64,000 bases of DNA from Neisseria mucosa (GTDB lineage: Bacteria; Pseudomonadota; Gammaproteobacteria; Burkholderiales; Neisseriaceae). The notes under the pieces were generated by a model. That model had not been told where the DNA came from and searched no databases. It was given only the letters and a program-made list of their open reading frames with translations. How positions within the stretch are numbered: position 1 is the stretch's first letter; every line of letters starts with the position of its first letter. Positions 1 to 64,000 of this stretch are shown here, in pieces. Made by a program: the position numbers and the translations under genes. The stretch covers positions 1,116,001 through 1,180,000 of the forward strand of contig NZ_CP053939.1 of assembly GCF_013267835.1 (NCBI RefSeq). The letters run 5' to 3'.

Positions 1-502
1 GCTTGCTGCACTGCTACTTTCCGCATGCGCAACCTCGCTCCCTCATCCGCAAACGCTGCCACCGCTTTCCAAAGAAGGCCAATGGTTCAAACTCGAGCAA
101 ACCAATGCGGCGGGGCAAACCGTTCAAACCAATCTCTTGGCAGTCGAACCTCATTCAGACGGCATCCGCTTTGTCCAAACCGATGCACTGGGCGCGCCGG
201 TATCGCGTCAATCGGTCAGCACCAAAGGCTGGAAAAATGACGGCTTTGTGATGCCCAATGCCGCTTCGCGCCGACTGTTTGCCGCCCTGTTGCCGCTTTT
301 GGCTGCTGAACACGCCGCCACGCTTTACCCTGAAGCCCGCCAACAAAACGCCACCCATCAAGGCTTCTGCCCTGACGGCAAAGGCGCGGTATTCAGCTAC
401 CGCGAGCGTGATTTGTGGTGTGTCGCCCACCATTCCGAACAATTCCTCATCGGCTTCCCCGACCAAACTTTCTGGACGGTCAGCCCGATTGCAGAAGACT
501 AA
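1..502 (+). CDS. Lipoprotein, DUF3261-like, 5'-truncated by window edge
   Basis: The reading frame is open from base 2 to a TAA at 500-502. The first visible residues, LAALLLSAC, form a lipobox, so the Cys would be lipidated after signal peptide cleavage and only about ten signal-peptide residues are missing. The mature part is about 155 residues, rich in Trp/Phe, with no catalytic motif I recognise. It ends three bases before the ketosynthase ATG, so the two are almost certainly co-transcribed. Size, lipobox and this neighbour fit the DUF3261 lipoproteins of aryl-polyene-type clusters. That family call is inference from context plus general resemblance. Confidence 0.6.
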   Translation, partial: LAALLLSACATSLPHPQTLPPLSKEGQWFKLEQTNAAGQTVQTNLLAVEPHSDGIRFVQTDALGAPVSRQSVSTKGWKNDGFVMPNAASRRLFAALLPLLAAEHAATLYPEARQQNATHQGFCPDGKGAVFSYRERDLWCVAHHSEQFLIGFPDQTFWTVSPIAED

Positions 503-505
503 TTC

Positions 506-1708
506 ATGAATACTCCTGTTTATCTCAGCCGTCCGGCACTGACCAGCGCATTGGGCAGCGGCTTGCAAGTTCATGCCGAAGCCTTACTCACGCCGTCTGA
601 AAACACGCCCCTGACTTTTTCAGACCAATGGGTAAAAGGCAAAACGCATGCTTTCGGTGCCGTCAAAGAAACCCTGATGCCCCTGCCCGACAACATCCCC
701 GAAGCACACCGCAGCCGCAACAACCAGCTTATCCTGCACGCGCTTTCGCAAATAGACGGACTGATTCAGACGGCCATTGCCCGTTACGGCAAAGAAAGGG
801 TCGCTGTCGTTACCGGTACGTCCACCAGTGGCGCAGACGAAAATATCCCTTTGTTCCAACACGTTGTCCAAGGCGGTGCATGGACGAATGTTCCGTTCAA
901 ACAGCTGCAACACACCATGGCTTCGCCCTCCGAATTTATCGCCCAAGTTTACGGTCTGGACGGCTTGCGCTATACCGTTTCCACCGCCTGCACTTCCGGC
1001 GCACGCGCCCTCATCAGCGCAGCCCGGCTGCTTCGTGCCGGATTGTGTGATGCCGTGATTTGCGGCGGCGCAGATACGCTTTCTCCGCTGACGATCAATG
1101 GTTTTGCCTCTTTGGAAGTGCTTTCAGACGGCATTGCCAAGCCTTTTTCCGCCAACCGCAACGGTATCAATATCGGCGAAGCGGCCGCATTTTTCGTGAT
1201 GACGCGCGATGCCGATTTTGACGGCGAAATGCAGTTGCTGGGCTACGGTGCAAGCAGCGATGCCTACCATATGTCTTCGCCCCGCCCAGACGGTTTGGGT
1301 GCAGCCCAATCCTTTCAGGCTGCTTTGGATAAAGCCGGTTTGAAAGCGGAAGACATCGGCTGGATCAATCTACACGGCACCGGCACGCAGCACAACGACA
1401 GCATGGAAAGCCGGGCCGTTGCCGAAGTATTTGGCAGCCACACCCTTTGCACCTCAACCAAGCCGTCCACCGGTCATACTTTGGGTGCAGCCGGTGCAAT
1501 CGAAGCCGCGTTTGCCTGGTTGATGGTCAACCGCCAATACAATCCGGAAGGCAAACTGCCGCCCCAACAATGGGACAATGTACCCGATTCCGAGCTGCCC
1601 AACATCGCTTTGACCGACGGCAACAGCCGCTGGCCGTCTGAAAAACGCATTGCCGCCAGCTCGTCTTTTGCCTTCGGCGGCAGCAATGCCGTTTTGATTA
1701 TCGGATAA
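506..1708 (+). CDS. Beta-ketoacyl-ACP synthase, FabF-like (aryl-polyene type)
   Basis: A 400-aa condensing enzyme of the KAS I/II fold. The Cys-His-His set is present: Cys162 in STACTSGA, His290 in HGTGT and His324 in GHTLGAAG. Family members elongate ACP-bound acyl chains by decarboxylative condensation with malonyl-ACP in the cytoplasm. The usual FabF is about 410-415 aa. Its direct coupling to a lipoprotein gene, instead of acpP or other fab genes, suggests a dedicated secondary pathway such as aryl polyene pigment synthesis. A C-terminal codon run WPSEK is encoded by a DUS. It could alternatively be a general fatty-acid elongase, though the context makes that less likely. Confidence 0.85.
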   Translation: MNTPVYLSRPALTSALGSGLQVHAEALLTPSENTPLTFSDQWVKGKTHAFGAVKETLMPLPDNIPEAHRSRNNQLILHALSQIDGLIQTAIARYGKERVAVVTGTSTSGADENIPLFQHVVQGGAWTNVPFKQLQHTMASPSEFIAQVYGLDGLRYTVSTACTSGARALISAARLLRAGLCDAVICGGADTLSPLTINGFASLEVLSDGIAKPFSANRNGINIGEAAAFFVMTRDADFDGEMQLLGYGASSDAYHMSSPRPDGLGAAQSFQAALDKAGLKAEDIGWINLHGTGTQHNDSMESRAVAEVFGSHTLCTSTKPSTGHTLGAAGAIEAAFAWLMVNRQYNPEGKLPPQQWDNVPDSELPNIALTDGNSRWPSEKRIAASSSFAFGGSNAVLIIG

Positions 1709-1720
1709 GTCCTTATATTT

Positions 1721-1745
1721 AGGCTGTCTTTTCAGACGGCCTTTT
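1721..1745 (+). terminator. DUS-type terminator with one degenerate arm
   Basis: A 9-bp stem whose right arm is a perfect DUS; the left arm has T for C, giving a U-G wobble. A T-rich tract follows. It ends the lipoprotein-ketosynthase unit. Confidence 0.7.
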
Positions 1746-1820
1746 TCTTTTCCGCAACTTAAAAAACAATAACATCAAAACAACAACCAAATCCGCCGAA
1801 ATATGCCATAATAGGCTTAG

Positions 1821-4103
<2,283 letters not shown>

Positions 4104-4116
4104 TTAAAGTAATAAA

Positions 4117-4142
4117 AGGCCGTCTGAACTTTCAGACGGCCT
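4117..4142 (+). terminator. DUS inverted-pair terminator after icd
   Basis: Two perfect AGGCCGTCTGAA arms, 12 bp each, separated by only two bases, 13 bases after the icd stop. There is no long T run. Confidence 0.75.
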
Positions 4143-4161
4143 CAAACCTTATGGAAACACA

Positions 4162-4755
4162 ATGAAAAAAACCATTCTTTCTCTTACTCTCCTCATCAGT
4201 GCTCCGGCTTTGTGGGCATTTTCCCCTGCCGAATTGGCACAAACCCTGCAAAAACCGCAAAACGTGCAAGGCAATTTTGTCCAACAACGCCAGCTCAAAT
4301 CCCTCAGCAAACCCATGACCACCAGCGGCAGCTTTACCCTTGTCCCACAAAAAGGCCTGCTCTGGAAAATGCAAAAACCATTTGAAACCACCCTGCGCGT
4401 GCGTTCAGACGGCATCATGCAATGGAACGGCAGCCAATGGGTCAACCCAAATGCCAGCAAGCTCAACGGCCAAAGCCGCCAAATCAAACTTTTCCTCGAC
4501 CTTTTGGGCGGCAATACTCAAGGTTTGGAAAAACAATTTGATTTGAAATTAAACGGCAACGAAAAAAAATGGACGTTGACCCTGACTCCGAAAACCGCCA
4601 TTACCCGCCAAATTTTCAACCGTATCGAAATCAACGGCGATACGCTGGTGCGTAAAATCGAATTGGACGAAAAGCAAGGCGACAAAACCACCATGCAGTT
4701 CAACCAAATCCAAACCGATAAAGCTCTGGACAGCTTCAGCCGTACCGCCCTGTAA
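4162..4755 (+). CDS. LolA-like outer membrane lipoprotein carrier family protein
   Basis: A 197-aa protein with an N-terminal signal peptide (MKKTILSLTLLISAPALWA, then F). The mature part has the LolA/LolB half-barrel pattern: an early Q-x-x-N-V-x-G-x-F-x-Q segment, then alternating polar/hydrophobic strands including SGSFTLVPQKGLLWKMQKPFE. It is probably periplasmic and binds an acyl or lipid cargo. It is not clearly the housekeeping LolA. Aryl-polyene clusters carry a LolA-like gene, and this one lies just past icd from the ketosynthase and lipoprotein genes, so it may serve the same pathway. The family is supported by sequence; the pathway is inference. Confidence 0.78.
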   Translation: MKKTILSLTLLISAPALWAFSPAELAQTLQKPQNVQGNFVQQRQLKSLSKPMTTSGSFTLVPQKGLLWKMQKPFETTLRVRSDGIMQWNGSQWVNPNASKLNGQSRQIKLFLDLLGGNTQGLEKQFDLKLNGNEKKWTLTLTPKTAITRQIFNRIEINGDTLVRKIELDEKQGDKTTMQFNQIQTDKALDSFSRTAL

Positions 4756-4770
4756 TTGTCTATTCCAACA

Positions 4771-4805
4771 AAAGGCCGTCTGAAAATAGATTTCAGACGG
4801 CCTTT
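4771..4805. terminator. Bidirectional DUS-pair terminator
   Basis: Perfect 15-bp arms (AAAGGCCGTCTGAAA) around a 5-base loop, between the converging LolA-like and ylqF genes. A/T tracts on both sides allow use from either strand. Confidence 0.85.
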
Positions 4806-4809
4806 TGTA

Positions 4810-5751
4810 TTAATCGGCTGAAGGCTGCTGCCCTTTTCGTTCCGCCTTTCTGGCTTCGCGTATGGCTTTAAGTTCGGCCTCTTTCTGCCTAGCTTTTTTC
4901 AGCCAAGCTTCCCATTGGTTTGGCGTTTCCAGCGTGATTCTGCCGATTTTTCCTTCGCGGAAATCGGTCAGTATATTTTCAGCGGCCTTTTGATAATTGA
5001 TTCGTCCGCCGCTCAAAACCGCTCCGCGTTTTTTGGCAATCCACTCCAACCAAGAAGTATCGTCCCAATGGCTGCTTGGATCTTTGTCGGCTTGATAACG
5101 CTCTTGCAACAAAGCCAGATAATGGCGGCGGAGGTAATCCAAAAGCTCAAGCGCCACTTCTTCTTCGTCCAGAGCGTTACGCCCGACTGCACCGCCGGCC
5201 GCAAGGTTATAGCCGCCTTCTTCAACGATAATTTTTGGCCACAACATACCGGGGGTATCGTAAAGCCAGAAATCGTCGGCAAGGAAAAGGCGCTGTTCGG
5301 CTTTGGTAATACCGGGTTCATTACCGGTTTTGGCAGATTTTTTGCCGATCATGCCGTTAATCAAGGTGGATTTGCCGACGTTGGGAATACCGCAAATCAG
5401 AACACGCAACGGCTTCTCGATACCTTGACGATGCGGAATCATGGCGCGGCAGGCTTGGGTAATTTTTCCATGCGCGCCGGTTTCGGAAGAATCCAGCGCA
5501 ATGGCGCGGGTATCTTGACGGCTGTTGTAGTGTTCGAGCCAAACTTTAGTGCGCTCAGGATCGGCGAGGTCTTGTTTGTTTAAGATTTTCAGTTTGGGCT
5601 TGCCTTTGGACAACTGGGCAAGCAAAGGGTTTTCGCTGGAAGCAGGCATACGCGCGTCCAACATCTCAATCACCATATCAACGCTTTTAATGCGTTCGGC
5701 AATGGCTTTTTTTGCCTTGTTCATGTGGCCGGGAAACCATTGGATAGCCAT
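4810..5751 (-). CDS. ylqF: Ribosome biogenesis GTPase YlqF/RbgA
   Basis: A 313-aa circularly permuted GTPase. The motif order proves the permutation: G4 NKQD at 58-61 precedes G1 GIPNVGKS at 121-128 and G3 DTPG at 165-168. The N-terminal QWFPGHM is the family signature. Members bind the immature large ribosomal subunit and promote late assembly. The tail after residue 280 is rich in Lys/Glu/Arg, consistent with rRNA contact. The gene has its own terminator on the 3' side and appears monocistronic. Confidence 0.93.
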   Translation of the reverse strand: MAIQWFPGHMNKAKKAIAERIKSVDMVIEMLDARMPASSENPLLAQLSKGKPKLKILNKQDLADPERTKVWLEHYNSRQDTRAIALDSSETGAHGKITQACRAMIPHRQGIEKPLRVLICGIPNVGKSTLINGMIGKKSAKTGNEPGITKAEQRLFLADDFWLYDTPGMLWPKIIVEEGGYNLAAGGAVGRNALDEEEVALELLDYLRRHYLALLQERYQADKDPSSHWDDTSWLEWIAKKRGAVLSGGRINYQKAAENILTDFREGKIGRITLETPNQWEAWLKKARQKEAELKAIREARKAERKGQQPSAD

Positions 5752-5778
5752 GTCTTTTTATTCTTTCTATTCGTATCT

Positions 5779-5816
5779 GAGGCCGTCTGAACAATCATTG
5801 TTTTTCAGACGGCCTC
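5779..5816 (-). terminator. DUS-pair terminator
   Basis: 12-bp arms GAGGCCGTCTGA and complement around a 14-base loop, just past the stop of the small lipoprotein gene and upstream of ylqF. Confidence 0.7.
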
Positions 5817-5844
5817 GGTATTGGGATAATCGGTCAATCAGGAT

Positions 5845-6081
5845 TTAGAGGTTGCCATGTTCATAGCTGTAATAACCTGCTTCATCCATACATTGCTCAA
5901 ACGTTTTGGATGTATTGCCACGTTTGGTTCCATTTTGAGCTTGTGATTTGCAGGTATTGATTTGGCGGGAAACTTCAGCTTCGCTCGCGCCGGTGCGGTG
6001 CCAACGGTAAGCTGTTACAGGCTCTGTTGCACAGGCGGTCAAGATAAGCAGGGATAATGCGGTCAGACTGATTTTTTTCAT
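5845..6081 (-). CDS. Small lipoprotein of unknown function
   Basis: A 78-aa protein with a lysine-led signal peptide and the lipobox LLILTACA, so a mature peptide of about 62 residues anchored at Cys17. The mature part has two further Cys residues spaced widely (TCKSQAQ and QCMDEAGY), possibly a disulfide; I do not recognise a domain beyond resemblance to small Neisseria outer-membrane lipoproteins. The start at 6081 is chosen because it opens a classical signal peptide; a longer frame runs back into rapZ but lacks a signal. A single DUS lies between it and rapZ. Confidence 0.8.
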   Translation of the reverse strand: MKKISLTALSLLILTACATEPVTAYRWHRTGASEAEVSRQINTCKSQAQNGTKRGNTSKTFEQCMDEAGYYSYEHGNL

Positions 6082-6115
6082 GGTTTCTTCCTTTGAGGCC
6101 GTCTGAAACGGCAAG

Positions 6116-6970
6116 TTAGCGTCCTGCCAAGCTTTGAGCCTGACGGTGGCGGACAAGGAGTTCGTAACGGCCTTTGAGGCGCTCGGCCAGTTTTTCCACA
6201 ACATAAACGGAGCGGTGCTGACCGCCGGTACAACCGATGGCAATCGTCACATAACTGCGGCTCTCTTGCTGCAGACGCGGCAGCCAGCGGTTTAAGAAAT
6301 GCTCAATATCATCAACCATTTCTTGAACCAAAGGCTGCTGGTCCAAATAATCTTGAATGGGTTTGTCCATACCGGTAAAGGGGCGCAATTCAGGATCGTA
6401 ATACGGATTGGGCAGGCTGCGCATGTCAAACATAAAGTCGGCATTATTGGGAACGCCGTATTTGAAACCAAAGGACTCAAGAATAACCAGCAAACCGATG
6501 CGTTCAATGTTGAGCCATTGTTGAACGGCATAACGCAGCTGCTGCGCATTCATTTTGGACGTATCGATGCAATATGCAATGTCTTTGAGCGGAAAGAGCC
6601 ATTCGCGTTCTTTTTGCAGGCTTTCCAACAAGGTCAGATTATGGCCGGACAAAGGATGGCCGCGGCGGGTTTCCGAGAAGCGGCGTACCAACACGCCCTC
6701 TTCTGCTTCAATAAAGAGGACTTCGACTTGATGCCCTTCATGACGCAAATATTGGATTTGCTCTTGCGCTTCCTGAATATTGATACCGGAACGGATGTCA
6801 ACGCTGACACCGAGTTTGGTTTCATCGGCACGTTCGATGTGGAGCGAAACCAACGACGGAAGCATTTCCAAGGGAAGATTATCGACACAGTAATAGCCCA
6901 AATCTTCGAGCTGCTTGAGGGCTACGGATTTTCCTGAGCCGGATAAGCCGCTAATCAGGACGATTTTCAT
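6116..6970 (-). CDS. rapZ: RNase adapter / nucleotide-binding protein RapZ
   Basis: A 284-aa protein with Walker A GLSGSGKS at residues 8-15 and the C-terminal conserved block [10 protein letters not shown]. In E. coli RapZ senses glucosamine-6-phosphate and guides RNase E to an sRNA; in Neisseria the RNA partner is not known to me. The start at 6970 gives the family's usual [15 protein letters not shown] opening and lies 20 bases inside hprK, so translation is probably coupled. The order ptsN-hprK-rapZ is the PTS-Ntr type regulatory cluster. Confidence 0.94.
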
Positions 6971-7913
6971 GGTTTTGTTCGTTTTCTTTGAGTTGTGTTT
7001 GATGGCGTTCGAGGAATTCTTTGGTGCTGTCTTTGCCGCGCAATTGAAGGATGTAATTGCGCACTGCAGCTTCAACCAATACTGCTAAGTTTCGACCGAT
7101 TGCAACAGGCAGGGTAACGGAACGGACGCTGACGTTGAGGATAGATTCTGTTTCGGTACGGATGCTCAATCGATCGAGTTGTTTCATGTATCCGTCGTCG
7201 GCCGGAACCAAATTGATAATCAGCTGGAGGATTTTTTTCGGACGGATGGAGGTTTCGCCAAAAATATGGCGGATATTGAGTATGCCCAAACCGCGTACTT
7301 CGAGGAAATCACGCAGCATAGGCGGGCAACGGCCTTCCAGCATTTCCGGGCCGGTGCGGAAGAGTTCGACCGCATCATCGGCAATCAGGCTGTGCCCACG
7401 CGAAATCAGCTCCAATGCCAATTCGCTCTTACCCAAGCCGGACTGCCCGGTAATGAGTACGCCCACTTCAAATACATCCAAAAATACGCCGTGCTTGATG
7501 GTGGAAGTCGCCAATGTGCGTTGCAGATAAATCCGCAAAACGTCCATCAAGTGCGGGCTTTCCTGTTTGGATGTCAGTAAAGGGATACTGTTGGTATGGC
7601 AATAATCGCGCAATTTGGGCGAAACCGGCAGACCGTTGGCGACGATGACCAAAGACATGGGAATGTCGAAAAGCTCGCCGAAATCATAGTTGAGTTCGCC
7701 CGATTCCAGACGGCGTAAATATTCGGCTTCGGCTACGCCGACAACTTGAATTTGGTTGGGATGGATAAAGTTTAAGTGGCCGACCAAGGCCAAGACGGGT
7801 TTATCGGCTTCGACACCGATACGGTTGTCCGCGCCGGAATTGCCGGCAGCCCAAGCAAGTTCGAGTTTGTGCTGATTGTCGGAAAACAGGCGGCGGACGG
7901 ATATGCTGGGCAT
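6951..7913 (-). CDS. hprK: HPr kinase/phosphorylase
   Basis: A 320-aa protein with catalytic His141 in [12 protein letters not shown], Walker A GQSGLGKS at 156-163 and the signature [16 protein letters not shown] at 204-219. The enzyme phosphorylates and dephosphorylates HPr on Ser46 according to ATP and phosphate levels. The N-terminal domain (to about residue 130) is the usual non-catalytic half. It sits three bases after ptsN and overlaps rapZ, so the three genes form one transcript. No sugar PTS permease is in the window, which fits a purely regulatory role. Confidence 0.95.
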
Positions 7914-7916
7914 GAA

Positions 7917-8366
7917 TTACTCTTCGGTCAGGAGTGTGCGTACTTCTTCGGCAGAAGTCGCGGCCATCAATGCTTCACGGACGGCTTTTTGAGAGAATCT
8001 GCCGGCCAGTTTGGACAAGACTTCCAAATGTTCGCCGGTAGCGTTTTCAGGCACAAGCAGGATAAAAATCAGGGAAACGGGTTTGCCGTCGGGCGCATCA
8101 AAGGCGACCGGCTCTTTGGTGCGGATAAACGCACCGGTGGCTTTTTTCACGCATGCGTGACGGCCGTGGGGAATCGCCACCCCCTGCCCCAAACCGGTCG
8201 AACCGAGTTTTTCACGGGCAAACAGGCAGTCGAACACGTTGGCATTCGGTAATTCTGCTTCATTCTCCAGCAGCTGTGCGGCCTCTTCAAACAGACGCTT
8301 TTTGCTGCTGACTTCCAAATCCAAAACGATATGGGACAAAGGTAAAATTTCGCCGATCAGGCTCAT
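7917..8366 (-). CDS. ptsN: PTS IIA-like nitrogen regulatory protein
   Basis: A 149-aa EIIA(fructose/Ntr) domain with the phosphorylatable His67 in GVAIPHGRH. The start MSLIGEILPL at 8366 gives the exact family length; an upstream in-frame codon at 8471 would add 35 unrelated residues. It is the first gene of ptsN-hprK-rapZ. It receives phosphate from HPr-type donors and acts in regulation rather than sugar uptake. Confidence 0.93.
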   Translation of the reverse strand: MSLIGEILPLSHIVLDLEVSSKKRLFEEAAQLLENEAELPNANVFDCLFAREKLGSTGLGQGVAIPHGRHACVKKATGAFIRTKEPVAFDAPDGKPVSLIFILLVPENATGEHLEVLSKLAGRFSQKAVREALMAATSAEEVRTLLTEE

Positions 8367-8573
8367 ATGTATCTCTTTTAAATGTCGCAAAACAATGGGA
8401 TTGTACCGATTGTCGGTGCAAATCTCAATCCTGAAGGCGTAATTTACACTCGTCCCGCTAACATTTTCCATGTTGTTTTTGATATTTTTTAACGAGCCGA
8501 AAATAATCCAACCATTTGATTATAATTAATTTAAAGTAAAAATTCCATCATTGGCTAAATCGCGGTTTAAATA

Positions 8574-8602
8574 AAAAGGAGTATGTCCGGCATACTCCTT
8601 TT
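8574..8602 (-). terminator. Non-DUS hairpin terminator after ubiA
   Basis: Perfect 12-bp arms (AAAAGGAGTATG and complement) around a 5-base loop. The minus-strand side is followed by TTTTTAT, fitting termination of ubiA. The absence of a DUS is unusual for this window. Confidence 0.8.
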
Positions 8603-8635
8603 CCCTTTCTTTTCAGACGGCCCCAGCCTCGTTTT

Positions 8636-9556
8636 TTAAAACAATTTGGACACCAAAAACAACCAAAAATAATGGCAGACCAATCCGCAAAACCATGCCA
8701 AGCCGATGCGGTTGTTGGCCAAAAATGTTTGGAAGCACAACTGACGGTCGCGCGTACGGATGGCGGCATATTGTTGGCACTGCCAATACGCGGTTATCGG
8801 CAATACCAGCCAATACGGCCAAGTTGCGCCGATTTTGATACCCAACACCGCCATCAATACCGTAAACCAAAAATGGCAAAGCATGGTTGCGCTAATGTCG
8901 TGATGGCCAAATGTGATTGCCGAAGTTTTAATGCCGATTTTCAAATCGTCTTCTTTGTCCGCCATGGCATAAATCGTGTCGTAAGCCAGCGTCCATAAGG
9001 CATTGGCGGTAAACATCAGCCACGCTTCGGGAGGCACTCGGCCTTGCACGGCGGCAAAGGCCATGGGAATGCCGAACGAAAATGCCAGTCCCAAATAAAA
9101 CTGCGGCAACGGGAAAAAGCGTTTGGTAAAGGGATATGTGACGGCCAGAAACAAGGCCGGAAGGCTCATCAGCCAAGTAAAGCGGTTGAGCGGCACCAGA
9201 CACAAGGCCGCCATCAGACACAGCATGACGGTCAAAAGCAACGCTTCGGTTTTGGAAACCAAACCTTTGGCAAACGGGCGGTTTTTGGTGCGCTCTACTG
9301 CACCGTCAAAATTGCGGTCGGCAAAGTCGTTCACGACGCAACCTGCGCTGCGCATTAAAAACGTGCCTGCAGTAAAGGCAATAAAAATATCCGCGTCGGG
9401 AACGCCTTTAGACGCAATCCACAATGCCCAATAAGTCGGCCACAGCAAAAGCAGGGTGCCGATGGGTTTGTCGATGCGCATCAGTTTGGCGTATATCACC
9501 ATCCGTCCGACAGCGTAACGCGGTAAAAATTGTAGGAAAAAGCGCCGTATGTTCAT
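8636..9556 (-). CDS. ubiA: 4-hydroxybenzoate octaprenyltransferase UbiA
   Basis: A 306-aa polytopic membrane protein with both prenyl-diphosphate-binding acidic motifs: [20 protein letters not shown] about a quarter of the way in and [12 protein letters not shown] about two thirds in. It attaches the polyprenyl tail to 4-hydroxybenzoate, the second step of ubiquinone synthesis, in the inner membrane. The upstream ubiC-type gene makes its substrate. A gap of about 180 bases with one DUS at each end separates them, so ubiA may have its own promoter. Confidence 0.94.
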
Positions 9557-9733
9557 TGGTGTAATGTGTCGTTGTATATGTATTGATGCTGAATGAAAGG
9601 CATTTTTAGAGCCTTAGCTCTTATTATAATTTATTGCCGTCTGAAATCAAACGAATCTTAATGATTTAATTTGTTGTATTATAACAGAATTATGACAAAT
9701 CTCGGCAATCGGTTTTCTTTTCAGACGGCCTTA

Positions 9734-10225
9734 TCAGTATAAATCCATTAATTTCAATAAGAAATATTCTGTTAATTCCAATATTTCGCCGTTCCAATCG
9801 AAATACGAACGGCGCGCAGTAACAGGCCGTCTGAAAGACGGATGATCGGCATCTTTAAAACGAAGAAACTCAAAATCCGAACGTTTCAATGGCAATGTAC
9901 CGTCAAACAGACGCTCTCCCAAAGGCTGCGTTCCGCAATCCAATAATTCAGTCCATAGACGGCTATCCGGCCGGCACGCGCTTCTGGCTTGTATCACTGT
10001 TTCGCCGTCCAGTTTGAGCAAAACATCGCGCACAAAGATTTCGTCTCCGTTTTCTGCTCCCTTCGTCAAACCCAAATACACCGGCTCGACTGAAAAATCC
10101 TTACCTGAAGCGCGCAACGCAGCGGTTAGCGAAGAAACGGTCAGCAAATGTTCGGCCTTAGACGGCAGAAGACTTGAAGCTTCGGCATATGAACAAAGTG
10201 TGCCACGCGGTATATCAAACGCCAT
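9734..10225 (-). CDS. ubiC: Chorismate--pyruvate lyase family protein (UbiC-like)
   Basis: A 163-aa protein resembling UbiC over its whole length: an Ala-Arg block ([19 protein letters not shown]) followed by QPLGERLF, equivalent to the family's PLG-x-x-LF, and near the C-terminus [20 protein letters not shown], equivalent to RRS-x-F with the catalytic-site Glu. UbiC releases 4-hydroxybenzoate from chorismate. The neighbouring ubiA, which uses that product, supports the call. Its ATG lies inside the last codons of bioD (11-base overlap), so it is translated from the bioAD transcript. Confidence 0.82.
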
Positions 10226-10871
10226 TTACCACCTCTGTTTTGGCCAACTCCTGCCATTTGGCTTCGGGAAACTCATCTTTCAGACGGCCTTTAAGATATT
10301 CCAAGGTATCGCCGGCAACGGTTTCATCTTTGCTGTCGTGAATATGGTTGAAAATCAGGCTGTGCAAGCTGATACCGTATTGTTTGAGCGCGGCGAAGCT
10401 GAGCAGGGTATGGTTGATGCTGCCGAGCCGTCCGCTGGTAACGAGAATGACGGGATAAGCCTGTTGCTGAATATAATCAATGGTTAACAGGTTTTCCGTC
10501 AGAGGAACCATCAATCCGCCCGCGCCTTCGATCAATACGATTTCGTATTGTGCCGCCAATTGCTGCGTGGCGGTGCGGATTTTGTTCAAGTCCAAAGCCC
10601 TGCCGTCCAGACGGGCGGCGAGATGGGGCGAGGCGGGATAGCTGAAGATTTCGGGCATGGTCAGCCGCTGTTTGTCGGCTTCCTGCATGGGTATGCCCAT
10701 GATGTTGCGGTGGACGGCGATGTCGTCGGCGATGTTTTGGCAACCGGTTTGCACGGGCTTTTGCGTGATCACGTTTTTGCCCTGCTGCAACAATTGTTTT
10801 GCCAACATGCCACTGGCGATGGTTTTGCCGATGTCCGTGTCTATGCCGCTGACGAAGTAAACGCCTTTCAT
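10215..10871 (-). CDS. bioD: ATP-dependent dethiobiotin synthetase
   Basis: A 218-aa protein with the BioD P-loop GIDTDIGKT at 9-17 and the conserved QKPVQTG and EGAGGLMVP blocks. It closes the ureido ring of 7,8-diaminononanoate to dethiobiotin using ATP and CO2. The start at 10871 overlaps the bioA stop as ATGA, and its own stop overlaps the ubiC start, so three genes are chained by overlaps. An upstream extension of the frame is out of register with the family and is rejected. Confidence 0.95.
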
Positions 10872-12157
10872 TTGCTGTGTTCCTTCAAAATTTGTACGGT
10901 TTTGTCGGCAAGTTCGGTCAAGAGGCCGTCTGAAATGATGTAAGGCGGCATGAGGTACACCAGCCTGCCGAACGGGCGCACCCAAATGCCCTGCGCCACG
11001 CAGTCCGCTTGAAAACGCGCCATATCCACGCCTTTTTCCAGCTCGATCACGCCGATGGCACCCAAAACGCGCACGTCTTTCACGCCGCGAATGTCCCATG
11101 CGGTTTTCAGACGGCCTTTTAAGATGTTTTCAATGCGGCAGATATTTGCCTGCCAATCTTGGGACAAAAGCAGTTTGACCGAAGCACAGGCAACGGCACA
11201 CGCCAGCGGGTTTGCCATAAATGTCGGGCCGTGCATAAACACGCCCGCTTCGCCGCGCGAAATCGTTTCGGTGACTTTTTGCGAAGTGATTGCCGCCGCC
11301 AGCGTCATATAGCCGCCGCTCAAGCCCTTGCCGATACACATAATATCCGGTACGACCTCCGCGTGTTCGCAGGCAAACATCTTGCCCGTGCGCCCGAATC
11401 CGGTGGCAATTTCATCAAAAATCAACACGATATCAAATTCGTCGCACAAATCGCGCAAACCGCGAAGATACTGCGGATGATAAAAATACATACCGCCCGC
11501 GCCCTGCACGACCGGTTCCAAAATAAAGGCGGCGATATCCGCATGATGCGCTTCAAACAAGGCGCGGACAGGCTGCAAATCCGCCTCGTCCCACTCATCG
11601 TCGAAACGGCTTTTCGGATTATTGACAAAATAACGCTGTGGCAGAGCGCTGCCGAAAATATGGTGCATCCCCGTTTCCGGATCGCAGACGGACATCGCGT
11701 TCCAAGTATCGCCGTGATACCCGCGCCGCACCGTCGCAATATTCTGCTTCGCGGTCAAACCCCGCGCCTGCTGGTATTGCACTGCCATCTTCAGCGCAAC
11801 TTCTACCGAAACCGAACCCGAATCCGCATAAAAAATACGGTCCAGCCCCTGCGGCAAAATCCCAACCAATAATTTGCCCAGTTCCACCGCAGGCTCGTGC
11901 GTCAAACCGCCGAACATCACATGCGACATCTGTTTAATCTGCGCCTCAACCGCCTGATTCAAAATGGGATGATTATAGCCGTGTATCGCACACCACCAAG
12001 ACGACATCCCGTCAATCAGCCGCGTACCGTCCGCCAATTCGATATGCACGCCCTCCGCACGGCGCACCGGATAAACAGGCAACGGGTCGGTCATGGACGT
12101 ATAGGGATGGAGCAGATGGGTGCGGTCGAAATCGAGCAGGGAGGACGGTTCGGACAT
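10868..12157 (-). CDS. bioA: Adenosylmethionine--8-amino-7-oxononanoate aminotransferase
   Basis: A class III aminotransferase of 429 aa. It shows the family opening [15 protein letters not shown], the PLP-phosphate region, [13 protein letters not shown], and the PLP Lys in GKGLSGGYM. It makes 7,8-diaminopelargonate with SAM as amino donor. I chose the start at 12157 ([12 protein letters not shown]) from family alignment; an in-frame ATG at 12202 has a better AAGG-type ribosome site and would add 15 residues, so the start is uncertain. It heads the bioA-bioD-ubiC chain. Confidence 0.94.
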
Positions 12158-12212
12158 ATTCTTTTTAAAGACAGATTGACAATTTTCGTTATTATATAAC
12201 ATCTTTACCTTT

Positions 12213-13118
12213 TCAGACGGCACGTCTTCCATATTGCATCAGCGCCAATCCGATTACGGCCGCCAAACAGCCGGCAACCAAGGAAACATGCAATGCCTCG
12301 CCCAAAAACCAAGCGGAACACAAAATGCCGAATACCGGCACCAAAGTGATGTACGCCGCCGCGCTGCCTGCGCCCAAAGTCTTCACGCCCTCGAAGTACC
12401 ACGCATAGCTCAAGACCGTTGCACCGACAGACAAGCCAATCAAAGCAAACCAGCCCCTGCCGTCCATTTCGGCAAGCATACCAAACGGCAGGCCGTCTGA
12501 AATCAGCGCAGGCGGCAGCAACATCATTGCACCCAACCAAGCGGTGGCCACGGTAACCGTCAGCGCGTCAATCCCCTGCAACACCGCCCGGCCTATCATC
12601 GTATAAGTAACCAAGCAGCAAAGGCTGCAAAACACCAGCACTTCGCCCCACCCTATGCCGCCGCCCGACAAAAATGCCGCAATCTCGCCATGCGTGACCG
12701 CCCATATCGAGCCTGCCACTGCCAACAACATGCCCGACACAATCTTGCCGTTGAGTTTTTCGCCAAACAGCAAAGCCGCAAAAAACATCGTCAACACAGG
12801 ATTGAACGTGACCAACACCGTCGCCCTTGAAGCAGGAATCCGCTGCAAACCCAGCATAGACAACACAGTAAAACCAAATACGCCGAATGCTGCCGCCAAT
12901 GCCAAACCAAGCCATTGTTTACGCGACAAAACCGCCAAAGTACGCAACCGATACCGTGCAAACAGCCAACCCAAAAGCAAGATCGCCGCCGTCAAAAAGC
13001 GCAGCATACCGCCCGTTAAAGGCGGCAGCGCCTGTCCCAACATCCGCCCCATCGGCCAAGATGCGCCCCAAAACGCCGCCATGCCCAATAGTTTTAGATG
13101 GATTGCCAAATGTTTCAT
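12213..13118 (-). CDS. EamA/DMT-family exporter
   Basis: About 301 aa, ten predicted membrane helices in two five-helix repeats (RhaT/EamA fold), starting with the typical [10 protein letters not shown] motif in helix 1. Family members export amino acids or other metabolites; the substrate cannot be read from the sequence. ATG at 13118 is preferred over the GTG two codons upstream. Its stop lies about 55 bases upstream of the bioA start on the same strand, so it may be co-transcribed with biotin genes, but no biotin role is claimed. Confidence 0.85.
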
Positions 13119-13254
13119 AATCACAATAAATGGATAACTTGGATAATCGGTTTAGAAAACGTACAAGCGCAGTTTGGAAGGATAAATTTCCTTAGCCGCC
13201 GATACTTGATAGAGTTTGCGCGGATAAAATACTACGCTGAATCATTACGGAAAC

Positions 13255-13300
13255 AAAGGCCGTCTGAAAGACTGAAACCCAGCTTTTTCAGACGGCCTTT
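13255..13300 (-). terminator. DUS-pair terminator after trpB
   Basis: Perfect 15-bp DUS-containing arms with a 16-base loop, 20 bases past the trpB stop; T tract on the minus strand side. Confidence 0.8.
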
Positions 13301-13319
13301 ACTGCTCAATCAATAAGGC

Positions 13320-14585
<1,266 letters not shown>

Positions 14586-14634
14586 GTAAAAATTGTCAGC
14601 AATTATAGCCGTTTTCCATTCATCTTGTCGGCAA

Positions 14635-15045
14635 CTAATTGAATAATAATATCAGCAGACAAAATAGGAACAACAGCGTACTGCTCGATGTTGCAAGCAA
14701 TGCCGCACCCAACGGCGGCGCAATATATTTTTCTTCGTTTTTGTTTCTCAGGCATATTTTTAGTGCCAACATTCCCAGCCACAATGCCAGCAACCAACAA
14801 CCCAGAAAGTTAAGCACAAGCAAAGCAATAATCAACTCATTGGTATTTATGGTACTTGTGTTCAAAAATATCCAATTAAGGCCGTTAACAGACATAATGA
14901 CTGCAGATATTTGTATCACATACAAAAGCGTTCCGCCCAATAATATCTTGATATGCCATTGTTTGGCCTTCAGCCACACTGAGACGACATTAAAAAGCCA
15001 CCACAAAGCCATAAACGTCATTAAAGAGATTTCATAACGGTCCAT
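14635..15045 (-). CDS. Small polytopic membrane protein, unknown function
   Basis: A 136-aa protein with about four hydrophobic segments (near residues 5-22, 33-52, 70-95 and 110-136) joined by short polar loops, and a very hydrophobic Leu/Phe-rich C-terminus. No family recognised. It starts 4 bases after the stop of the glycosylase-family gene, so the two are probably one transcript. The region is more AT-rich than its neighbours, which may mean a recent arrival. Confidence 0.7.
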   Translation of the reverse strand: MDRYEISLMTFMALWWLFNVVSVWLKAKQWHIKILLGGTLLYVIQISAVIMSVNGLNWIFLNTSTINTNELIIALLVLNFLGCWLLALWLGMLALKICLRNKNEEKYIAPPLGAALLATSSSTLLFLFCLLILLFN

Positions 15046-15049
15046 CGTC

Positions 15050-15652
15050 CTACTCCTGAAAAACAGTCAATCCAGCCGTTTCAAAAAAAGCCCGATACGC
15101 CGCCACTTTTTTCGCCAAACTCAAAGGATAGGCACGCGAAGTCGAAGGCAGGCGCGTCAAGGTCAACTCACGCCCCGCATAGGGAAACGGTACTGTTTCG
15201 CCTGTCTTCGGCATTTTCATGCCGCTGCCTTGAATCTCCAACAAAATTTCGGTTGCCTTACCGCCGGTGGTGCAAAGATGGCAGCACTCGGGCATTTGCG
15301 CCAATACTGCCGCCAAATCGACGGTTTCTATCACTTTTAAAAACTTATCCGAAGCATTGCCATGTTCGCGTATTGCCTTCAATACGGTCGGACAGGATGC
15401 AATGCCCTTCTCACTTAAAAACGCTTTGATTTTATCGGCATCAAACGCCTTTTCGCCCTGCTTTTGAAAATGCGCCGCATCGCCGAAAAACACCAGCCCG
15501 TACACGCGCCACATATCGTTTTGAAAATTCGGATAATGAAACTGCATCGCGTGTTTTTCTTCTTTAGGCGGAAACGTCCCCATCATCATGACCGTTGCCT
15601 GCGGCGGCAACAAGGCTGCGAAGGGGTGGGACTCAACGATTGGCTCTTGCAT
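15050..15652 (-). CDS. Uracil-DNA glycosylase superfamily protein
   Basis: A 200-aa protein. The N-terminal block HPFAALLPPQATVMMMGTFPP has the superfamily's motif A position (GTFPP instead of GQDPY), followed by the block YPNFQNDMWRV and a late LPSTSRAY block matching the motif that inserts into DNA (HPS in classical UDG). This arrangement resembles the deoxyinosine/mismatch-type branch. It would excise damaged bases in the cytoplasm. Lack of the classical Asp in motif A means activity and base choice are uncertain. It lies between trpF and trpB on the same strand. Confidence 0.75.
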   Translation of the reverse strand: MQEPIVESHPFAALLPPQATVMMMGTFPPKEEKHAMQFHYPNFQNDMWRVYGLVFFGDAAHFQKQGEKAFDADKIKAFLSEKGIASCPTVLKAIREHGNASDKFLKVIETVDLAAVLAQMPECCHLCTTGGKATEILLEIQGSGMKMPKTGETVPFPYAGRELTLTRLPSTSRAYPLSLAKKVAAYRAFFETAGLTVFQE

Positions 15653-15688
15653 ATCTGTATTCCGGTTGCTTTGAATTCAAACAAAATT

Positions 15689-16309
15689 TCAGACGGCCTT
15701 TACTGCCTGAATAAACGCCGCCATTTTCTCTCTGCTCTTAACCCCGCCGGAGATTTCCACGCCGCCGGACACATCCACCGCCGCCGCGCCACTGATTTTC
15801 ACCGCTTCGGCAACGTTTTCCGCAGTCAATCCGCCGGCAAGTATCCACGGTTTGCCGATATTGCCGTGCAACATGGTCCAGTCGAAACTTTGTCCCGTAC
15901 CGCCGTATTCGGTCGGATGATAGGCATCAAACAACAAGGCGCGGGCATTCGGAAATTTGGCACAGGCCGTCTGAATATCGGCAGCGGACTGTACACGCAC
16001 GGCCTTCAAATACGGGCGGTCAAACCGACGGCAAAAATCATCGTCTTCATCGCCGTGAAACTGAATCACATCTATCGGCACCTGACGCAAAATCTCACGG
16101 ATGGCTTGCTCGTTTTCATTCACAAACAAGGCCACTACCGATACAAACGGCGGCAGGTTTTTCACAACCGCCTGTGCCTGCTCAATACTCACAGCCCGTT
16201 TACTCTTGGCGTAAAACACCAGCCCGATGGCATCCGCACCCAATTCGGCCGCAGCCAGCGCGTCTTCAGGTCGGGTAATACCGCAAATTTTGGTGCGTAT
16301 GGTGTTCAT
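15689..16309 (-). CDS. trpF: Phosphoribosylanthranilate isomerase
   Basis: A 206-aa TIM-barrel with the family opening [15 protein letters not shown] (catalytic Cys) and the C-terminal phosphate site ([11 protein letters not shown]), preceded by [10 protein letters not shown]. It converts PRA to CdRP in tryptophan synthesis. The last codons and the TGA stop (Ala-Val-Lys-Ala-Val-stop) are encoded by an AGGCCGTCTGA uptake sequence. The reading frame has therefore absorbed a DUS as its terminus. Confidence 0.96.
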
Positions 16310-16362
16310 GGCGATGGCCTTTTTAAACAGATGGGGCGGATATTATATAGTTAACAAACACA

Positions 16363-16414
16363 AAGTTTAAGGCCGTCTGAACATGAAATATCAAGTTCAG
16401 ACGGCCTTAAACTT
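16363..16414. terminator. Extended DUS hairpin, 20-bp perfect arms
   Basis: Both arms contain the DUS plus matching flanks (AAGTTTAA on the outside, C on the inside) with a 12-base loop. It lies 11 bases after the stop of the remnant reading frame on the minus strand, as a terminator would. Confidence 0.75.
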
Positions 16415-16425
16415 CAAAACAACCA

Positions 16426-16497
16426 TCAGCCGATAATATTGGCGGCCGTCAGCTGCGCAGCGTCTTCGTTGTAGAAGCGCAAGAACTCTGTGCTGCC
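16426..16497 (-). pseudogene. 3' remnant of a lost gene
   Basis: A frame of 23 codons ending in TGA has good coding character (STEFLRFYNEDAAQL, then TAANIIG). It is preceded directly by an in-frame TAA and AT-rich noncoding sequence, and is followed by a strong DUS terminator. It looks like the surviving C-terminus of a deleted gene. The parent protein was not recognised. Confidence 0.45.
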
Positions 16498-16689
16498 TTA
16501 GGCTCTGCTTGATATACAGAATATCATACCGATAATTACTAATAACTTTGTAATTATTTTTCTCTTTTCTATTTGCCTATTATTTAATCAAATTTAGTTT
16601 ATTCTTTATTATCAATAATTAAACCAAACTATCCACAATTGGATTCACACAAAATTTGGATAATGCCCGTCAATAATAAAAAAATATCA

Positions 16690-16720
16690 AGGCCGTCTGA
16701 AAAAGTCTTTCAGACGGCCT
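16690..16720 (-). terminator. DUS-pair terminator after comEC
   Basis: 13-bp arms AGGCCGTCTGAAA and complement with a 5-base loop, 11 bases beyond the comEC stop. Confidence 0.8.
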
Positions 16721-16730
16721 GTTATCCTTT

Positions 16731-18956
16731 TTACTCAAACGGTTTCTTCTGCCAATAAAACTTATCCTTTTTTAGGCGGCCTCGGAACACATCATCTTGC
16801 CCCAAAACAAACACCAATGCGCCTGACAAATCTGTTCTCAACAAAGTAATGCCGTGCGCACGGACACGATTTTGTACGGCAATGGTCGGATGTTTGTAGG
16901 CATTGGCATAGCCGCTGGATGCCACGGCATATTGCGGCGAAACCGTATGCAGAAAGCTGCCTGACGAAGCCGTGCTGCTGCCGTGATGTCCCAATACCAA
17001 CACTTGGCTATACAACGCATTGCCGTATTTCTCAATCAAACCGGCCTCGCCCTTCACGCCCAAATCGCCGGTTATCAACAAGGCTTGGCCGTTTGCCACG
17101 ACACGCAATACGCAGCTTTGATCGTTATCTTCCTTACCCGTATTTTCAGACGGCCTGAGCAACTCGAAATCTACGCCGTCCCATTGCCATTTGTCTTCTT
17201 GGCAAAACTCTGCATTCGGATAAAACTCAGGTTGTCCGGCAAGCAATTTATCGGTACCAACAGCCGCTACACTTTGAAAACCGCCGTCATGGTCAATATC
17301 ATGGTGCGACAAAATCAAGCTGTCCAAACGGCGCACACCCATCGCGTTCAAACTCGGCACAATACCTGTTTGCGCCACTTGCTCCGTTCCCGTATCAAAC
17401 AAAAGATTGCGGTTGCGCGTTTGTATCAACACCGACAAACCTTGCCCCGCATCCATCACCGTAACTCTTGCCACCCCCTCCTCCAACTTGGCAGGATGGT
17501 AAAACACAAAACCCAATAAAACCAAACATGCCCAAGGTTTCAAGCCCATTCCTTTAGGCAGCAATAACAGCAAAGCCGCCATCATCGCCAACACCAGCAA
17601 AGGCACGGGCGTCGCTGCAACGGCAAATTCAGGCGATACCGTAGCCAGCCATACCAAACCGCGTAAAGTATATTCCGCCAAAAATGCCGCTACCAACTGG
17701 ACAGGTTCAAACGGAAAAACTGAACCCAGCAAAGCCAACGGCGTCAACACCCAAGAAAACCAAGGAATAGCCAGCGCATTAACCAAGGGACTGAGCAAAG
17801 GTAACGAAGCAAACAAATAGCCCAGCAATACCACCGACAATACCGTCGCCGCCCATTGTCCCCGTACAGCCAAACGCCAGCCCGACTCTTTCAGACGGCC
17901 TGATGAAACCCAAATCAAAGCAGCAACCAAGCCGAAAGACAACCACGTTCCCACACCCAATACGGCCAACGGGTCCAACAACAAAACAACGGCCAAAACC
18001 TGCCACCATGCCGCCCAACCCGAGCCGCTACTGCCGCGCCACCATGCCCACGCAAACGAAGCCAACATCAACACACTGCGTTGCGTCGGTACGGAAAAAC
18101 CGGCCAAAAGCGCATAAAACAAAGCCCCGGCAACACCGCCGGCCAATATCCACACACGCGGTTTCGCCGGAATCCACGGCAAGTAACGGAAAACCCGCTT
18201 GATCAGCCAGGCAAACAATACCGCCACCATCGTTACATGCAAGCCCGAAATACTGACCAAGTGCGTCAGCCCCAAAGGACGGAATGCCTGCCACAAAGGC
18301 GGCCGTAACGCCGATTGCTCACCAATACTCAAAGCACGCATCAACCCTATGCCGTCTGAAAACTCAGGATATTTGTCCGCCGTTCCCTGCCAACTTCGGC
18401 TTACCGCATCACGTATATTAGCCAAACCGAAAGCACCGCCTTGCCGCACAAGTTTCCTATCGCGCCCCAAAGTACCCATGCCGTCGATACCATTGGCCAA
18501 AGCCCATGTTTCACGGTTCAAACCGCGCACATTCACTTCACCGATTACCGGCCTTACCCGCGCCGACACAGACCACCGACTGCCCACCGTCCAATCGCGC
18601 CGCTGATAATCTGACAACATCAAATCAAAAGCCTGACCACGCTCATCCCAAGCCCTTGCCGCAAACTGCACGCGCCGACCATCATCACGCGGCATATCCG
18701 CCACTTCAACCGTTAAAACTTTAGCCGCCACCTCCCCTACAGGCCATTGATCGGCCAAAACCAGCCCGGTCCGCCACACACCAAACGCCATGCCCATGCA
18801 GACGGCCAGCGCCAACCAAGCCACAGCAAATCTTCGACACAACGCAAGCGCACCCATCATTACAGACAACCAAGCCCACCATGGCGGCACAAACGGCAAC
18901 GCAAACGAAAGCACTACCCCAACCACCCAAGCAGGCAACACAAACCGCCACGCCAT
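16731..18956 (-). CDS. comEC: DNA internalization competence protein ComEC/Rec2 (ComA)
   Basis: A 741-aa inner-membrane channel protein for natural transformation. It has N-terminal helices, an OB-like region (about 60-180), the central Competence domain with many helices (about 200-460, including SISGLHVTMVA), and a C-terminal metallo-beta-lactamase-like domain with LSHHDIDHDGG, ITGDLG and LGHHGSSTA. In Neisseria it moves one DNA strand into the cytoplasm after DUS-specific pilin uptake. All metal-ligand motifs are present, so it looks functional. It is monocistronic. Confidence 0.95.
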   Translation of the reverse strand: MAWRFVLPAWVVGVVLSFALPFVPPWWAWLSVMMGALALCRRFAVAWLALAVCMGMAFGVWRTGLVLADQWPVGEVAAKVLTVEVADMPRDDGRRVQFAARAWDERGQAFDLMLSDYQRRDWTVGSRWSVSARVRPVIGEVNVRGLNRETWALANGIDGMGTLGRDRKLVRQGGAFGLANIRDAVSRSWQGTADKYPEFSDGIGLMRALSIGEQSALRPPLWQAFRPLGLTHLVSISGLHVTMVAVLFAWLIKRVFRYLPWIPAKPRVWILAGGVAGALFYALLAGFSVPTQRSVLMLASFAWAWWRGSSGSGWAAWWQVLAVVLLLDPLAVLGVGTWLSFGLVAALIWVSSGRLKESGWRLAVRGQWAATVLSVVLLGYLFASLPLLSPLVNALAIPWFSWVLTPLALLGSVFPFEPVQLVAAFLAEYTLRGLVWLATVSPEFAVAATPVPLLVLAMMAALLLLLPKGMGLKPWACLVLLGFVFYHPAKLEEGVARVTVMDAGQGLSVLIQTRNRNLLFDTGTEQVAQTGIVPSLNAMGVRRLDSLILSHHDIDHDGGFQSVAAVGTDKLLAGQPEFYPNAEFCQEDKWQWDGVDFELLRPSENTGKEDNDQSCVLRVVANGQALLITGDLGVKGEAGLIEKYGNALYSQVLVLGHHGSSTASSGSFLHTVSPQYAVASSGYANAYKHPTIAVQNRVRAHGITLLRTDLSGALVFVLGQDDVFRGRLKKDKFYWQKKPFE

Positions 18957-19083
18957 GAACGTTTCCCTTAAATTATGATTATTAGATATGTAATAATAAA
19001 TGCTTTTAGTAGATTATGACAAATGTCGATTAACCGTTATCAGATAAAAGATATGCTTAAATTATTTCAAAGCCGATAGACGC

Positions 19084-19118
19084 AAAAAAGCGCAATCTGA
19101 AACAGATTGCGCTTTTTT
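19084..19118 (-). terminator. tRNA operon terminator
   Basis: Perfect 16-bp arms with a 3-base loop, ending in six T on either strand. It lies 6 bases past the tRNA-Glu CCA end. It has no DUS. Confidence 0.9.
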
Positions 19119-19124
19119 ATAAAC

Positions 19125-19199
19125 TGGCACGCCCACGGGGAATCGAACCCCGGTTACCGCCGTGAAAGGGCGATGTCCTAACCGCTAGACGATGGGCGC
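19125..19199 (-). tRNA. tRNA-Glu (TTC)
   Basis: The cloverleaf folds with acceptor GCGCCCA/TGGGCGT, T-arm GGTTCGATTCC and anticodon loop CTTTCAC, giving anticodon TTC. CCA is encoded. It is transcribed after tRNA-Arg. Confidence 0.97.
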
Positions 19200-19211
19200 G
19201 GAGATTTTCTG

Positions 19212-19288
19212 TGGCGCACCCGGAGCGATTCGAACGCCCGACCCTCTGGTTCGTAGCCAGATACTCTATCCAACTGAGCTACGAGTGC
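19212..19288 (-). tRNA. tRNA-Arg (ACG)
   Basis: A 77-nt gene with acceptor GCACTCG/CGGGTGC, D-arm AGCTCAGTTGGATAGAG, anticodon loop CTACGAA (anticodon ACG, read as ICG) and encoded CCA. It is first in a two-tRNA transcript. Confidence 0.97.
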
Positions 19289-19304
19289 ATCAAGAAAGAT
19301 TCGA

Positions 19305-19333
19305 ATTATAGAGAGTGGACTGTTTCCTGTCAA
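19305..19333 (-). promoter_or_regulatory. Consensus sigma-70 promoter of tRNA-Arg/tRNA-Glu
   Basis: On the minus strand TTGACA, a 17-base spacer, then TATAAT: an exact consensus promoter ending 17 bases before tRNA-Arg. Confidence 0.92.
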
Positions 19334-19403
19334 GCGTTTTATTTGGAAAACTTGCAGACAGCGTGTAAAATGCGCATTTGCTATTGAATTTACAGAGAAT
19401 AAA

Positions 19404-20795
19404 ATGTCAGATTTCGCACGCTGGCCGCTCTTATCCGAAGCATTTTCCCGTTTGGGACGGCCTGTGGTCGTGGTGGATTTGGAGACGACCGGTGGAAATT
19501 TCTATCAAGACAGGATAACGGAAGTCGCCCTTGTTCGTTTTGAGCAAGGACGCGCCACACATTACGAGCAATTGGTCAATCCTTGCCGCAGCATTCCCGA
19601 ATTTGTTGCCAGGCTGACCGGAATTCATGATGAAACGGTGAAAAACGCGCCTGTCTTTGCCGATATTGCAGCCGATTTGTTGCCACTGTTGCAAGGTGCA
19701 GTGGTTGTTGCCCACAACAGCCGCTTTGACTACACCTTCCTGCGCCACGAATTTGCCCGTATCCATACTGACTTTGCCGCACCCTCGCTCTGTACGGTTC
19801 AACTGTCGCGCCGCCTGTATCCTGAGTTTTACAAACACAGCCTCGACAGCATTATCGAACGCACCGGCATTCAGACGGCCAACCGCCACCGCGCCATGAC
19901 CGATGTTGTCGCATTGTGTGATTATCTCGAATTAAGTTTGACAGAAAAAAATCACCAACAATGGGATGAACATGTCCGTGTGTTGATGAATCCGAAAATG
20001 TTGCCCACTTGGCTGCCTGATTCGCTCGCCCAACAGCTCTATACCCTGCCCGACAGTTACGGCGTATTGGTTTGGTTTGACCATTTCGGCAAAGCTCAGG
20101 CCATTGAAGCACACGAACGCGCATACAGTGAAACCGCCACCCTGCTGCACAGCAAAAAACTGCCGCCGCACATCAAAGCCGCAGCCTCCATCCGTTTTAT
20201 TCCGGCAGTCGGTCAGCTCCATACATTATGGCTCAAAGCCCAGACCATGCAGGAATACCAACTGATGCCGTCTGAAAAATCCACATCGTTTTCAACCGTC
20301 CGCTTTATCGCTGATGAACACGGTAGCCTTCAAGCACGCATTGTCTTGTTAAATAGCGGCACCAGAAACTGGCGTCCATACGGTTTGTTTGCCCACAAAA
20401 AAGCAGCCAAACGCGCTTTGGCGCAATGGTCGCAAGAACACAGACTCTGCCCGGATTCGCTCAATATTTTGCCGACCAGCTACGCAAAGGGCGAACCCTG
20501 CCCTGTCGAGGCTGTCGGAAAATGCAACGGCAACTGCCGCCAGCCAAACGGTATCAAACATCAAAACCAACGCATTACCGAGCTTGCCGCCCTACTCCCT
20601 GTAACCGATTGGGGCAAAGCGCACGAAATTGAAATTACCGAAACCGACCCCCTGACCGGAAACAGCATTACCCTGCTCTGCGCCGGCGGTGCGTTGGCTT
20701 TGCCTGACGGCAGCTGGTATTTCGACAGCAGCCTGCCTATCGTGATTAAAAACAAATTCAGGCAAGACAAAGAAAATATCCGTCTGATTGCTTAA
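19404..20795 (+). CDS. DnaQ-type 3'-5' exonuclease fused to a degenerate UvrC/Cho-like domain
   Basis: A 463-aa protein. Residues ~20-180 form a DEDDh exonuclease: VVDLETTGG (Asp, Glu), AHNSRFDYTFL (Asp), and HRAMTDV (His, Asp). Residues ~205-400 resemble the GIY-YIG half of UvrC/Cho, ending in a Cys-rich block (CPVEAVGKCNGNCR) typical of that family. The GIY and YIG motifs read GVL and AIE, so the nuclease half looks inactive. Comparable fusions are annotated as DNA polymerase III epsilon-like proteins. The role is probably in DNA repair; it is not the core DnaQ. Confidence 0.82.
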   Translation: MSDFARWPLLSEAFSRLGRPVVVVDLETTGGNFYQDRITEVALVRFEQGRATHYEQLVNPCRSIPEFVARLTGIHDETVKNAPVFADIAADLLPLLQGAVVVAHNSRFDYTFLRHEFARIHTDFAAPSLCTVQLSRRLYPEFYKHSLDSIIERTGIQTANRHRAMTDVVALCDYLELSLTEKNHQQWDEHVRVLMNPKMLPTWLPDSLAQQLYTLPDSYGVLVWFDHFGKAQAIEAHERAYSETATLLHSKKLPPHIKAAASIRFIPAVGQLHTLWLKAQTMQEYQLMPSEKSTSFSTVRFIADEHGSLQARIVLLNSGTRNWRPYGLFAHKKAAKRALAQWSQEHRLCPDSLNILPTSYAKGEPCPVEAVGKCNGNCRQPNGIKHQNQRITELAALLPVTDWGKAHEIEITETDPLTGNSITLLCAGGALALPDGSWYFDSSLPIVIKNKFRQDKENIRLIA

Positions 20796-20799
20796 AACA

Positions 20800-20832
20800 A
20801 GGCCGTCTGAAAACCAAATTTTCAGACGGCCT
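20800..20832 (+). terminator. DUS-pair terminator
   Basis: 14-bp arms AGGCCGTCTGAAAA and complement with a 5-base loop, 5 bases past the exonuclease gene stop. Confidence 0.8.
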
Positions 20833-20834
20833 GA

Positions 20835-20973
20835 TGTGGATAACTTTCCGCTTTATTCTCAACACAAAAACTGCCTAAATTTTAATCAGAACTTATTTTT
20901 ATAATAGCAATCAAATACTAAACCAATTTATACACAAGCTGTTCACACAATTTTCAATGAAAGCTGTGTATAC
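20835..20973. other. AT-rich intergenic stretch with DnaA-box-like sites
   Basis: TGTGGATAA at 20835-20843 (complement of TTATCCACA) and TTATACACA at 20928-20936 both fit the DnaA consensus TTATNCACA; TGTGTATAC at 20965-20973 is one base off. The spacer between is very AT-rich. Function is not established; the sites may be fortuitous or a DnaA-titration or regulatory site for the downstream HAD gene. Confidence 0.35.
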
Positions 20974-20992
20974 CCAGCCCAACGAGTAAACC

Positions 20993-21784
20993 ATGAACAA
21001 CCCTGCAATCATCTTCTTTGACATCGACGACACCCTCTACCGCAAATACACGGATACCTTGCGCCCTTCGGTTGCCCAAGCCATGCGCGCATTAAAAGCC
21101 AAAGGCATTTTGACTGCCATTGCCACCGGCCGTCCGGAAGCCGCCTTTCCCACCAAAGTCAAAGCCTTGATTCAAGAATGCGGCATCGACATGCTCGTTA
21201 CCATCAACGGCCAATATATTTCCTTTCGCGGCGAACCCCTGCAAAGTTACCCGTTGAATATTGCCGACATCGAAACCGCCATCAACCTGCTTGAACAACA
21301 CAAAATAGACTACGCATTCGTCAACAACCAAGAAATTGCCGTTTCCTCCCATTCGCCGCGCGTTGTCGAAGGCTTATCACATATCTTGCCCAACTTCCTG
21401 ACTGACAAAGAATATTTCCGCAAACAGCCTGTTTATCAAATGTTGGTCTTTGTGGATGAGGAAGAAGAAAAAATCCTGCAACCGCTGATTCAACAACACG
21501 GCTTCAAATCCGTCCGCTGGCATGAATATGCTGTGGACCTGCTGCGCAAAGAAGGTTCAAAAGCACGGGGCATCGCCCACGCAGTGGAAAAACTGGGAAT
21601 TGATATGAGCAAAGTAATGGCGTTCGGCGACAGCTTCAACGACTTTGAAATGCTGTCAACCGTCGGCTTTGGCGTTGCCATGGGCAATGGCGAAGAAGCG
21701 GCCAAAGCCGCCGCACAATTCGTCTGCCCAAGTGTCGATGAAGATGGTGTATTGCGCGGCTTGCAAGAGTTGGGCGTAATTTAA
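20993..21784 (+). CDS. Cof-type HAD phosphatase
   Basis: A 263-aa HAD-superfamily IIB hydrolase with motif I FFDIDDTLYRKY (nucleophile Asp and acid Asp), motif II Thr in ATGRPEA, and motif IV GDSFNDFEML. The C2-type cap lies at about residues 85-185. Substrates are typically phosphosugars or flavin/pyridoxal phosphates. No operon partner is evident. Confidence 0.88.
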   Translation: MNNPAIIFFDIDDTLYRKYTDTLRPSVAQAMRALKAKGILTAIATGRPEAAFPTKVKALIQECGIDMLVTINGQYISFRGEPLQSYPLNIADIETAINLLEQHKIDYAFVNNQEIAVSSHSPRVVEGLSHILPNFLTDKEYFRKQPVYQMLVFVDEEEEKILQPLIQQHGFKSVRWHEYAVDLLRKEGSKARGIAHAVEKLGIDMSKVMAFGDSFNDFEMLSTVGFGVAMGNGEEAAKAAAQFVCPSVDEDGVLRGLQELGVI

Positions 21785-21796
21785 TTATCAAATCAA

Positions 21797-21826
21797 AAGG
21801 CCGTCTGAAAATGTTCAGACGGCCTT
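21797..21826. terminator. Bidirectional DUS-pair terminator
   Basis: 13-bp arms AAGGCCGTCTGAA with a 4-base loop between the converging HAD gene and DUF2788 gene. Confidence 0.8.
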
Positions 21827-21848
21827 GTTCTATCTATAAACTTCCTGC

Positions 21849-22055
21849 TTATTTCGGCAATACCAAAAAGCTAATCAGCAATTCTTTGAATACAAATCCA
21901 AACACGCCCAAGCCCAAAACCAAGAAGAGCATGGCAATGCCGAATTTGCCGGCCTTGGATTCTTTACCCAAGTTCCAAACGATAAAACCCAAAAAGATAA
22001 TCAGGCCGGTGAGGAGGATCTTCATTGCCCACGAGGCGAATTCTGCTTCAGACAT
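21849..22055 (-). CDS. DUF2788 family small membrane protein
   Basis: A 68-aa protein with two membrane helices (about 10-27 and 38-64) around the conserved loop NLGKESKAGKFG, the hallmark of DUF2788 proteins. Function is unknown. It is just downstream of metZ in orientation but separated from it by converging signals, so it appears to be transcribed alone. Confidence 0.83.
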   Translation of the reverse strand: MSEAEFASWAMKILLTGLIIFLGFIVWNLGKESKAGKFGIAMLFLVLGLGVFGFVFKELLISFLVLPK

Positions 22056-22094
22056 TATTTTTTCCTTTTATTCTTAAGATGTGTGTTTGATTGC

Positions 22095-22131
22095 TTTCAG
22101 ACGGCCTATTAAATTTTAAGGCCGTCTGAAA
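22095..22131 (-). terminator. DUS-pair hairpin after metZ
   Basis: TTTCAGACGGCCT and its complement, 13-base arms, with an 11-base loop, about 12 bases past the metZ stop. Confidence 0.7.
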
Positions 22132-22143
22132 TTTGTTTTTAGA

Positions 22144-23313
22144 TTATTTGTTCAATGCTTGTTGCAAATCATCAATCAAATCGTCGATGTGTTCCAAACC
22201 GACAGAGAGGCGGATCAAGCCCGGGCGGATATTGGCGGCGAGTTTTTCTTCAGGCTGCATCCGGCCGTGCGTGGTTGTCCACGGATGGGTGATGGTCGAG
22301 CGCACGTCGCCGAGGTTGGCAGTACGGGAGAAAAGCTCCACACCGTCCACGACTTTCCATGCAGCTTCTTGGTCGGCGACTTCAAAGCCGATAACGATGC
22401 CGCCGCCGTTTTGTTGCTTGCGGATCAGTTCAACTTGCGGATGGTCGGGCAAACCGGTGTAGTACACGGCTTGGACTTGCGGCTGTTGTTGCAGCCATTG
22501 GGCGATTTTCAGGGCGTTATCGAATTGTTTTTCCATACGCAGCGACAGGGTTTCCACGCCGCTCAACAACTGCCATGCGTTAAACGGAGACATTGCCAAA
22601 CCGCAAGAGTTGCAATATATGGCAACTTGCGTCATCAGCTCTTCCGAACCGGCCAATACGCCGCCCATCACGCGGCCGTGGCCGTCGATGGCTTTGGTTG
22701 CGGAAGAAACGGAAATATCCGCACCGTGTTTCAAAGGCTGCGAGCCGACGGGCGACAAGAGGCTGTTGTCCACCACCAAAAGCGCGCCGATGCTGTGCGC
22801 CAGTTCAGCCAGCGCTTCCAAATCGGCAACTTCGCCCAATGGGTTGGACGGAGTTTCCAAGAAAAACAGTTTGGTATTGGGCTTGATGGCCGCTTTCCAT
22901 TCATCTACATCAACCGGCGATACATGGCTGACTTCGATGCCGAACTTGGTAACAATGTTGTTGATGAAACCGACGGTCGTGCCGAACAGGCTGCGGCTGG
23001 AAACAACGTGGTCGCCTGCTTGCAAGAAGGTAAAAAACGCTGCCTGAATTGCGGACATACCGGTCGAAGTGGCTACCGCGCGCTCTGCGCCTTCCAATGC
23101 GGCAATGCGTTTTTCAAAAGCGGCAGTAGTCGGATTGGCTGTACGGGTATAGGTAAAGCCTTTAATTTTTTTGGAAAACAAATCTGCCGCATGTTGCGCG
23201 CTTTCCCACATGAAGCTGCTGGTCAAAAACAGCGCCTGATTGTGTTCGCGATATTCAGTCTGCTCTTTGCCGCCCCGGATGGCCAGCGTTTGCGGATGAA
23301 GTTTTTTGTTCAT
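22144..23313 (-). CDS. metZ: O-succinylhomoserine sulfhydrylase
   Basis: A 389-aa Cys/Met-metabolism PLP enzyme with the PLP Lys in SSATKAIDGHG and the conserved TSTGMSAIQAA region. Members with this HPQT-L-A-I-R-GG opening act as MetZ, making homocysteine directly from O-succinylhomoserine and sulfide. Cystathionine gamma-synthase (MetB) is the main alternative and cannot be excluded from sequence reading alone. Confidence 0.87.
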   Translation of the reverse strand: MNKKLHPQTLAIRGGKEQTEYREHNQALFLTSSFMWESAQHAADLFSKKIKGFTYTRTANPTTAAFEKRIAALEGAERAVATSTGMSAIQAAFFTFLQAGDHVVSSRSLFGTTVGFINNIVTKFGIEVSHVSPVDVDEWKAAIKPNTKLFFLETPSNPLGEVADLEALAELAHSIGALLVVDNSLLSPVGSQPLKHGADISVSSATKAIDGHGRVMGGVLAGSEELMTQVAIYCNSCGLAMSPFNAWQLLSGVETLSLRMEKQFDNALKIAQWLQQQPQVQAVYYTGLPDHPQVELIRKQQNGGGIVIGFEVADQEAAWKVVDGVELFSRTANLGDVRSTITHPWTTTHGRMQPEEKLAANIRPGLIRLSVGLEHIDDLIDDLQQALNK

Positions 23314-23457
23314 TTATTCTCCAATCTACTGTGTATTCCAATGGACGGAACAATATTTTTCCGTCTGTTTAACTTGTTAACATTTTGCGCCGATTTCTAC
23401 CATCTTTCAAGCCGAAGGCCGTGTTTCAGGCCGTCTGAAAAAACAGGAAAACCGTTT

Positions 23458-23979
23458 TTACTGATAAAGGCGGCCGTCGTGTTTCAACCAGCCGTCAGTA
23501 TGCCGGCCTGACGGGTCATGGTGCGTCCAATGGATAACGCCGCCCTGCTCAGACCATTCATATTCGCCGTAAAACGCTACTTTATCGCCTTTTTTCAAAC
23601 CCTTAATCTTATCGGCAAGGTCGATATTGTGTGCCACCAAAAGCGTCTGTCCGCTGGAGAGCTTCAAGATAAAGCGTTGGTGGCGCGTGCCTTTGTTGTC
23701 ATCCGGCAGGGTTTTCCATACCGTGCCCTCGCCCTCAACCTGAATATCGCTTTGTTCGTTTTCAAACGCCTGTTTCAAAACCGCTTCTGCCGATTGTTTG
23801 CCCGAACCGGTTTGCTGTTGAGCCGTATCGGCGTTTTCTCCGCCTGCATTGTTTTGTTTTTGAACGGCTTCTATTTTCTGCTGATGCTGCGATTGTAGCG
23901 GCTGCTTGTTTTGCATTTTTTGATAGGCAAATACGGCAACCAAAGCAATCAGCAATACAATGATTTTGTTTTTATTCAT
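23458..23979 (-). CDS. DUF3465 domain protein, membrane-anchored
   Basis: A 173-aa protein. Residues 5-21 form a signal anchor without a lipobox. A Gln/Lys/Gly-rich linker runs to about residue 70, and the C-terminal ~100 residues carry the DUF3465 pattern: HQRFILKLSSGQTLLVAHNIDLADK, FYGEYEWSEQGGVIHWTHHDP and GWLKHDGRLY. It resembles an OB-like fold and is probably exported. Substrate is unknown. The start at 23979 gives a proper signal. Confidence 0.83.
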   Translation of the reverse strand: MNKNKIIVLLIALVAVFAYQKMQNKQPLQSQHQQKIEAVQKQNNAGGENADTAQQQTGSGKQSAEAVLKQAFENEQSDIQVEGEGTVWKTLPDDNKGTRHQRFILKLSSGQTLLVAHNIDLADKIKGLKKGDKVAFYGEYEWSEQGGVIHWTHHDPSGRHTDGWLKHDGRLYQ

Positions 23980-24106
23980 AACAATCTCAAAAAAAATGCC
24001 CGATTCTGCATCGGGCATATCAACTATTTAGAAAGGATATTTATCACGAAAACGTGAGCCGCCATTATACACGCTTCGCAAAATTTTAAGGGAAATTTAT
24101 ACCAAA

Positions 24107-24132
24107 GGCCGTCTGAAACTTTTCAGACGGCC
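24107..24132 (-). terminator. DUS-pair terminator
   Basis: Perfect 12-bp arms GGCCGTCTGAAA with a 2-base loop, 8 bases past the following gene's stop. Confidence 0.75.
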
Positions 24133-24139
24133 CGGATAC

Positions 24140-24946
24140 TCAGCGGCGGTATTTCATTTCAACCTTCATATCGTCCAGAATACGTTTGACGTTGTGTTCC
24201 AATACATCTTCCACCAAACCCGGCGCCTGCTCGTTGAGCATTTGCTGCAACTGGTAAGTGAACACGGCCATTTGTTTTTGCACGGCAATCCGAATCATGC
24301 CATTGACCGCATCGGCCACATGGGGGCGCAAACGTTTAATCAGACGCTCGGTCAAATCTTTTTCAGAAACGCAGAACACTTCCCGACGGCCAATCGTCAG
24401 CGGGTTCAAAACATTGATATGGACATTGACGGCCGGTTCTTTTTCAGGTTCAAGGCCGTCTGAAACCGCCCCTTCAGCCGCTTGCGCATCATCATTTTCC
24501 GGTTTTTCAGTTTCTTCCACTTCAGCCACATCAAAATCTACGGCACCCGATTTCGGATTCAGTCTGACGGTGCGCGTCGATTCGATATGACGCTCTGAAG
24601 CCGCAGCCTGCAATGCCGATTGCGCGCTCAACCAGTTGTCCTGCAAGACCACCATCGCATCGGTTTCCACTGCTTCGCCATCTTCGGCAAGGGCGGTATT
24701 GTGTTCCAGCTGCCAACGGTACAAATACTCCTGCAGCACTTTTTCGCGATTGTCGGCATCCAGTTTATATTCTTTTTTAGGCGCGGTTTTAGGCGCGACA
24801 TCGACAGCCTCTTCCGATTTTTTGACCAATGGCGCATGGGTCGGCGCGGTATTGAATTGTCGTGCCTGACGCAATCTTTCCAAGCGTTTTTCCCAATTCA
24901 GGTCTTCTTCCTCGAGGGCTGTGGGGTCAAGACGGTTGTTTTCCAT
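24140..24946 (-). CDS. Acidic protein with conserved helical C-terminus, unknown function
   Basis: A 268-aa protein in three parts. Residues 1-80 are charged and helical with LEEEDLNWEKRLERLRQ. Residues ~80-195 are low-complexity and acidic (EVEETEKPENDDAQ). Residues ~195-268 form an amphipathic helical block (TERLIKRLRPHVADAV then QLQQMLNEQAPGLVEDVLEHNVKRILDDMK). No catalytic motif or membrane segment is visible. The short N-terminal helix, acidic linker and C-terminal oligomer-like helices recall the architecture of PopZ, but no homology is claimed. Confidence 0.75.
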   Translation of the reverse strand: MENNRLDPTALEEEDLNWEKRLERLRQARQFNTAPTHAPLVKKSEEAVDVAPKTAPKKEYKLDADNREKVLQEYLYRWQLEHNTALAEDGEAVETDAMVVLQDNWLSAQSALQAAASERHIESTRTVRLNPKSGAVDFDVAEVEETEKPENDDAQAAEGAVSDGLEPEKEPAVNVHINVLNPLTIGRREVFCVSEKDLTERLIKRLRPHVADAVNGMIRIAVQKQMAVFTYQLQQMLNEQAPGLVEDVLEHNVKRILDDMKVEMKYRR

Positions 24947-25111
24947 AATAATCTCGTTTTTTCATTTTTATTGTGAACCGCATTCAAACAAAAAACGCTT
25001 GAACTGCGGCCGATGGTTGGACATATCCGGCAAGCCGGCGCAAGCGTAACATTTTAATATTAATTCACTATATAATCACTATTTTATTTAATATACCCTC
25101 AAGGATACATC

Positions 25112-25363
25112 ATGAGCAGCATCGAACAACGCCTCGAATACTTGGAAGAAGCCAACGACGTTTTGCGTATGCAAAACCATGTCCTCGCCACCGCCCTCAA
25201 AGGCCTTATCCGTTCCCTGCCCTCCGACATGGCCAACGATGCCGTAGAATCCATCCAGCTTGCCTTTGAAGACGCGTTGGCGGAATTGAGCTACGAAGGC
25301 AGTCCGCACACCGACCTCTTCCATGACGTAACCTACGCATTTTTCCGAGAAAAAGACCACTGA
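25112..25363 (+). CDS. Conserved small protein, unknown function
   Basis: An 83-aa soluble protein. The N-terminus (SIEQRLEYLEEANDVLRMQNHVLATALKG) has a heptad pattern for a short coiled coil, and the rest is acidic and helical. Good codon use, a clear ribosome site (AAGGA, 8 bases before the ATG) and the position just before the amino-acid-binding lipoprotein gene support it as real. No family is recognised. Confidence 0.72.
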   Translation: MSSIEQRLEYLEEANDVLRMQNHVLATALKGLIRSLPSDMANDAVESIQLAFEDALAELSYEGSPHTDLFHDVTYAFFREKDH

Positions 25364-25439
25364 TTTCGGCTAGTTTGTTCACAAAATTATGCTAAACTAA
25401 GATTTTATCCGTTAACATTTTATTAAGAAAGCACATATC

Positions 25440-26252
25440 ATGAATATGAAAAAATGGCTGGCCACTGCCCTCGCTTGTTCCGCCCTTGCCCTGACTGCCT
25501 GCGGCGGTCAAAGCAATAATGCCTCTGCTCCTGCCGATAAAGTGTACCGTGTCGGCTCCAACGCCGAGTTTGCCCCATTTGAATCTTTGGATTCTGCCGG
25601 CAAAGTAGAAGGTTTTGACGTAGATTTGATGAATGCCATGGCCAAAGCCGGCAACTTCAAAGTCGAATTCAAACACCAGCCTTGGGAAAGCCTCTTCCCT
25701 TCTCTGAACAACGGCGATGTGGACATCGTAATGTCCGGCGTAACCATCACTGACGACCGCAAACAAAGCATGCTCTTCAGCGACCCATACTTTGAAATTA
25801 CCCAAGTCGTCCTCGTTCCAAAAGGCAAAAAAGTAGCTTCTTCCGAAGACCTGAAAAACATGGCCAAAGTCGGCGTGGTAACCGGCTACACCGGCGACTT
25901 CTCCGTTTCCAAACTCTTGGGCAACGACAATCCGAAAATCGCCCGCTTTGAAAGCGTTCCCCTGATTATCAAGGAATTGGAAAACGGCGGTTTGGATTCT
26001 GTAGTCAGCGACAGCGCAGTCATTGCCAACTATGTGAAAAACAACCCGACTAAAGGCTTGGATTTCATCTCCCTGCCTGACTTCACCATCGAAAACTACG
26101 GTATCGCTGCACGCAAAGGCGACGAAGCCACTATCAAAATGTTGAACGATGCGCTGAAAAAAGTACGCGAAAGTGGCGAATACGACAAAATTTACGCCAA
26201 ATACTTTGCTAAAGAAGGCGAAAAAGCAGAAAAAGCCGAAGCAGCCAAATAA
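25440..26252 (+). CDS. Amino acid ABC transporter substrate-binding lipoprotein
   Basis: A 270-aa family 3 solute-binding protein. The signal peptide ends in the lipobox LALTACGG. The fold shows EFAPFESLDSAGKVEGFDVDLM at the start, the ligand-binding MSGVTITDDRKQSMLFSDPY block with the Arg that binds the amino acid carboxylate, and the C-terminal NYGIAARKGDE region, with a Lys/Glu/Ala-rich tail. Substrates are likely polar or basic amino acids. No permease or ATPase gene is adjacent, so it must work with components encoded elsewhere. Confidence 0.9.
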   Translation: MNMKKWLATALACSALALTACGGQSNNASAPADKVYRVGSNAEFAPFESLDSAGKVEGFDVDLMNAMAKAGNFKVEFKHQPWESLFPSLNNGDVDIVMSGVTITDDRKQSMLFSDPYFEITQVVLVPKGKKVASSEDLKNMAKVGVVTGYTGDFSVSKLLGNDNPKIARFESVPLIIKELENGGLDSVVSDSAVIANYVKNNPTKGLDFISLPDFTIENYGIAARKGDEATIKMLNDALKKVRESGEYDKIYAKYFAKEGEKAEKAEAAK

Positions 26253-26273
26253 TCTGGTTTGACTTCCCAAACT

Positions 26274-26306
26274 AAAGGCCGTCTGAAAACTTTTCAGACG
26301 GCCTTT
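26274..26306 (+). terminator. DUS-pair terminator
   Basis: 16-base arms AAAGGCCGTCTGAAAA and complement separated by one base, so the actual loop uses some arm bases. Confidence 0.8.
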
Positions 26307-26381
26307 AATCTGGTTAACGCCATTAAACGCAAGCGCCCCCTATAATCCGCTTGTTTTTATCCTTCAAATGAAAGACACGCC

Positions 26382-26621
26382 ATGATCAAAACCCTTATCC
26401 TCAGCCTTGCTGCCGCCACTGCTTTAGCCGCCTGCTCCGCTTCTGAAAAACAAGAATCCCCCAACGTCGGCGTGGCCAATCCGGCTTCTGAGTTCTGCGT
26501 CAAACAAGGCGGCAAATCCGAAATCAAAAAAGACAAAGACGGCAACGAATACGGCGTGTGCCACTTGCCTGACGGTGAAGTCGTTGAAGAATGGGAATAT
26601 TTCCATCAACACAACAAATAA
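26382..26621 (+). CDS. DUF333 family lipoprotein
   Basis: A 79-aa protein with lipobox TALAACS and a DUF333 domain: NPASEFCVKQGGKSEIKKD, then GVCHLPDGEVVEEWEYF. The two Cys residues could form a disulfide. Such proteins were named hemolysin-like, but no haemolytic activity should be assumed. It is likely anchored in the outer membrane facing the periplasm. Confidence 0.86.
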   Translation: MIKTLILSLAAATALAACSASEKQESPNVGVANPASEFCVKQGGKSEIKKDKDGNEYGVCHLPDGEVVEEWEYFHQHNK

Positions 26622-26635
26622 TTGCCCAATCATAT

Positions 26636-26672
26636 AAAAGGCCGTCTGAACCCAAGTTTCAGACGGCCTTTT
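26636..26672. terminator. Bidirectional DUS-pair terminator
   Basis: 15-bp arms AAAAGGCCGTCTGAA with a 7-base loop between the converging DUF333 gene and serS. Confidence 0.85.
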
Positions 26673-26686
26673 CATTTAAACAGCGA

Positions 26687-28012
<1,326 letters not shown>

Positions 28013-28064
28013 TTATTGTAAACCAATTTAAAGATATTTTCACAGCGACAGGCCGTCTGAAAAC

Positions 28065-28100
28065 AAAAAACGCCCCTGCAAAAAGCAGGAGCGTTTTTTA
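28065..28100 (-). terminator. Hairpin terminator, probably once serving tRNA-Glu
   Basis: 15-base arms with one C/A mismatch around a 6-base loop, six T at each outer end. It lies 8 bases beyond the tRNA-Glu 3'-end remnant, the distance a tRNA terminator would have. Confidence 0.8.
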
Positions 28101-28108
28101 AGAATTTT

Positions 28109-28121
28109 GGCACGCCCACGA
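28109..28121. repeat. 13-bp copy of tRNA-Glu 3' end (putative attachment site)
   Basis: TGGCACGCCCACG is identical to the last 13 bases (CCA end) of the complete tRNA-Glu at 37082. Together the two copies bound the accessory region as direct repeats. The sequence beyond the 13 bases does not match. Confidence 0.75.
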
Positions 28122-28146
28122 GTATAACTATCGGCACACAAAATAC

Positions 28147-31100
28147 TTACTGGTAGTTCAAATGTTGCTTCAATTGAGCTTCCTCAAGCCATCGTAAAGC
28201 ATGATGACGGTCCAGTTCTTCTCGCTCCACATTGCTATCACTACCCGCCAGGCAATGCTGACAAACGCTACCACAATCAGCTGGACAATTCAAACGGTCT
28301 AAAGCGCGACTTATGATACCGTTGATGTCATCTACAGCAGATAAAACGAAACCTGCGCCCCCTTCGGCTTTGTCGTAAATCTGAATCAAACAGCGAACGG
28401 CACCTGTTTCCAAATCTCTATCTGCTCGCACGGCATAGCCCATTTCAGTAGTTTCTATCCCCAAAAAAGCAGCAATTTCATCGCGTACAGCAACGGCAAT
28501 CGTGCGGGCGGTAGTTTTATCTCCACTGCCTAGCCATGCCTTGGTTTGTGGATTTTTCAGAGCAATTTCCAATACATCGGTTGAGATATGATGGCCCAGA
28601 TGGATATTGATCTGAACATTACTATTAGGACAATCTTTACTATTACTGCTAAGATCCAAACCACCACCCAAGGTTTTATGATACTCACCCAAAAATACAT
28701 TAGGCAGTTCACCTACGTCAGTCATGGAATCAGCCCTACCACATCTCATGCAAACCGCAAAACCTTTTTCATGCTTGCCACTAGAGCGAAACAGTACTCT
28801 ACCGTCACTACCATATCTAATTTCACCACACTCATGTTTTAGAAAGGCTACAGTTTCATCATCCAATTGTACTCTAGGAGGCTGGATAGGAACGAATGTT
28901 TGGAAGGAAACATCGTTGCTACTTTTTTCAAAAAAGTCAGTCAAAAAACCTGTTGGGGTTAGTACCGTACATTGTTCATCAAAAGGAATATTTTCACCGC
29001 AGTGAGAACATTGGATATCATTACAGCTATATTTGTAACGCGTCACGCCAGATGTACCGCAGTTTTTACAGCGCCACGCAGTATCGAAACGTTGGTCTTC
29101 GTTTTTACCTCGTTCATCCGATTTTACCCGTAGATTGATGCCAGCAGAACGGTATACGCGCCCATCTAATACAACATCCGAACCAGGTGCGTATTCACGC
29201 AGTGCAATATCCAAACTACGACTTGGGTTTTCTTTGCGGATGAACAGATTATCTTCTCGCTCCTCTCGTTCACGGCGTAAGTCTTCCATTTTACGGATTT
29301 TCATTTCTACTATGCCAGTAGGGAAACCATAACCAGGTAGAAATGCGTTTACCGCCAGATAGCCAAGCAGGTTCTCATTTTCATGTAGTTGTTTCTCGCG
29401 ATTTAAGGCTTTCTTGTATGAATCGCTGTTAGTTTGCTTAATTTTATGGTTGATATTGTGAAAATCAGCCTGCCAATTCTCTGCCAATTCCAGCAGCCGC
29501 TGTTTAGCACTTGCTTTGATACGTGTCAATGGTACTCCTTCCAAAGCAGTACCTGCCGCCAGTTTACCCAAAGCTTGGTCAATAGCAGAGCATTCTGGTG
29601 AGTTCATCCAGTCGCAAAACTGCTGCCAAACAGATTGGGTTGGATTGAAAAACCAAGCAGTATTCAGCTTAGTACGGTCTTTGCCTGTATCGCTGCGCTT
29701 GGCAAGAAATGCTGCCAATAAGAGCGAATGCATATGGCGGCTGACAATTTTTTCAGAGCTTAACGATACTTTCGGAGCAGCAATAGCAGTAGTAAACGCC
29801 CATTTTGGATTGGTAAATACACGGCGATTATGAGGATCATTTTTGCATAGTGTATAAGCTATTGCAGCTGCTTCGCTACGACGGCCTGCACGACCGGCAC
29901 GTTGCAGGTAATTAGCAGGGTGTGGTGGTACATTATTCATTACCACTGCTGCCATACCGCCGATATCCACACCCATTTCCATTGTAGTAGAGCAGCTCAA
30001 TACATTAATTTTCCCTTCTTTGAACATCTGTTCGTATCTGTTTAATTGTGTAGATGCAATTTGTGCTGAATGTTCCGCCGCACGATAGTAGAAACCTCCT
30101 TCTACGATTTTATCGTTCAAATTGCTCCACAAACCTTCTTGGCGCAAGTGGCCTACATCTTTATCTTGCCTCAGCAAACGACGCATTTGGCTACGACGAG
30201 GTTCAGCAGTGGCATCCTGTTTAAAACGATAATAATCTGGAATCTCAGTTTTGCTGCAAAACAGTTTTTCAGACGGCATTTCCTGCCAGTTACCAGGCAA
30301 ATAAGGAGACACACCGCGCAAAGTAGTATCGATCAGGCGGTGACTTTGCGGACAAATCCACATTTCTTTTTCAGGTAACTTAAACGCCATTGCTGAAAGC
30401 GGCATTTTCCAAGCATCAGCATCGGGATACAGGATATTGCTACCAGTAGTCAATTGTTTCCACGCAGTTTTCAGCCACGAATTAATTTTGTGTTTAGCCA
30501 AAGGGTTTTGAATATCCAGACCTGTAACCGCCTGCAAAATTTTGACTGCTCGAGGCTGTTGGCCTTTATCTCGAACTTGCGGCCAAGCTCGTTTACGCAA
30601 AGTTTGCTTTTCTCTGGTATCGGGCGGCAGCAGGGATTTTCCCGAAAAGCGTTTGCCCAACCATCGTTTTTTCTGCTCATCTAAATTGGTAAAGGAATTT
30701 TCACGGACATGAAAATCCAAAATCATTTTTAAAAATGCTTTCCAATCATCCAAATCCAGCGGCTTGCTTGGATTGTCTGCCTGATTTAAAACGCGTGTCT
30801 CTACCCAACCATCAGGCACTGTGCTGATTTTATCCAGACTAGGATAACAAATCATTGTCAAACCTAAGGTTTCCAAACTATTGGCATTTCTTGGGCGGCG
30901 GATAAATTCGCGTGCCAGTAGCAACTCTGCCAGCTTTTCTGCTCCGTTGCCACTAGGATCATTAAATATGCTGGGATTGGTTTCTCGATTGTAAGGCAGT
31001 AAATCTTGCGTCATTTCAGCTTTATCGCGCAGTGTACGGCACATATCATCCCAAGTAAGATGAGTTTTTTTACCACTAGAACCTTTCCATAGAATTTGTT

Positions 31101-33231
31101 CTGCCAAAGCAGGATTAGCTTGCATCAATGCAACCAAATCAGGATTAGCTTGCATCAGTGCAACCAACTCAGGCAACATGGCTTCTGCTTTGCCTGTTCC
31201 CTGCACCAATACATCAAACACCATACCACGCAATTTGGAATACTCTGCTTCCTGCTGCATTTTTACCGCCATTCTCGCTGTGCCTTGACGGCTGTCAGTA
31301 AAAGTAATTAATCGCCGTCCACGAGCGGGTAGCGATTGCGGATCATTTTCAGCATCACTACAAAATTCCAATACAGTCGGAACAGCGTGGGTTACATAAA
31401 ACGGTGCACCCAAATATTGTCCATGATAAAACGGCATTCTTTGGTTTTCTTTGCCGCAGGCGGAACAGCAGGCCTGTAGGGAGAAATCCAAAGCCAACTC
31501 AAAAGTTTTACCTTGCTGTACGCCGATTTGCGCAGTTTCTTTATCGATTTTTTGTACCGTATAGCCTTCAGACTGCATATCGACTGGGGCTGCAAGCACT
31601 TTATTGCGGGATATGAATTGTAGACCATCTGAAATTGGGTTTGCGTCGTCACCACTGTCTTCTTCGTCATTAGCTGCAGGCTCAGGATTGAGTGCAAACT
31701 CATCGGTGATGTAGGTATCGCACTGCTGCAAAATACCGTCATGCTCCTGCGCCATCAAGTGCGGTGTACCGCAATCTTGGCACAACACTAATTCGTACAC
31801 AGGAGCACCACAATCACATTTAGTTCTGCGGTTAAGATAAACCTGTCCAAATAGCCAGTCTTTAAGGTAACCTTCTTTTTTGCTGCAATGACGGTCAGCA
31901 CACGCCCATAACCCGTGCAGCATTGATTGAAATAGATGCAAACGCAGTTTTAAAAATGGTTCAGCATTTTCAGACGGCTTTGTCTGAGTCATAACATCCA
32001 GCCAGTCTAAAACTTCACGCTGCTGTTCATAAAGGCTATCAGAAAGCAAATATGCTTGCGTTGCCTGTATCAATTGGTTCAACGTGTAAGGTTGGGTATT
32101 AGCTGTCAGACAATTACGCAGAGTAGTGGCCATTACACTTTGACAAAGGGCTGCAAAGCGTTCGGTTTCGTCCTTAATAGATGTGATATCTGCGATGCTC
32201 TGTCTACCATCGGCAACACTAATCGGCAAAAAATCGCGGCTTCCAGAAACTACCAGGACATGTTCCTTTGGTACCCCAGCCAAATCAGCAAGATAGCAGC
32301 GAAGTTCGTCTGCTGCTTTGTCGGAAGCAATGGTGGCTGATGTAGCAACAAAGCGTATGTCCTCGGGCTTTTTGCCGAAAGCGTGTACTACACGGCGTAA
32401 TAACAGTGCAATTTCTGCCGCCTGCGATCCGATATAACTATGTGCCTCGTCTAATACTATCCAGCGCAATGAACCTGTTTGGCGAGATTTTTCCAAAATA
32501 GGGGCATCTACTTGGCGCACCAGCATATATTCCAACATAGTGGCATTAGTAAGTAGGATAGGCGGAGGCTCTTTGCGTAGCAATTCCCGTGACAAGATTT
32601 GGTTAGGTTGATCTTTGTCACGTGTTCCAGCACTTTCTTTTGTGTTACCGTTATAAAGACAAAAGCGAATTTTGTTACCAAAAGGTTTCGTCCATGCATC
32701 CAAACGTTCCTTTTGAGAATTGATTAAAGCATTAAGTGGGTAGAGAAACAGAGCCTGAACACCGATAAGTGCTGTTTTCTCCAACGTTTGGCGACGTATC
32801 AGATCTTCTAAGATCGGAATCATAAAACATTCAGTTTTACCTGATCCTGTGCCACTCGTAATGATGGCAGATTTTGGAGCATCCCCCAGAAGATGCTTCC
32901 ATGCCTGCAACTGATGAGTATAAGGGCGGGCAGTTTTGGGAAAACCATATCTGTCTGCATCTGCTAACACATCTGTAAGTTTTGTAGAAAACAGGTTTTG
33001 TCTTACCAAATCTGCAAAGGTACAGTCCGCGCTTTTCCAACCAAAGGTATGTTCAACAACAGGGTCAGCAAGAAAACAGTTTTCATTACCCAATTCATTG
33101 CTAATCAATTGTCGCAGGTGACTGCGCAATTGATTATCTGTAATATCCAATACGCCAATAGTAGCTTCCTTGATACGGTTCAGACTTTGCTCTATCAATC
33201 CGGAAAGAGTTTGCATGGTGTCGGTATTCAT
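28147..33231 (-). CDS. druE: Druantia DruE-like DEAD/H-box helicase with DUF1998-type C-terminus
   Basis: A 1,694-aa superfamily 2 helicase. RecA-1 lies at about 100-310: HQLQAW Q-motif-like region, Walker A SGTGSGKT at 126-133, DEAH at 261-264 and SAT at 298-300. RecA-2 ends with TTMEMGVDIGG and QRAGRAGRR near 1075-1110. About 750 residues of insert lie between the two. The C-terminal part has several Cys clusters (near 1395-1425 CKNCG and CSHCG; near 1495 CMRCG), then a DUF1998-like block with IYDKAEGGAGF and CPADCG/CQHC near 1620-1665. This is the design of DruE, the hallmark of Druantia anti-phage systems. Its ATG overlaps the upstream stop as TAATG, so translation is coupled. DISARM DrmA/DrmB would split helicase and DUF1998 over two genes. 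Confidence 0.8.
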   Translation of the reverse strand: MNTDTMQTLSGLIEQSLNRIKEATIGVLDITDNQLRSHLRQLISNELGNENCFLADPVVEHTFGWKSADCTFADLVRQNLFSTKLTDVLADADRYGFPKTARPYTHQLQAWKHLLGDAPKSAIITSGTGSGKTECFMIPILEDLIRRQTLEKTALIGVQALFLYPLNALINSQKERLDAWTKPFGNKIRFCLYNGNTKESAGTRDKDQPNQILSRELLRKEPPPILLTNATMLEYMLVRQVDAPILEKSRQTGSLRWIVLDEAHSYIGSQAAEIALLLRRVVHAFGKKPEDIRFVATSATIASDKAADELRCYLADLAGVPKEHVLVVSGSRDFLPISVADGRQSIADITSIKDETERFAALCQSVMATTLRNCLTANTQPYTLNQLIQATQAYLLSDSLYEQQREVLDWLDVMTQTKPSENAEPFLKLRLHLFQSMLHGLWACADRHCSKKEGYLKDWLFGQVYLNRRTKCDCGAPVYELVLCQDCGTPHLMAQEHDGILQQCDTYITDEFALNPEPAANDEEDSGDDANPISDGLQFISRNKVLAAPVDMQSEGYTVQKIDKETAQIGVQQGKTFELALDFSLQACCSACGKENQRMPFYHGQYLGAPFYVTHAVPTVLEFCSDAENDPQSLPARGRRLITFTDSRQGTARMAVKMQQEAEYSKLRGMVFDVLVQGTGKAEAMLPELVALMQANPDLVALMQANPALAEQILWKGSSGKKTHLTWDDMCRTLRDKAEMTQDLLPYNRETNPSIFNDPSGNGAEKLAELLLAREFIRRPRNANSLETLGLTMICYPSLDKISTVPDGWVETRVLNQADNPSKPLDLDDWKAFLKMILDFHVRENSFTNLDEQKKRWLGKRFSGKSLLPPDTREKQTLRKRAWPQVRDKGQQPRAVKILQAVTGLDIQNPLAKHKINSWLKTAWKQLTTGSNILYPDADAWKMPLSAMAFKLPEKEMWICPQSHRLIDTTLRGVSPYLPGNWQEMPSEKLFCSKTEIPDYYRFKQDATAEPRRSQMRRLLRQDKDVGHLRQEGLWSNLNDKIVEGGFYYRAAEHSAQIASTQLNRYEQMFKEGKINVLSCSTTMEMGVDIGGMAAVVMNNVPPHPANYLQRAGRAGRRSEAAAIAYTLCKNDPHNRRVFTNPKWAFTTAIAAPKVSLSSEKIVSRHMHSLLLAAFLAKRSDTGKDRTKLNTAWFFNPTQSVWQQFCDWMNSPECSAIDQALGKLAAGTALEGVPLTRIKASAKQRLLELAENWQADFHNINHKIKQTNSDSYKKALNREKQLHENENLLGYLAVNAFLPGYGFPTGIVEMKIRKMEDLRREREEREDNLFIRKENPSRSLDIALREYAPGSDVVLDGRVYRSAGINLRVKSDERGKNEDQRFDTAWRCKNCGTSGVTRYKYSCNDIQCSHCGENIPFDEQCTVLTPTGFLTDFFEKSSNDVSFQTFVPIQPPRVQLDDETVAFLKHECGEIRYGSDGRVLFRSSGKHEKGFAVCMRCGRADSMTDVGELPNVFLGEYHKTLGGGLDLSSNSKDCPNSNVQINIHLGHHISTDVLEIALKNPQTKAWLGSGDKTTARTIAVAVRDEIAAFLGIETTEMGYAVRADRDLETGAVRCLIQIYDKAEGGAGFVLSAVDDINGIISRALDRLNCPADCGSVCQHCLAGSDSNVEREELDRHHALRWLEEAQLKQHLNYQ
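31111..31170 (-). repeat. 30-bp tandem duplication inside druE
   Basis: Two adjacent 30-base units, differing at two positions, encode the decapeptide (E/D)LVALMQANP twice in a row within the inter-domain insert. The frame is kept. It appears to be a recent in-frame duplication. Confidence 0.9.
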
Positions 33232-36200
33232 TATGATTCACTCACTAGGTAGCAGCTCAGGGAAGCGCAGACGTAATCAAACCATTCTGCATCCAAAGCG
33301 TAAATACGATAAAAAGCATCAGCAAACTGTGCAGCAGTCATTTCTAATGGCATGATATCTGAAGGCTGCGCATTGCCTGCTTTAACACAGGCAGTAAATA
33401 CTGGTAGCCAGACAACTGTACGGTCAAAAGGAACTTTGGACAGACTGCGTACTTTATTGAAAAATACATCCTGTTGTTTCTCCAACCATTTTTGCAGACC
33501 ATCCGAAAGCGTTTCAGGAATACGTTGGTTTTTATTCTGACGCAATGCATTGTAATGGCGGTTATAACGTGAATCGTGCTTCTTGTCGAAAATTTCCCCA
33601 AGCGTGTTTTCCACCACTATCATTTCTATTTCTGAAAGAAATCCTTTAAATACATGATTGCGTAAAATCTCGTCATGGCACAACACACTTGTAGGAATAC
33701 AGTTTTCAGACAAGGGAAAATCATCAGGATTCAAGCCTGTAGCTGCAATTTTGGTACGAATGTATGGTTTGTACGTACTTATGGCAGCAAACCAATCTTG
33801 TAGAGCTAACCACTCCCATACCACAGCTAATTCGTTACGCATCCGCTCGCAAAATACACCATCCAACCCTAAGCGTAATACCGCCAAAGCTAAGGCTTTG
33901 GGCTGTTGTACCAAGGCTTTCCATGTTTCAAATACTGACAATGGCAGATGAGAAAAATGCTGCTTTAGGCTCTCAAAATACAGCCAACCAGAATGCTCAG
34001 GATTACCCACCATTTCCGTAATGATACGGCTAATAGCTTCGGGATTGTGGTTTGGATGGAAAGCGCGTGCAGCAATATGCAGGGAATGATGTTGAAATGG
34101 TTCGATAAATTTTTCACTGCTGTTTTCAAATATAGCAGGACGGAATTGAACTGGTGATTCAGGCGCAGGGTAAATCAACCACAATCCTTCATCATATTGT
34201 TCGGACGACAGTTGATAATGCCCATTTATCCTCATTGCGCTTTCAGGCAGCCTTTGTGCACCTTTTTCAGGTGCATCCAAGCGCATGATGTTTACTACCG
34301 CTTCTCGGCAAGTCAATTCGTCTTCTGCCTGCCGTTTGATGACGAAGCTTTTTCGTAATGCATCTGTCACTGCCAGAATACCGAAACGGTAAAACTGATT
34401 ATTCCACATAACTAGACCATTATAACGAGACAAGATAAGCCGTATCAAAGGGTTCTCTGAACCCATATGGCACACTGTAATTTCTACCTGGGCATCTTGA
34501 CTACTGCTGCACGATAAAAGCTGCAAAAGTTGCGGTTTCCATTGATCTAAGAAAAACTGCTGCACCGAACCATCTGCTGACAAACGTTCGCTGATAGAAA
34601 TGGGGCGACCATGCACATTATCCGATAATTTAAATACCAGCCTCATATCGGTCGATGCGGAGGAATATACCATTATCCACTTGCCTAGCAACTGATTGAT
34701 ATTCAGACGGCAATCATCAATTCTACCTTTTTCATCATATAGATACGCACCATTAAACGGTAGAGGTAGTCTTAATCGTGCAGCTTGAACAGGGTTACTT
34801 CCAACTGCAAGAATAATATGAGATGGATAATTACTATCCTCAGTTTGGCAGATAAATCTAAATCGAGAATGGATTTGTGTGATATCTAGATGCTTGGCAA
34901 AGACATCTATGAAAACCTTTTCGGAAGTATTAACATTTAAAATGGCGGGATCTTTGTTGCTTGCTGCTTGCCAAGTATAGGAAAAATCTTCAGGCAGGAC
35001 AGTAATTTTACGCCGCAACAAACAAATTGCACCCTTATAGAAAGCCACCTGAAATGTACCATAATAGTTCGGGCAGATATTTGATTGGACCTCGCCGTTG
35101 ATTTTGATGTGCGTCGGAGATAAGTCAGGGGGCGTTAGCAGAGTAGGAAAACCACGATACACAGGTAAACCATCAGTATTTTGGCAGTGATAAAACAGTC
35201 TCCCATGCAAAATACTCTGTTCTGTCTGATTAGCTTGCACAACAACTATTTCTCGCCCATCCGCATGACGAGCAGTCAGTCCGTCCGAACACTTAAACCA
35301 CTGCCCGCCCAAATAGGAGACATTTTCATTTTCAGACAACCTAAAACCGTCTGGTAGATGAATCAAAATATCCCTATCTTTACTGCGCGTGTATTCATTA
35401 GTAGAGAACAGTTGCCAACGTTGATCTTGAGCAGAGTGAAACACCAGCGGTGCATCTTCATCAAATCCAGTATCTCCAAACAACTTGGTATAGAGCAGTC
35501 GCCCGCCAGCAAACACTCGCACAGACAAAGGTAGACTAGGTTTCTCTCGGACAAAATCAAGCTGTTTCCCAAAAGGAAGTTTGAATGTTAGCTCTCCGCC
35601 TGTATCACTAAGAGAAGCAAATACTGTTGCTCCCATTTGGGCAACTGGCTCTTCTCCTTCAAAAATTTGCCATTGTAAAACCGTTTCACCCTGATAATTC
35701 TGAATAGGGAAACTAAATTTTTCAGGTAACCCGATTTTAGCATGCAAGCACCAACCTCCCTCCTTTACATAATGCCGACAGGAGAACTCTTGCTTTTCCA
35801 ATTTTTGACGTTCGTCTGCTGCATTACCCAACCAGCGGTTGATAACTGCATCTACCTGTTTCCCATCCAAAGCAAAAGGAAACTCACTGCGCCAACCACT
35901 ATCTGCCTGATCTAGGTATTCAACCAAATTACGTTTATTCTTCAAGTCAAACCGCTCAGCGAGCTTGACTAGCGCTCTGACTGTATCGGCAAATAGAATA
36001 ACAGCCGCAGTATCACGAAATACTTGTGCCAGTCTATACACTCTTTCAGCAATATATTCTTCTAAAGGGCGGAAAGTTTCCATACTCTCCTGATATTTTT
36101 TCAAGCCATAATCAATAATATTGCGAATAGCATTATCATCAGCTGCAAGCATTTTCAGTGGTAATCCACCTTCAGCAACTAATGTACCAAGATAACGCGT

Positions 36201-36578
36201 ATTTTTAGCAGCGTCATATTTCCATTCTCGCCGCCAATATGCCAACCCTTTTTTCAAATATTTGTAACGTTGCTGTTCATTATCAAATTGCGTACCTATT
36301 ACATTATCGAAAAATGCCCAACTCCATTCACCACCCGAATACTCACGCCGATAAGTTTCACTAACTGCCAGACAGTAACAGGCACACCATTCCTCCTGAT
36401 AAACAGAACCCGATATCAAAAAAGGCTTACGATAAAACAGTGCACACAGTTCACGGTATTCATTTTCATTAACTGCATAAGTATACAGTGGCCCACCATT
36501 CGGAATAGGATTAAGTGGATCACGATTAAAAAAGAAATGTGATAACCAACTCTTAAACGGGTTTGTAAGATTTTTCAT
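33231..36578 (-). CDS. druH: Druantia DruH-like protein (STY4851/ECs_5259 family)
   Basis: About 1,115 aa, no signal peptide or membrane helix. A conserved RYLGTLVAEGGLPLKML segment occurs near residues 128-146, which I recall as typical of the STY4851/ECs_5259 family, the large protein paired with DruE in type III Druantia. The middle is beta-rich and the last ~250 residues helical; no nuclease or nucleotide-binding motif is visible. The first ATG (36578) is used; a TTG five codons upstream is possible. It overlaps druE by one base. The gene is AT-rich. Family recall is from memory, so homology search is the test. Confidence 0.72.
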   Translation of the reverse strand: MKNLTNPFKSWLSHFFFNRDPLNPIPNGGPLYTYAVNENEYRELCALFYRKPFLISGSVYQEEWCACYCLAVSETYRREYSGGEWSWAFFDNVIGTQFDNEQQRYKYLKKGLAYWRREWKYDAAKNTRYLGTLVAEGGLPLKMLAADDNAIRNIIDYGLKKYQESMETFRPLEEYIAERVYRLAQVFRDTAAVILFADTVRALVKLAERFDLKNKRNLVEYLDQADSGWRSEFPFALDGKQVDAVINRWLGNAADERQKLEKQEFSCRHYVKEGGWCLHAKIGLPEKFSFPIQNYQGETVLQWQIFEGEEPVAQMGATVFASLSDTGGELTFKLPFGKQLDFVREKPSLPLSVRVFAGGRLLYTKLFGDTGFDEDAPLVFHSAQDQRWQLFSTNEYTRSKDRDILIHLPDGFRLSENENVSYLGGQWFKCSDGLTARHADGREIVVVQANQTEQSILHGRLFYHCQNTDGLPVYRGFPTLLTPPDLSPTHIKINGEVQSNICPNYYGTFQVAFYKGAICLLRRKITVLPEDFSYTWQAASNKDPAILNVNTSEKVFIDVFAKHLDITQIHSRFRFICQTEDSNYPSHIILAVGSNPVQAARLRLPLPFNGAYLYDEKGRIDDCRLNINQLLGKWIMVYSSASTDMRLVFKLSDNVHGRPISISERLSADGSVQQFFLDQWKPQLLQLLSCSSSQDAQVEITVCHMGSENPLIRLILSRYNGLVMWNNQFYRFGILAVTDALRKSFVIKRQAEDELTCREAVVNIMRLDAPEKGAQRLPESAMRINGHYQLSSEQYDEGLWLIYPAPESPVQFRPAIFENSSEKFIEPFQHHSLHIAARAFHPNHNPEAISRIITEMVGNPEHSGWLYFESLKQHFSHLPLSVFETWKALVQQPKALALAVLRLGLDGVFCERMRNELAVVWEWLALQDWFAAISTYKPYIRTKIAATGLNPDDFPLSENCIPTSVLCHDEILRNHVFKGFLSEIEMIVVENTLGEIFDKKHDSRYNRHYNALRQNKNQRIPETLSDGLQKWLEKQQDVFFNKVRSLSKVPFDRTVVWLPVFTACVKAGNAQPSDIMPLEMTAAQFADAFYRIYALDAEWFDYVCASLSCYLVSES
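34242..34253 (-). repeat. Foreign-dialect uptake sequence AGGCTGCCTGAA inside druH
   Basis: On the minus strand the 12-mer AGGCTGCCTGAA lies in frame (Arg-Leu-Pro-Glu). It matches the DUS dialect I recall for Simonsiella-type Neisseriaceae and differs from the AGGCCGTCTGAA of this chromosome at two positions. Confidence 0.6.
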
Positions 36579-36608
36579 AATAAAAATTGGCAATTGACTT
36601 AGATCGAA

Positions 36609-36617
36609 ATTATATCA
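36609..36617 (-). promoter_or_regulatory. Extended -10 promoter of druH-druE
   Basis: The minus strand shows TGATATAAT, a TGn-extended consensus -10 box, 31 bases before the druH ATG. There is no good -35, which an extended -10 does not require. Confidence 0.55.
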
Positions 36618-37039
36618 GCATATAAAAAACATTTGGATTTTAAGTGCAGCACCTAGACCAATCTTACAAACCTAATATAAAAAATAGCATATCAGACGCC
36701 TACAACCCAAAAACTTACAGATAGGCTTATTAAATATACACCTCCTCAATGGATTTCATAGAAGGGAAATTAATCTATTCTTTTTTCAGTACTTTCAACA
36801 TGATTTTCGTTTTCACAATTTCTTCCCCTATTTATCTTCTAAGTTTAATGACCATCAATTACATCAATGAGACACTCTTTTGCCTTTTCTGAATGATGGT
36901 ACCCATCCACCAGTCATCGATACATTATTTTTAGTTAATGTAGAACACCCAGAAATGTCGAATAGGCCGAGTATTTCGCTCCTAGCCCACGTTTACAGTA
37001 GAGTTTAAAGATGTACAAGCAGTACCATAGTGACAAAGA
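36618..37039. other. 422-bp AT-rich noncoding end of the island
   Basis: No intact gene. A decayed minus-strand frame of 22 codons at 36845-36913 (Leu-Val-Asp-Gly-Tyr-His-His-Ser start, stop TAA at 36845) is preceded by an in-frame TGA. It may be the tail of a lost recombinase or cargo gene. No DUS occurs here. The area near 36960-37030 is less AT-rich and unassigned. Confidence 0.4.
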
Positions 37040-37074
37040 AATAAACCCTTACTATTTTTTAGTAAGGGTTTATT
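37040..37074 (-). terminator. Terminator after the second tRNA-Glu
   Basis: Perfect 15-bp arms (AATAAACCCTTACTA and complement) with a 5-T loop, 7 bases beyond the tRNA CCA end. It is unrelated in sequence to the terminator at 28065, which stands beside the tRNA remnant. Confidence 0.85.
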
Positions 37075-37081
37075 CAAAATA

Positions 37082-37157
37082 TGGCACGCCCACGGGGATT
37101 CGAACCCCGGTTGCCGCCGTGAAAGGGCAGTGTCCTAGGCCTCTAGACGATGGGCGC
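37082..37157 (-). tRNA. tRNA-Glu (TTC), second copy and island insertion site
   Basis: A 76-nt cloverleaf with acceptor GCGCCCA/TGGGCGT, anticodon loop CTTTCAC (TTC) and CCA encoded. The body differs from the copy at 19125 in the D-arm and anticodon-stem bases. Its 3' 13 bases recur at 28109. Confidence 0.97.
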
Positions 37158-37172
37158 GTAACCGAAGCGCGA

Positions 37173-37201
37173 ACTATACAGAAAGCCTTTTCTTCTGTCA
37201 A
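37173..37201 (-). promoter_or_regulatory. Promoter of tRNA-Glu
   Basis: The minus strand reads TTGACA, 17-base spacer, TATAGT, ending 16 bases before the tRNA. It shows that the 37-kb tRNA copy is the native, expressed one. Confidence 0.85.
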
Positions 37202-37290
37202 CGCCTTTACTGCTTTTTTAAAGATGTTGCCGATTTCCGTATGTTATTTTCCCTGTATAATGCCGGTTTTAATAAAAAGGAAAACTCGCC

Positions 37291-38190
37291 ATGTGGTTTA
37301 AGCAAATCAGTTTTTATCCGCTCAACAAAGACAAGTTGCCCGAATTGGAAGTCCTTGCCGACAAATTGGCGCAATCCGAATTTGCCCATTGTCAGGGTTT
37401 GGACTGGTTTAGCGAAGGCTTTGCCACGCCGGTTTCCTTTTCACCCGAGCTGGTTTTCCCTGCCGATTACACTTGGCGCGTGGCCCTGAAAAAAGAAGAA
37501 AAAGTCCTGCCTGCCGGCGTGATCCGCGATATTTTGGATGAAAAGGTTTTGGAAATCCAAAACAACGAAGCGCGCAATGTCGGCCGTAAGGAAAAACAAG
37601 AGCTGAAAGAACAGATTACTGACGACCTGCTGCCCCGTGCCTTTACGCGCAGCAGCCGCACACAGGCGATTTTCGACACGCGCCACGGGTATCTTTTAGT
37701 CAACAATGCCGCATCTGCCAAAGCGGAAAACATCCTGACCAAACTGCGCGAAGCGTTGGGCGGTTTGGAAGCAGCCCTGCCCAACACAAAACAATCGCCC
37801 TCCTCCCTGATGACCAGCTGGCTGCTGCAAGGCCATTGCGAAGGCGGTTTTGAATTGGACAGCGATTGCGAACTCAAAGGCGTAGGCGATGTTGTTCCAG
37901 TCGTCAAAGTTTCCAAACAAGACCTGACCGCCGACGAAGTGGTACAACACGTCAAAAACGGCAAAACCGTTACCCAGCTGGGCTTGGTATGGCGCGAACA
38001 AATCGCATTTATCCTCACCCAAGACTTTACGCTCAAACGCATCCAGTATCTGGACGTTTTGCAAGAAGAAGCGGAAAGCAACGGCGACGATGCCGCCAGC
38101 CTCGCCTTTGCCTCGCAAATCCTGATGACCGAAGCCATCAGCACCATGTTGGAAGAACTGGTTTCTTATTTGGGCGGCTGGCAAGAGTAA
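37291..38190 (+). CDS. rdgC: Recombination-associated protein RdgC
   Basis: A 299-aa protein with the RdgC opening MWFKQISFYPL and the conserved central DLLPRAFTRSSRTQA. RdgC forms a ring-shaped dimer on double-stranded DNA and modulates RecA; in Neisseria it has been linked to pilin antigenic variation. A TATAAT lies at 37256 and an AAGGA ribosome site 11 bases before the ATG. It borders the tRNA-Glu island but is native by its codon use and DUS terminator. Confidence 0.95.
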   Translation: MWFKQISFYPLNKDKLPELEVLADKLAQSEFAHCQGLDWFSEGFATPVSFSPELVFPADYTWRVALKKEEKVLPAGVIRDILDEKVLEIQNNEARNVGRKEKQELKEQITDDLLPRAFTRSSRTQAIFDTRHGYLLVNNAASAKAENILTKLREALGGLEAALPNTKQSPSSLMTSWLLQGHCEGGFELDSDCELKGVGDVVPVVKVSKQDLTADEVVQHVKNGKTVTQLGLVWREQIAFILTQDFTLKRIQYLDVLQEEAESNGDDAASLAFASQILMTEAISTMLEELVSYLGGWQE

Positions 38191-38192
38191 TT

Positions 38193-38236
38193 TTTCAGAC
38201 GGCCTTTCGATTGGGAATATCAAAGGCCGTCTGAAA
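38193..38236 (+). terminator. DUS-pair hairpin after rdgC
   Basis: 15-base arms TTTCAGACGGCCTTT and complement with a 14-base loop, starting 3 bases past the rdgC stop. Confidence 0.75.
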
Positions 38237-38264
38237 TATAAATAGAAGTATCAGAAAGGATGTC

Positions 38265-39050
38265 ATGATGTTGGGCGCAGTCATCGGCGATATTGCCGGA
38301 TCACGATTCGAGTTTGACAACTACCGTCACACCGATTTCGATATTTTCAGCCCCGACAGCGACTTTACCGATGACACGATTTGCACTGTTGCCATTGCCG
38401 ACTGGGTTTTACAAGGCTGCAACGATAATTTAGCCTCTATTTTACAAGGCTGGTGCAGGGCATATCCCTGTCCAAAAGGCGCATATGGCAGCCGCTTCTC
38501 ACAATGGATAGAATGGAAAAATCCTGCACCTTATAATAGCTGGGGCAACGGCTCTGCCATGCGTGTTTCTGCCGTTGGCTGGGCATTTGCCACATTGGAA
38601 GAAACCCTGCATTTTGCCGAACAATCCGCCGCCGTAACGCACGACCACCCGGAAGGCATTAAAGGCGCGCAAGCCGTAGCCGCCGCCATCTTTTGGGCGC
38701 GTACCGGCATGGGCAAAGCGCAAATCAAAGAAAACATTACGCGACAATTCGGCTATGATTTGAGCCAAAGTTGCAACCAAATCCGCCCGCATTATCATTT
38801 CAACGAAAGCTGTCAGGAAACCGTACCTCAAGCAGTTACCGCCTTTCTTGAAAGCGATAATTTTGAACACGCCATCCGACTGGCGGTTTCCCTGGGCGGA
38901 GACAGTGATACCTTGGCAGCCATTACCGGCAGCATTGCCGAAGCCTACCATGGTATCTCTGCATCCATGCGCGAACACGCTTTAGCCATATTGCCACGCC
39001 GCATTGCTGAAACCCTGCTGACTTTTGAATCCCAATATCAGGCCGTCTGA
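38265..39050 (+). CDS. ADP-ribosylglycohydrolase family protein
   Basis: A 261-aa DraG-fold protein with the expected metal and ribose site motifs: GAVIGDIAGSRFEF at the start, DSDFTDDT at about 36-43, HDHPEGIKGAQA near 127-138 and SLGGDSDTLAAI near 210-221. It would remove ADP-ribose from a protein or small molecule in the cytoplasm. No ADP-ribosyltransferase gene is nearby. The terminal Gln-Ala-Val-stop is encoded by a DUS (AGGCCGTCTGA). Start at 38265 or the next codon. Confidence 0.87.
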   Translation: MMLGAVIGDIAGSRFEFDNYRHTDFDIFSPDSDFTDDTICTVAIADWVLQGCNDNLASILQGWCRAYPCPKGAYGSRFSQWIEWKNPAPYNSWGNGSAMRVSAVGWAFATLEETLHFAEQSAAVTHDHPEGIKGAQAVAAAIFWARTGMGKAQIKENITRQFGYDLSQSCNQIRPHYHFNESCQETVPQAVTAFLESDNFEHAIRLAVSLGGDSDTLAAITGSIAEAYHGISASMREHALAILPRRIAETLLTFESQYQAV

Positions 39051-39073
39051 AACCGCCTGCAAAAGGAACAATC

Positions 39074-39505
39074 ATGATGAAATACCTTGCCCTACTTCCC
39101 GTCGCCTTCATGCTGGGTACGCCTGCCATTGCCGAAACCATCAATCCTTATCAGGAAAAAGGTTGCGTTTACGATGGTGATATTGGCAAAGACGGCAAAC
39201 CATCCGGCAAAGGCACATGGAAATGCCAAGACGGCCGCAGCTATGTCGGCGCCTTTAAAAACGGCAAATTTGACGGCAAAGGCGTATATACCGTTTCCGG
39301 CAACAGCGAGACCTTTATCGAACCTTTCTCCTCCAACAGCGCCAAATTACGCAATATGACGCTGGAGGGCGTGTTCAAAAAAGGCAGGGCGCACGGAAAC
39401 TTTACCGCCTCCCAAAACGGCACACCCGTCTTCATCATGAAATGCGAAGACGGTATGATTAAAGAAGTCAAACTGGCTAAGAAATCTGCTTCCAAAACCA
39501 AATAA
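39074..39505 (+). CDS. Exported protein with MORN-like repeats
   Basis: A 143-aa protein with a signal peptide cleaved near TPAIA-E. It contains MORN-type motifs: [33 protein letters not shown]. Two or three Cys residues could form disulfides, and the tail is basic. It is probably periplasmic. It lies 23 bases after the ADP-ribosylglycohydrolase gene on the same strand, so co-transcription is possible. Confidence 0.78.
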
Positions 39506-39511
39506 ACAGCC

Positions 39512-39549
39512 TTTCAGACGGCCTTATCCAGCTTTTAGGCCGTCTGAAA
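39512..39549 (+). terminator. DUS-pair hairpin
   Basis: 13-base arms TTTCAGACGGCCT and complement with a 12-base loop, 6 bases past the MORN gene stop. Confidence 0.75.
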
Positions 39550-39630
39550 CATCAATTGACAAGCCTGTCTAAAGGCTGTCGTGTTGATTTCAAAGAATTT
39601 CCAAACAACCCTTACCCCAGGACAACCACC

Positions 39631-40197
39631 ATGAGCATTAAATCCGACAAATGGATACGCCGCATGGCCGAAGAACACGGCATGATTGAGCCGTTCGAGC
39701 CCAACCAAATCAAAGAGGCCAACGGCCAGCGCATCATTTCCTACGGCACGTCCAGCTACGGCTACGATATCCGTTGCGCCAATGAATTCAAAATCTTCAC
39801 CAACATCAACAGCACCATCGTCGACCCGAAAAACTTCGACCCGAAAAACTTCGTTACAGTTGAAGACGACTGCTGCATCATTCCGCCCAACTCCTTTGCT
39901 TTGGCGCGCACAGTCGAATATTTCCGCATCCCGCGCAACGTCCTGACCGTCTGCTTGGGCAAGTCCACCTACGCACGCTGCGGCATTATCGTCAACGTTA
40001 CCCCGTTCGAGCCGGAGTGGGAAGGCTACGTTACGCTTGAATTTTCCAACACCACGCCGCTACCGGCAAAAATCTACGCAGGCGAAGGCGTGGCCCAAGT
40101 CTTGTTCTTTGAAAGCGATGAAGTCTGCGAAACTTCATACAAAGACCGCAACGGCAAATACATGGGGCAAACCGGTGTTACCCTGCCTAAGACTTAA
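39631..40197 (+). CDS. dcd: dCTP deaminase
   Basis: A 188-aa protein of the Dcd/dUTPase fold starting [19 protein letters not shown], with the family's SSYGYDIRC block, [10 protein letters not shown] and the catalytic-site block [14 protein letters not shown]. It makes dUTP from dCTP for thymidylate synthesis. The start at 39631 gives exact family length and follows an AGGA; upstream frame extension is not conserved. Confidence 0.97.
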
Positions 40198-40210
40198 TAT
40201 ACAAAATAAA

Positions 40211-40243
40211 AAAAGGCCGTCTGAAACTTTCAGACGGCCTTTT
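40211..40243. terminator. Bidirectional DUS-pair terminator
   Basis: 16-bp arms AAAAGGCCGTCTGAAA with a 1-base centre, between converging dcd and ppsR. Confidence 0.85.
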
Positions 40244-40253
40244 ATCATTTCAG

Positions 40254-41075
40254 TTAAAAACGGCGTTTCAGCTTGCAAGCCTGCAAAATATGGACGGCAA
40301 GTTCTTCCACAGATTTGTCCGTAGTATTGGTAAACGGAATACCGTGGCGTTTGAACATATTTTGCGCATCGGCAATCTCGCTGCGGCAAGTATCGATTTT
40401 GGCATAGGTCGAATTAGGACGACGCTCCTGACGGATAGCCTGCAGACGCTCAGGCTGAATGGTCAAACCAAACAGCTTGTCTTTGTAAGGTTTGACCATA
40501 CGCGGCAAATCGGTTGATTCCAAGTCATCGGGAATCAATGGATAGTTTGCGGCGCGGATACCGTATTGCAGGGCCAAATAGAGACAGGTCGGCGTTTTAC
40601 CCGAACGGGACACGCCCATCAAAATTACATCCGCTTCCTGCAGGTTTTTATCGCTGACACCGTCATCATGATTCAGTGAGAAATTGACCGCCTCCATACG
40701 CGCATCATAGCGTTGGGTATTGCCGATACTGTGGTGCCCCTGCTGGGCGGCAACCGCCTCCGTATTGAGTTCCTTTTCCAAAAGACCGAGAAAAGTTTCA
40801 AAGAAATTAATATGGAACGCATTGGCTTTCTTGATGATTTCACGGATTTCGTCATTGACCACACTGACAAAAGCAATCGGGCGCACTCCGAATTTCTCGG
40901 CGGACTGGTTGACTTTATCTACAACAGCACGCGCTTTTTCAGGCGTATCGATAAACGGATAGGTATGGCGTTTGAACTCAACATTGCCAAATTGGTTCAG
41001 CAAGGCTTCACCGATATTTTCGGCGGTCAGGCCGGTTCGGTCGGAAATATAGAAGACTTGGCGTGGATCAGTCAT
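40254..41075 (-). CDS. ppsR: PEP synthase regulatory protein (bifunctional kinase/pyrophosphorylase)
   Basis: A 273-aa DUF299 protein with the family start FYISDRTGLTAENIG and the nucleotide site MGVSRSGKTPTCLYLA. It inactivates PpsA by ADP-dependent phosphorylation of a Thr next to the catalytic His and reactivates it by phosphorolysis. It is divergent from its target ppsA. The start MTDPRQVFY at 41075 matches the family length. Confidence 0.95.
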   Translation of the reverse strand: MTDPRQVFYISDRTGLTAENIGEALLNQFGNVEFKRHTYPFIDTPEKARAVVDKVNQSAEKFGVRPIAFVSVVNDEIREIIKKANAFHINFFETFLGLLEKELNTEAVAAQQGHHSIGNTQRYDARMEAVNFSLNHDDGVSDKNLQEADVILMGVSRSGKTPTCLYLALQYGIRAANYPLIPDDLESTDLPRMVKPYKDKLFGLTIQPERLQAIRQERRPNSTYAKIDTCRSEIADAQNMFKRHGIPFTNTTDKSVEELAVHILQACKLKRRF

Positions 41076-41491
41076 AATGAATCCTCTTGAGGGTAACGTT
41101 TCAGACGACAATCATAGCAGTTACAGCCTTTGCAATAAAGCGATTCCCGGCAGATTACACAGGATTACAACAAATTTGAACAATTTTTAGATTGGCACAA
41201 AATTTTATTTTTTGATTTTTTGTGGAATTTTATTCTAAAATTGCAAAATAAATCTTGTTTATTAAATTTATTAACTTATTTTGTTTTCCATATTTAACAA
41301 TAGGATAACTCACAAAAACATGAATCTGATATTCACATTTCAGAAGACTACACGCTTGAAAAGCACAGTATCACAGACGAATTTGTGATTTTAAAAAAGA
41401 TAAAACACATGACAGCCATCAAACGAATGGCTACAATAAGCAGGCGGATTTGTTTCTTTTTTAACATTTTTGGATTGGATTGGACACACAA
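41076..41491. other. 416-bp divergent AT-rich region between ppsR and ppsA
   Basis: About 41170-41300 is strongly AT-rich with T tracts and must hold both promoters. I cannot place -35/-10 boxes with confidence. No gene, terminator or perfect DUS is visible. Confidence 0.5.
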
Positions 41492-43876
41492 ATGGCCGAA
41501 AACTACGTTATTTGGTTTGAAAACCTGCGTATGACTGACGTTGAGCGAGTGGGCGGTAAAAATGCCTCTTTGGGCGAAATGATCAGCCAACTGACTGAAA
41601 AAGGCGTACGCGTTCCCGGTGGTTTTGCGACCACTGCCGAAGCCTATCGCGCTTTCCTGGCTCACAATGGTCTGAGCGAGCGTATTTCCGAAGCCCTGAA
41701 ACAACTGGATGTTGAAGACGTTGCCGAGTTGGCGCGCGTGGGTAAAGAAATCCGTCAATGGATTTTGGATACTCCGTTCCCTGAGCAGCTGGATGCTGAA
41801 ATCGAAACAGCTTGGAACAAAATGGTTGCCGATGCCGGTGGTGCGGACATTTCCGTTGCCGTACGTTCTTCCGCAACAGCAGAAGACCTGCCGGATGCTT
41901 CTTTTGCCGGTCAACAAGAAACCTTCTTGAACATCAACGGCTTGGAAAACGTTAAAGAAGCCATGCGCCATGTATTCGCTTCCCTGTACAACGACCGTGC
42001 CATTTCTTACCGTGTCCACAAAGGCTTCGAACACGACATCGTTGCCCTTTCCGCAGGCGTACAACGCATGGTGCGCTCCGACAGCGGCGCGTCCGGCGTG
42101 ATGTTCACCATCGATACTGAGTCCGGTTACGACCAAGTCGTTTTCGTTACCTCTTCTTACGGCCTGGGCGAAAACGTCGTACAAGGCGCGGTCAACCCTG
42201 ACGAATTCTATGTATTCAAACCTACTTTGAAAGCAGGCAAACCGGCTATCCTGCGCAAAACCATGGGTTCGAAACAAATCAAAATGATCTTTACCGACAA
42301 AGCCGAAGCCGGTAAATCTGTCACCAACATCGATGTACCTGAAGAAGACCGTCAACGCTTCTCCATTACCGACGCCGAAGTTACCGAGTTGGCCCATTAC
42401 GCGCTGACCATCGAAAAACACTACGGCCGCCCAATGGACATCGAATGGGGCCGCGACGGTTTGGACGGCAAACTCTACATCCTGCAAGCCCGTCCTGAAA
42501 CCGTGAAATCCCAAGAAGACAGCAGCCGCAACCTGCGCCGCTTCTCCATAAACGGCGAAAAAGTTGTCTTGTGCGAAGGCCGTGCCATCGGTCAAAGAGT
42601 CGGCCAAGGCAAAGTACGCCTGGTGAAAGATGCTTCCGAGATGGATTCCGTTGAAGCAGGCGACGTACTCGTTACCGACATGACCGACCCGGATTGGGAG
42701 CCCGTAATGAAACGTGCTTCCGCCATCGTGACCAACCGCGGCGGCCGTACCTGCCACGCAGCGATTATCGCGCGTGAATTAGGTATTCCTGCCGTAGTCG
42801 GCTGCGGCGACGCAACCGATCTGCTTTCAGACGGCCAAGAAGTTACCGTATCTTGTGCCGAAGGCGATACCGGCTTCATCTACTCCGGCCTGTTGGACGT
42901 ACAAATTACCGATGTTGCTTTGGACAACATGCCTAAAGCCCCTGTCAAAGTGATGATGAACGTTGGTAACCCTGAGTTGGCATTCAGCTTCGCCAACCTG
43001 CCTAGCGAAGGCATCGGCTTGGCACGTATGGAATTCATCATCAACCGCCAAATCGGTATCCACCCGAAAGCCTTGTTGGAATTTGACAAACAAGACGACG
43101 AATTGAAAGCGGAAATTACCCGCCGCATCGCCGGCTACGCTTCTCCTGTCGACTTCTATGTCGATAAAATCGCGGAAGGCGTAGCAACTTTGGCTGCTTC
43201 GGTTTACCCACGCAAAACCATCGTCCGTATGTCTGACTTCAAATCCAACGAGTACGCCAACTTGGTGGGCGGCAGCATTTACGAACCGCACGAAGAAAAC
43301 CCAATGTTGGGCTTCCGCGGCGCGGCGCGTTATGTCGCTGACAGCTTCAAAGACTGCTTCGCACTCGAGTGCAAAGCCTTGAAACGCGTCCGTGACGAAA
43401 TGGGTCTGACCAACGTCGAAATCATGATTCCATTCGTCCGCACTTTGGGTGAAGCCGAAGCTGTTGTCAAAGCCCTGAAAGAAAACGGTTTGGAACGCGG
43501 CAAAAACGGGCTGCGCCTGATCATGATGTGCGAATTGCCGAGCAACGCAGTATTGGCAGAACAATTCCTGCAATACTTCGACGGTTTCTCCATCGGCTCT
43601 AACGACATGACCCAGCTGACCCTCGGCCTCGACCGTGACAGTGGCTTGGTATCCGACTCCTTTGACGAACGCAATCCTGCCGTTAAAGTGATGTTGCACT
43701 TGGCAATCTCTGCCTGCCGCAAACAAAACAAATACGTCGGTATTTGCGGTCAAGGCCCGTCAGACCATCCGGACTTTGCCAAATGGCTGGTTCAAGAAGG
43801 TATCGAAAGCGTATCGCTCAACCCTGATACCGTGATTGAAACTTGGCTGTATCTGGCTAACGAATTGAACAAATAA
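41492..43876 (+). CDS. ppsA: Phosphoenolpyruvate synthase
   Basis: A 794-aa protein with an N-terminal ATP-grasp domain ([10 protein letters not shown] near the start), the swivelling phospho-His domain with [21 protein letters not shown] (catalytic His), and a C-terminal TIM-barrel with [11 protein letters not shown] and the CGQGPSDHP catalytic Cys. It converts pyruvate and ATP to PEP for gluconeogenesis. The ATG at 41492 gives the usual [10 protein letters not shown] start; a TTG four codons upstream is less likely. Confidence 0.97.
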
Positions 43877-43888
43877 GTTCGATGATAC

Positions 43889-43926
43889 AAAAATCCCCTG
43901 CCCGTCTATCTCGGCAGGGGATTTTT
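43889..43926. terminator. Non-DUS terminator after ppsA
   Basis: Perfect 14-bp arms (AAAAATCCCCTGCC and complement) with a 10-base loop and T tract; GC-rich stem, no DUS. A single AT-type DUS (ATGCCGTCTGAA) follows at about 43940. Confidence 0.9.
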
Positions 43927-44146
43927 ATTGCCTTATTCAATGCCGTCTGAAAGAACTTTCACGTTCTTTTACCTTTTCAAAAAAGTCCCTTTGCATCAAA
44001 AAGATATAAAAATATTCAGCCATATCTACAAATTCTCAATGGTACTATATTGCCTTTCCGCATTTTATCCCATGCCTTTTGAGTGAACCTTTTTTCACTC
44101 TTCCTATCTATCATATACAGTATAACGATACATTTAGAAACAACCC

Positions 44147-44851
44147 ATGAATACAACCTTTATTTCCACCTTTCAGACGGCCTTGAAACGTCTGGCACTC
44201 ATCAGCACCATTGCCGTCTTAGCAGCCTGCGCCGGCAACAATACCTCTTCCAACCGCGCCGTACCCGACGGCTACTACAAAGTCCGCCCTGGCGATACCC
44301 TGACCCAAATCGCCAAACGCTACGGACAAAACGTCAATACACTGGTTGCATGGAACAACCTTCCCAACGCCTCACAAATCGAAGTCGGTCAAGTATTGCG
44401 CGTCCGCCGTCATGTTGCCTCCCGCAATACTGCTACGCAGCAACGCCAAGCAACCGCCGTTACCCCGATCAATCGGTTAAGTTTGCAATGGCCGACCGAT
44501 AACGCCTCATCTTCCATTATCCAACGCTACAACGGCACAACCAGCAAAGGCATAGATATTGCAGGCACACAAGGCCAACAAATCCGTTCCGCCGGAGCCG
44601 GTACCGTTATCTACGTTGGCGAAGAAGTCCGCGGCTACGGCAAGCTAATTTTAATCAGCCACAACGACTACACCATTACCGCCTATGCCCACAACGACAC
44701 GCTTTTAGTACAAAAAGATCAAAAAGTCCAAGCCGGCCAAGTTATCGCCACCATGGGCAGCAGCGATACAGACAGCGTCAAGCTCCATTTTGAAGTTCGT
44801 CTAAACGGCAAAGCAGTCGATCCCCTGCCTTATTTGACCAGAACAAATTAA
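44147..44851 (+). CDS. NlpD-like lipoprotein with LysM and degenerate M23 domain
   Basis: A 234-aa protein. The lipobox VLAACA gives a lipid-anchored Cys near residue 28. A LysM domain (YYKVRPGDTLTQIAKRYGQ to VGQVLRV) spans about 43-87; a LytM/M23 fold spans about 110-230. Metal ligands are missing: KGIDIAG lacks the first His and the terminal HxH reads KLHFEV, so it cannot hydrolyse peptidoglycan by itself. Family members such as NlpD and EnvC activate amidases at division. A DUS (TTTCAGACGGCCTT) is translated within the signal peptide region. Confidence 0.87.
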   Translation: MNTTFISTFQTALKRLALISTIAVLAACAGNNTSSNRAVPDGYYKVRPGDTLTQIAKRYGQNVNTLVAWNNLPNASQIEVGQVLRVRRHVASRNTATQQRQATAVTPINRLSLQWPTDNASSSIIQRYNGTTSKGIDIAGTQGQQIRSAGAGTVIYVGEEVRGYGKLILISHNDYTITAYAHNDTLLVQKDQKVQAGQVIATMGSSDTDSVKLHFEVRLNGKAVDPLPYLTRTN

Positions 44852-44857
44852 TGTCCC

Positions 44858-44905
44858 AATCAAAAGGCCGTCTGAAATACTGTTATTTCAGACGGCCTTT
44901 TGATT
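44858..44905 (+). terminator. Long DUS hairpin, 22-bp perfect arms
   Basis: DUS with extended matching flanks on both sides and a 4-base loop, 7 bases past the NlpD-like gene stop. It is the longest perfect stem found in the window. Confidence 0.9.
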
Positions 44906-44955
44906 ATCTTGCTATAACAGCTATTTCAACAAAATCTTTTCCTATTTAACTTATG

Positions 44956-44984
44956 TTGATTGAGTGTAAACGCCGTTATACAAT
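44956..44984 (+). promoter_or_regulatory. Predicted sigma-70 promoter
   Basis: TTGATT, 17-base spacer, TACAAT, placing transcription start about 30 bases before the downstream ATG. Confidence 0.6.
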
Positions 44985-45022
44985 AACAACTCTTTTTAAC
45001 ATTCCATTTCAGGTGTTCTACT

Positions 45023-45505
45023 ATGTCTCCTAACCGTATCCTTGCAACCGCATTCTTGTTTGCATCTGCATTTGCCAGCGCGGATGTCCATATTGATGAA
45101 AGCATTCCTTACCGCGACAAAGAAGAAATCGATACCCGTATTGTTTCCGAGTGTTTAGAAGTGGGCAGCATCATGTCCAAATCTTTGCAAGAAACCGCAG
45201 CCAAAAGCGATGTAACGGTTGTCCGTGACGGTAAAAAACAAGGTACATACGCAGATATCGCCATTACTTCCGCCATGAGTGCAGGCAATGCCTTTATCGG
45301 CCACGCCAAAGGGATGGCTGTTTCTGCTACTTTGTATGTTGACGGTAAACAAGTCGGCAAAAAAACCTTTACCCGCAACTCTTCCGGTGGCATGTTTGGT
45401 GCTTATAAGAGCTCTTGCGCCGTCCTGAACCGCACTTCTAAAGTATTGGGTTCAGATATTGCCCAATGGGTGGTCCGCGAACAAAAAAATGCTCAAGACA
45501 AATAA
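45023..45505 (+). CDS. Exported protein of unknown function
   Basis: A 160-aa protein with a signal peptide cleaved near ASAFASA-D. The mature part has two Cys (in SECLEV and SSCAVL) that could pair, and a Gly/Ala-rich segment (ITSAMSAGNAFIGHAKGMAVSATLYVDGK). No family recognised. It has its own promoter and a terminator. Confidence 0.78.
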   Translation: MSPNRILATAFLFASAFASADVHIDESIPYRDKEEIDTRIVSECLEVGSIMSKSLQETAAKSDVTVVRDGKKQGTYADIAITSAMSAGNAFIGHAKGMAVSATLYVDGKQVGKKTFTRNSSGGMFGAYKSSCAVLNRTSKVLGSDIAQWVVREQKNAQDK

Positions 45506-45517
45506 AACCCCAATTTG

Positions 45518-45558
45518 ATAAAGGCCGTCTGAAAAACCGTATTTCAGATGGCCTTTAT
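45518..45558 (+). terminator. DUS terminator with one mutated arm
   Basis: 17-base arms ATAAAGGCCGTCTGAAA and complement; the right arm has GATGGC for GACGGC, kept as a G-U pair. One arm has therefore lost uptake identity while the hairpin survives. Confidence 0.8.
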
Positions 45559-45637
45559 ATTTTCTATTTCTCTAGAAACAAAGAAATAAATTATCCATTA
45601 ATCATTATCAGAAATAGAGAATTTTATTTCCAACGCC

Positions 45638-45664
45638 CTTGATTTTAGAATATCTACCCTCAAT
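45638..45664 (+). promoter_or_regulatory. Possible heat-shock (sigma-32) promoter of cbpA
   Basis: CTTGATT, a 12-base spacer and CCCTCAAT resemble the RpoH elements CTTGAAA / CCCCATnT, about 47 bases before cbpA. Two or three mismatches make this tentative. Confidence 0.35.
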
Positions 45665-45710
45665 TATTAAAACTATAAGAATTTTGTATATGAGCAGTCA
45701 AAGGAATAAC

Positions 45711-46670
45711 ATGGCAGAAAAAAACTATTATGAAATACTGGGCGTTGCCAAAGATGCGGATGAGGCCGAAATCAAAAAAGCCTACCGAAAACTGGTGCGC
45801 AAATACCACCCCGATGTCAGCAAAGAACCTGACGCAGCCGAACGTACGGTAGAAATCAACCGTGCCTACGAAACGCTTTCCGACAAAGAAAAGCGGGCCG
45901 AATACGATGAAATGTTGGCTAATCCTTACGGACGCAGCGCCAGAGGCAATCCGTTCGGTCAAGGCGGCAATCCGTTTGGCAATGGATTTAACGGAGGCGG
46001 CTTCCGCTATGAACGTCATGAAGGCGAGCCGTTCGGAGCGGGAGATTTCAATTTTGAAGATCTTTTTTCATCATTCCGCCAATCCCACACTCGTTCCGAG
46101 CAACCCCGCGGCCCAATAAAAGGCGAGGATCAACATGCTGAATTGAGTATTGATATTTATGCAGCTTATGTTGGCGCAGAACGTAGCATGACTTTGAATG
46201 TGCCGACCCTAGACGAATACGGACGTGCGGTTTATCAAAATAAAACCCTCAACGTTAAAATCCCCAAAGGCATTGCAGAAGGCCAACAAATCCGTTTGGC
46301 CGGTCAAGGTTTGCCGGGATATAACGGCGGTGAAAACGGTGACTTATACTTAAAAATCAAGTTCCACGACCAACCTGATTTATACGTCAAAAACAGGAAA
46401 GACGTATATCAAACAATAGATGTCAAACCTTGGGAAGCCGTATTGGGCGGCAAAATCATCGTCCCTACCGCATCAGGCCGCTTGCAGGTCAATCTGCCTG
46501 CCAACAGCCAAAGCGGTAAAAGCATCCGCCTTAAAGGCAAAGGTATTCCAGCAAAAGAAGCCGGAGACCTTTATCTCAATATCCGCATTAATGTTCCGCC
46601 AGTAGAGAGCGAAGCCGACCGTGCCGCATGGGAAAAATTGGCCGAACACTTTGCCGCGAAACAAGCATAA
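45711..46670 (+). CDS. cbpA: Curved DNA-binding protein, DnaJ family (CbpA)
   Basis: A 319-aa J-domain protein. The J domain at 1-70 has HPD at 33-35; a Gly/Phe-rich linker follows (about 75-110); C-terminal substrate-binding domains CTD-I and II follow without the zinc finger of DnaJ. That is the CbpA design. It stimulates DnaK and can bind DNA. The start at 45711 follows AAAGGA. The next gene encodes its usual modulator. Confidence 0.92.
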   Translation: MAEKNYYEILGVAKDADEAEIKKAYRKLVRKYHPDVSKEPDAAERTVEINRAYETLSDKEKRAEYDEMLANPYGRSARGNPFGQGGNPFGNGFNGGGFRYERHEGEPFGAGDFNFEDLFSSFRQSHTRSEQPRGPIKGEDQHAELSIDIYAAYVGAERSMTLNVPTLDEYGRAVYQNKTLNVKIPKGIAEGQQIRLAGQGLPGYNGGENGDLYLKIKFHDQPDLYVKNRKDVYQTIDVKPWEAVLGGKIIVPTASGRLQVNLPANSQSGKSIRLKGKGIPAKEAGDLYLNIRINVPPVESEADRAAWEKLAEHFAAKQA

Positions 46671-46685
46671 GAGAAAGGATAAATT

Positions 46686-46976
46686 ATGATTCAATCCTCC
46701 GATGTTACCCTTACTTTTGAAGAAATCGTTGCCGCCAGCCGCTGCCGTCGCGATTGGCTGTTGGAACTTATAGCAGAAGATATCATCAGCATCGATGGTG
46801 CTCCCGAAAAAAGCACCTTCAGTGGTTTTCATCTTGCCCGCATCCGTCGCGCACAACGCTTAAGCCGTGATTTTGAAGCCGGCATCCCCGCATTGGGGCT
46901 GATTATGCGGCTGTTAGACGAGGTAGAAGAACTCAGAAAAATACAGCGTCCGCTGGTACTGCTCGAAGAAGAGTAA
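46686..46976 (+). CDS. cbpM: Chaperone modulator CbpM
   Basis: A 96-aa MerR_2-like helical protein starting TLTFEEIVAASRCRRDWLLELIAEDII, with a helical C-terminus LLDEVEELRK. CbpM binds the CbpA J domain and blocks both its DnaK stimulation and DNA binding. It starts 15 bases after cbpA, behind an AAAGGA site. Confidence 0.88.
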   Translation: MIQSSDVTLTFEEIVAASRCRRDWLLELIAEDIISIDGAPEKSTFSGFHLARIRRAQRLSRDFEAGIPALGLIMRLLDEVEELRKIQRPLVLLEEE

Positions 46977-47046
46977 ATATTAGCAAGTTGTTCGCTTAAA
47001 TATTGATGACAAGACAAAATCTTTGATGTTTATTGATATTCCATAA

Positions 47047-47084
47047 TAAAAGGCCGTCTGAAAATATTTTCAGACGGCCTTTTT
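47047..47084. terminator. Bidirectional DUS-pair terminator
   Basis: 18-bp arms TAAAAGGCCGTCTGAAAA with a 2-base centre between converging cbpM and the YbdD gene. Confidence 0.85.
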
Positions 47085-47093
47085 ATGCCTTCA

Positions 47094-47288
47094 TTAACAA
47101 CAGCGTCCGCCGTTGCCGCCACAACGGCGTTTGCGGCAGTAGTCTTGGAATTGCAGCTCGGTCATGACCGGCGCATTGGGATTATGTTTGCGCTGGCGGG
47201 CAACGTAGTTTTCATAATCTGGGACACCGGCCATCAAGTTTGCTGTCAACTTGATGGTTTTCCACCAAGATGCGAGCTTATGCTTCAT
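47094..47288 (-). CDS. ybdD: YbdD/YjiX family protein
   Basis: A 64-aa protein with the family core VPDYENYVARQRKHNPNAPVMTELQFQDYCRKRRC. This family is nearly always encoded after a CstA/BtsT transporter, as here; the start overlaps the cstA 3' end by 11 bases. The tail is Cys-rich (five Cys in the last fifteen residues), which suggests metal binding or thiol chemistry. Confidence 0.87.
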   Translation of the reverse strand: MKHKLASWWKTIKLTANLMAGVPDYENYVARQRKHNPNAPVMTELQFQDYCRKRRCGGNGGRCC

Positions 47289-49359
47289 GCTGAGCCTCCG
47301 GCTGTTTACCGTCGCGGTACACTGCTGGAATTTCTTTAGCAGTTGGCCAACCGACTTTCCGGGCTTTCATGGCGGTACGCAAACCGTACACGGCGACAAT
47401 CACGACAACTGCCAGGAACAAAGCGGTCAGGCCGGCATTGATTTGGTCGTTGAAGATGATTTGTGACATTTCGCCGATGTCTTTAGCAGGGGCAAGGACT
47501 TCGCCTGAAGCCAAGGCATCGCGGTATTTGCCTGCGTGCGCCAAGAAGCTGACGCGTGGATCGCTGTGGAACAGTTTTTGCAAACCGGCATAGCAGGTTA
47601 CGAACAATACGCCGACAGCAGGAACCAAGGTTACCCAAACATAGCGGTCGCGTTTCATTTTCACCAAGACAACGGTACACATAATCAACGCTACGCCTGC
47701 CAGCATTTGGTTGGCGATACCGAACAGAGGCCAGAGCGAGTTAATGCCGCCCAGAGGGTCGGTTACGCCGGTATAGAGGAAGTAACCCCACAATGCCACG
47801 GCAAAGAATGTTGCAACCAGGTTGGCAGGGATAGAGTCGGTGTTACCGAATGGTTTGTAGAAGATACTGCCCAAGTCTTGAATCATGAAACGGGCAACGC
47901 GTGTACCGGCGTCAACCGCGGTCAGGATGAACAAGGCTTCAAACAGCAAGGCAAAGTGATACCAGAACGCCATCATAGCTTCGCCCGGAATCAGACGGCT
48001 CATGATGTGTGCCATACCGACTGCAAGGGTTGGCGCGCCGCCTGCACGGGACAGAATGGTGTTTTCGCCCACTTCTTTAGCAGTGTGCAACAAGGTTGCG
48101 GCATCAACAGGGAAGTTCAGTTTAGTGGTGATGACTTCGGCAGCAGTGTTGGCATCCGTACCAATCAGCGCAGCCGGGCTGTTCATCGCGAAGTACACGC
48201 CTGGCTCAAGCGAAGCGGCGGCAGCCAGCGCCATAATGGCCACAAAGCTTTCCATAATCATGCCGCCGTAACCGATCATGCGGACGTGGGTTTCGTTTTC
48301 CACCATTTTTGGCGTAGTACCGGAAGAAATCAGCGCATGGAAGCCTGAAACCGCACCACAAGCAATGGTAATGAACAAAAATGGGAACAATGCACCGGAG
48401 AATACCGGGCCTGAACCATCGATAAAGTGGGTAACTGCAGGCATTTGCAGGGTTGGGTTGACAATAACGATACCCAAAGCCAAAGCTGCAATCGTACCGA
48501 TTTTCAGGAAGGTGGACAGATAGTCGCGCGGAGTCAGCAAGAGCCAAACCGGCAATACGGAAGCCACGAAACCGTAAATCATAATCGCCCAAGTCAGCTG
48601 AATGCCGTCAAGGTCGAACCAGTGTCCGACGGAGCTGCGGGCAACATCTTCACCGTAAATCACGGCCAACATCAGCAAAATAAAGCCGACGATGGAAATC
48701 TCGCCGATTTTGCCCGGACGGATATAACGGGTGTAAATACCCATAAACAGGGCAATCGGCATAGTTGCTGCGATGGTGAACGTACCCCAAGGGCTGTGAA
48801 CCAATGCTTTCACAACAATCAACGCCAACACCGCCATAATGATGACCATAATCATCAAAATACCGATGGACGCGATCACGCCGGGAACGGTACCGAGTTC
48901 TTGTTTCACGATATCGCCCAAAGACTTACCGTCACGGCGCATGGAGACGAACAAGACCATCATATCCTGTACGGCACCGGCAAACACCACGCCGAAGATA
49001 ATCCACAAAGTACCGGGCAGATAACCCATTTGTGCTGCCAATACAGGACCGACCAAAGGACCTGCGCCGGCAATCGCGGCAAAGTGGTGGCCGAACAGTA
49101 CGCCTTTATGTGTGGGCACATAGTCCAAGCCGTCATTATGGCGTTCAGCCGGAGTCAGACGGTTAGGATCAAGCTGCATCACACGGTTGGCAATGTAAAG
49201 ACTGTAAAAACGGTAGGCAATACAGTATACCGAAATGGCGGCCGTAACCATCCAAATCGCACTGACCTGCTCGCCGCGACTGAGGGCCAAAGTGGTAAAG
49301 GAGGCCAGGCCTACCAAAACCACAATGCCCCAAATCAAAAATGATTTGAGCGATTTCAT
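47278..49359 (-). CDS. cstA: CstA/BtsT family pyruvate or peptide transporter
   Basis: A 693-aa polytopic inner-membrane protein with about 16-18 helices. Family features include the conserved early block GHHFAAIAGAGPLVGPVLAAQMGYLPG. CstA-family proteins take up pyruvate or peptides under carbon limitation. A good AAGGA ribosome site supports the start. The ybdD gene overlaps its end. Confidence 0.94.
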   Translation of the reverse strand: MKSLKSFLIWGIVVLVGLASFTTLALSRGEQVSAIWMVTAAISVYCIAYRFYSLYIANRVMQLDPNRLTPAERHNDGLDYVPTHKGVLFGHHFAAIAGAGPLVGPVLAAQMGYLPGTLWIIFGVVFAGAVQDMMVLFVSMRRDGKSLGDIVKQELGTVPGVIASIGILMIMVIIMAVLALIVVKALVHSPWGTFTIAATMPIALFMGIYTRYIRPGKIGEISIVGFILLMLAVIYGEDVARSSVGHWFDLDGIQLTWAIMIYGFVASVLPVWLLLTPRDYLSTFLKIGTIAALALGIVIVNPTLQMPAVTHFIDGSGPVFSGALFPFLFITIACGAVSGFHALISSGTTPKMVENETHVRMIGYGGMIMESFVAIMALAAAASLEPGVYFAMNSPAALIGTDANTAAEVITTKLNFPVDAATLLHTAKEVGENTILSRAGGAPTLAVGMAHIMSRLIPGEAMMAFWYHFALLFEALFILTAVDAGTRVARFMIQDLGSIFYKPFGNTDSIPANLVATFFAVALWGYFLYTGVTDPLGGINSLWPLFGIANQMLAGVALIMCTVVLVKMKRDRYVWVTLVPAVGVLFVTCYAGLQKLFHSDPRVSFLAHAGKYRDALASGEVLAPAKDIGEMSQIIFNDQINAGLTALFLAVVVIVAVYGLRTAMKARKVGWPTAKEIPAVYRDGKQPEAQHEA

Positions 49360-49691
49360 TGATTTATCCTTAAAACGTGATACACGAAAGCTGGTTTTAG
49401 CAACAAACTGCCTTCATGCGCTTTAGAAAGACCAATCATTTTAGTCTTTATAGATTTTATGAGTGAAATGTCATTTCAACCCGAATTCGACAAAAAACAA
49501 AATGATTAGTTCGCCCGTAAGGTTAACACAAACAGACAATATACCCTTCATTTTTTACTTCAAATCCAAATATTCCTTAACATATAGCAAACGCAAGGCC
49601 GTCTGAAAACCCAAAAATTCAGTTTTCAGACGGCCTGACAAACGGTCAATGCTATAATCCGACATTCCCATTTCTTCTATATTGCCATACC
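49360..49691. other. 332-bp divergent region between cstA and rluF-like gene, with internal DUS hairpin
   Basis: A DUS pair with 15-base arms (49596-49610 and 49622-49636, loop 11) lies in a divergent promoter region, not after a gene. A TATAAT at 49653 lies 34 bases before the rluF-like ATG. The rest (49380-49590) is AT-rich and should hold the cstA promoter. Confidence 0.6.
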
Positions 49692-50435
49692 ATGCAAAAC
49701 AACGATTCCGAAACCATGCGCCTCTCCAAACGCATGGCGCAATTAGGCTTATGCTCGCGCCGCGAGGCAGACAGCTACATCGAGCAAGGCTGGGTCAAAG
49801 TCAACGGCCAAACCGCCGTACTCGGTCAAAAAGTCACCGAGCGCGACCGCATCGACCTCAACAAACAAGCCCATGAAAAACAAGCCGCGCGCGTAACCAT
49901 CCTGCTGAACAAGCCCGTCGGCTACGTCAGCGCGCAGGCAGAAAAAGGCTATAAATCCGCAGCCGAACTCATTACCGCCGACAACCATTGGGAAGGCGAC
50001 GACAGCCGTATCCCTTTCAGCGAAAAGCACAAATTCGGTTTGGCCCCTGCCGGCCGCCTGGACATCGACTCTGTAGGATTGTTGGTACTCACCCAGGACG
50101 GCCGCATTGCCAAACAACTGATTGGCGAAAACAGCAGCAGCGAAAAAGAATACCTCGTCCGCGTCCGCGGCAAACTGGACAACAAAGGCCTCGCCCTACT
50201 CAACCACGGCTTGAGTTTGGACGGAGAAAAATTGCGCCCCGCCAAAGTCGAATGGCAAAACGAAGACCAGTTGCGCTTTATTTTGCGACAAGGCAAAAAA
50301 CGCCAAATCCGCCGCATGTGCGAGCTGGTCGGCCTGCGCGTTGTCGGCTTGAAACGCATCCGCATGGGCAAAGTCAAACTCGGCAGACTGCCGCCGGGCA
50401 AATGGCGTTATTTACGCGCTGACGAATCGTTTTAA
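49692..50435 (+). CDS. rRNA pseudouridine synthase, RsuA/RluF type
   Basis: A 247-aa protein. An N-terminal S4 domain ([30 protein letters not shown]) is followed by the pseudouridine synthase core with catalytic Asp in [15 protein letters not shown] and the [11 protein letters not shown] motif. It isomerises a uridine in rRNA. The length and motifs suggest RluF (23S) more than RsuA (16S), but the target is not certain. Confidence 0.88.
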
Positions 50436-50448
50436 TTGCAGATAACAA

Positions 50449-50481
50449 AAAGGCCGTCTGAAAACACATTTCAGACGGCCT
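50449..50481. terminator. Bidirectional DUS-pair terminator
   Basis: 13-base arms AGGCCGTCTGAAA with a 5-base loop between the converging rluF-like gene and alr. Confidence 0.8.
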
Positions 50482-50494
50482 GATTTTTGACTGC

Positions 50495-51553
50495 CTACTC
50501 GATATAAGTAAACTTCGCACGTTTAATATTGCAGAGGATTTCGTACGGAATCATACCGGCAACTTCGGCAACTTCATTAATATTAATCACATCGCCCCAA
50601 AGCTCGACTTCCGCGCCCAAGCCCTCTTTCGAGGCTTCCAGCTCAACCGTAATCATATCCATAGACACCCTGCCGATAATGCGGCTGCGTTTGCCATCGA
50701 TGGCGACCGGAGAATTAGTGGAAGCGCGACGCGGATAACCGTCGGCATAGCCGCAGGCAATCAAACCGACACGGGTGGATTTGCTGGTGTAGAACGTTGC
50801 GCCGTAACCAATCGGAGAATGCGGTTGCAACACACGTTCGCCGAAAACGCGGGAAGTCAGACGCATAACAGGTTTCAAACGCTCATCCACGCTGCCGAAA
50901 GGCGAAATGCCATACAAGGCCAGACCGGCACGACCCCAATCGCGGCGCGCTTCAGGCACGTTCAAAATCGCGGCGGAATTGGCCAAGCTCTCTTCGCCTT
51001 CCAAACCCTCACACGCCAAATCAAACGCTTCAAGCTGCATTTCAGTCATGCCGTTTTCCGGCTCGTCCGCACAGGCAAAATGGCTGAATTTCACAATGTT
51101 TTCAACCGATTCGGATTGTTTCAATGCCGTATAGGCGGCGGCATAGTTATGCGGAAAGAAACCGGCACGGTGCATACCAGAGTCCATTTTCAGCCATACG
51201 GTTGTCGGACGTTGCCACTCATGATGTGCAAACGCCTCCAACTGCCATTGACTGCCGATTGCCGGCCACAAATCATAACGGTCAACATCCGCATACTCTG
51301 CAGCCTCAAACACGCCTTCCAATAAAACAATCGGGTTTTTAATGCCGTTTTGACGCAATTCCACGCCTTCATCTACCGTTGCCACCGCAAAGCCGTCGGC
51401 AATATCCGCCAACGCGTGTGCACATCTGACCGCACCATGCCCGTAAGCATCGGCCTTAATCACAGCCAACAATTTATTGCCGTGCAACTCTTTGAGAAAA
51501 CGATAATTTTGACGTAAATTATCCAAACGGATTTGCGCATTGAGCGGACGCAT
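50495..51553 (-). CDS. alr: Alanine racemase
   Basis: A 352-aa fold III PLP enzyme with PLP Lys33 in VIKADAYGHG and the C-terminal catalytic region with GYGATFYTSKSTRVG and VSMDMITVE. It makes D-alanine for peptidoglycan. An AGAGGA site precedes the ATG. The gene is divergent from the Lrp/AsnC regulator next to it, which could regulate amino acid metabolism here. Confidence 0.95.
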   Translation of the reverse strand: MRPLNAQIRLDNLRQNYRFLKELHGNKLLAVIKADAYGHGAVRCAHALADIADGFAVATVDEGVELRQNGIKNPIVLLEGVFEAAEYADVDRYDLWPAIGSQWQLEAFAHHEWQRPTTVWLKMDSGMHRAGFFPHNYAAAYTALKQSESVENIVKFSHFACADEPENGMTEMQLEAFDLACEGLEGEESLANSAAILNVPEARRDWGRAGLALYGISPFGSVDERLKPVMRLTSRVFGERVLQPHSPIGYGATFYTSKSTRVGLIACGYADGYPRRASTNSPVAIDGKRSRIIGRVSMDMITVELEASKEGLGAEVELWGDVININEVAEVAGMIPYEILCNIKRAKFTYIE

Positions 51554-51720
51554 AATGTATTCCTCTTATCGGCATCCGTTTCAGACGGCCTGCCCTATTA
51601 CTTTGAAGCGAATATTATAGGTCAAAAACCATACAGGATTCCATGAAATACACAAGATTAATATCTTCCTTTTGCCTTACCTTTAAGGATTTATGCTTCT
51701 TCTGAGCCTGTTTTAAGGTT

Positions 51721-52221
51721 ATGATGTCATCCAAATTGAAAACGACAAGCATCAAAGCCATGAAAGAACTCGACAAAACCGACTTAAAAATTCTCAAGCT
51801 CCTGCAACAAAACGCACGCATCCCCATGACCGAATTGGCTGAAAAAGTCGGCCTCTCCACTACGCCGGTAACCGAACGCGTCCGCCGCTTGGAACGCGAC
51901 AACCTCATTACCGGCTATCACGCCCATCTGAATCCACATGCCTTAGGTCAAAGCCTCTTGGTCTTTGTCGAACTGAAACTGCGTTCCAAATCCGGCAATA
52001 TTTTTGAAGACTTCAAACGCGAAGTGCTGAAGATTCCGCAAATTTTGGAATGCCACTTGGTCTCCGGCGAATACGACTACCTCATCAAAGTCCGCCTGCC
52101 CAATATGTCCGCCTATCGCGATATGCTCGGCAATATCCTGCTGCAACTGCCGGCAGCAGCCGAAAGCCGCAGCTATGTCGTAATGGAAGAAGTCAAAGAA
52201 GAAGTAGTATTAGACATCTAA
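51721..52221 (+). CDS. Lrp/AsnC family transcriptional regulator
   Basis: Up to 166 aa. An N-terminal winged HTH (LDKTDLKILKLLQQNARIPMTELAEKVGLSTTPVTERVRRLE) is followed by a RAM effector domain (about 75-160) with LVFVELKLR and SGEYDYLIKVRL. It probably forms octamers and binds amino acids. Starts at 51721, 51724 and 51760 are possible; AAGG fits 51724 best by spacing, and 51760 is the family-like start. The position next to the sRNA candidate matches the meningococcal locus NMB1650. Confidence 0.92.
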   Translation: MMSSKLKTTSIKAMKELDKTDLKILKLLQQNARIPMTELAEKVGLSTTPVTERVRRLERDNLITGYHAHLNPHALGQSLLVFVELKLRSKSGNIFEDFKREVLKIPQILECHLVSGEYDYLIKVRLPNMSAYRDMLGNILLQLPAAAESRSYVVMEEVKEEVVLDI

Positions 52222-52238
52222 TTCCATTCAACCAACAG

Positions 52239-52273
52239 AGGCCGTCTGAAATATTACAACATTCAGACGGCCT
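52239..52273 (+). terminator. DUS-pair terminator after lrp-type gene
   Basis: 12-base arms AGGCCGTCTGAA and complement (plus an inner AT pair), loop about 11 bases, then TTGTTTT. Confidence 0.8.
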
Positions 52274-52290
52274 TTGTTTTAAACAGGCAA

Positions 52291-52379
52291 AAAAAAATGC
52301 ACACATCCGATAGAATGTGTGCCAAGTCTACAAAGGAGAAATAGAGGAGAAAAATCAAGCTGCATCAAGCAACTCAACG
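52291..52379 (-). ncRNA. Small RNA, RcoF/NmsR sibling-sRNA type
   Basis: A predicted ~89-nt minus-strand transcript. From the promoter at 52386-52414 it would start near 52379. Stem-loop 1 is AGTTGC/GCAGCT. A single-stranded CU-rich stretch follows with TTTCTCCTC and TTTCTCCTTTG, complementary to Shine-Dalgarno sequences. The terminator (GCACACAT/ATGTGTGC, 8-base loop, then A and nine T) gives the poly-U tail that Hfq binds. Position beside an AsnC-type regulator equals that of meningococcal RcoF/NmsR sRNAs, which repress TCA-cycle and propionate mRNAs. Only one copy is seen here; meningococcus has two in tandem. Confidence 0.78.
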
Positions 52380-52385
52380 GCGCGA

Positions 52386-52414
52386 ATTATCCTAGCCTTC
52401 TACCCGACTGTCAA
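52386..52414 (-). promoter_or_regulatory. Near-consensus promoter of the sRNA
   Basis: The minus strand reads TTGACA, 17-base spacer, GATAAT. It is a strong constitutive-type promoter pointing at the sRNA, with no open reading frame behind it. Confidence 0.85.
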
Positions 52415-52599
52415 CTGTTTTCCTACCTATTTTCAAGCATTTTGCCAAAAAACAACAAATCCGCTATTCCCCTCTTTTTCTGGCTATTTTCGCCCATATA
52501 TAAAGGAAATTTAGGGCCGTCTGAAACACATATTGCCACTGTAGGCAAACAGCCCCATACTCACACATTCATAGCCCATATCCGTCCCAACCCACAACC

Positions 52600-53937
52600 A
52601 TGACCACCCCACTTTCCCTTGCCGTCGTCGGCCATACCAACACAGGCAAAACCTCACTCTTACGTACGCTTTTGCGCGACAGTACCTTCGGCGAAGTGAA
52701 AAACGCGCCATCTACCACGCGCCATGTCGAAGAAGCCCTCATCAACGACGGTGACGACAGCCTAGTTTACCTCTACGACACACCCGGCCTTGAAGATGCC
52801 GGCGGCGTGTTGGACTGGCTGGAAACCCACACATCCGCACGCGATGACGGCATCGAGCGCATTCAGCAATTCCTCAACAACCATGAAGCGCATCACGAAT
52901 TCAACCAAGAGGCCAAAGTGCTGCGCCAAGTCATGCAAAGCGACATGGCCATGTATGTCATCGATGCACGGGAGCCAGTCCTTAACAAATACAAAGACGA
53001 GCTGACCATTTTGTCTTGGTGTGCCAAGCCCATCATGCCCGTGTTCAACTTCACCCAAAATCAAGACCTGACTGCTTGGACCAATATGCTCGCCCGCCGC
53101 GCCCTGCATGTTTACGCCGGTTTCGATACCGTTGCGTTTGACTTTGAAGGCGAAATCCGATTGTGGGACAACCTTGCCACCATGTTACCTAAGCGCGACA
53201 TCCTCGACCGCCTCATCAATATGCGCCGTCGCGAGTGGCAACGGCTGGATACGGAAGCGCGCCGTGAAATTGCCGATTTTCTGCTGGATGCCGCCGCATT
53301 TACCCAAGAAATTGCCGAAAACGACGACCCTGCCCCGACTTTGGAAGTCATGCAATCGGAAATCCGCCAACTTGAGCGACAAATGCAACAACGCCTGTTC
53401 ACACTTTACCGCTTCTATCACGACGAAGTCGGCAGCGACAGCACATGGATGCCCAAAGCCTTCAAACAAGATCCGTTTGACAGCGAATTGCTCAAACATT
53501 ACGGCATCCGTACCGGTACTGGCGCAACCGCAGGCGCACTCATCGGCCTAGGCTTGGACATTGCCACGCTTGGCGGTTCGCTTGGTTTGGGTACGGCCAT
53601 CGGCGGCCTGTTGGGCGGCATTTTGCCCAACGCCCAAGACATCACCGACAAAATCAACGGCCGACAAACCCTGCATACCGATCCGGAAACCCTTACCCTG
53701 CTCGCCGCACGCGCGCTGGATTTGTTGCACGTCTTGCAAACGCGCGGCCATGCCGCCCAATCGCATATCGAGCTAAACGAACGCAAAGCGCCATGGAATG
53801 CGGCCAAACTGCCAAGCGAACTCAACAAAGCACGCAGCAACCGCAAATGGTCTTCGCTCAACACACACCAGCCCGAACTCAGCCGTAACGAACGCGCAGC
53901 CTATGTCGGTTCTTTAAGCGAGAAATTAAAAGTTTAA
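52600..53937 (+). CDS. GTPase with DUF3482 domain
   Basis: A 445-aa protein with a TrmE/Era-type G domain: G1 GHTNTGKTS at 11-19 and G3 DTPG near 60-63. The region from about 210 on is helical and charged, followed by a Gly/Ala/Leu-rich hydrophobic stretch (GTGATAGALIGLGL and GLGTAIGGLLGGIL, about 305-345) that may insert in or lie on the membrane. The C-terminus is DUF3482. In other proteobacteria a DUF2868 membrane protein is encoded just upstream; none is here. Function unknown. Confidence 0.85.
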   Translation: MTTPLSLAVVGHTNTGKTSLLRTLLRDSTFGEVKNAPSTTRHVEEALINDGDDSLVYLYDTPGLEDAGGVLDWLETHTSARDDGIERIQQFLNNHEAHHEFNQEAKVLRQVMQSDMAMYVIDAREPVLNKYKDELTILSWCAKPIMPVFNFTQNQDLTAWTNMLARRALHVYAGFDTVAFDFEGEIRLWDNLATMLPKRDILDRLINMRRREWQRLDTEARREIADFLLDAAAFTQEIAENDDPAPTLEVMQSEIRQLERQMQQRLFTLYRFYHDEVGSDSTWMPKAFKQDPFDSELLKHYGIRTGTGATAGALIGLGLDIATLGGSLGLGTAIGGLLGGILPNAQDITDKINGRQTLHTDPETLTLLAARALDLLHVLQTRGHAAQSHIELNERKAPWNAAKLPSELNKARSNRKWSSLNTHQPELSRNERAAYVGSLSEKLKV

Positions 53938-53955
53938 AATCACTGTTTAACAAAA

Positions 53956-53989
53956 AGGCCGTCTGAAACCTAAATGTTTCAGACGGCCT
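53956..53989. terminator. Bidirectional DUS-pair terminator
   Basis: 14-bp arms AGGCCGTCTGAAAC with a 6-base loop between the converging DUF3482 gene and mtrE. Confidence 0.85.
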
Positions 53990-54010
53990 CTTGATTTTAG
54001 CTGACAAAAC

Positions 54011-55417
54011 TTATTCGGCAGCTTTGGTTTCGCGTTTCAAACCGCCGCCAAGCGCTTTATACAAGTCGGCAAGGTTTTCCAGACGGGTCAGCTGATTGGC
54101 TAAAAGAGCAGTTTCTGCGCCGTAACTGCTGCGTTCGGCATCCAACAAATCCAATGCGCTGGATACGCCATGTTTGTAGCGCAGGCTGATGAGGCGCAGG
54201 CTGTCGTTGTAGGCACGGCTTTGTTTGCTCAAAGCTGCATAGCTTTTATCCAGCTGTTCGCGTGCAACCAACGCATTGGAAACATCTTTGAATGCGGATT
54301 GAACAGCGGCTTCATAAGCAACGATTTGTGCCTGTTGGCGCAGTTTGGCTACGTCAAGATTGGCTTTGTTTGTGCCCCAGTCAAAGATAGGCAGAGTAAT
54401 TGACGGTGCAAAAGCCCAAATACCCGTACCGCTCTTAAACAGACCGCTCAGCTCGCCGGAAGCTGTACCGACAGAACCGGTCAGGCTGATACGTGGGAAA
54501 AACGCCGCACGTGCCGCGCCGATATTGGCATTGGCTTGTTTGAGCGCGTGTTCGGCCGCACGGATATCCGGACGGTTGAGCAACAGGTCCGAACTCAAAC
54601 CGGCAGGCAGTTTGGTCATTTTGAACTGTTTGTTCAAAGGCAAACCGGCAGGCAAGTCTTCAGGCAAAGGTTGATTAATCAACATAGCCAAGGAATTTCG
54701 CGCTTGCTCGCGGTTTTTTACCGCAGATGCGTAATCGGCTTTGGCCGATTCAATCAGCGCTTCCTGTTGGTGCAAATCAACGGCGGAAATCACGCCGGCC
54801 TTATGGCGTAATTGCGAGAGCTTGTAAGTCGCTTCACGGGTTTGTAATACGCGTTGTGCCAATGCCATGGTTTCTTCCGCGTAGCGTTCGTTAAAGTAGG
54901 CTTTGGCAACGGTAGAAATCAGGGTCAGATGGGCGGCATCGCGGTTTGCGGCCACATTAAAATAACCTTGCAACGCGGCTTCGCTGGTGCTGCGGACACG
55001 GCCGAAGAGGTCAAGCTCATAAGAGGCTGCGCCCAAACCCACGCTGTATTGGCTGCTAACGCTGCCGCCACTCAAACTGCCTTGACGCGAACCTGTACCG
55101 CTGGCATTGACGGTTGGCAACAAATTATTACGCGCAATCATGTATTGCTTGCGGTAGATTTCCGCATTCAGCGCGGCTGTACGCAAATCGGTATTGCGTT
55201 CCAATGCGATGTCGATCAGGCGGTGAAGGCGAGGATCGGCAAAGTAATCTTGCCAACCCAATTCGGCTGCACGGATACCGTCGTCAACAGTGTCGTATTT
55301 AAACGTATCGGCCACGGCAACTTGAGGCTGCTCATATTTCGGCATCATGGTACAGGCCGACAAAGCCACGGCGGCGGCAACGGCGGTCAGTACAGGTTTG
55401 AATGTAATCTTCTTCAT
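54011..55417 (-). CDS. mtrE: Outer membrane efflux channel MtrE
   Basis: A 468-aa NodT/TolC-family lipoprotein, lipobox ALSACTMM. Two OEP repeats form the barrel and periplasmic helices; conserved patterns include AEHALKQANANIGAARAAFFPRISLTGSVG and the LDLLDAERS segment. It is the exit duct of the MtrCDE pump. The start at 55417 gives the gonococcal-type length and signal peptide. It is third in mtrCDE, with a DUS hairpin in the mtrD-mtrE gap. Confidence 0.95.
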   Translation of the reverse strand: MKKITFKPVLTAVAAAVALSACTMMPKYEQPQVAVADTFKYDTVDDGIRAAELGWQDYFADPRLHRLIDIALERNTDLRTAALNAEIYRKQYMIARNNLLPTVNASGTGSRQGSLSGGSVSSQYSVGLGAASYELDLFGRVRSTSEAALQGYFNVAANRDAAHLTLISTVAKAYFNERYAEETMALAQRVLQTREATYKLSQLRHKAGVISAVDLHQQEALIESAKADYASAVKNREQARNSLAMLINQPLPEDLPAGLPLNKQFKMTKLPAGLSSDLLLNRPDIRAAEHALKQANANIGAARAAFFPRISLTGSVGTASGELSGLFKSGTGIWAFAPSITLPIFDWGTNKANLDVAKLRQQAQIVAYEAAVQSAFKDVSNALVAREQLDKSYAALSKQSRAYNDSLRLISLRYKHGVSSALDLLDAERSSYGAETALLANQLTRLENLADLYKALGGGLKRETKAAE

Positions 55418-55439
55418 TTTAGAATCCTTTAGCATTTTG

Positions 55440-55468
55440 AGGCCGTCTGAAAATTTTTCAGACGGCCT
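55440..55468 (-). terminator. DUS hairpin inside the mtrCDE operon
   Basis: 14-bp arms AGGCCGTCTGAAAA and complement with a 1-base centre in the 56-base gap between mtrD and mtrE. Followed on the minus strand by TCAAAATGC rather than a T run, so termination may be weak or partial. Confidence 0.6.
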
Positions 55469-55473
55469 TTGCT

Positions 55474-58400
55474 TTAGTGCTTGTCTGAATCTTGTTTACC
55501 GTCTTCAATCATGCCGGCTTCAGCGGCGTGTTTGGCGGCCATCTCATGCTCGTGTGCGGTTTCTTTAAAGAATTTGCGCACAACCACATAGAACAAAGGC
55601 ACAAAGAACACAGACAGAATCGTACCGATCAACATACCCCAGACCACGGTCGTACCAATCGCACGTTGGCTGGCGGAGCTGGCACCGCTGGCAACATAAA
55701 GCGGTACCACGCCCAAGATGAAGGCAAACGAAGTCATGATAATCGGACGGAAACGCAAGTGTGCGGCGACAAGCGCAGCTTCAAGCGCGCTCTTGCCTTG
55801 CGCTTGCAGGTCTTTGGCAAACTCGATAATCAAAATCGCGTTTTTCGCACTCAAACCCATCACCGTAACGAAACCGACTTGGAAGTAGATATCGTTGGCG
55901 TATGCCGGAATACTGCCCAGTAATGCTTCAAACATGTTACGGCCAGTCACACCCAATGCCGCGCCAATCAAGCCCAACGGAATCACAAGGATAACCGCCA
56001 ACGGGATAGACCAGCTTTCGTACAAAGCAGCCAATACCAAGAATACAGCGGCAGCGGCCAATGCGTACAATACGACAGTTTGCGAGCCGCCTTTAGCCTC
56101 TTCACGAGACTGGCCTCCCCATTCCAGACTGTAACCGCCACCCATGTCATCAACCATTTGCTGTACCGCAGCCATGGCTTGACCGGAAGACACGCCATTA
56201 ACAGGCGAGCCGGAAAGCTCCATTGCCGGATAACCATTGAAGCGGACGCTTTGTTCCATACCGTTTTCCCAAGAAACAGTAGCAATGGTAGAAAGCGGTA
56301 CGGCAACGCCGGATTTATTCGGTACAGTCAGGTTCAGAATATCGGCAGGCTGCATACGGGCACTCGCATCAGCTTGTACCATCACGCGTTGCAGACGGCC
56401 TTGATTCGGGAAGTCGTTTACATAAGACGAACCCAAAGCAGAAGCCAAAGCAGTACGGATGTCAGAGAACGAAATACCTTGTGCTGCTGCGGCAGAGCGG
56501 TCGATGTCGATTTTCAACTGCGGCGCATCTTCCAAACCGCTCGCACGAACGGTACTTGGGTTAAACAAACCGCTTTTGCGCATTTTGTCAATCAACTCAT
56601 TGCGCTTGGCCAATAATGCGGCATGGCCGCTGTTGTTACGGTCTTGCAGGTAAATCGTCAAGCCGGAGCCTGTACCCAATTCCATAATGGCAGGAGGCAC
56701 AATCGCCAAACCGAAACCGTCTTTCAGCGTAGCCATCATCATGCCGGTCAACTTACCGGAAATAGAAGTCACATCGCTGCCCGGAGCAGTACGTTCGCTC
56801 CAGTCTTTCAGAATGACAAAGCCCAAAGCCATGTTTTGGCCGGAACCGCTAAAACTAAAGCCGGAAACGGTAACAATGTTCTCGATCTCAGGTACAGATT
56901 TCGCCAGTTGAGTGATTTGAGCCAAAGTTGCATCGGTACGCTCTTTGGTCGCGCCGGCAGGCAGCTGTACGCTCAACATCAAGTTACCTTGGTCTTCAGT
57001 CGGCAAGAAGGAAGTCGGCAGACGCATAAACAGGAATACGCCCACAACAGTCAAACCGATATAGACAACCATCATGCGCAAAGTCTTGCGCAAGACTTTG
57101 GCTACCCAGCCTTCGTAGCCGTGTGTCCAGTTGTCGAATTTCTTGTTAAACCAACCGAAGAAACCTTTTTTCTCTTCGTGATGACCCTTCTGAATCGGTT
57201 TGAGCATGGTGGCACACAATGCCGGAGTCAGCGTCAAGGCAAGAAATGCGGAGAAGCCGATCGATGCCACCATAGTCAAGGCAAACTGTTTGTAAATGTT
57301 ACCGGTTGCACCGCTAAACATCGCCAGCGGCACAAATACGGACATCAACACGGCAGTAATACCGATCACCGCGCCGGAAATCTGACCCATCGCTTTTTTG
57401 GTTGCAGCCTTAGGCGACAGACCTTCGCTCGCCATAATACGCTCAACGTTTTCAACGACCACAATCGCATCATCGACCACAATACCAATTACCAATACCA
57501 TCGCAAACATGGTCAATACGTTAATCGACATACCCATATATGAGATAAAGGCAAAACCGCCCAACAGGGAAATCGGCACGACAATAGTCGGAATCAGCGT
57601 ATAGCGGATATTTTGCAGGAAGAGATACATCACCAAGAATACCAATACGATGGCTTCCAAAAGTGTATGGATCACTTTCTCAATCGAAATTTCCACAAAT
57701 TTGGAAGTATCGTAAGGAATTTTCCAGCTCATGCCGTCTGGAAAATACTTCTGCAAAACCGCCATTTTTTCTTTCACGGCAGTCGCCGTTGCCAAAGCGT
57801 TACCGCTGTTAGACAACATCACTGCCATACCGGTGGTGTTCACACCGTTCAAGCGGGTGGAAGAAGAATAATCCTGCATACCCAAGCTGACTTTGGCAAC
57901 GTCTTTCAGATAGACATTAGAACCATCGGTATTGGATACCAAAATGATGTTGCCAAACTCTTCAGCAGTGCTCAGCTGACCTTGCGCCGTCACAGTTGCT
58001 GAAATAGTCTGACCTGCAGCCGCCGGCAAAGAACCGATAGAGCCTGCAGAAATTTGGATATTTTGTGTCGCAAGCGCATTGGTTACCGTTGCAAAAGACA
58101 GGTTGTAGTTTTGCAGTTTTTTCGGGTCAACCCAAATACGCATGGCGCGTTGCGCACCAAACAATTGTACCTGCCCTACCCCGTCAATACGCTGCAGTTC
58201 AGGAATGATATTGCGCTGGGCGTAATCGTTCATTTCCTCAATGGATTGCTTTTCAGAAGAAAGCATGACCACTTGCAAGAAGTTGGAACGCGCTTTAGAT
58301 ACGGTTACACCATATTGCTGTACGGTAGACGGCAATGTGGACAACACTTCCGACAATTTGTTCTGCACGTCTACCTGCGCCAAATCTTCATTGGTTTCCG

Positions 58401-58686
58401 GTGTAAACGTCAGACTGACGCTGCCGCTGCCACTGGAATTGGCAGAAGTCGTCATATAGTCCAAACCTTCCACACCGTACATATTACGTTCGATAACGGC
58501 CAGTACGCTGTCTTCCATTACCTGAGCCGAAGCGCCCGGATAAGTAGCGCGCAAAGTAATAGTCGGTGCAGCAACGGACGGATATTGGGAAATCGGCAGT
58601 TTTTGAATGCCGAAAATACCCGCTGCGATGATAAAAATCGCAATAACCCATGCAAAGATGGGGCGGTCAATAAAAAACTTAGACAT
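55474..58686 (-). CDS. mtrD: RND multidrug efflux pump MtrD
   Basis: A 1,070-aa HAE1-type RND transporter starting MSKFFIDRPIFAWVIAIFI. It has 12 helices and two large periplasmic loops. The proton-relay Asp pair lies in GIVVDDAIVVVENVER, and the Lys in the helix 10 region (GLSAKNAILIIEF). It exports macrolides, beta-lactams, bile salts, fatty acids and peptides with MtrC and MtrE. The gene starts 11 bases after mtrC. Confidence 0.97.
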   Translation of the reverse strand: MSKFFIDRPIFAWVIAIFIIAAGIFGIQKLPISQYPSVAAPTITLRATYPGASAQVMEDSVLAVIERNMYGVEGLDYMTTSANSSGSGSVSLTFTPETNEDLAQVDVQNKLSEVLSTLPSTVQQYGVTVSKARSNFLQVVMLSSEKQSIEEMNDYAQRNIIPELQRIDGVGQVQLFGAQRAMRIWVDPKKLQNYNLSFATVTNALATQNIQISAGSIGSLPAAAGQTISATVTAQGQLSTAEEFGNIILVSNTDGSNVYLKDVAKVSLGMQDYSSSTRLNGVNTTGMAVMLSNSGNALATATAVKEKMAVLQKYFPDGMSWKIPYDTSKFVEISIEKVIHTLLEAIVLVFLVMYLFLQNIRYTLIPTIVVPISLLGGFAFISYMGMSINVLTMFAMVLVIGIVVDDAIVVVENVERIMASEGLSPKAATKKAMGQISGAVIGITAVLMSVFVPLAMFSGATGNIYKQFALTMVASIGFSAFLALTLTPALCATMLKPIQKGHHEEKKGFFGWFNKKFDNWTHGYEGWVAKVLRKTLRMMVVYIGLTVVGVFLFMRLPTSFLPTEDQGNLMLSVQLPAGATKERTDATLAQITQLAKSVPEIENIVTVSGFSFSGSGQNMALGFVILKDWSERTAPGSDVTSISGKLTGMMMATLKDGFGLAIVPPAIMELGTGSGLTIYLQDRNNSGHAALLAKRNELIDKMRKSGLFNPSTVRASGLEDAPQLKIDIDRSAAAAQGISFSDIRTALASALGSSYVNDFPNQGRLQRVMVQADASARMQPADILNLTVPNKSGVAVPLSTIATVSWENGMEQSVRFNGYPAMELSGSPVNGVSSGQAMAAVQQMVDDMGGGYSLEWGGQSREEAKGGSQTVVLYALAAAAVFLVLAALYESWSIPLAVILVIPLGLIGAALGVTGRNMFEALLGSIPAYANDIYFQVGFVTVMGLSAKNAILIIEFAKDLQAQGKSALEAALVAAHLRFRPIIMTSFAFILGVVPLYVASGASSASQRAIGTTVVWGMLIGTILSVFFVPLFYVVVRKFFKETAHEHEMAAKHAAEAGMIEDGKQDSDKH

Positions 58687-58697
58687 TCATGCGTTCC

Positions 58698-59966
58698 TTA
58701 TTTGGCTTCAGATGCAGCTTTAGCTTCAGGCTTGGCCTCGGATGCAGCTTGGCCGTCTGAAACTGCCGGGGTTGCCGCTGCGGCGTTTGCAGGCGGCGTC
58801 CATTCTTTCGGCGTTACCTTTTTAGCACCTGACATAGCGGCAATGCTGGTACCTTCGACAACCACTTTGTCGCCGTCTTTCAGGCCGTCTGTGATCACCC
58901 AGTTGGTGCCTTGCTGTTGGGCAATGGTCACGACACGCGCTTCCATTTCGCTCTTGTCATTCACTACCATCACAGTATCTTGCGAACCGCGGGTAACTGC
59001 TTGTTGCGGCACTACAAATGCATTATCTACTGCCACTTGCTCCATCAACACGCGCACATACAAGCCCGGCATCAAGATATTTCTGTCGTTAGGAATGGCG
59101 GCGCGCAAGGTAATTTGACCGGTTGTTTCGTTGACAGTCGGATCTGCAAACAGCAGACGGCCTTTTTCAGGGTAAACGGTACCGTCGTCAAATTTGATAT
59201 CCACTGCAATCGCGCCGTTTGCCGCCAACAATTTGCCTTCGGCAACCTGTTGACGCAGTTTCATGACCTCACTCGCAGACTGGGTAACGTTGACATACAT
59301 CGGATTGGTTTGTTGGATCGTAGCTAAAACAGTAGTATCACCGGAATTCAACAGCGTACCTTCAGAAACTTTAGATTGACCGATAAAGCCGGAAATCGGC
59401 GCAGTAATGCGGGAGCGGTTCAGGCTGATACCGGCAGATTTGATGGCTGCTTGTGCAGATTTGACGCTTGCCTCTGCTGAACGCTTGGCGGTTACGGCCG
59501 CATCGTATTCTTGTTGGCTGATGGCATCGGCGGCAACCAGCGGTTTGTAGCGGGCCAAGTCGGCATTCGCTTTAGCCAAAGTCGCTTGCGCACTCGCCAA
59601 CTGGGCGCGTGCGCTTTCTAAGTTTGCTTCATAAGTTGAGCTGTCGATTTGGTACAAAGGCTGACCGGCTTGCACATAGCTGCCTTCTTGGAACAGGCGT
59701 TTTTGCAAAATACCGCCGACTTGGGCGCGAACTTCGGCAGTACGCAACGATTCCAGACGGCCCGGCAACTCGGTTGTCAATGCAACGGTTTCCGGATGCA
59801 CGGTAACCACGCGGACTTCAGGGGCAGGTTGATTTTGCTGTTGCTGACTGCCTTGCGCCTGTTGGCCGGCTGCCTTCTCATCGCCTTTGCCGCAAGCAGA
59901 AAGCGCCAATGCAGTAGCCGCCGCAATCGATACGACACGCATCATTTTAGAAGCATAAAGAGCCAT
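58698..59966 (-). CDS. mtrC: Efflux periplasmic adaptor MtrC
   Basis: A 422-aa membrane fusion lipoprotein, lipobox LALSACGKG. It shows a Gln-rich linker, a lipoyl half-motif, a long alpha-hairpin (ARAQLASAQATLAKANADLARYK and following), the second lipoyl half, a beta-barrel, and an Ala/Lys/Glu-rich tail (SEAKPEAKAASEAK). It bridges MtrD and MtrE. First gene of the operon; mtrR diverges upstream. Confidence 0.95.
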   Translation of the reverse strand: MALYASKMMRVVSIAAATALALSACGKGDEKAAGQQAQGSQQQQNQPAPEVRVVTVHPETVALTTELPGRLESLRTAEVRAQVGGILQKRLFQEGSYVQAGQPLYQIDSSTYEANLESARAQLASAQATLAKANADLARYKPLVAADAISQQEYDAAVTAKRSAEASVKSAQAAIKSAGISLNRSRITAPISGFIGQSKVSEGTLLNSGDTTVLATIQQTNPMYVNVTQSASEVMKLRQQVAEGKLLAANGAIAVDIKFDDGTVYPEKGRLLFADPTVNETTGQITLRAAIPNDRNILMPGLYVRVLMEQVAVDNAFVVPQQAVTRGSQDTVMVVNDKSEMEARVVTIAQQQGTNWVITDGLKDGDKVVVEGTSIAAMSGAKKVTPKEWTPPANAAAATPAVSDGQAASEAKPEAKAASEAK

Positions 59967-60073
59967 AATTTTCCTATCTCTATGATAAATAAAGGTTTGA
60001 CTAATTAAAAATCGATTAGTTTGATCTCATATTTCACAAACTGAAATTGCCTGCTTTTATGAAAAACAGACTG

Positions 60074-60101
60074 ATTATATAGTGTTGAGAAACACTATCA
60101 A
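60074..60101 (-). promoter_or_regulatory. mtrCDE promoter overlapping an 8-bp perfect inverted repeat
   Basis: The minus strand reads TTGATA, 16-base spacer, TATAAT. The inverted repeat ATAGTGTT-GAGA-AACACTAT (60079-60098) fills the spacer and touches both boxes. A protein bound there would block polymerase, so it is the best MtrR operator candidate. Binding is inferred. Confidence 0.72.
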
Positions 60102-60128
60102 GTATTGAATTAAATTATACATACATTC

Positions 60129-60157
60129 TTGCATGTTCAGAAGTAATTTTTTATAAT
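60129..60157 (+). promoter_or_regulatory. mtrR promoter
   Basis: TTGCAT, 17-base spacer, TATAAT. The layout equals that of gonococcal mtrR (TTGCAC-17-TATAAT), but the spacer lacks the 13-bp inverted repeat known from gonococcus. Confidence 0.75.
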
Positions 60158-60168
60158 CCGAACCATAA

Positions 60169-60828
<660 letters not shown>

Positions 60829-60840
60829 ACATCAAAAATA

Positions 60841-60879
60841 AAAGGCCGTCTGAAACATTAAAAGTTTCAGACGGCCTTT
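60841..60879. terminator. Bidirectional DUS-pair terminator
   Basis: 16-bp arms AAAGGCCGTCTGAAAC with a 7-base loop between converging mtrR and ettA. Confidence 0.85.
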
Positions 60880-60893
60880 TGGTTCAAACCTAA

Positions 60894-62570
60894 TTAACGC
60901 GTTACCGGTTTATAACGGATACGTTTCGGTTTTGCGCCCTCTTCGCCCAAACGGCGTTTCTTGTCGGCTTCGTATTCCTGATAGTTGCCATCAAAGAACA
61001 CCCATTTAGAGTCGCCTTCACAAGCCAAGATATGCGTAGCAATACGGTCGAGGAACCAGCGGTCGTGAGAAATCACCATCACGCTGCCGGCAAATTCCAG
61101 CAATGCATCTTCCAGCGCGCGCAGGGTTTCCACGTCGAGGTCGTTAGACGGTTCGTCCAGCAGCAACACATTGCCGCCACTCAACAAAGTTTTTGCCAAG
61201 TGCAGACGACCGCGTTCACCACCAGACAATTGACCCGCGATTTTACTTTGGTCGCTGCCTTTGAAGTTGAAGCGTCCCAAATATTGGCGGGCTGGAATTT
61301 CAAACTGACCAACCTGCAAAATGTCGCGGCCTTCAGCGATGTTGTCGAACACGGTTTTGTCGTTTTGCAAACCTTCGCGGCTTTGGTCAATCAAGCTCAT
61401 TTTTACGGTTTGGCCGATTTTCACTTCGCCGGAATCAGGCTGCTCTTTGCCCGAAATCATTTTGAACAGCGTCGATTTACCCGCGCCGTTCGGACCGATG
61501 ATGCCGACAATCGCACCAGCAGGTACTTTGAAGCTCAAATCATCAATCAGCACTTTATCGCCGAACGATTTGGAAACGTTCACAAATTCAATCACTTCGT
61601 TACCCAAACGCTCGGCAACAGGGATAAAGATTTCCTGAGTTTCGTTGCGTTTTTGGTATTCGTAGTTGCTCATTTCTTCAAAACGAGCCAAACGCGCTTT
61701 AGACTTGGCTTGGCGGCCTTTGGCATTTTGGCGCACCCATTCCAATTCCTGCTTCATCGCCTTCACGCGTGCAGCTTCAGACTTCGCCTCGTTTTCCAAA
61801 CGTTTTTCTTTCTGCTCCAGCCAAGACGAGTAATTGCCTTTCCACGGAATGCCGTGTCCGCGGTCGAGTTCCAAAATCCATTCGGCAGCGTTATCGAGAA
61901 AGTAGCGGTCGTGTGTTACGGCAACGACTGTACCGGGGAAGCGCACCAAAAATTGCTCCAGCCATTCGACCGATTCCGCATCCAAGTGGTTGGTCGGCTC
62001 GTCCAGCAAAAGCATATCGGGCTTGCTCAACAAGAGTTTGCACAAAGCCACACGGCGTTTTTCACCGCCGGACAAATTGCCGATTTTAGCATCCCAATCA
62101 GGCAGGCGCAGCGCGTCGGCAGCGATTTCCAATTCGTGTTCCGCACCGCCACCGGTAGATGAACCAGCCGCAATAATCGCTTCCAAACGGCCTTGTTCTT
62201 CCGCCAATGCGTCAAAATCCGCATCAGGATTGGCATACTCGGCATACACTTCTTCCAAGCGTTTTTGTGCAGCAGCTACTTCGCCCAAACCGCTTTCCAC
62301 TTCCTCGCGCACGGTTTTCTCAGGATCAAGCTCAGGCTCTTGCGGCAGGTAGCCGATTTTAATGCCGCCCATCGGCACGGCTTCGCCCTCAAATTCTTTA
62401 TCCACGCCCGCCATAATCCGCAGTACAGTAGATTTACCCGCACCGTTCAAACCGAGCAAACCGATTTTTGCACCAGGAAAGAATGAAAGGGAAATGTCTT
62501 TAATAATGGTTTTTTGCGGCGGCACAACCTTGCTCACGCGCAGCATAGAATAGACGTATTGTTGGGACAT
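60894..62570 (-). CDS. ettA: Energy-dependent translational throttle protein EttA (ABC-F)
   Basis: A 558-aa ABC-F protein with two ATPase cassettes. Walker A GLNGAGKS near 40 and GPNGAGKS near 360; signatures LSGGEKRR and LSGGERGR; Walker B LLLDEPTNHLD and LLLDEPSNDLD. The linker between the cassettes is highly charged. The MSQQYVYSMLRVSKVVPP opening is EttA-specific; it gates initiating ribosomes according to ATP/ADP. The start at 62570 removes an 8-residue unconserved extension. Confidence 0.95.
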   Translation of the reverse strand: MSQQYVYSMLRVSKVVPPQKTIIKDISLSFFPGAKIGLLGLNGAGKSTVLRIMAGVDKEFEGEAVPMGGIKIGYLPQEPELDPEKTVREEVESGLGEVAAAQKRLEEVYAEYANPDADFDALAEEQGRLEAIIAAGSSTGGGAEHELEIAADALRLPDWDAKIGNLSGGEKRRVALCKLLLSKPDMLLLDEPTNHLDAESVEWLEQFLVRFPGTVVAVTHDRYFLDNAAEWILELDRGHGIPWKGNYSSWLEQKEKRLENEAKSEAARVKAMKQELEWVRQNAKGRQAKSKARLARFEEMSNYEYQKRNETQEIFIPVAERLGNEVIEFVNVSKSFGDKVLIDDLSFKVPAGAIVGIIGPNGAGKSTLFKMISGKEQPDSGEVKIGQTVKMSLIDQSREGLQNDKTVFDNIAEGRDILQVGQFEIPARQYLGRFNFKGSDQSKIAGQLSGGERGRLHLAKTLLSGGNVLLLDEPSNDLDVETLRALEDALLEFAGSVMVISHDRWFLDRIATHILACEGDSKWVFFDGNYQEYEADKKRRLGEEGAKPKRIRYKPVTR

Positions 62571-62910
62571 AGTTTTCTCGTTTCCGTCAAACAAATTTCA
62601 GACGGCCCATTTTAACCTATTGCCCAAATACTTGCTTGTTCAAATGCCGTCTTAAAATAGAAATAAGATCAAAATATACACCGCGCCGAACCGATACCCT
62701 CATTGCCCGACGGTATCAATGCCAAAGCGCAAAAAATTTGATTTAAGCCAGTTTATCCTTGAACTGGCATTGCCAATATCCGGCGCGCTTCATAAAATGC
62801 ACCTATATCCTTGAAAGTACGTACACAAAATAATAACAACAGAGAACACCACACCAAGGAACCTTTCAGATTTCTCAATAAAAATACTTTTTAAAAAAAG
62901 GATTTACCTC
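62571..62910. other. 340-bp region upstream of ettA and the MFS gene
   Basis: It holds a single DUS at about 62598, a 7-bp inverted repeat at 62747-62768 (GCCAGTT/AACTGGC, 8-base spacer) and an AAGGA ribosome site before the MFS ATG. No gene is visible. The inverted repeat could be an operator for the sugar-transporter operon. Confidence 0.45.
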
Positions 62911-64000
62911 ATGTCGGAAAATACGCAAAAAACAGCAAAACAAGGTTTGCCGTCACTGGCAAAAAGTACGATTTGGATGCTGAGCTTCGGCTATCTCGGC
63001 GTTCAGACGGCCTTTACCCTGCAAAGTTCGCAAATGAGCCGAATTTTTCAAACTTTAGGCGCTGACCCGCATAATTTGGGCTGGTTTTTCATTCTGCCCC
63101 CATTGGCCGGTATGTTGGTTCAGCCGATTGTGGGCTACTACTCAGACCGCACTTGGATGCCGCGCTTGGGCGGCCGTCGTCTGCCCTATCTGCTTTACGG
63201 CACGCTGATTGCGGTTATCGTCATGATTCTGATGCCGAACTCAGGCAGCTTCGGTTTTGGCTACGCTTCTTTGGCGGCTTTGTCGTTTGGCGCGCTGATG
63301 ATTGCGCTGTTGGACGTATCCTCCAATATGGCAATGCAGCCGTTTAAAATGATGGTCGGCGACATGGTCAACGAGGAGCAGAAAAGCTACGCCTACGGGA
63401 TTCAAAGTTTCTTAGCGAATACGGGCGCGGTTGTGGCGGCGATTCTGCCGTTTGTGTTTGCGTATATCGGTTTGGCGAACACGGCCGAAAAAGGCGTCGT
63501 GCCGCAGACCGTGGTCGTAGCATTCTATGTGGGCGCAGCCTTACTGATTATTACCAGTGCGTTCACCATCTTCAAAGTCAAAGAGTATGATCCGGAAACC
63601 TACGCCCGCTACCACGGCATCGACGTGGCTGCAAATCAGGAAAAAGCCAACTGGTTCGAACTCTTAAAAACCGCACCTAAAGCGTTTTGGACGGTGACTT
63701 TGGTACAATTCTTCTGTTGGTTCGCCTTCCAATATATGTGGACTTACTCGGCAGGTGCGATTGCAGAAAACGTTTGGCAGACAACCGATGCCTCCTCCGT
63801 AGGCTACCAAGAAGCAGGCAACTGGTACGGCGTTTTGGCGGCGGTACAATCCATTGCTGCCGTCATCTGTTCGTTTATTCTGGCAAAAGTACCGAATAAA
63901 TACCATAAAGCTGGTTATTTCGGTTGCTTGGCTTTGGGTGCGCTCGGTTTCTTCTCCGTTTTCTTCATCAGCAATCAATACGCGCTGGTGTTGTCTTATA
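62911..64000 (+). CDS. MFS sugar transporter (maltose-type), 3'-truncated by window edge
   Basis: 363 codons are open from ATG 62911 to the window end. The protein begins with a helix motif FGYLGVQTAFTLQSSQMSRIF and has about nine helices in view; the loop SDRTWMPRLGGRRLPYLL after helix 2 resembles the GPH/SLC45 sugar-proton symporters. In Neisseria such a gene precedes galM and maltose phosphorylase genes. A substrate of maltose or another disaccharide is inference. A DUS lies within the first helix codons. Confidence 0.85.
   Translation, partial: MSENTQKTAKQGLPSLAKSTIWMLSFGYLGVQTAFTLQSSQMSRIFQTLGADPHNLGWFFILPPLAGMLVQPIVGYYSDRTWMPRLGGRRLPYLLYGTLIAVIVMILMPNSGSFGFGYASLAALSFGALMIALLDVSSNMAMQPFKMMVGDMVNEEQKSYAYGIQSFLANTGAVVAAILPFVFAYIGLANTAEKGVVPQTVVVAFYVGAALLIITSAFTIFKVKEYDPETYARYHGIDVAANQEKANWFELLKTAPKAFWTVTLVQFFCWFAFQYMWTYSAGAIAENVWQTTDASSVGYQEAGNWYGVLAAVQSIAAVICSFILAKVPNKYHKAGYFGCLALGALGFFSVFFISNQYALVLSY

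Follow-up and report, generated by a model that had tools for sequence, protein, structure and literature searches.

The closest described relatives of the locus reported here are the Druantia type III systems of Escherichia coli and Mycolicibacterium smegmatis. In E. coli, DruE (PDB 9tu7) has been characterized as a helicase-nuclease effector and DruH (9tud) as a dimer-dependent nuclease (PMC13192584), and the C-terminal region of DruE is described as two PLD nuclease domains, a feature of the E. coli-like III-A form (PMC12458937). The same report places E. coli Druantia III islands at tRNA 3' ends between direct repeats, and describes a separate type III-like branch that is most often without a nuclease (PMC12458937). 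In M. smegmatis, the pair MSMEG_1253/1254 blocks phage, and its authors find no canonical nuclease domain in either DruH or DruE (PMC13316683). A late phage structural protein is reported as the trigger in both species (PMC13192584, PMC13316683).

A DruH-DruE pair in Neisseria mucosa

We analysed a window of 64,000 nucleotides from the N. mucosa chromosome (NZ_CP053939.1, positions 1,116,001 to 1,180,000). It contains 89 copies of the DUS core GCCGTCTGAA, against 0.12 expected, in line with the Neisseria host that the first-pass annotation had proposed from the letters alone. That annotation also described a protein of about 1,115 residues followed by a 1,694-residue helicase, and we find both as open frames on the minus strand, at 28147-33231 (1,694 aa, ATG) and 33231-36593 (1,120 aa from an upstream TTG), joined by a TAATG overlap (...TCATAATGAAT...). 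The ATG at 36578 is, from sequence comparison, the likely start of DruH, since the relative P0123 is 1,115 aa long with its alignment beginning at that residue, and the DruH of Neisseria sp. HMSC077D05 also runs for 1,115 aa from an ATG. The genes and their flanks are:

33231..36578, minus strand: druH, 1,115 aa, ATG at 36578; the ORF list runs on to the TTG at 36593
28147..33231, minus strand: druE, 1,694 aa; YprA/DruE-type SF2 helicase with a DEAH box, which stops past the MZB zinc domain and lacks the C-terminal PLD region
26687..27982, minus strand: serS, left flank (NCBIfam TIGR00414, 559.8 bits)
37291..38190, plus strand: rdgC, right flank (Pfam RdgC, 340 bits)

The DruE translation carries Walker A (GTGSGKT), DEAH, SAT and QRAGRAGR motifs, and Pfam places DEAD at residues 105-304, Helicase_C at 1048-1118 and MZB at 1580-1661. 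The last is the DUF1998-like end of the earlier description, PF09369 (MZB, the MrfA zinc-binding domain) being named DUF1998 in Druantia papers. Against the PADLOC DruE3 model PDLC00037, DruE scores 2,128 bits over residues 5-1691 (profile 2-1680 of 2055); 21 NCBIfam models touch the protein, each only partially and below its own cutoff. DruH matches 11 PADLOC families, all DruH3 (best PDLC00050, 576 bits, residues 10-1118), as well as the NCBIfam STY4851/YjiT model NF038336 (554 bits, cutoff 150), and has no domain in the Pfam copy used. The first-pass annotation had read the locus as type III Druantia and held that a DruH unlike DruH/STY4851 models, or a helicase better placed in a non-defence family, would speak against this; its reading withstood both comparisons, with matches near whole length.

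By sequence, we assign the pair to Druantia type III: a large DEAH SF2 helicase with a C-terminal DUF1998/MZB domain matches DruE3 models, a YjiT/STY4851-family DruH lies directly upstream of it in the same operon, and no type I/II accessory genes stand beside the pair, whose flanks are serS and rdgC. PADLOC found no Druantia family in the eight neighbouring ORFs. The near full-length matches to curated models and the ortholog pair in Neisseria sp. HMSC077D05 argue against a chance pairing.

The first-pass annotation had also suggested comparing predicted structures with known Druantia proteins. In sequence, DruH matches 9tud over residues 6-262 (E=7.6e-10), the N-terminal part. The predicted structure (mean pLDDT 85.6) has helical ends and a long beta middle, and Foldseek returned 18 hits at E <=0.001, mostly repeat or Ig-like proteins, with TM-scores of 0.06-0.11 by query length and, for the 50 hits listed, at most 0.23 by target length; 9tud was absent from those 50 (library to April 2026). 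Because these TM-scores are low, the model supports only a predicted beta-sandwich-rich middle. In an alignment that is itself uncertain, window DruH does not keep the E. coli DruH ATP-contact residues N672, Y733, D735, R1064 and K1067.

The pair lies on an island at tRNA-Glu

The first-pass annotation did not mention that the locus has been inserted at tRNA-Glu, nor that no integrase is visible in it. Its features are:

28121..37094, no strand: inserted island, 8,974 bp with one copy of the 13-bp repeat counted; 42.7% GC, the remainder of the window having 49.9%
28108..28120, no strand: left-hand 13-bp direct repeat TGGCACGCCCACG, which is att-like and identical to the tRNA-Glu 3' end
37082..37094, no strand: right copy of the 13-bp repeat, within the tRNA-Glu 3' end
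37082..37157, minus strand: tRNA-Glu (TTC), insertion target (ARAGORN; Rfam tRNA, 54.3 bits), with the same tRNA at the empty sites
36579..37081, no strand: druH upstream region, 32% GC, longest ORF wholly inside 47 aa, presumed promoter region
37035..37081, no strand: tRNA-Glu terminator, of a type found after tRNA-Glu in five other Neisseria genomes and not that of empty site L017

When four empty-site relatives (L017-L020) are aligned to the window by BLAST, a gap remains that coincides exactly with the island, with a 13-bp overlap; across 46 Neisseria genomes, a 30-mer containing the left repeat copy matches only itself at <=3 mismatches. The locus thus resembles a satellite-like, tRNA-targeting integrative element (PMC12458937) in its position at a tRNA 3' end between direct repeats and in its exact empty sites, and differs from one in that no integrase of its own was seen: druH and druE are the only two sizeable ORFs in the island, the ORF list showing no integrase and no other ORF of useful length. 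The druE stop falls 26 bp from the left repeat. A promoter and terminator scan upstream of druH gave nothing above chance, and a 482-bp upstream stretch had no plasmid match. Among the eight neighbouring ORFs scanned with PADLOC, the only families were SspA and DndA, two weak matches of one ORF, and no ARMADA or Zorya gene was present. A phage origin of the island was rejected, since a search of 50,697 phage records gave nothing close; a single-protein query with DruE gave no close relative in viral contigs (three pattern matches, none confirmed). The DruH-DruE pair is present in two of the 46 Neisseria genomes, its own included.

The E. coli plasmid relative L106 shares the order and orientation of druH and druE. 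The Neisseria island differs from E. coli islands in that no integrase was seen and no ARMADA or Zorya gene was among the scanned neighbours, and in repeat length, 13 bp as against 16-20 nt (PMC12458937).

DruE ends just after its zinc domain

Absent from the earlier description was also that DruE lacks the C-terminal nuclease region. Window DruE aligns up to residue 1723 of the 2,108 in E. coli DruE and stops just after the zinc domain, so that a region of about 380 residues in E. coli is missing, and with it the two PLD nuclease domains of the III-A form. The end of the 9tu7 match does not itself inform on the missing part, because the match of the full-length relative P0004 also stops, at 1724. 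A C-terminal profile built from that region of 114 full-length DruE relatives matches P0004 (305 bits) and the L106 DruE (124 bits). It gives no hit to window DruE, to seven further short DruE entries or in any of the six frames of the whole window. Pfam names no PLD domain in the DruE of P0004, P0022 or L106, the PLD identity being a statement of the published papers.

Among the 120 best of 4,434 relatives, DruE is short in six and full length in 114, with no intermediates, and DruEs of other lineages also stop short at this boundary. In a tree without named III-A or III-B representatives, window DruE falls within a set of PLD-bearing sequences (local support 100 and 96). P0004, its closest full-length relative (84%), extends across the PLD region, and P0003, which stands for a cluster of 250 sequences, is short with the same tail as window DruE. 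A frameshift pseudogene at the druE end was ruled out: only 26 bp separate stop and repeat, P0003 ends in the same tail and no frame matches the C-terminal profile. Encoding of the missing part elsewhere was likewise ruled out, the P0004 C-terminal part having no match in the 46 Neisseria genomes, own included, under a search whose query finds DruE in 3/3 control genomes. Nor are short DruEs, as a rule, followed directly by a separate nuclease gene. None was seen at L103 (carbonic anhydrase), L105 (a small hypothetical, then an MBL-fold hydrolase), L090 (a 341-aa ORF with no Pfam match) or L055 (an 87-aa ORF without match, then the contig end); at L094, two PD-(D/E)xK genes behind druE on the opposite strand may be such neighbours.

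Two further short forms bear comparison. The HMSC077D05 pair (KV797092.1, L024/L023) is orthologous, with protein identities of 84% (DruE) and 77% (DruH) and dN/dS values against the window of 0.081 and 0.164, respectively. DruE is thus more conserved than DruH, the pattern also reported in PMC13192584. The HMSC077D05 DruE (1,683 aa) ends at the same boundary, and its druHE does not share a contig with serS and rdgC. From the sequences, this DruE seems to have been shortened by an independent and recent break, since it is 96% identical to full-length P0004 and its stop lies 195 bp from the contig end. Those 195 bp may hold a transposase-like motif, which would suggest an insertion-sequence break; a 71-aa ORF there has no Pfam match. 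On the complete annotated Azotobacter chroococcum plasmid pAcX50f, the DruE of L105 (WP_052264098.1) stands beside a YjiT-family DruH and, like window DruE, does not match the C-terminal profile. It differs in its 48.7% identity to window DruE, in toxin-antitoxin genes nearby, and in what follows it, an annotated endonuclease about 6.6 kb beyond the hypothetical gene and hydrolase.

As published, the M. smegmatis proteins (DruH 1,132 and DruE 1,667 aa) are close to the window pair in size and have the same domain set ending in DUF1998 (PMC13316683). The host is actinobacterial, and the system would probably fall in the separate III-B branch.

Core helicase residues are retained in window DruE

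The core helicase residues of window DruE are intact on alignment and identical to those of E. coli. Residues K121, R165, D251 and R1135, whose mutation abolishes defence in E. coli (PMC13192584), are kept as K132, R176, D261 and R1114; R1372, where a mutant is strongly impaired (PMC13192584), is kept as R1338, and E252 and R1139 as E262 and R1118. Also kept are the single-stranded DNA path residues N156, R207, N221, Y227, R231, R647 and R652 (contacts: PMC13192584). The duplex or DNA contacts N596, R601, R914 and Q1477 are not. Defence is also lost in E. coli upon R1258A in the PLD pocket, and upon R2075A or a combined H1415/K1546/H1572/H1574 change at the C-terminal interface (PMC13192584). 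Window DruE has S at R1258, nothing at R2075 and Q/L/P/N at the four interface positions. Most of the 29 aligned rows, full-length ones included, likewise lack the E. coli residues at these positions, which weakens the loss as counter-evidence.

Short DruE shows a constrained pattern of change. Outside a likely recombinant patch at residues 670-735 and columns 60-90% conserved, both left out of the count, window DruE and P0003 differ at 1/468 conserved and 35/760 variable columns (Fisher p=7e-7), a comparison in which recombination with full-length alleles could mimic constraint.

Discussion

As a helicase without the C-terminal region described as DNA-cutting in E. coli, window DruE must differ in mode of action or be impaired. 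We consider it probable that the pair is a working, nuclease-less Druantia III, with no other sizeable gene in its 9-kb insertion at the tRNA-Glu 3' end, and like the M. smegmatis system, whose 1,667-aa DruE indicates that a short DruE can defend. The main rival, which we regard as unlikely, is a decaying remnant, in which a full Druantia III element entered, a far-end deletion took the druE C-terminus and any integrase, and the rest is functionless. The loss does coincide with the island edge, P0004 runs on through the PLD region, and PLD-pocket and C-terminal interface residues are required in E. coli (PMC13192584). Yet both frames are open, short forms end at the same boundary in other lineages, and the differences from P0003 avoid conserved columns, with the caveat on recombination given above.

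Less likely still is a system that works with a nuclease supplied in trans, whether from elsewhere in the genome or by a further defence system, for example Zorya. In E. coli the DruE nuclease can be bypassed when Zorya II cleaves (PMC13192584), and L106 has zorA2 beside DruH-DruE; against this stand the lack of a match to the P0004 C-terminal part in the 46 Neisseria genomes, own included, and the eight neighbouring ORFs, with no PADLOC family beyond the weak SspA and DndA matches. Neisseria is naturally transformable, and a non-defence role such as transformation control or DNA repair might be imagined; repair helicases occur among YprA-family relatives (PMC12458937). The best full-length models are defence models, however, a DruH partner is present, and the pair is sporadic, on an inserted island in 2/46 genomes, which makes such a role very improbable.

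For a working nuclease-less Druantia III, we infer the activity, trigger and source of cleavage as follows. DruH would sense infection, probably through a late phage structural protein. DruE would then load on 3' single-stranded DNA in the intermediates of phage replication, which it would unwind or occupy with ATP. With the PLD region missing from window DruE, any damage to DNA would be the work of DruH or host nucleases; alternatively, the helicase may block replication. The first-pass annotation raised an action on incoming, transforming DNA, which for this locus is pure speculation.

What is known here is the Druantia type III kind; the DruE form without the nuclease region, probably inside the E. 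coli-like family, and its presence in Neisseria, appear new as far as our literature search reaches. No title on Druantia III in Neisseria or on a nuclease-less DruE was found. In PMC9090908 nothing was seen that pairs Druantia with Neisseria, and a mention in other papers naming both, or in supplements, is possible. PLD loss in the E. coli-like branch was not seen in the three type III papers cited here. More tentatively, and with some doubt, we propose that the effector nuclease of PLD-bearing Druantia III can be detached as a module and has repeatedly been lost at a single boundary, leaving a selected helicase-only DruE, with phage stopped by DruH cleavage plus helicase action or by the helicase alone. 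On this view the island in Neisseria would be a small, naturally occurring example, and for its host, into which single-stranded DNA enters, a PLD nuclease could carry a cost. A recurrent DruE form without the nuclease region, apparently within the same family, lets one ask what the helicase and DruH do alone, and a Druantia system in Neisseria stands at a meeting point of defence, DNA uptake and recombination.

Identity and distribution of the Druantia pair

The first-pass annotation had read this locus as two overlapping genes, a large protein followed by a helicase, forming a Druantia type III pair. Both frames were open on the minus strand, the genes joined through the TAATG overlap at the druH/druE junction, and every helicase motif named earlier was present in the DruE translation, where Pfam also places DEAD, Helicase_C and MZB domains.

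36578 (ATG) to 33231, minus strand: druH, 1,115 aa (mechanical ORF begins at TTG 36593)
33231 to 28147, minus strand: druE, 1,694 aa

The type III identity was borne out with PADLOC, where the DruE3 (2,128 bits, residues 5-1691) and DruH3 (576 bits, residues 10-1118) models both matched. The partner protein, in which a DruH/STY4851 match had been looked for, also scored 554 bits against the NCBIfam STY4851/YjiT family (cutoff 150), and DruE touched 21 NCBIfam helicase models, every one below cutoff. In sequence comparisons the solved E. coli DruE (9tu7, 2,108 aa) matched the window DruE at 1,034 bits, and 9tud matched the N-terminal part only of DruH (E=7.6e-10). In the predicted DruH model (mean pLDDT 85.6, from a 46-sequence alignment) both ends are helical and the long middle is beta structure, which agrees in outline with E. 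coli DruH, described as helical ends plus three Ig-like domains (PMC13192584); Foldseek returned weak matches only, at the domain level. Judged by sequence, the pair belongs to Druantia type III.

DruH was found in two of the 46 Neisseria genomes, N. mucosa included, and whole-length DruE was confined to the same two. At a loose threshold DruE matched in 45 of the 46, beyond those two only around residues 1012-1146, matches that we take as ordinary helicase domains. Among DruH relatives, P0127 (1,552 aa) and P0131 (1,521 aa) carry a ~400-residue N-terminal extension, probably a coiled coil, and Pfam found no domain in either; judged by length, P0125 and P0128 would have the extension too. P0127 and the short DruE P0009 each lie on a 10,756-base contig and may be neighbours.

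A genomic island at tRNA-Glu

In four relatives with an empty site (L017-L020), the match to the window stops at 28120 and resumes at 37082; the two matching parts overlap by 13 bp, TGGCACGCCCACG, which is the 3' end of tRNA-Glu. Two more distant records (L021, L022), with serS and rdgC ~0.4 kb apart, also have no insertion.

28121-37094: island, insertion of 8,974 bp

GC content is 42.7% in the island versus 49.9% outside it in the window. Cores of the DNA uptake sequence (DUS) number three in the island's 8,974 bp (14 expected) versus 86 in the 55,026 bp outside, and the dominant 12-mer form, AGGCCGTCTGAA, has no copy in the island and 67 elsewhere in the window; this scarcity suggests that the island originated outside the host's uptake dialect. 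One island copy was found of ATGCCGTCTGAA, which we take to be the DUS form of N. meningitidis and N. gonorrhoeae.

The ~47 bp beside tRNA-Glu (37035-37081) contain a terminator whose type is shared by the tRNA-Glu genes of five further genomes (G007, G013, G019, G024 and G026; 6/46 with our own). L017, an empty site, carries a different terminator there, the one that sits beyond the left repeat in the window; the tRNA-proximal edge was therefore probably derived from another Neisseria. No integrase ORF was seen in the island's ORF list. This structure would be produced by an integrase that recombines at the 13-bp core, and also by transformation in which homology lies in the tRNA and the far end is joined through microhomology. 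With the druE stop 26 bp from the left repeat, a single event may have both removed the DruE C-terminal region, described below, and set where the island ends on that side.

Several other features were observed. Nearly identical palindromic terminators (37035-37081 and L108-L114) occur at two different tRNA-Glu loci in several Neisseria genomes. An ADP-ribosylglycohydrolase-family gene (38265-39050; Pfam, 129.6 bits) lies directly behind rdgC, a small gene at 39074-39505 has a Pfam MORN-repeat match, and GC falls to 40.5% at 60001-61000, around a 211-aa ORF (60193-60828).

DruE lacks the C-terminal region

E. coli DruE is described as having two C-terminal PLD domains and is treated as a helicase-nuclease; the substitutions R1258A, in the pocket, and R2075A, at the interface, each abolished defence (PMC13192584). 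The window DruE covers the PADLOC DruE3 profile only up to position 1680 of 2055, and its alignment ends opposite E. coli residues 1720-1721, using the E. coli sequence from plasmid record L106, which contains a 9tu7 peptide. The nearest full-length relative, P0004 (2,058 aa, 84%), continues past this end. Matches of both proteins to 9tu7 stop near 1724 and are uninformative on the missing region. From 114 full-length DruE relatives we took the C-terminal portions and built a profile, which matched P0004 (305 bits, residues 1701-2056) and L106 DruE (124 bits, residues 1744-2087), and none of eight short DruE entries (window, P0003, P0009, P0016, P0045, P0098, P0111 and L105), where P0098 and L105 are both of an Azotobacter chroococcum protein family and may count as one case. 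Six-frame translations of the window, L023, L055, L090, L094, L103 and L105 gave it no match either. Pfam named no PLD domain in P0004, P0022 or L106 DruE; the PLD label comes from the papers.

Short DruEs recur

Among the best 120 of 4,434 DruE relatives (from 7,995 scored candidates), six were 1,681-1,719 aa, 114 were 2,049-2,118 aa, and none fell between. With stray last residues misplaced by the aligner left out, the window DruE, the six short relatives and L024, from Neisseria sp. HMSC077D05, end at E. coli positions of about 1717 to 1731. Several short proteins are metagenomic and without gene context; the Azotobacter one lies in a complete annotated plasmid. In a genome scan, three of the best 80 of 567 loci were cut before the DruE end (L047, L050, L056); the C-terminal profile was found in 72 of the remaining 77 (in L085 on a separate ORF) and was absent from five (L024, L055, L090, L094, L103). 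L085 (Stutzerimonas stutzeri KOS6, 8632-17357) has a 2,051-aa DruE frame that departs from the DruE profile at about 1776, with the C-terminal region on an ORF ~1.2 kb further on, so this DruE is split or interrupted. Of 369 genomes sampled evenly across the class, 10 matched DruE at E up to 1e-80, window included: eight frames were 2,078-2,121 aa, G295 was partial, and the window's was the only complete short one.

A 59-row FastTree, in which 13 rows were scored as without the C-terminal region, required 11 changes, at least nine forced by well-supported branches. Shuffled labels needed a mean of 12, and 141 of 500 shuffles needed as few as 11, so the absence is about as scattered over the tree as chance labels. 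Two of the 13 labels are doubtful (L085, with the region on another ORF, and L024, which looks broken at a contig end), and we therefore count at least seven changes, a part of which might in principle have been gains.

Possible selection on the short DruE

The window DruE shares its short tail with P0003 (95%; cluster of 250 sequences). Column conservation was judged on 24 further relatives, some of them short; residues 670-735, a probable recombinant patch, were excluded, as were columns that were 60-90% conserved or covered by few rows. Differences between window and P0003 fell in 1/468 conserved and 35/760 variable columns (Fisher p=7e-7); those between P0004 and L024 fell in 0/468 and 25/759. 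The pattern argues against simple decay of the window DruE, but exchange with full-length alleles by recombination could produce a constraint-like pattern of this kind too. Between the window and HMSC077D05, dN/dS was 0.081 for druE and 0.164 for druH, a divergence that may be mostly older than the truncation.

In a 29-DruE alignment the window DruE keeps the core helicase and ssDNA-path residues examined (E. coli K121, N156, R165, R207, N221, Y227, R231, D251, E252, R647, R652, R1135, R1139 and R1372). E. coli N596, R601, R914, R1258, H1415, Q1477, K1546, H1572 and H1574 are not, positions at which most relatives also deviate, and the C-terminal positions are absent. A working, nuclease-less Druantia III system is the best explanation and one we hold with moderate confidence, slightly lowered because E. 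coli interface residues are poorly conserved.

Mechanism and implications

Earlier work has covered type III Druantia and how it spreads on tRNA-targeting islands, as well as a separate branch of type III-like helicases that have no nuclease (PMC12458937). As far as our limited literature searches show, the Neisseria locus and its empty site are new, and so is a C-terminal module lost repeatedly, at a single boundary, within a group that usually has it.

E. coli DruH is described as probably sensing late structural proteins and as a dimer-dependent nuclease, and E. coli DruE loads on 3' ssDNA (PMC13192584). The M. smegmatis pair, a 1,667-aa DruE and a 1,132-aa DruH to which the authors assign no canonical nuclease domain, blocks phage DNA circularization and replication, electroporated phage DNA included (PMC13316683). 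The Neisseria pair would act in the M. smegmatis manner, stopping the circularization and replication of phage DNA. Since DruE acts on ssDNA, an effect of druHE on transformation is also conceivable.
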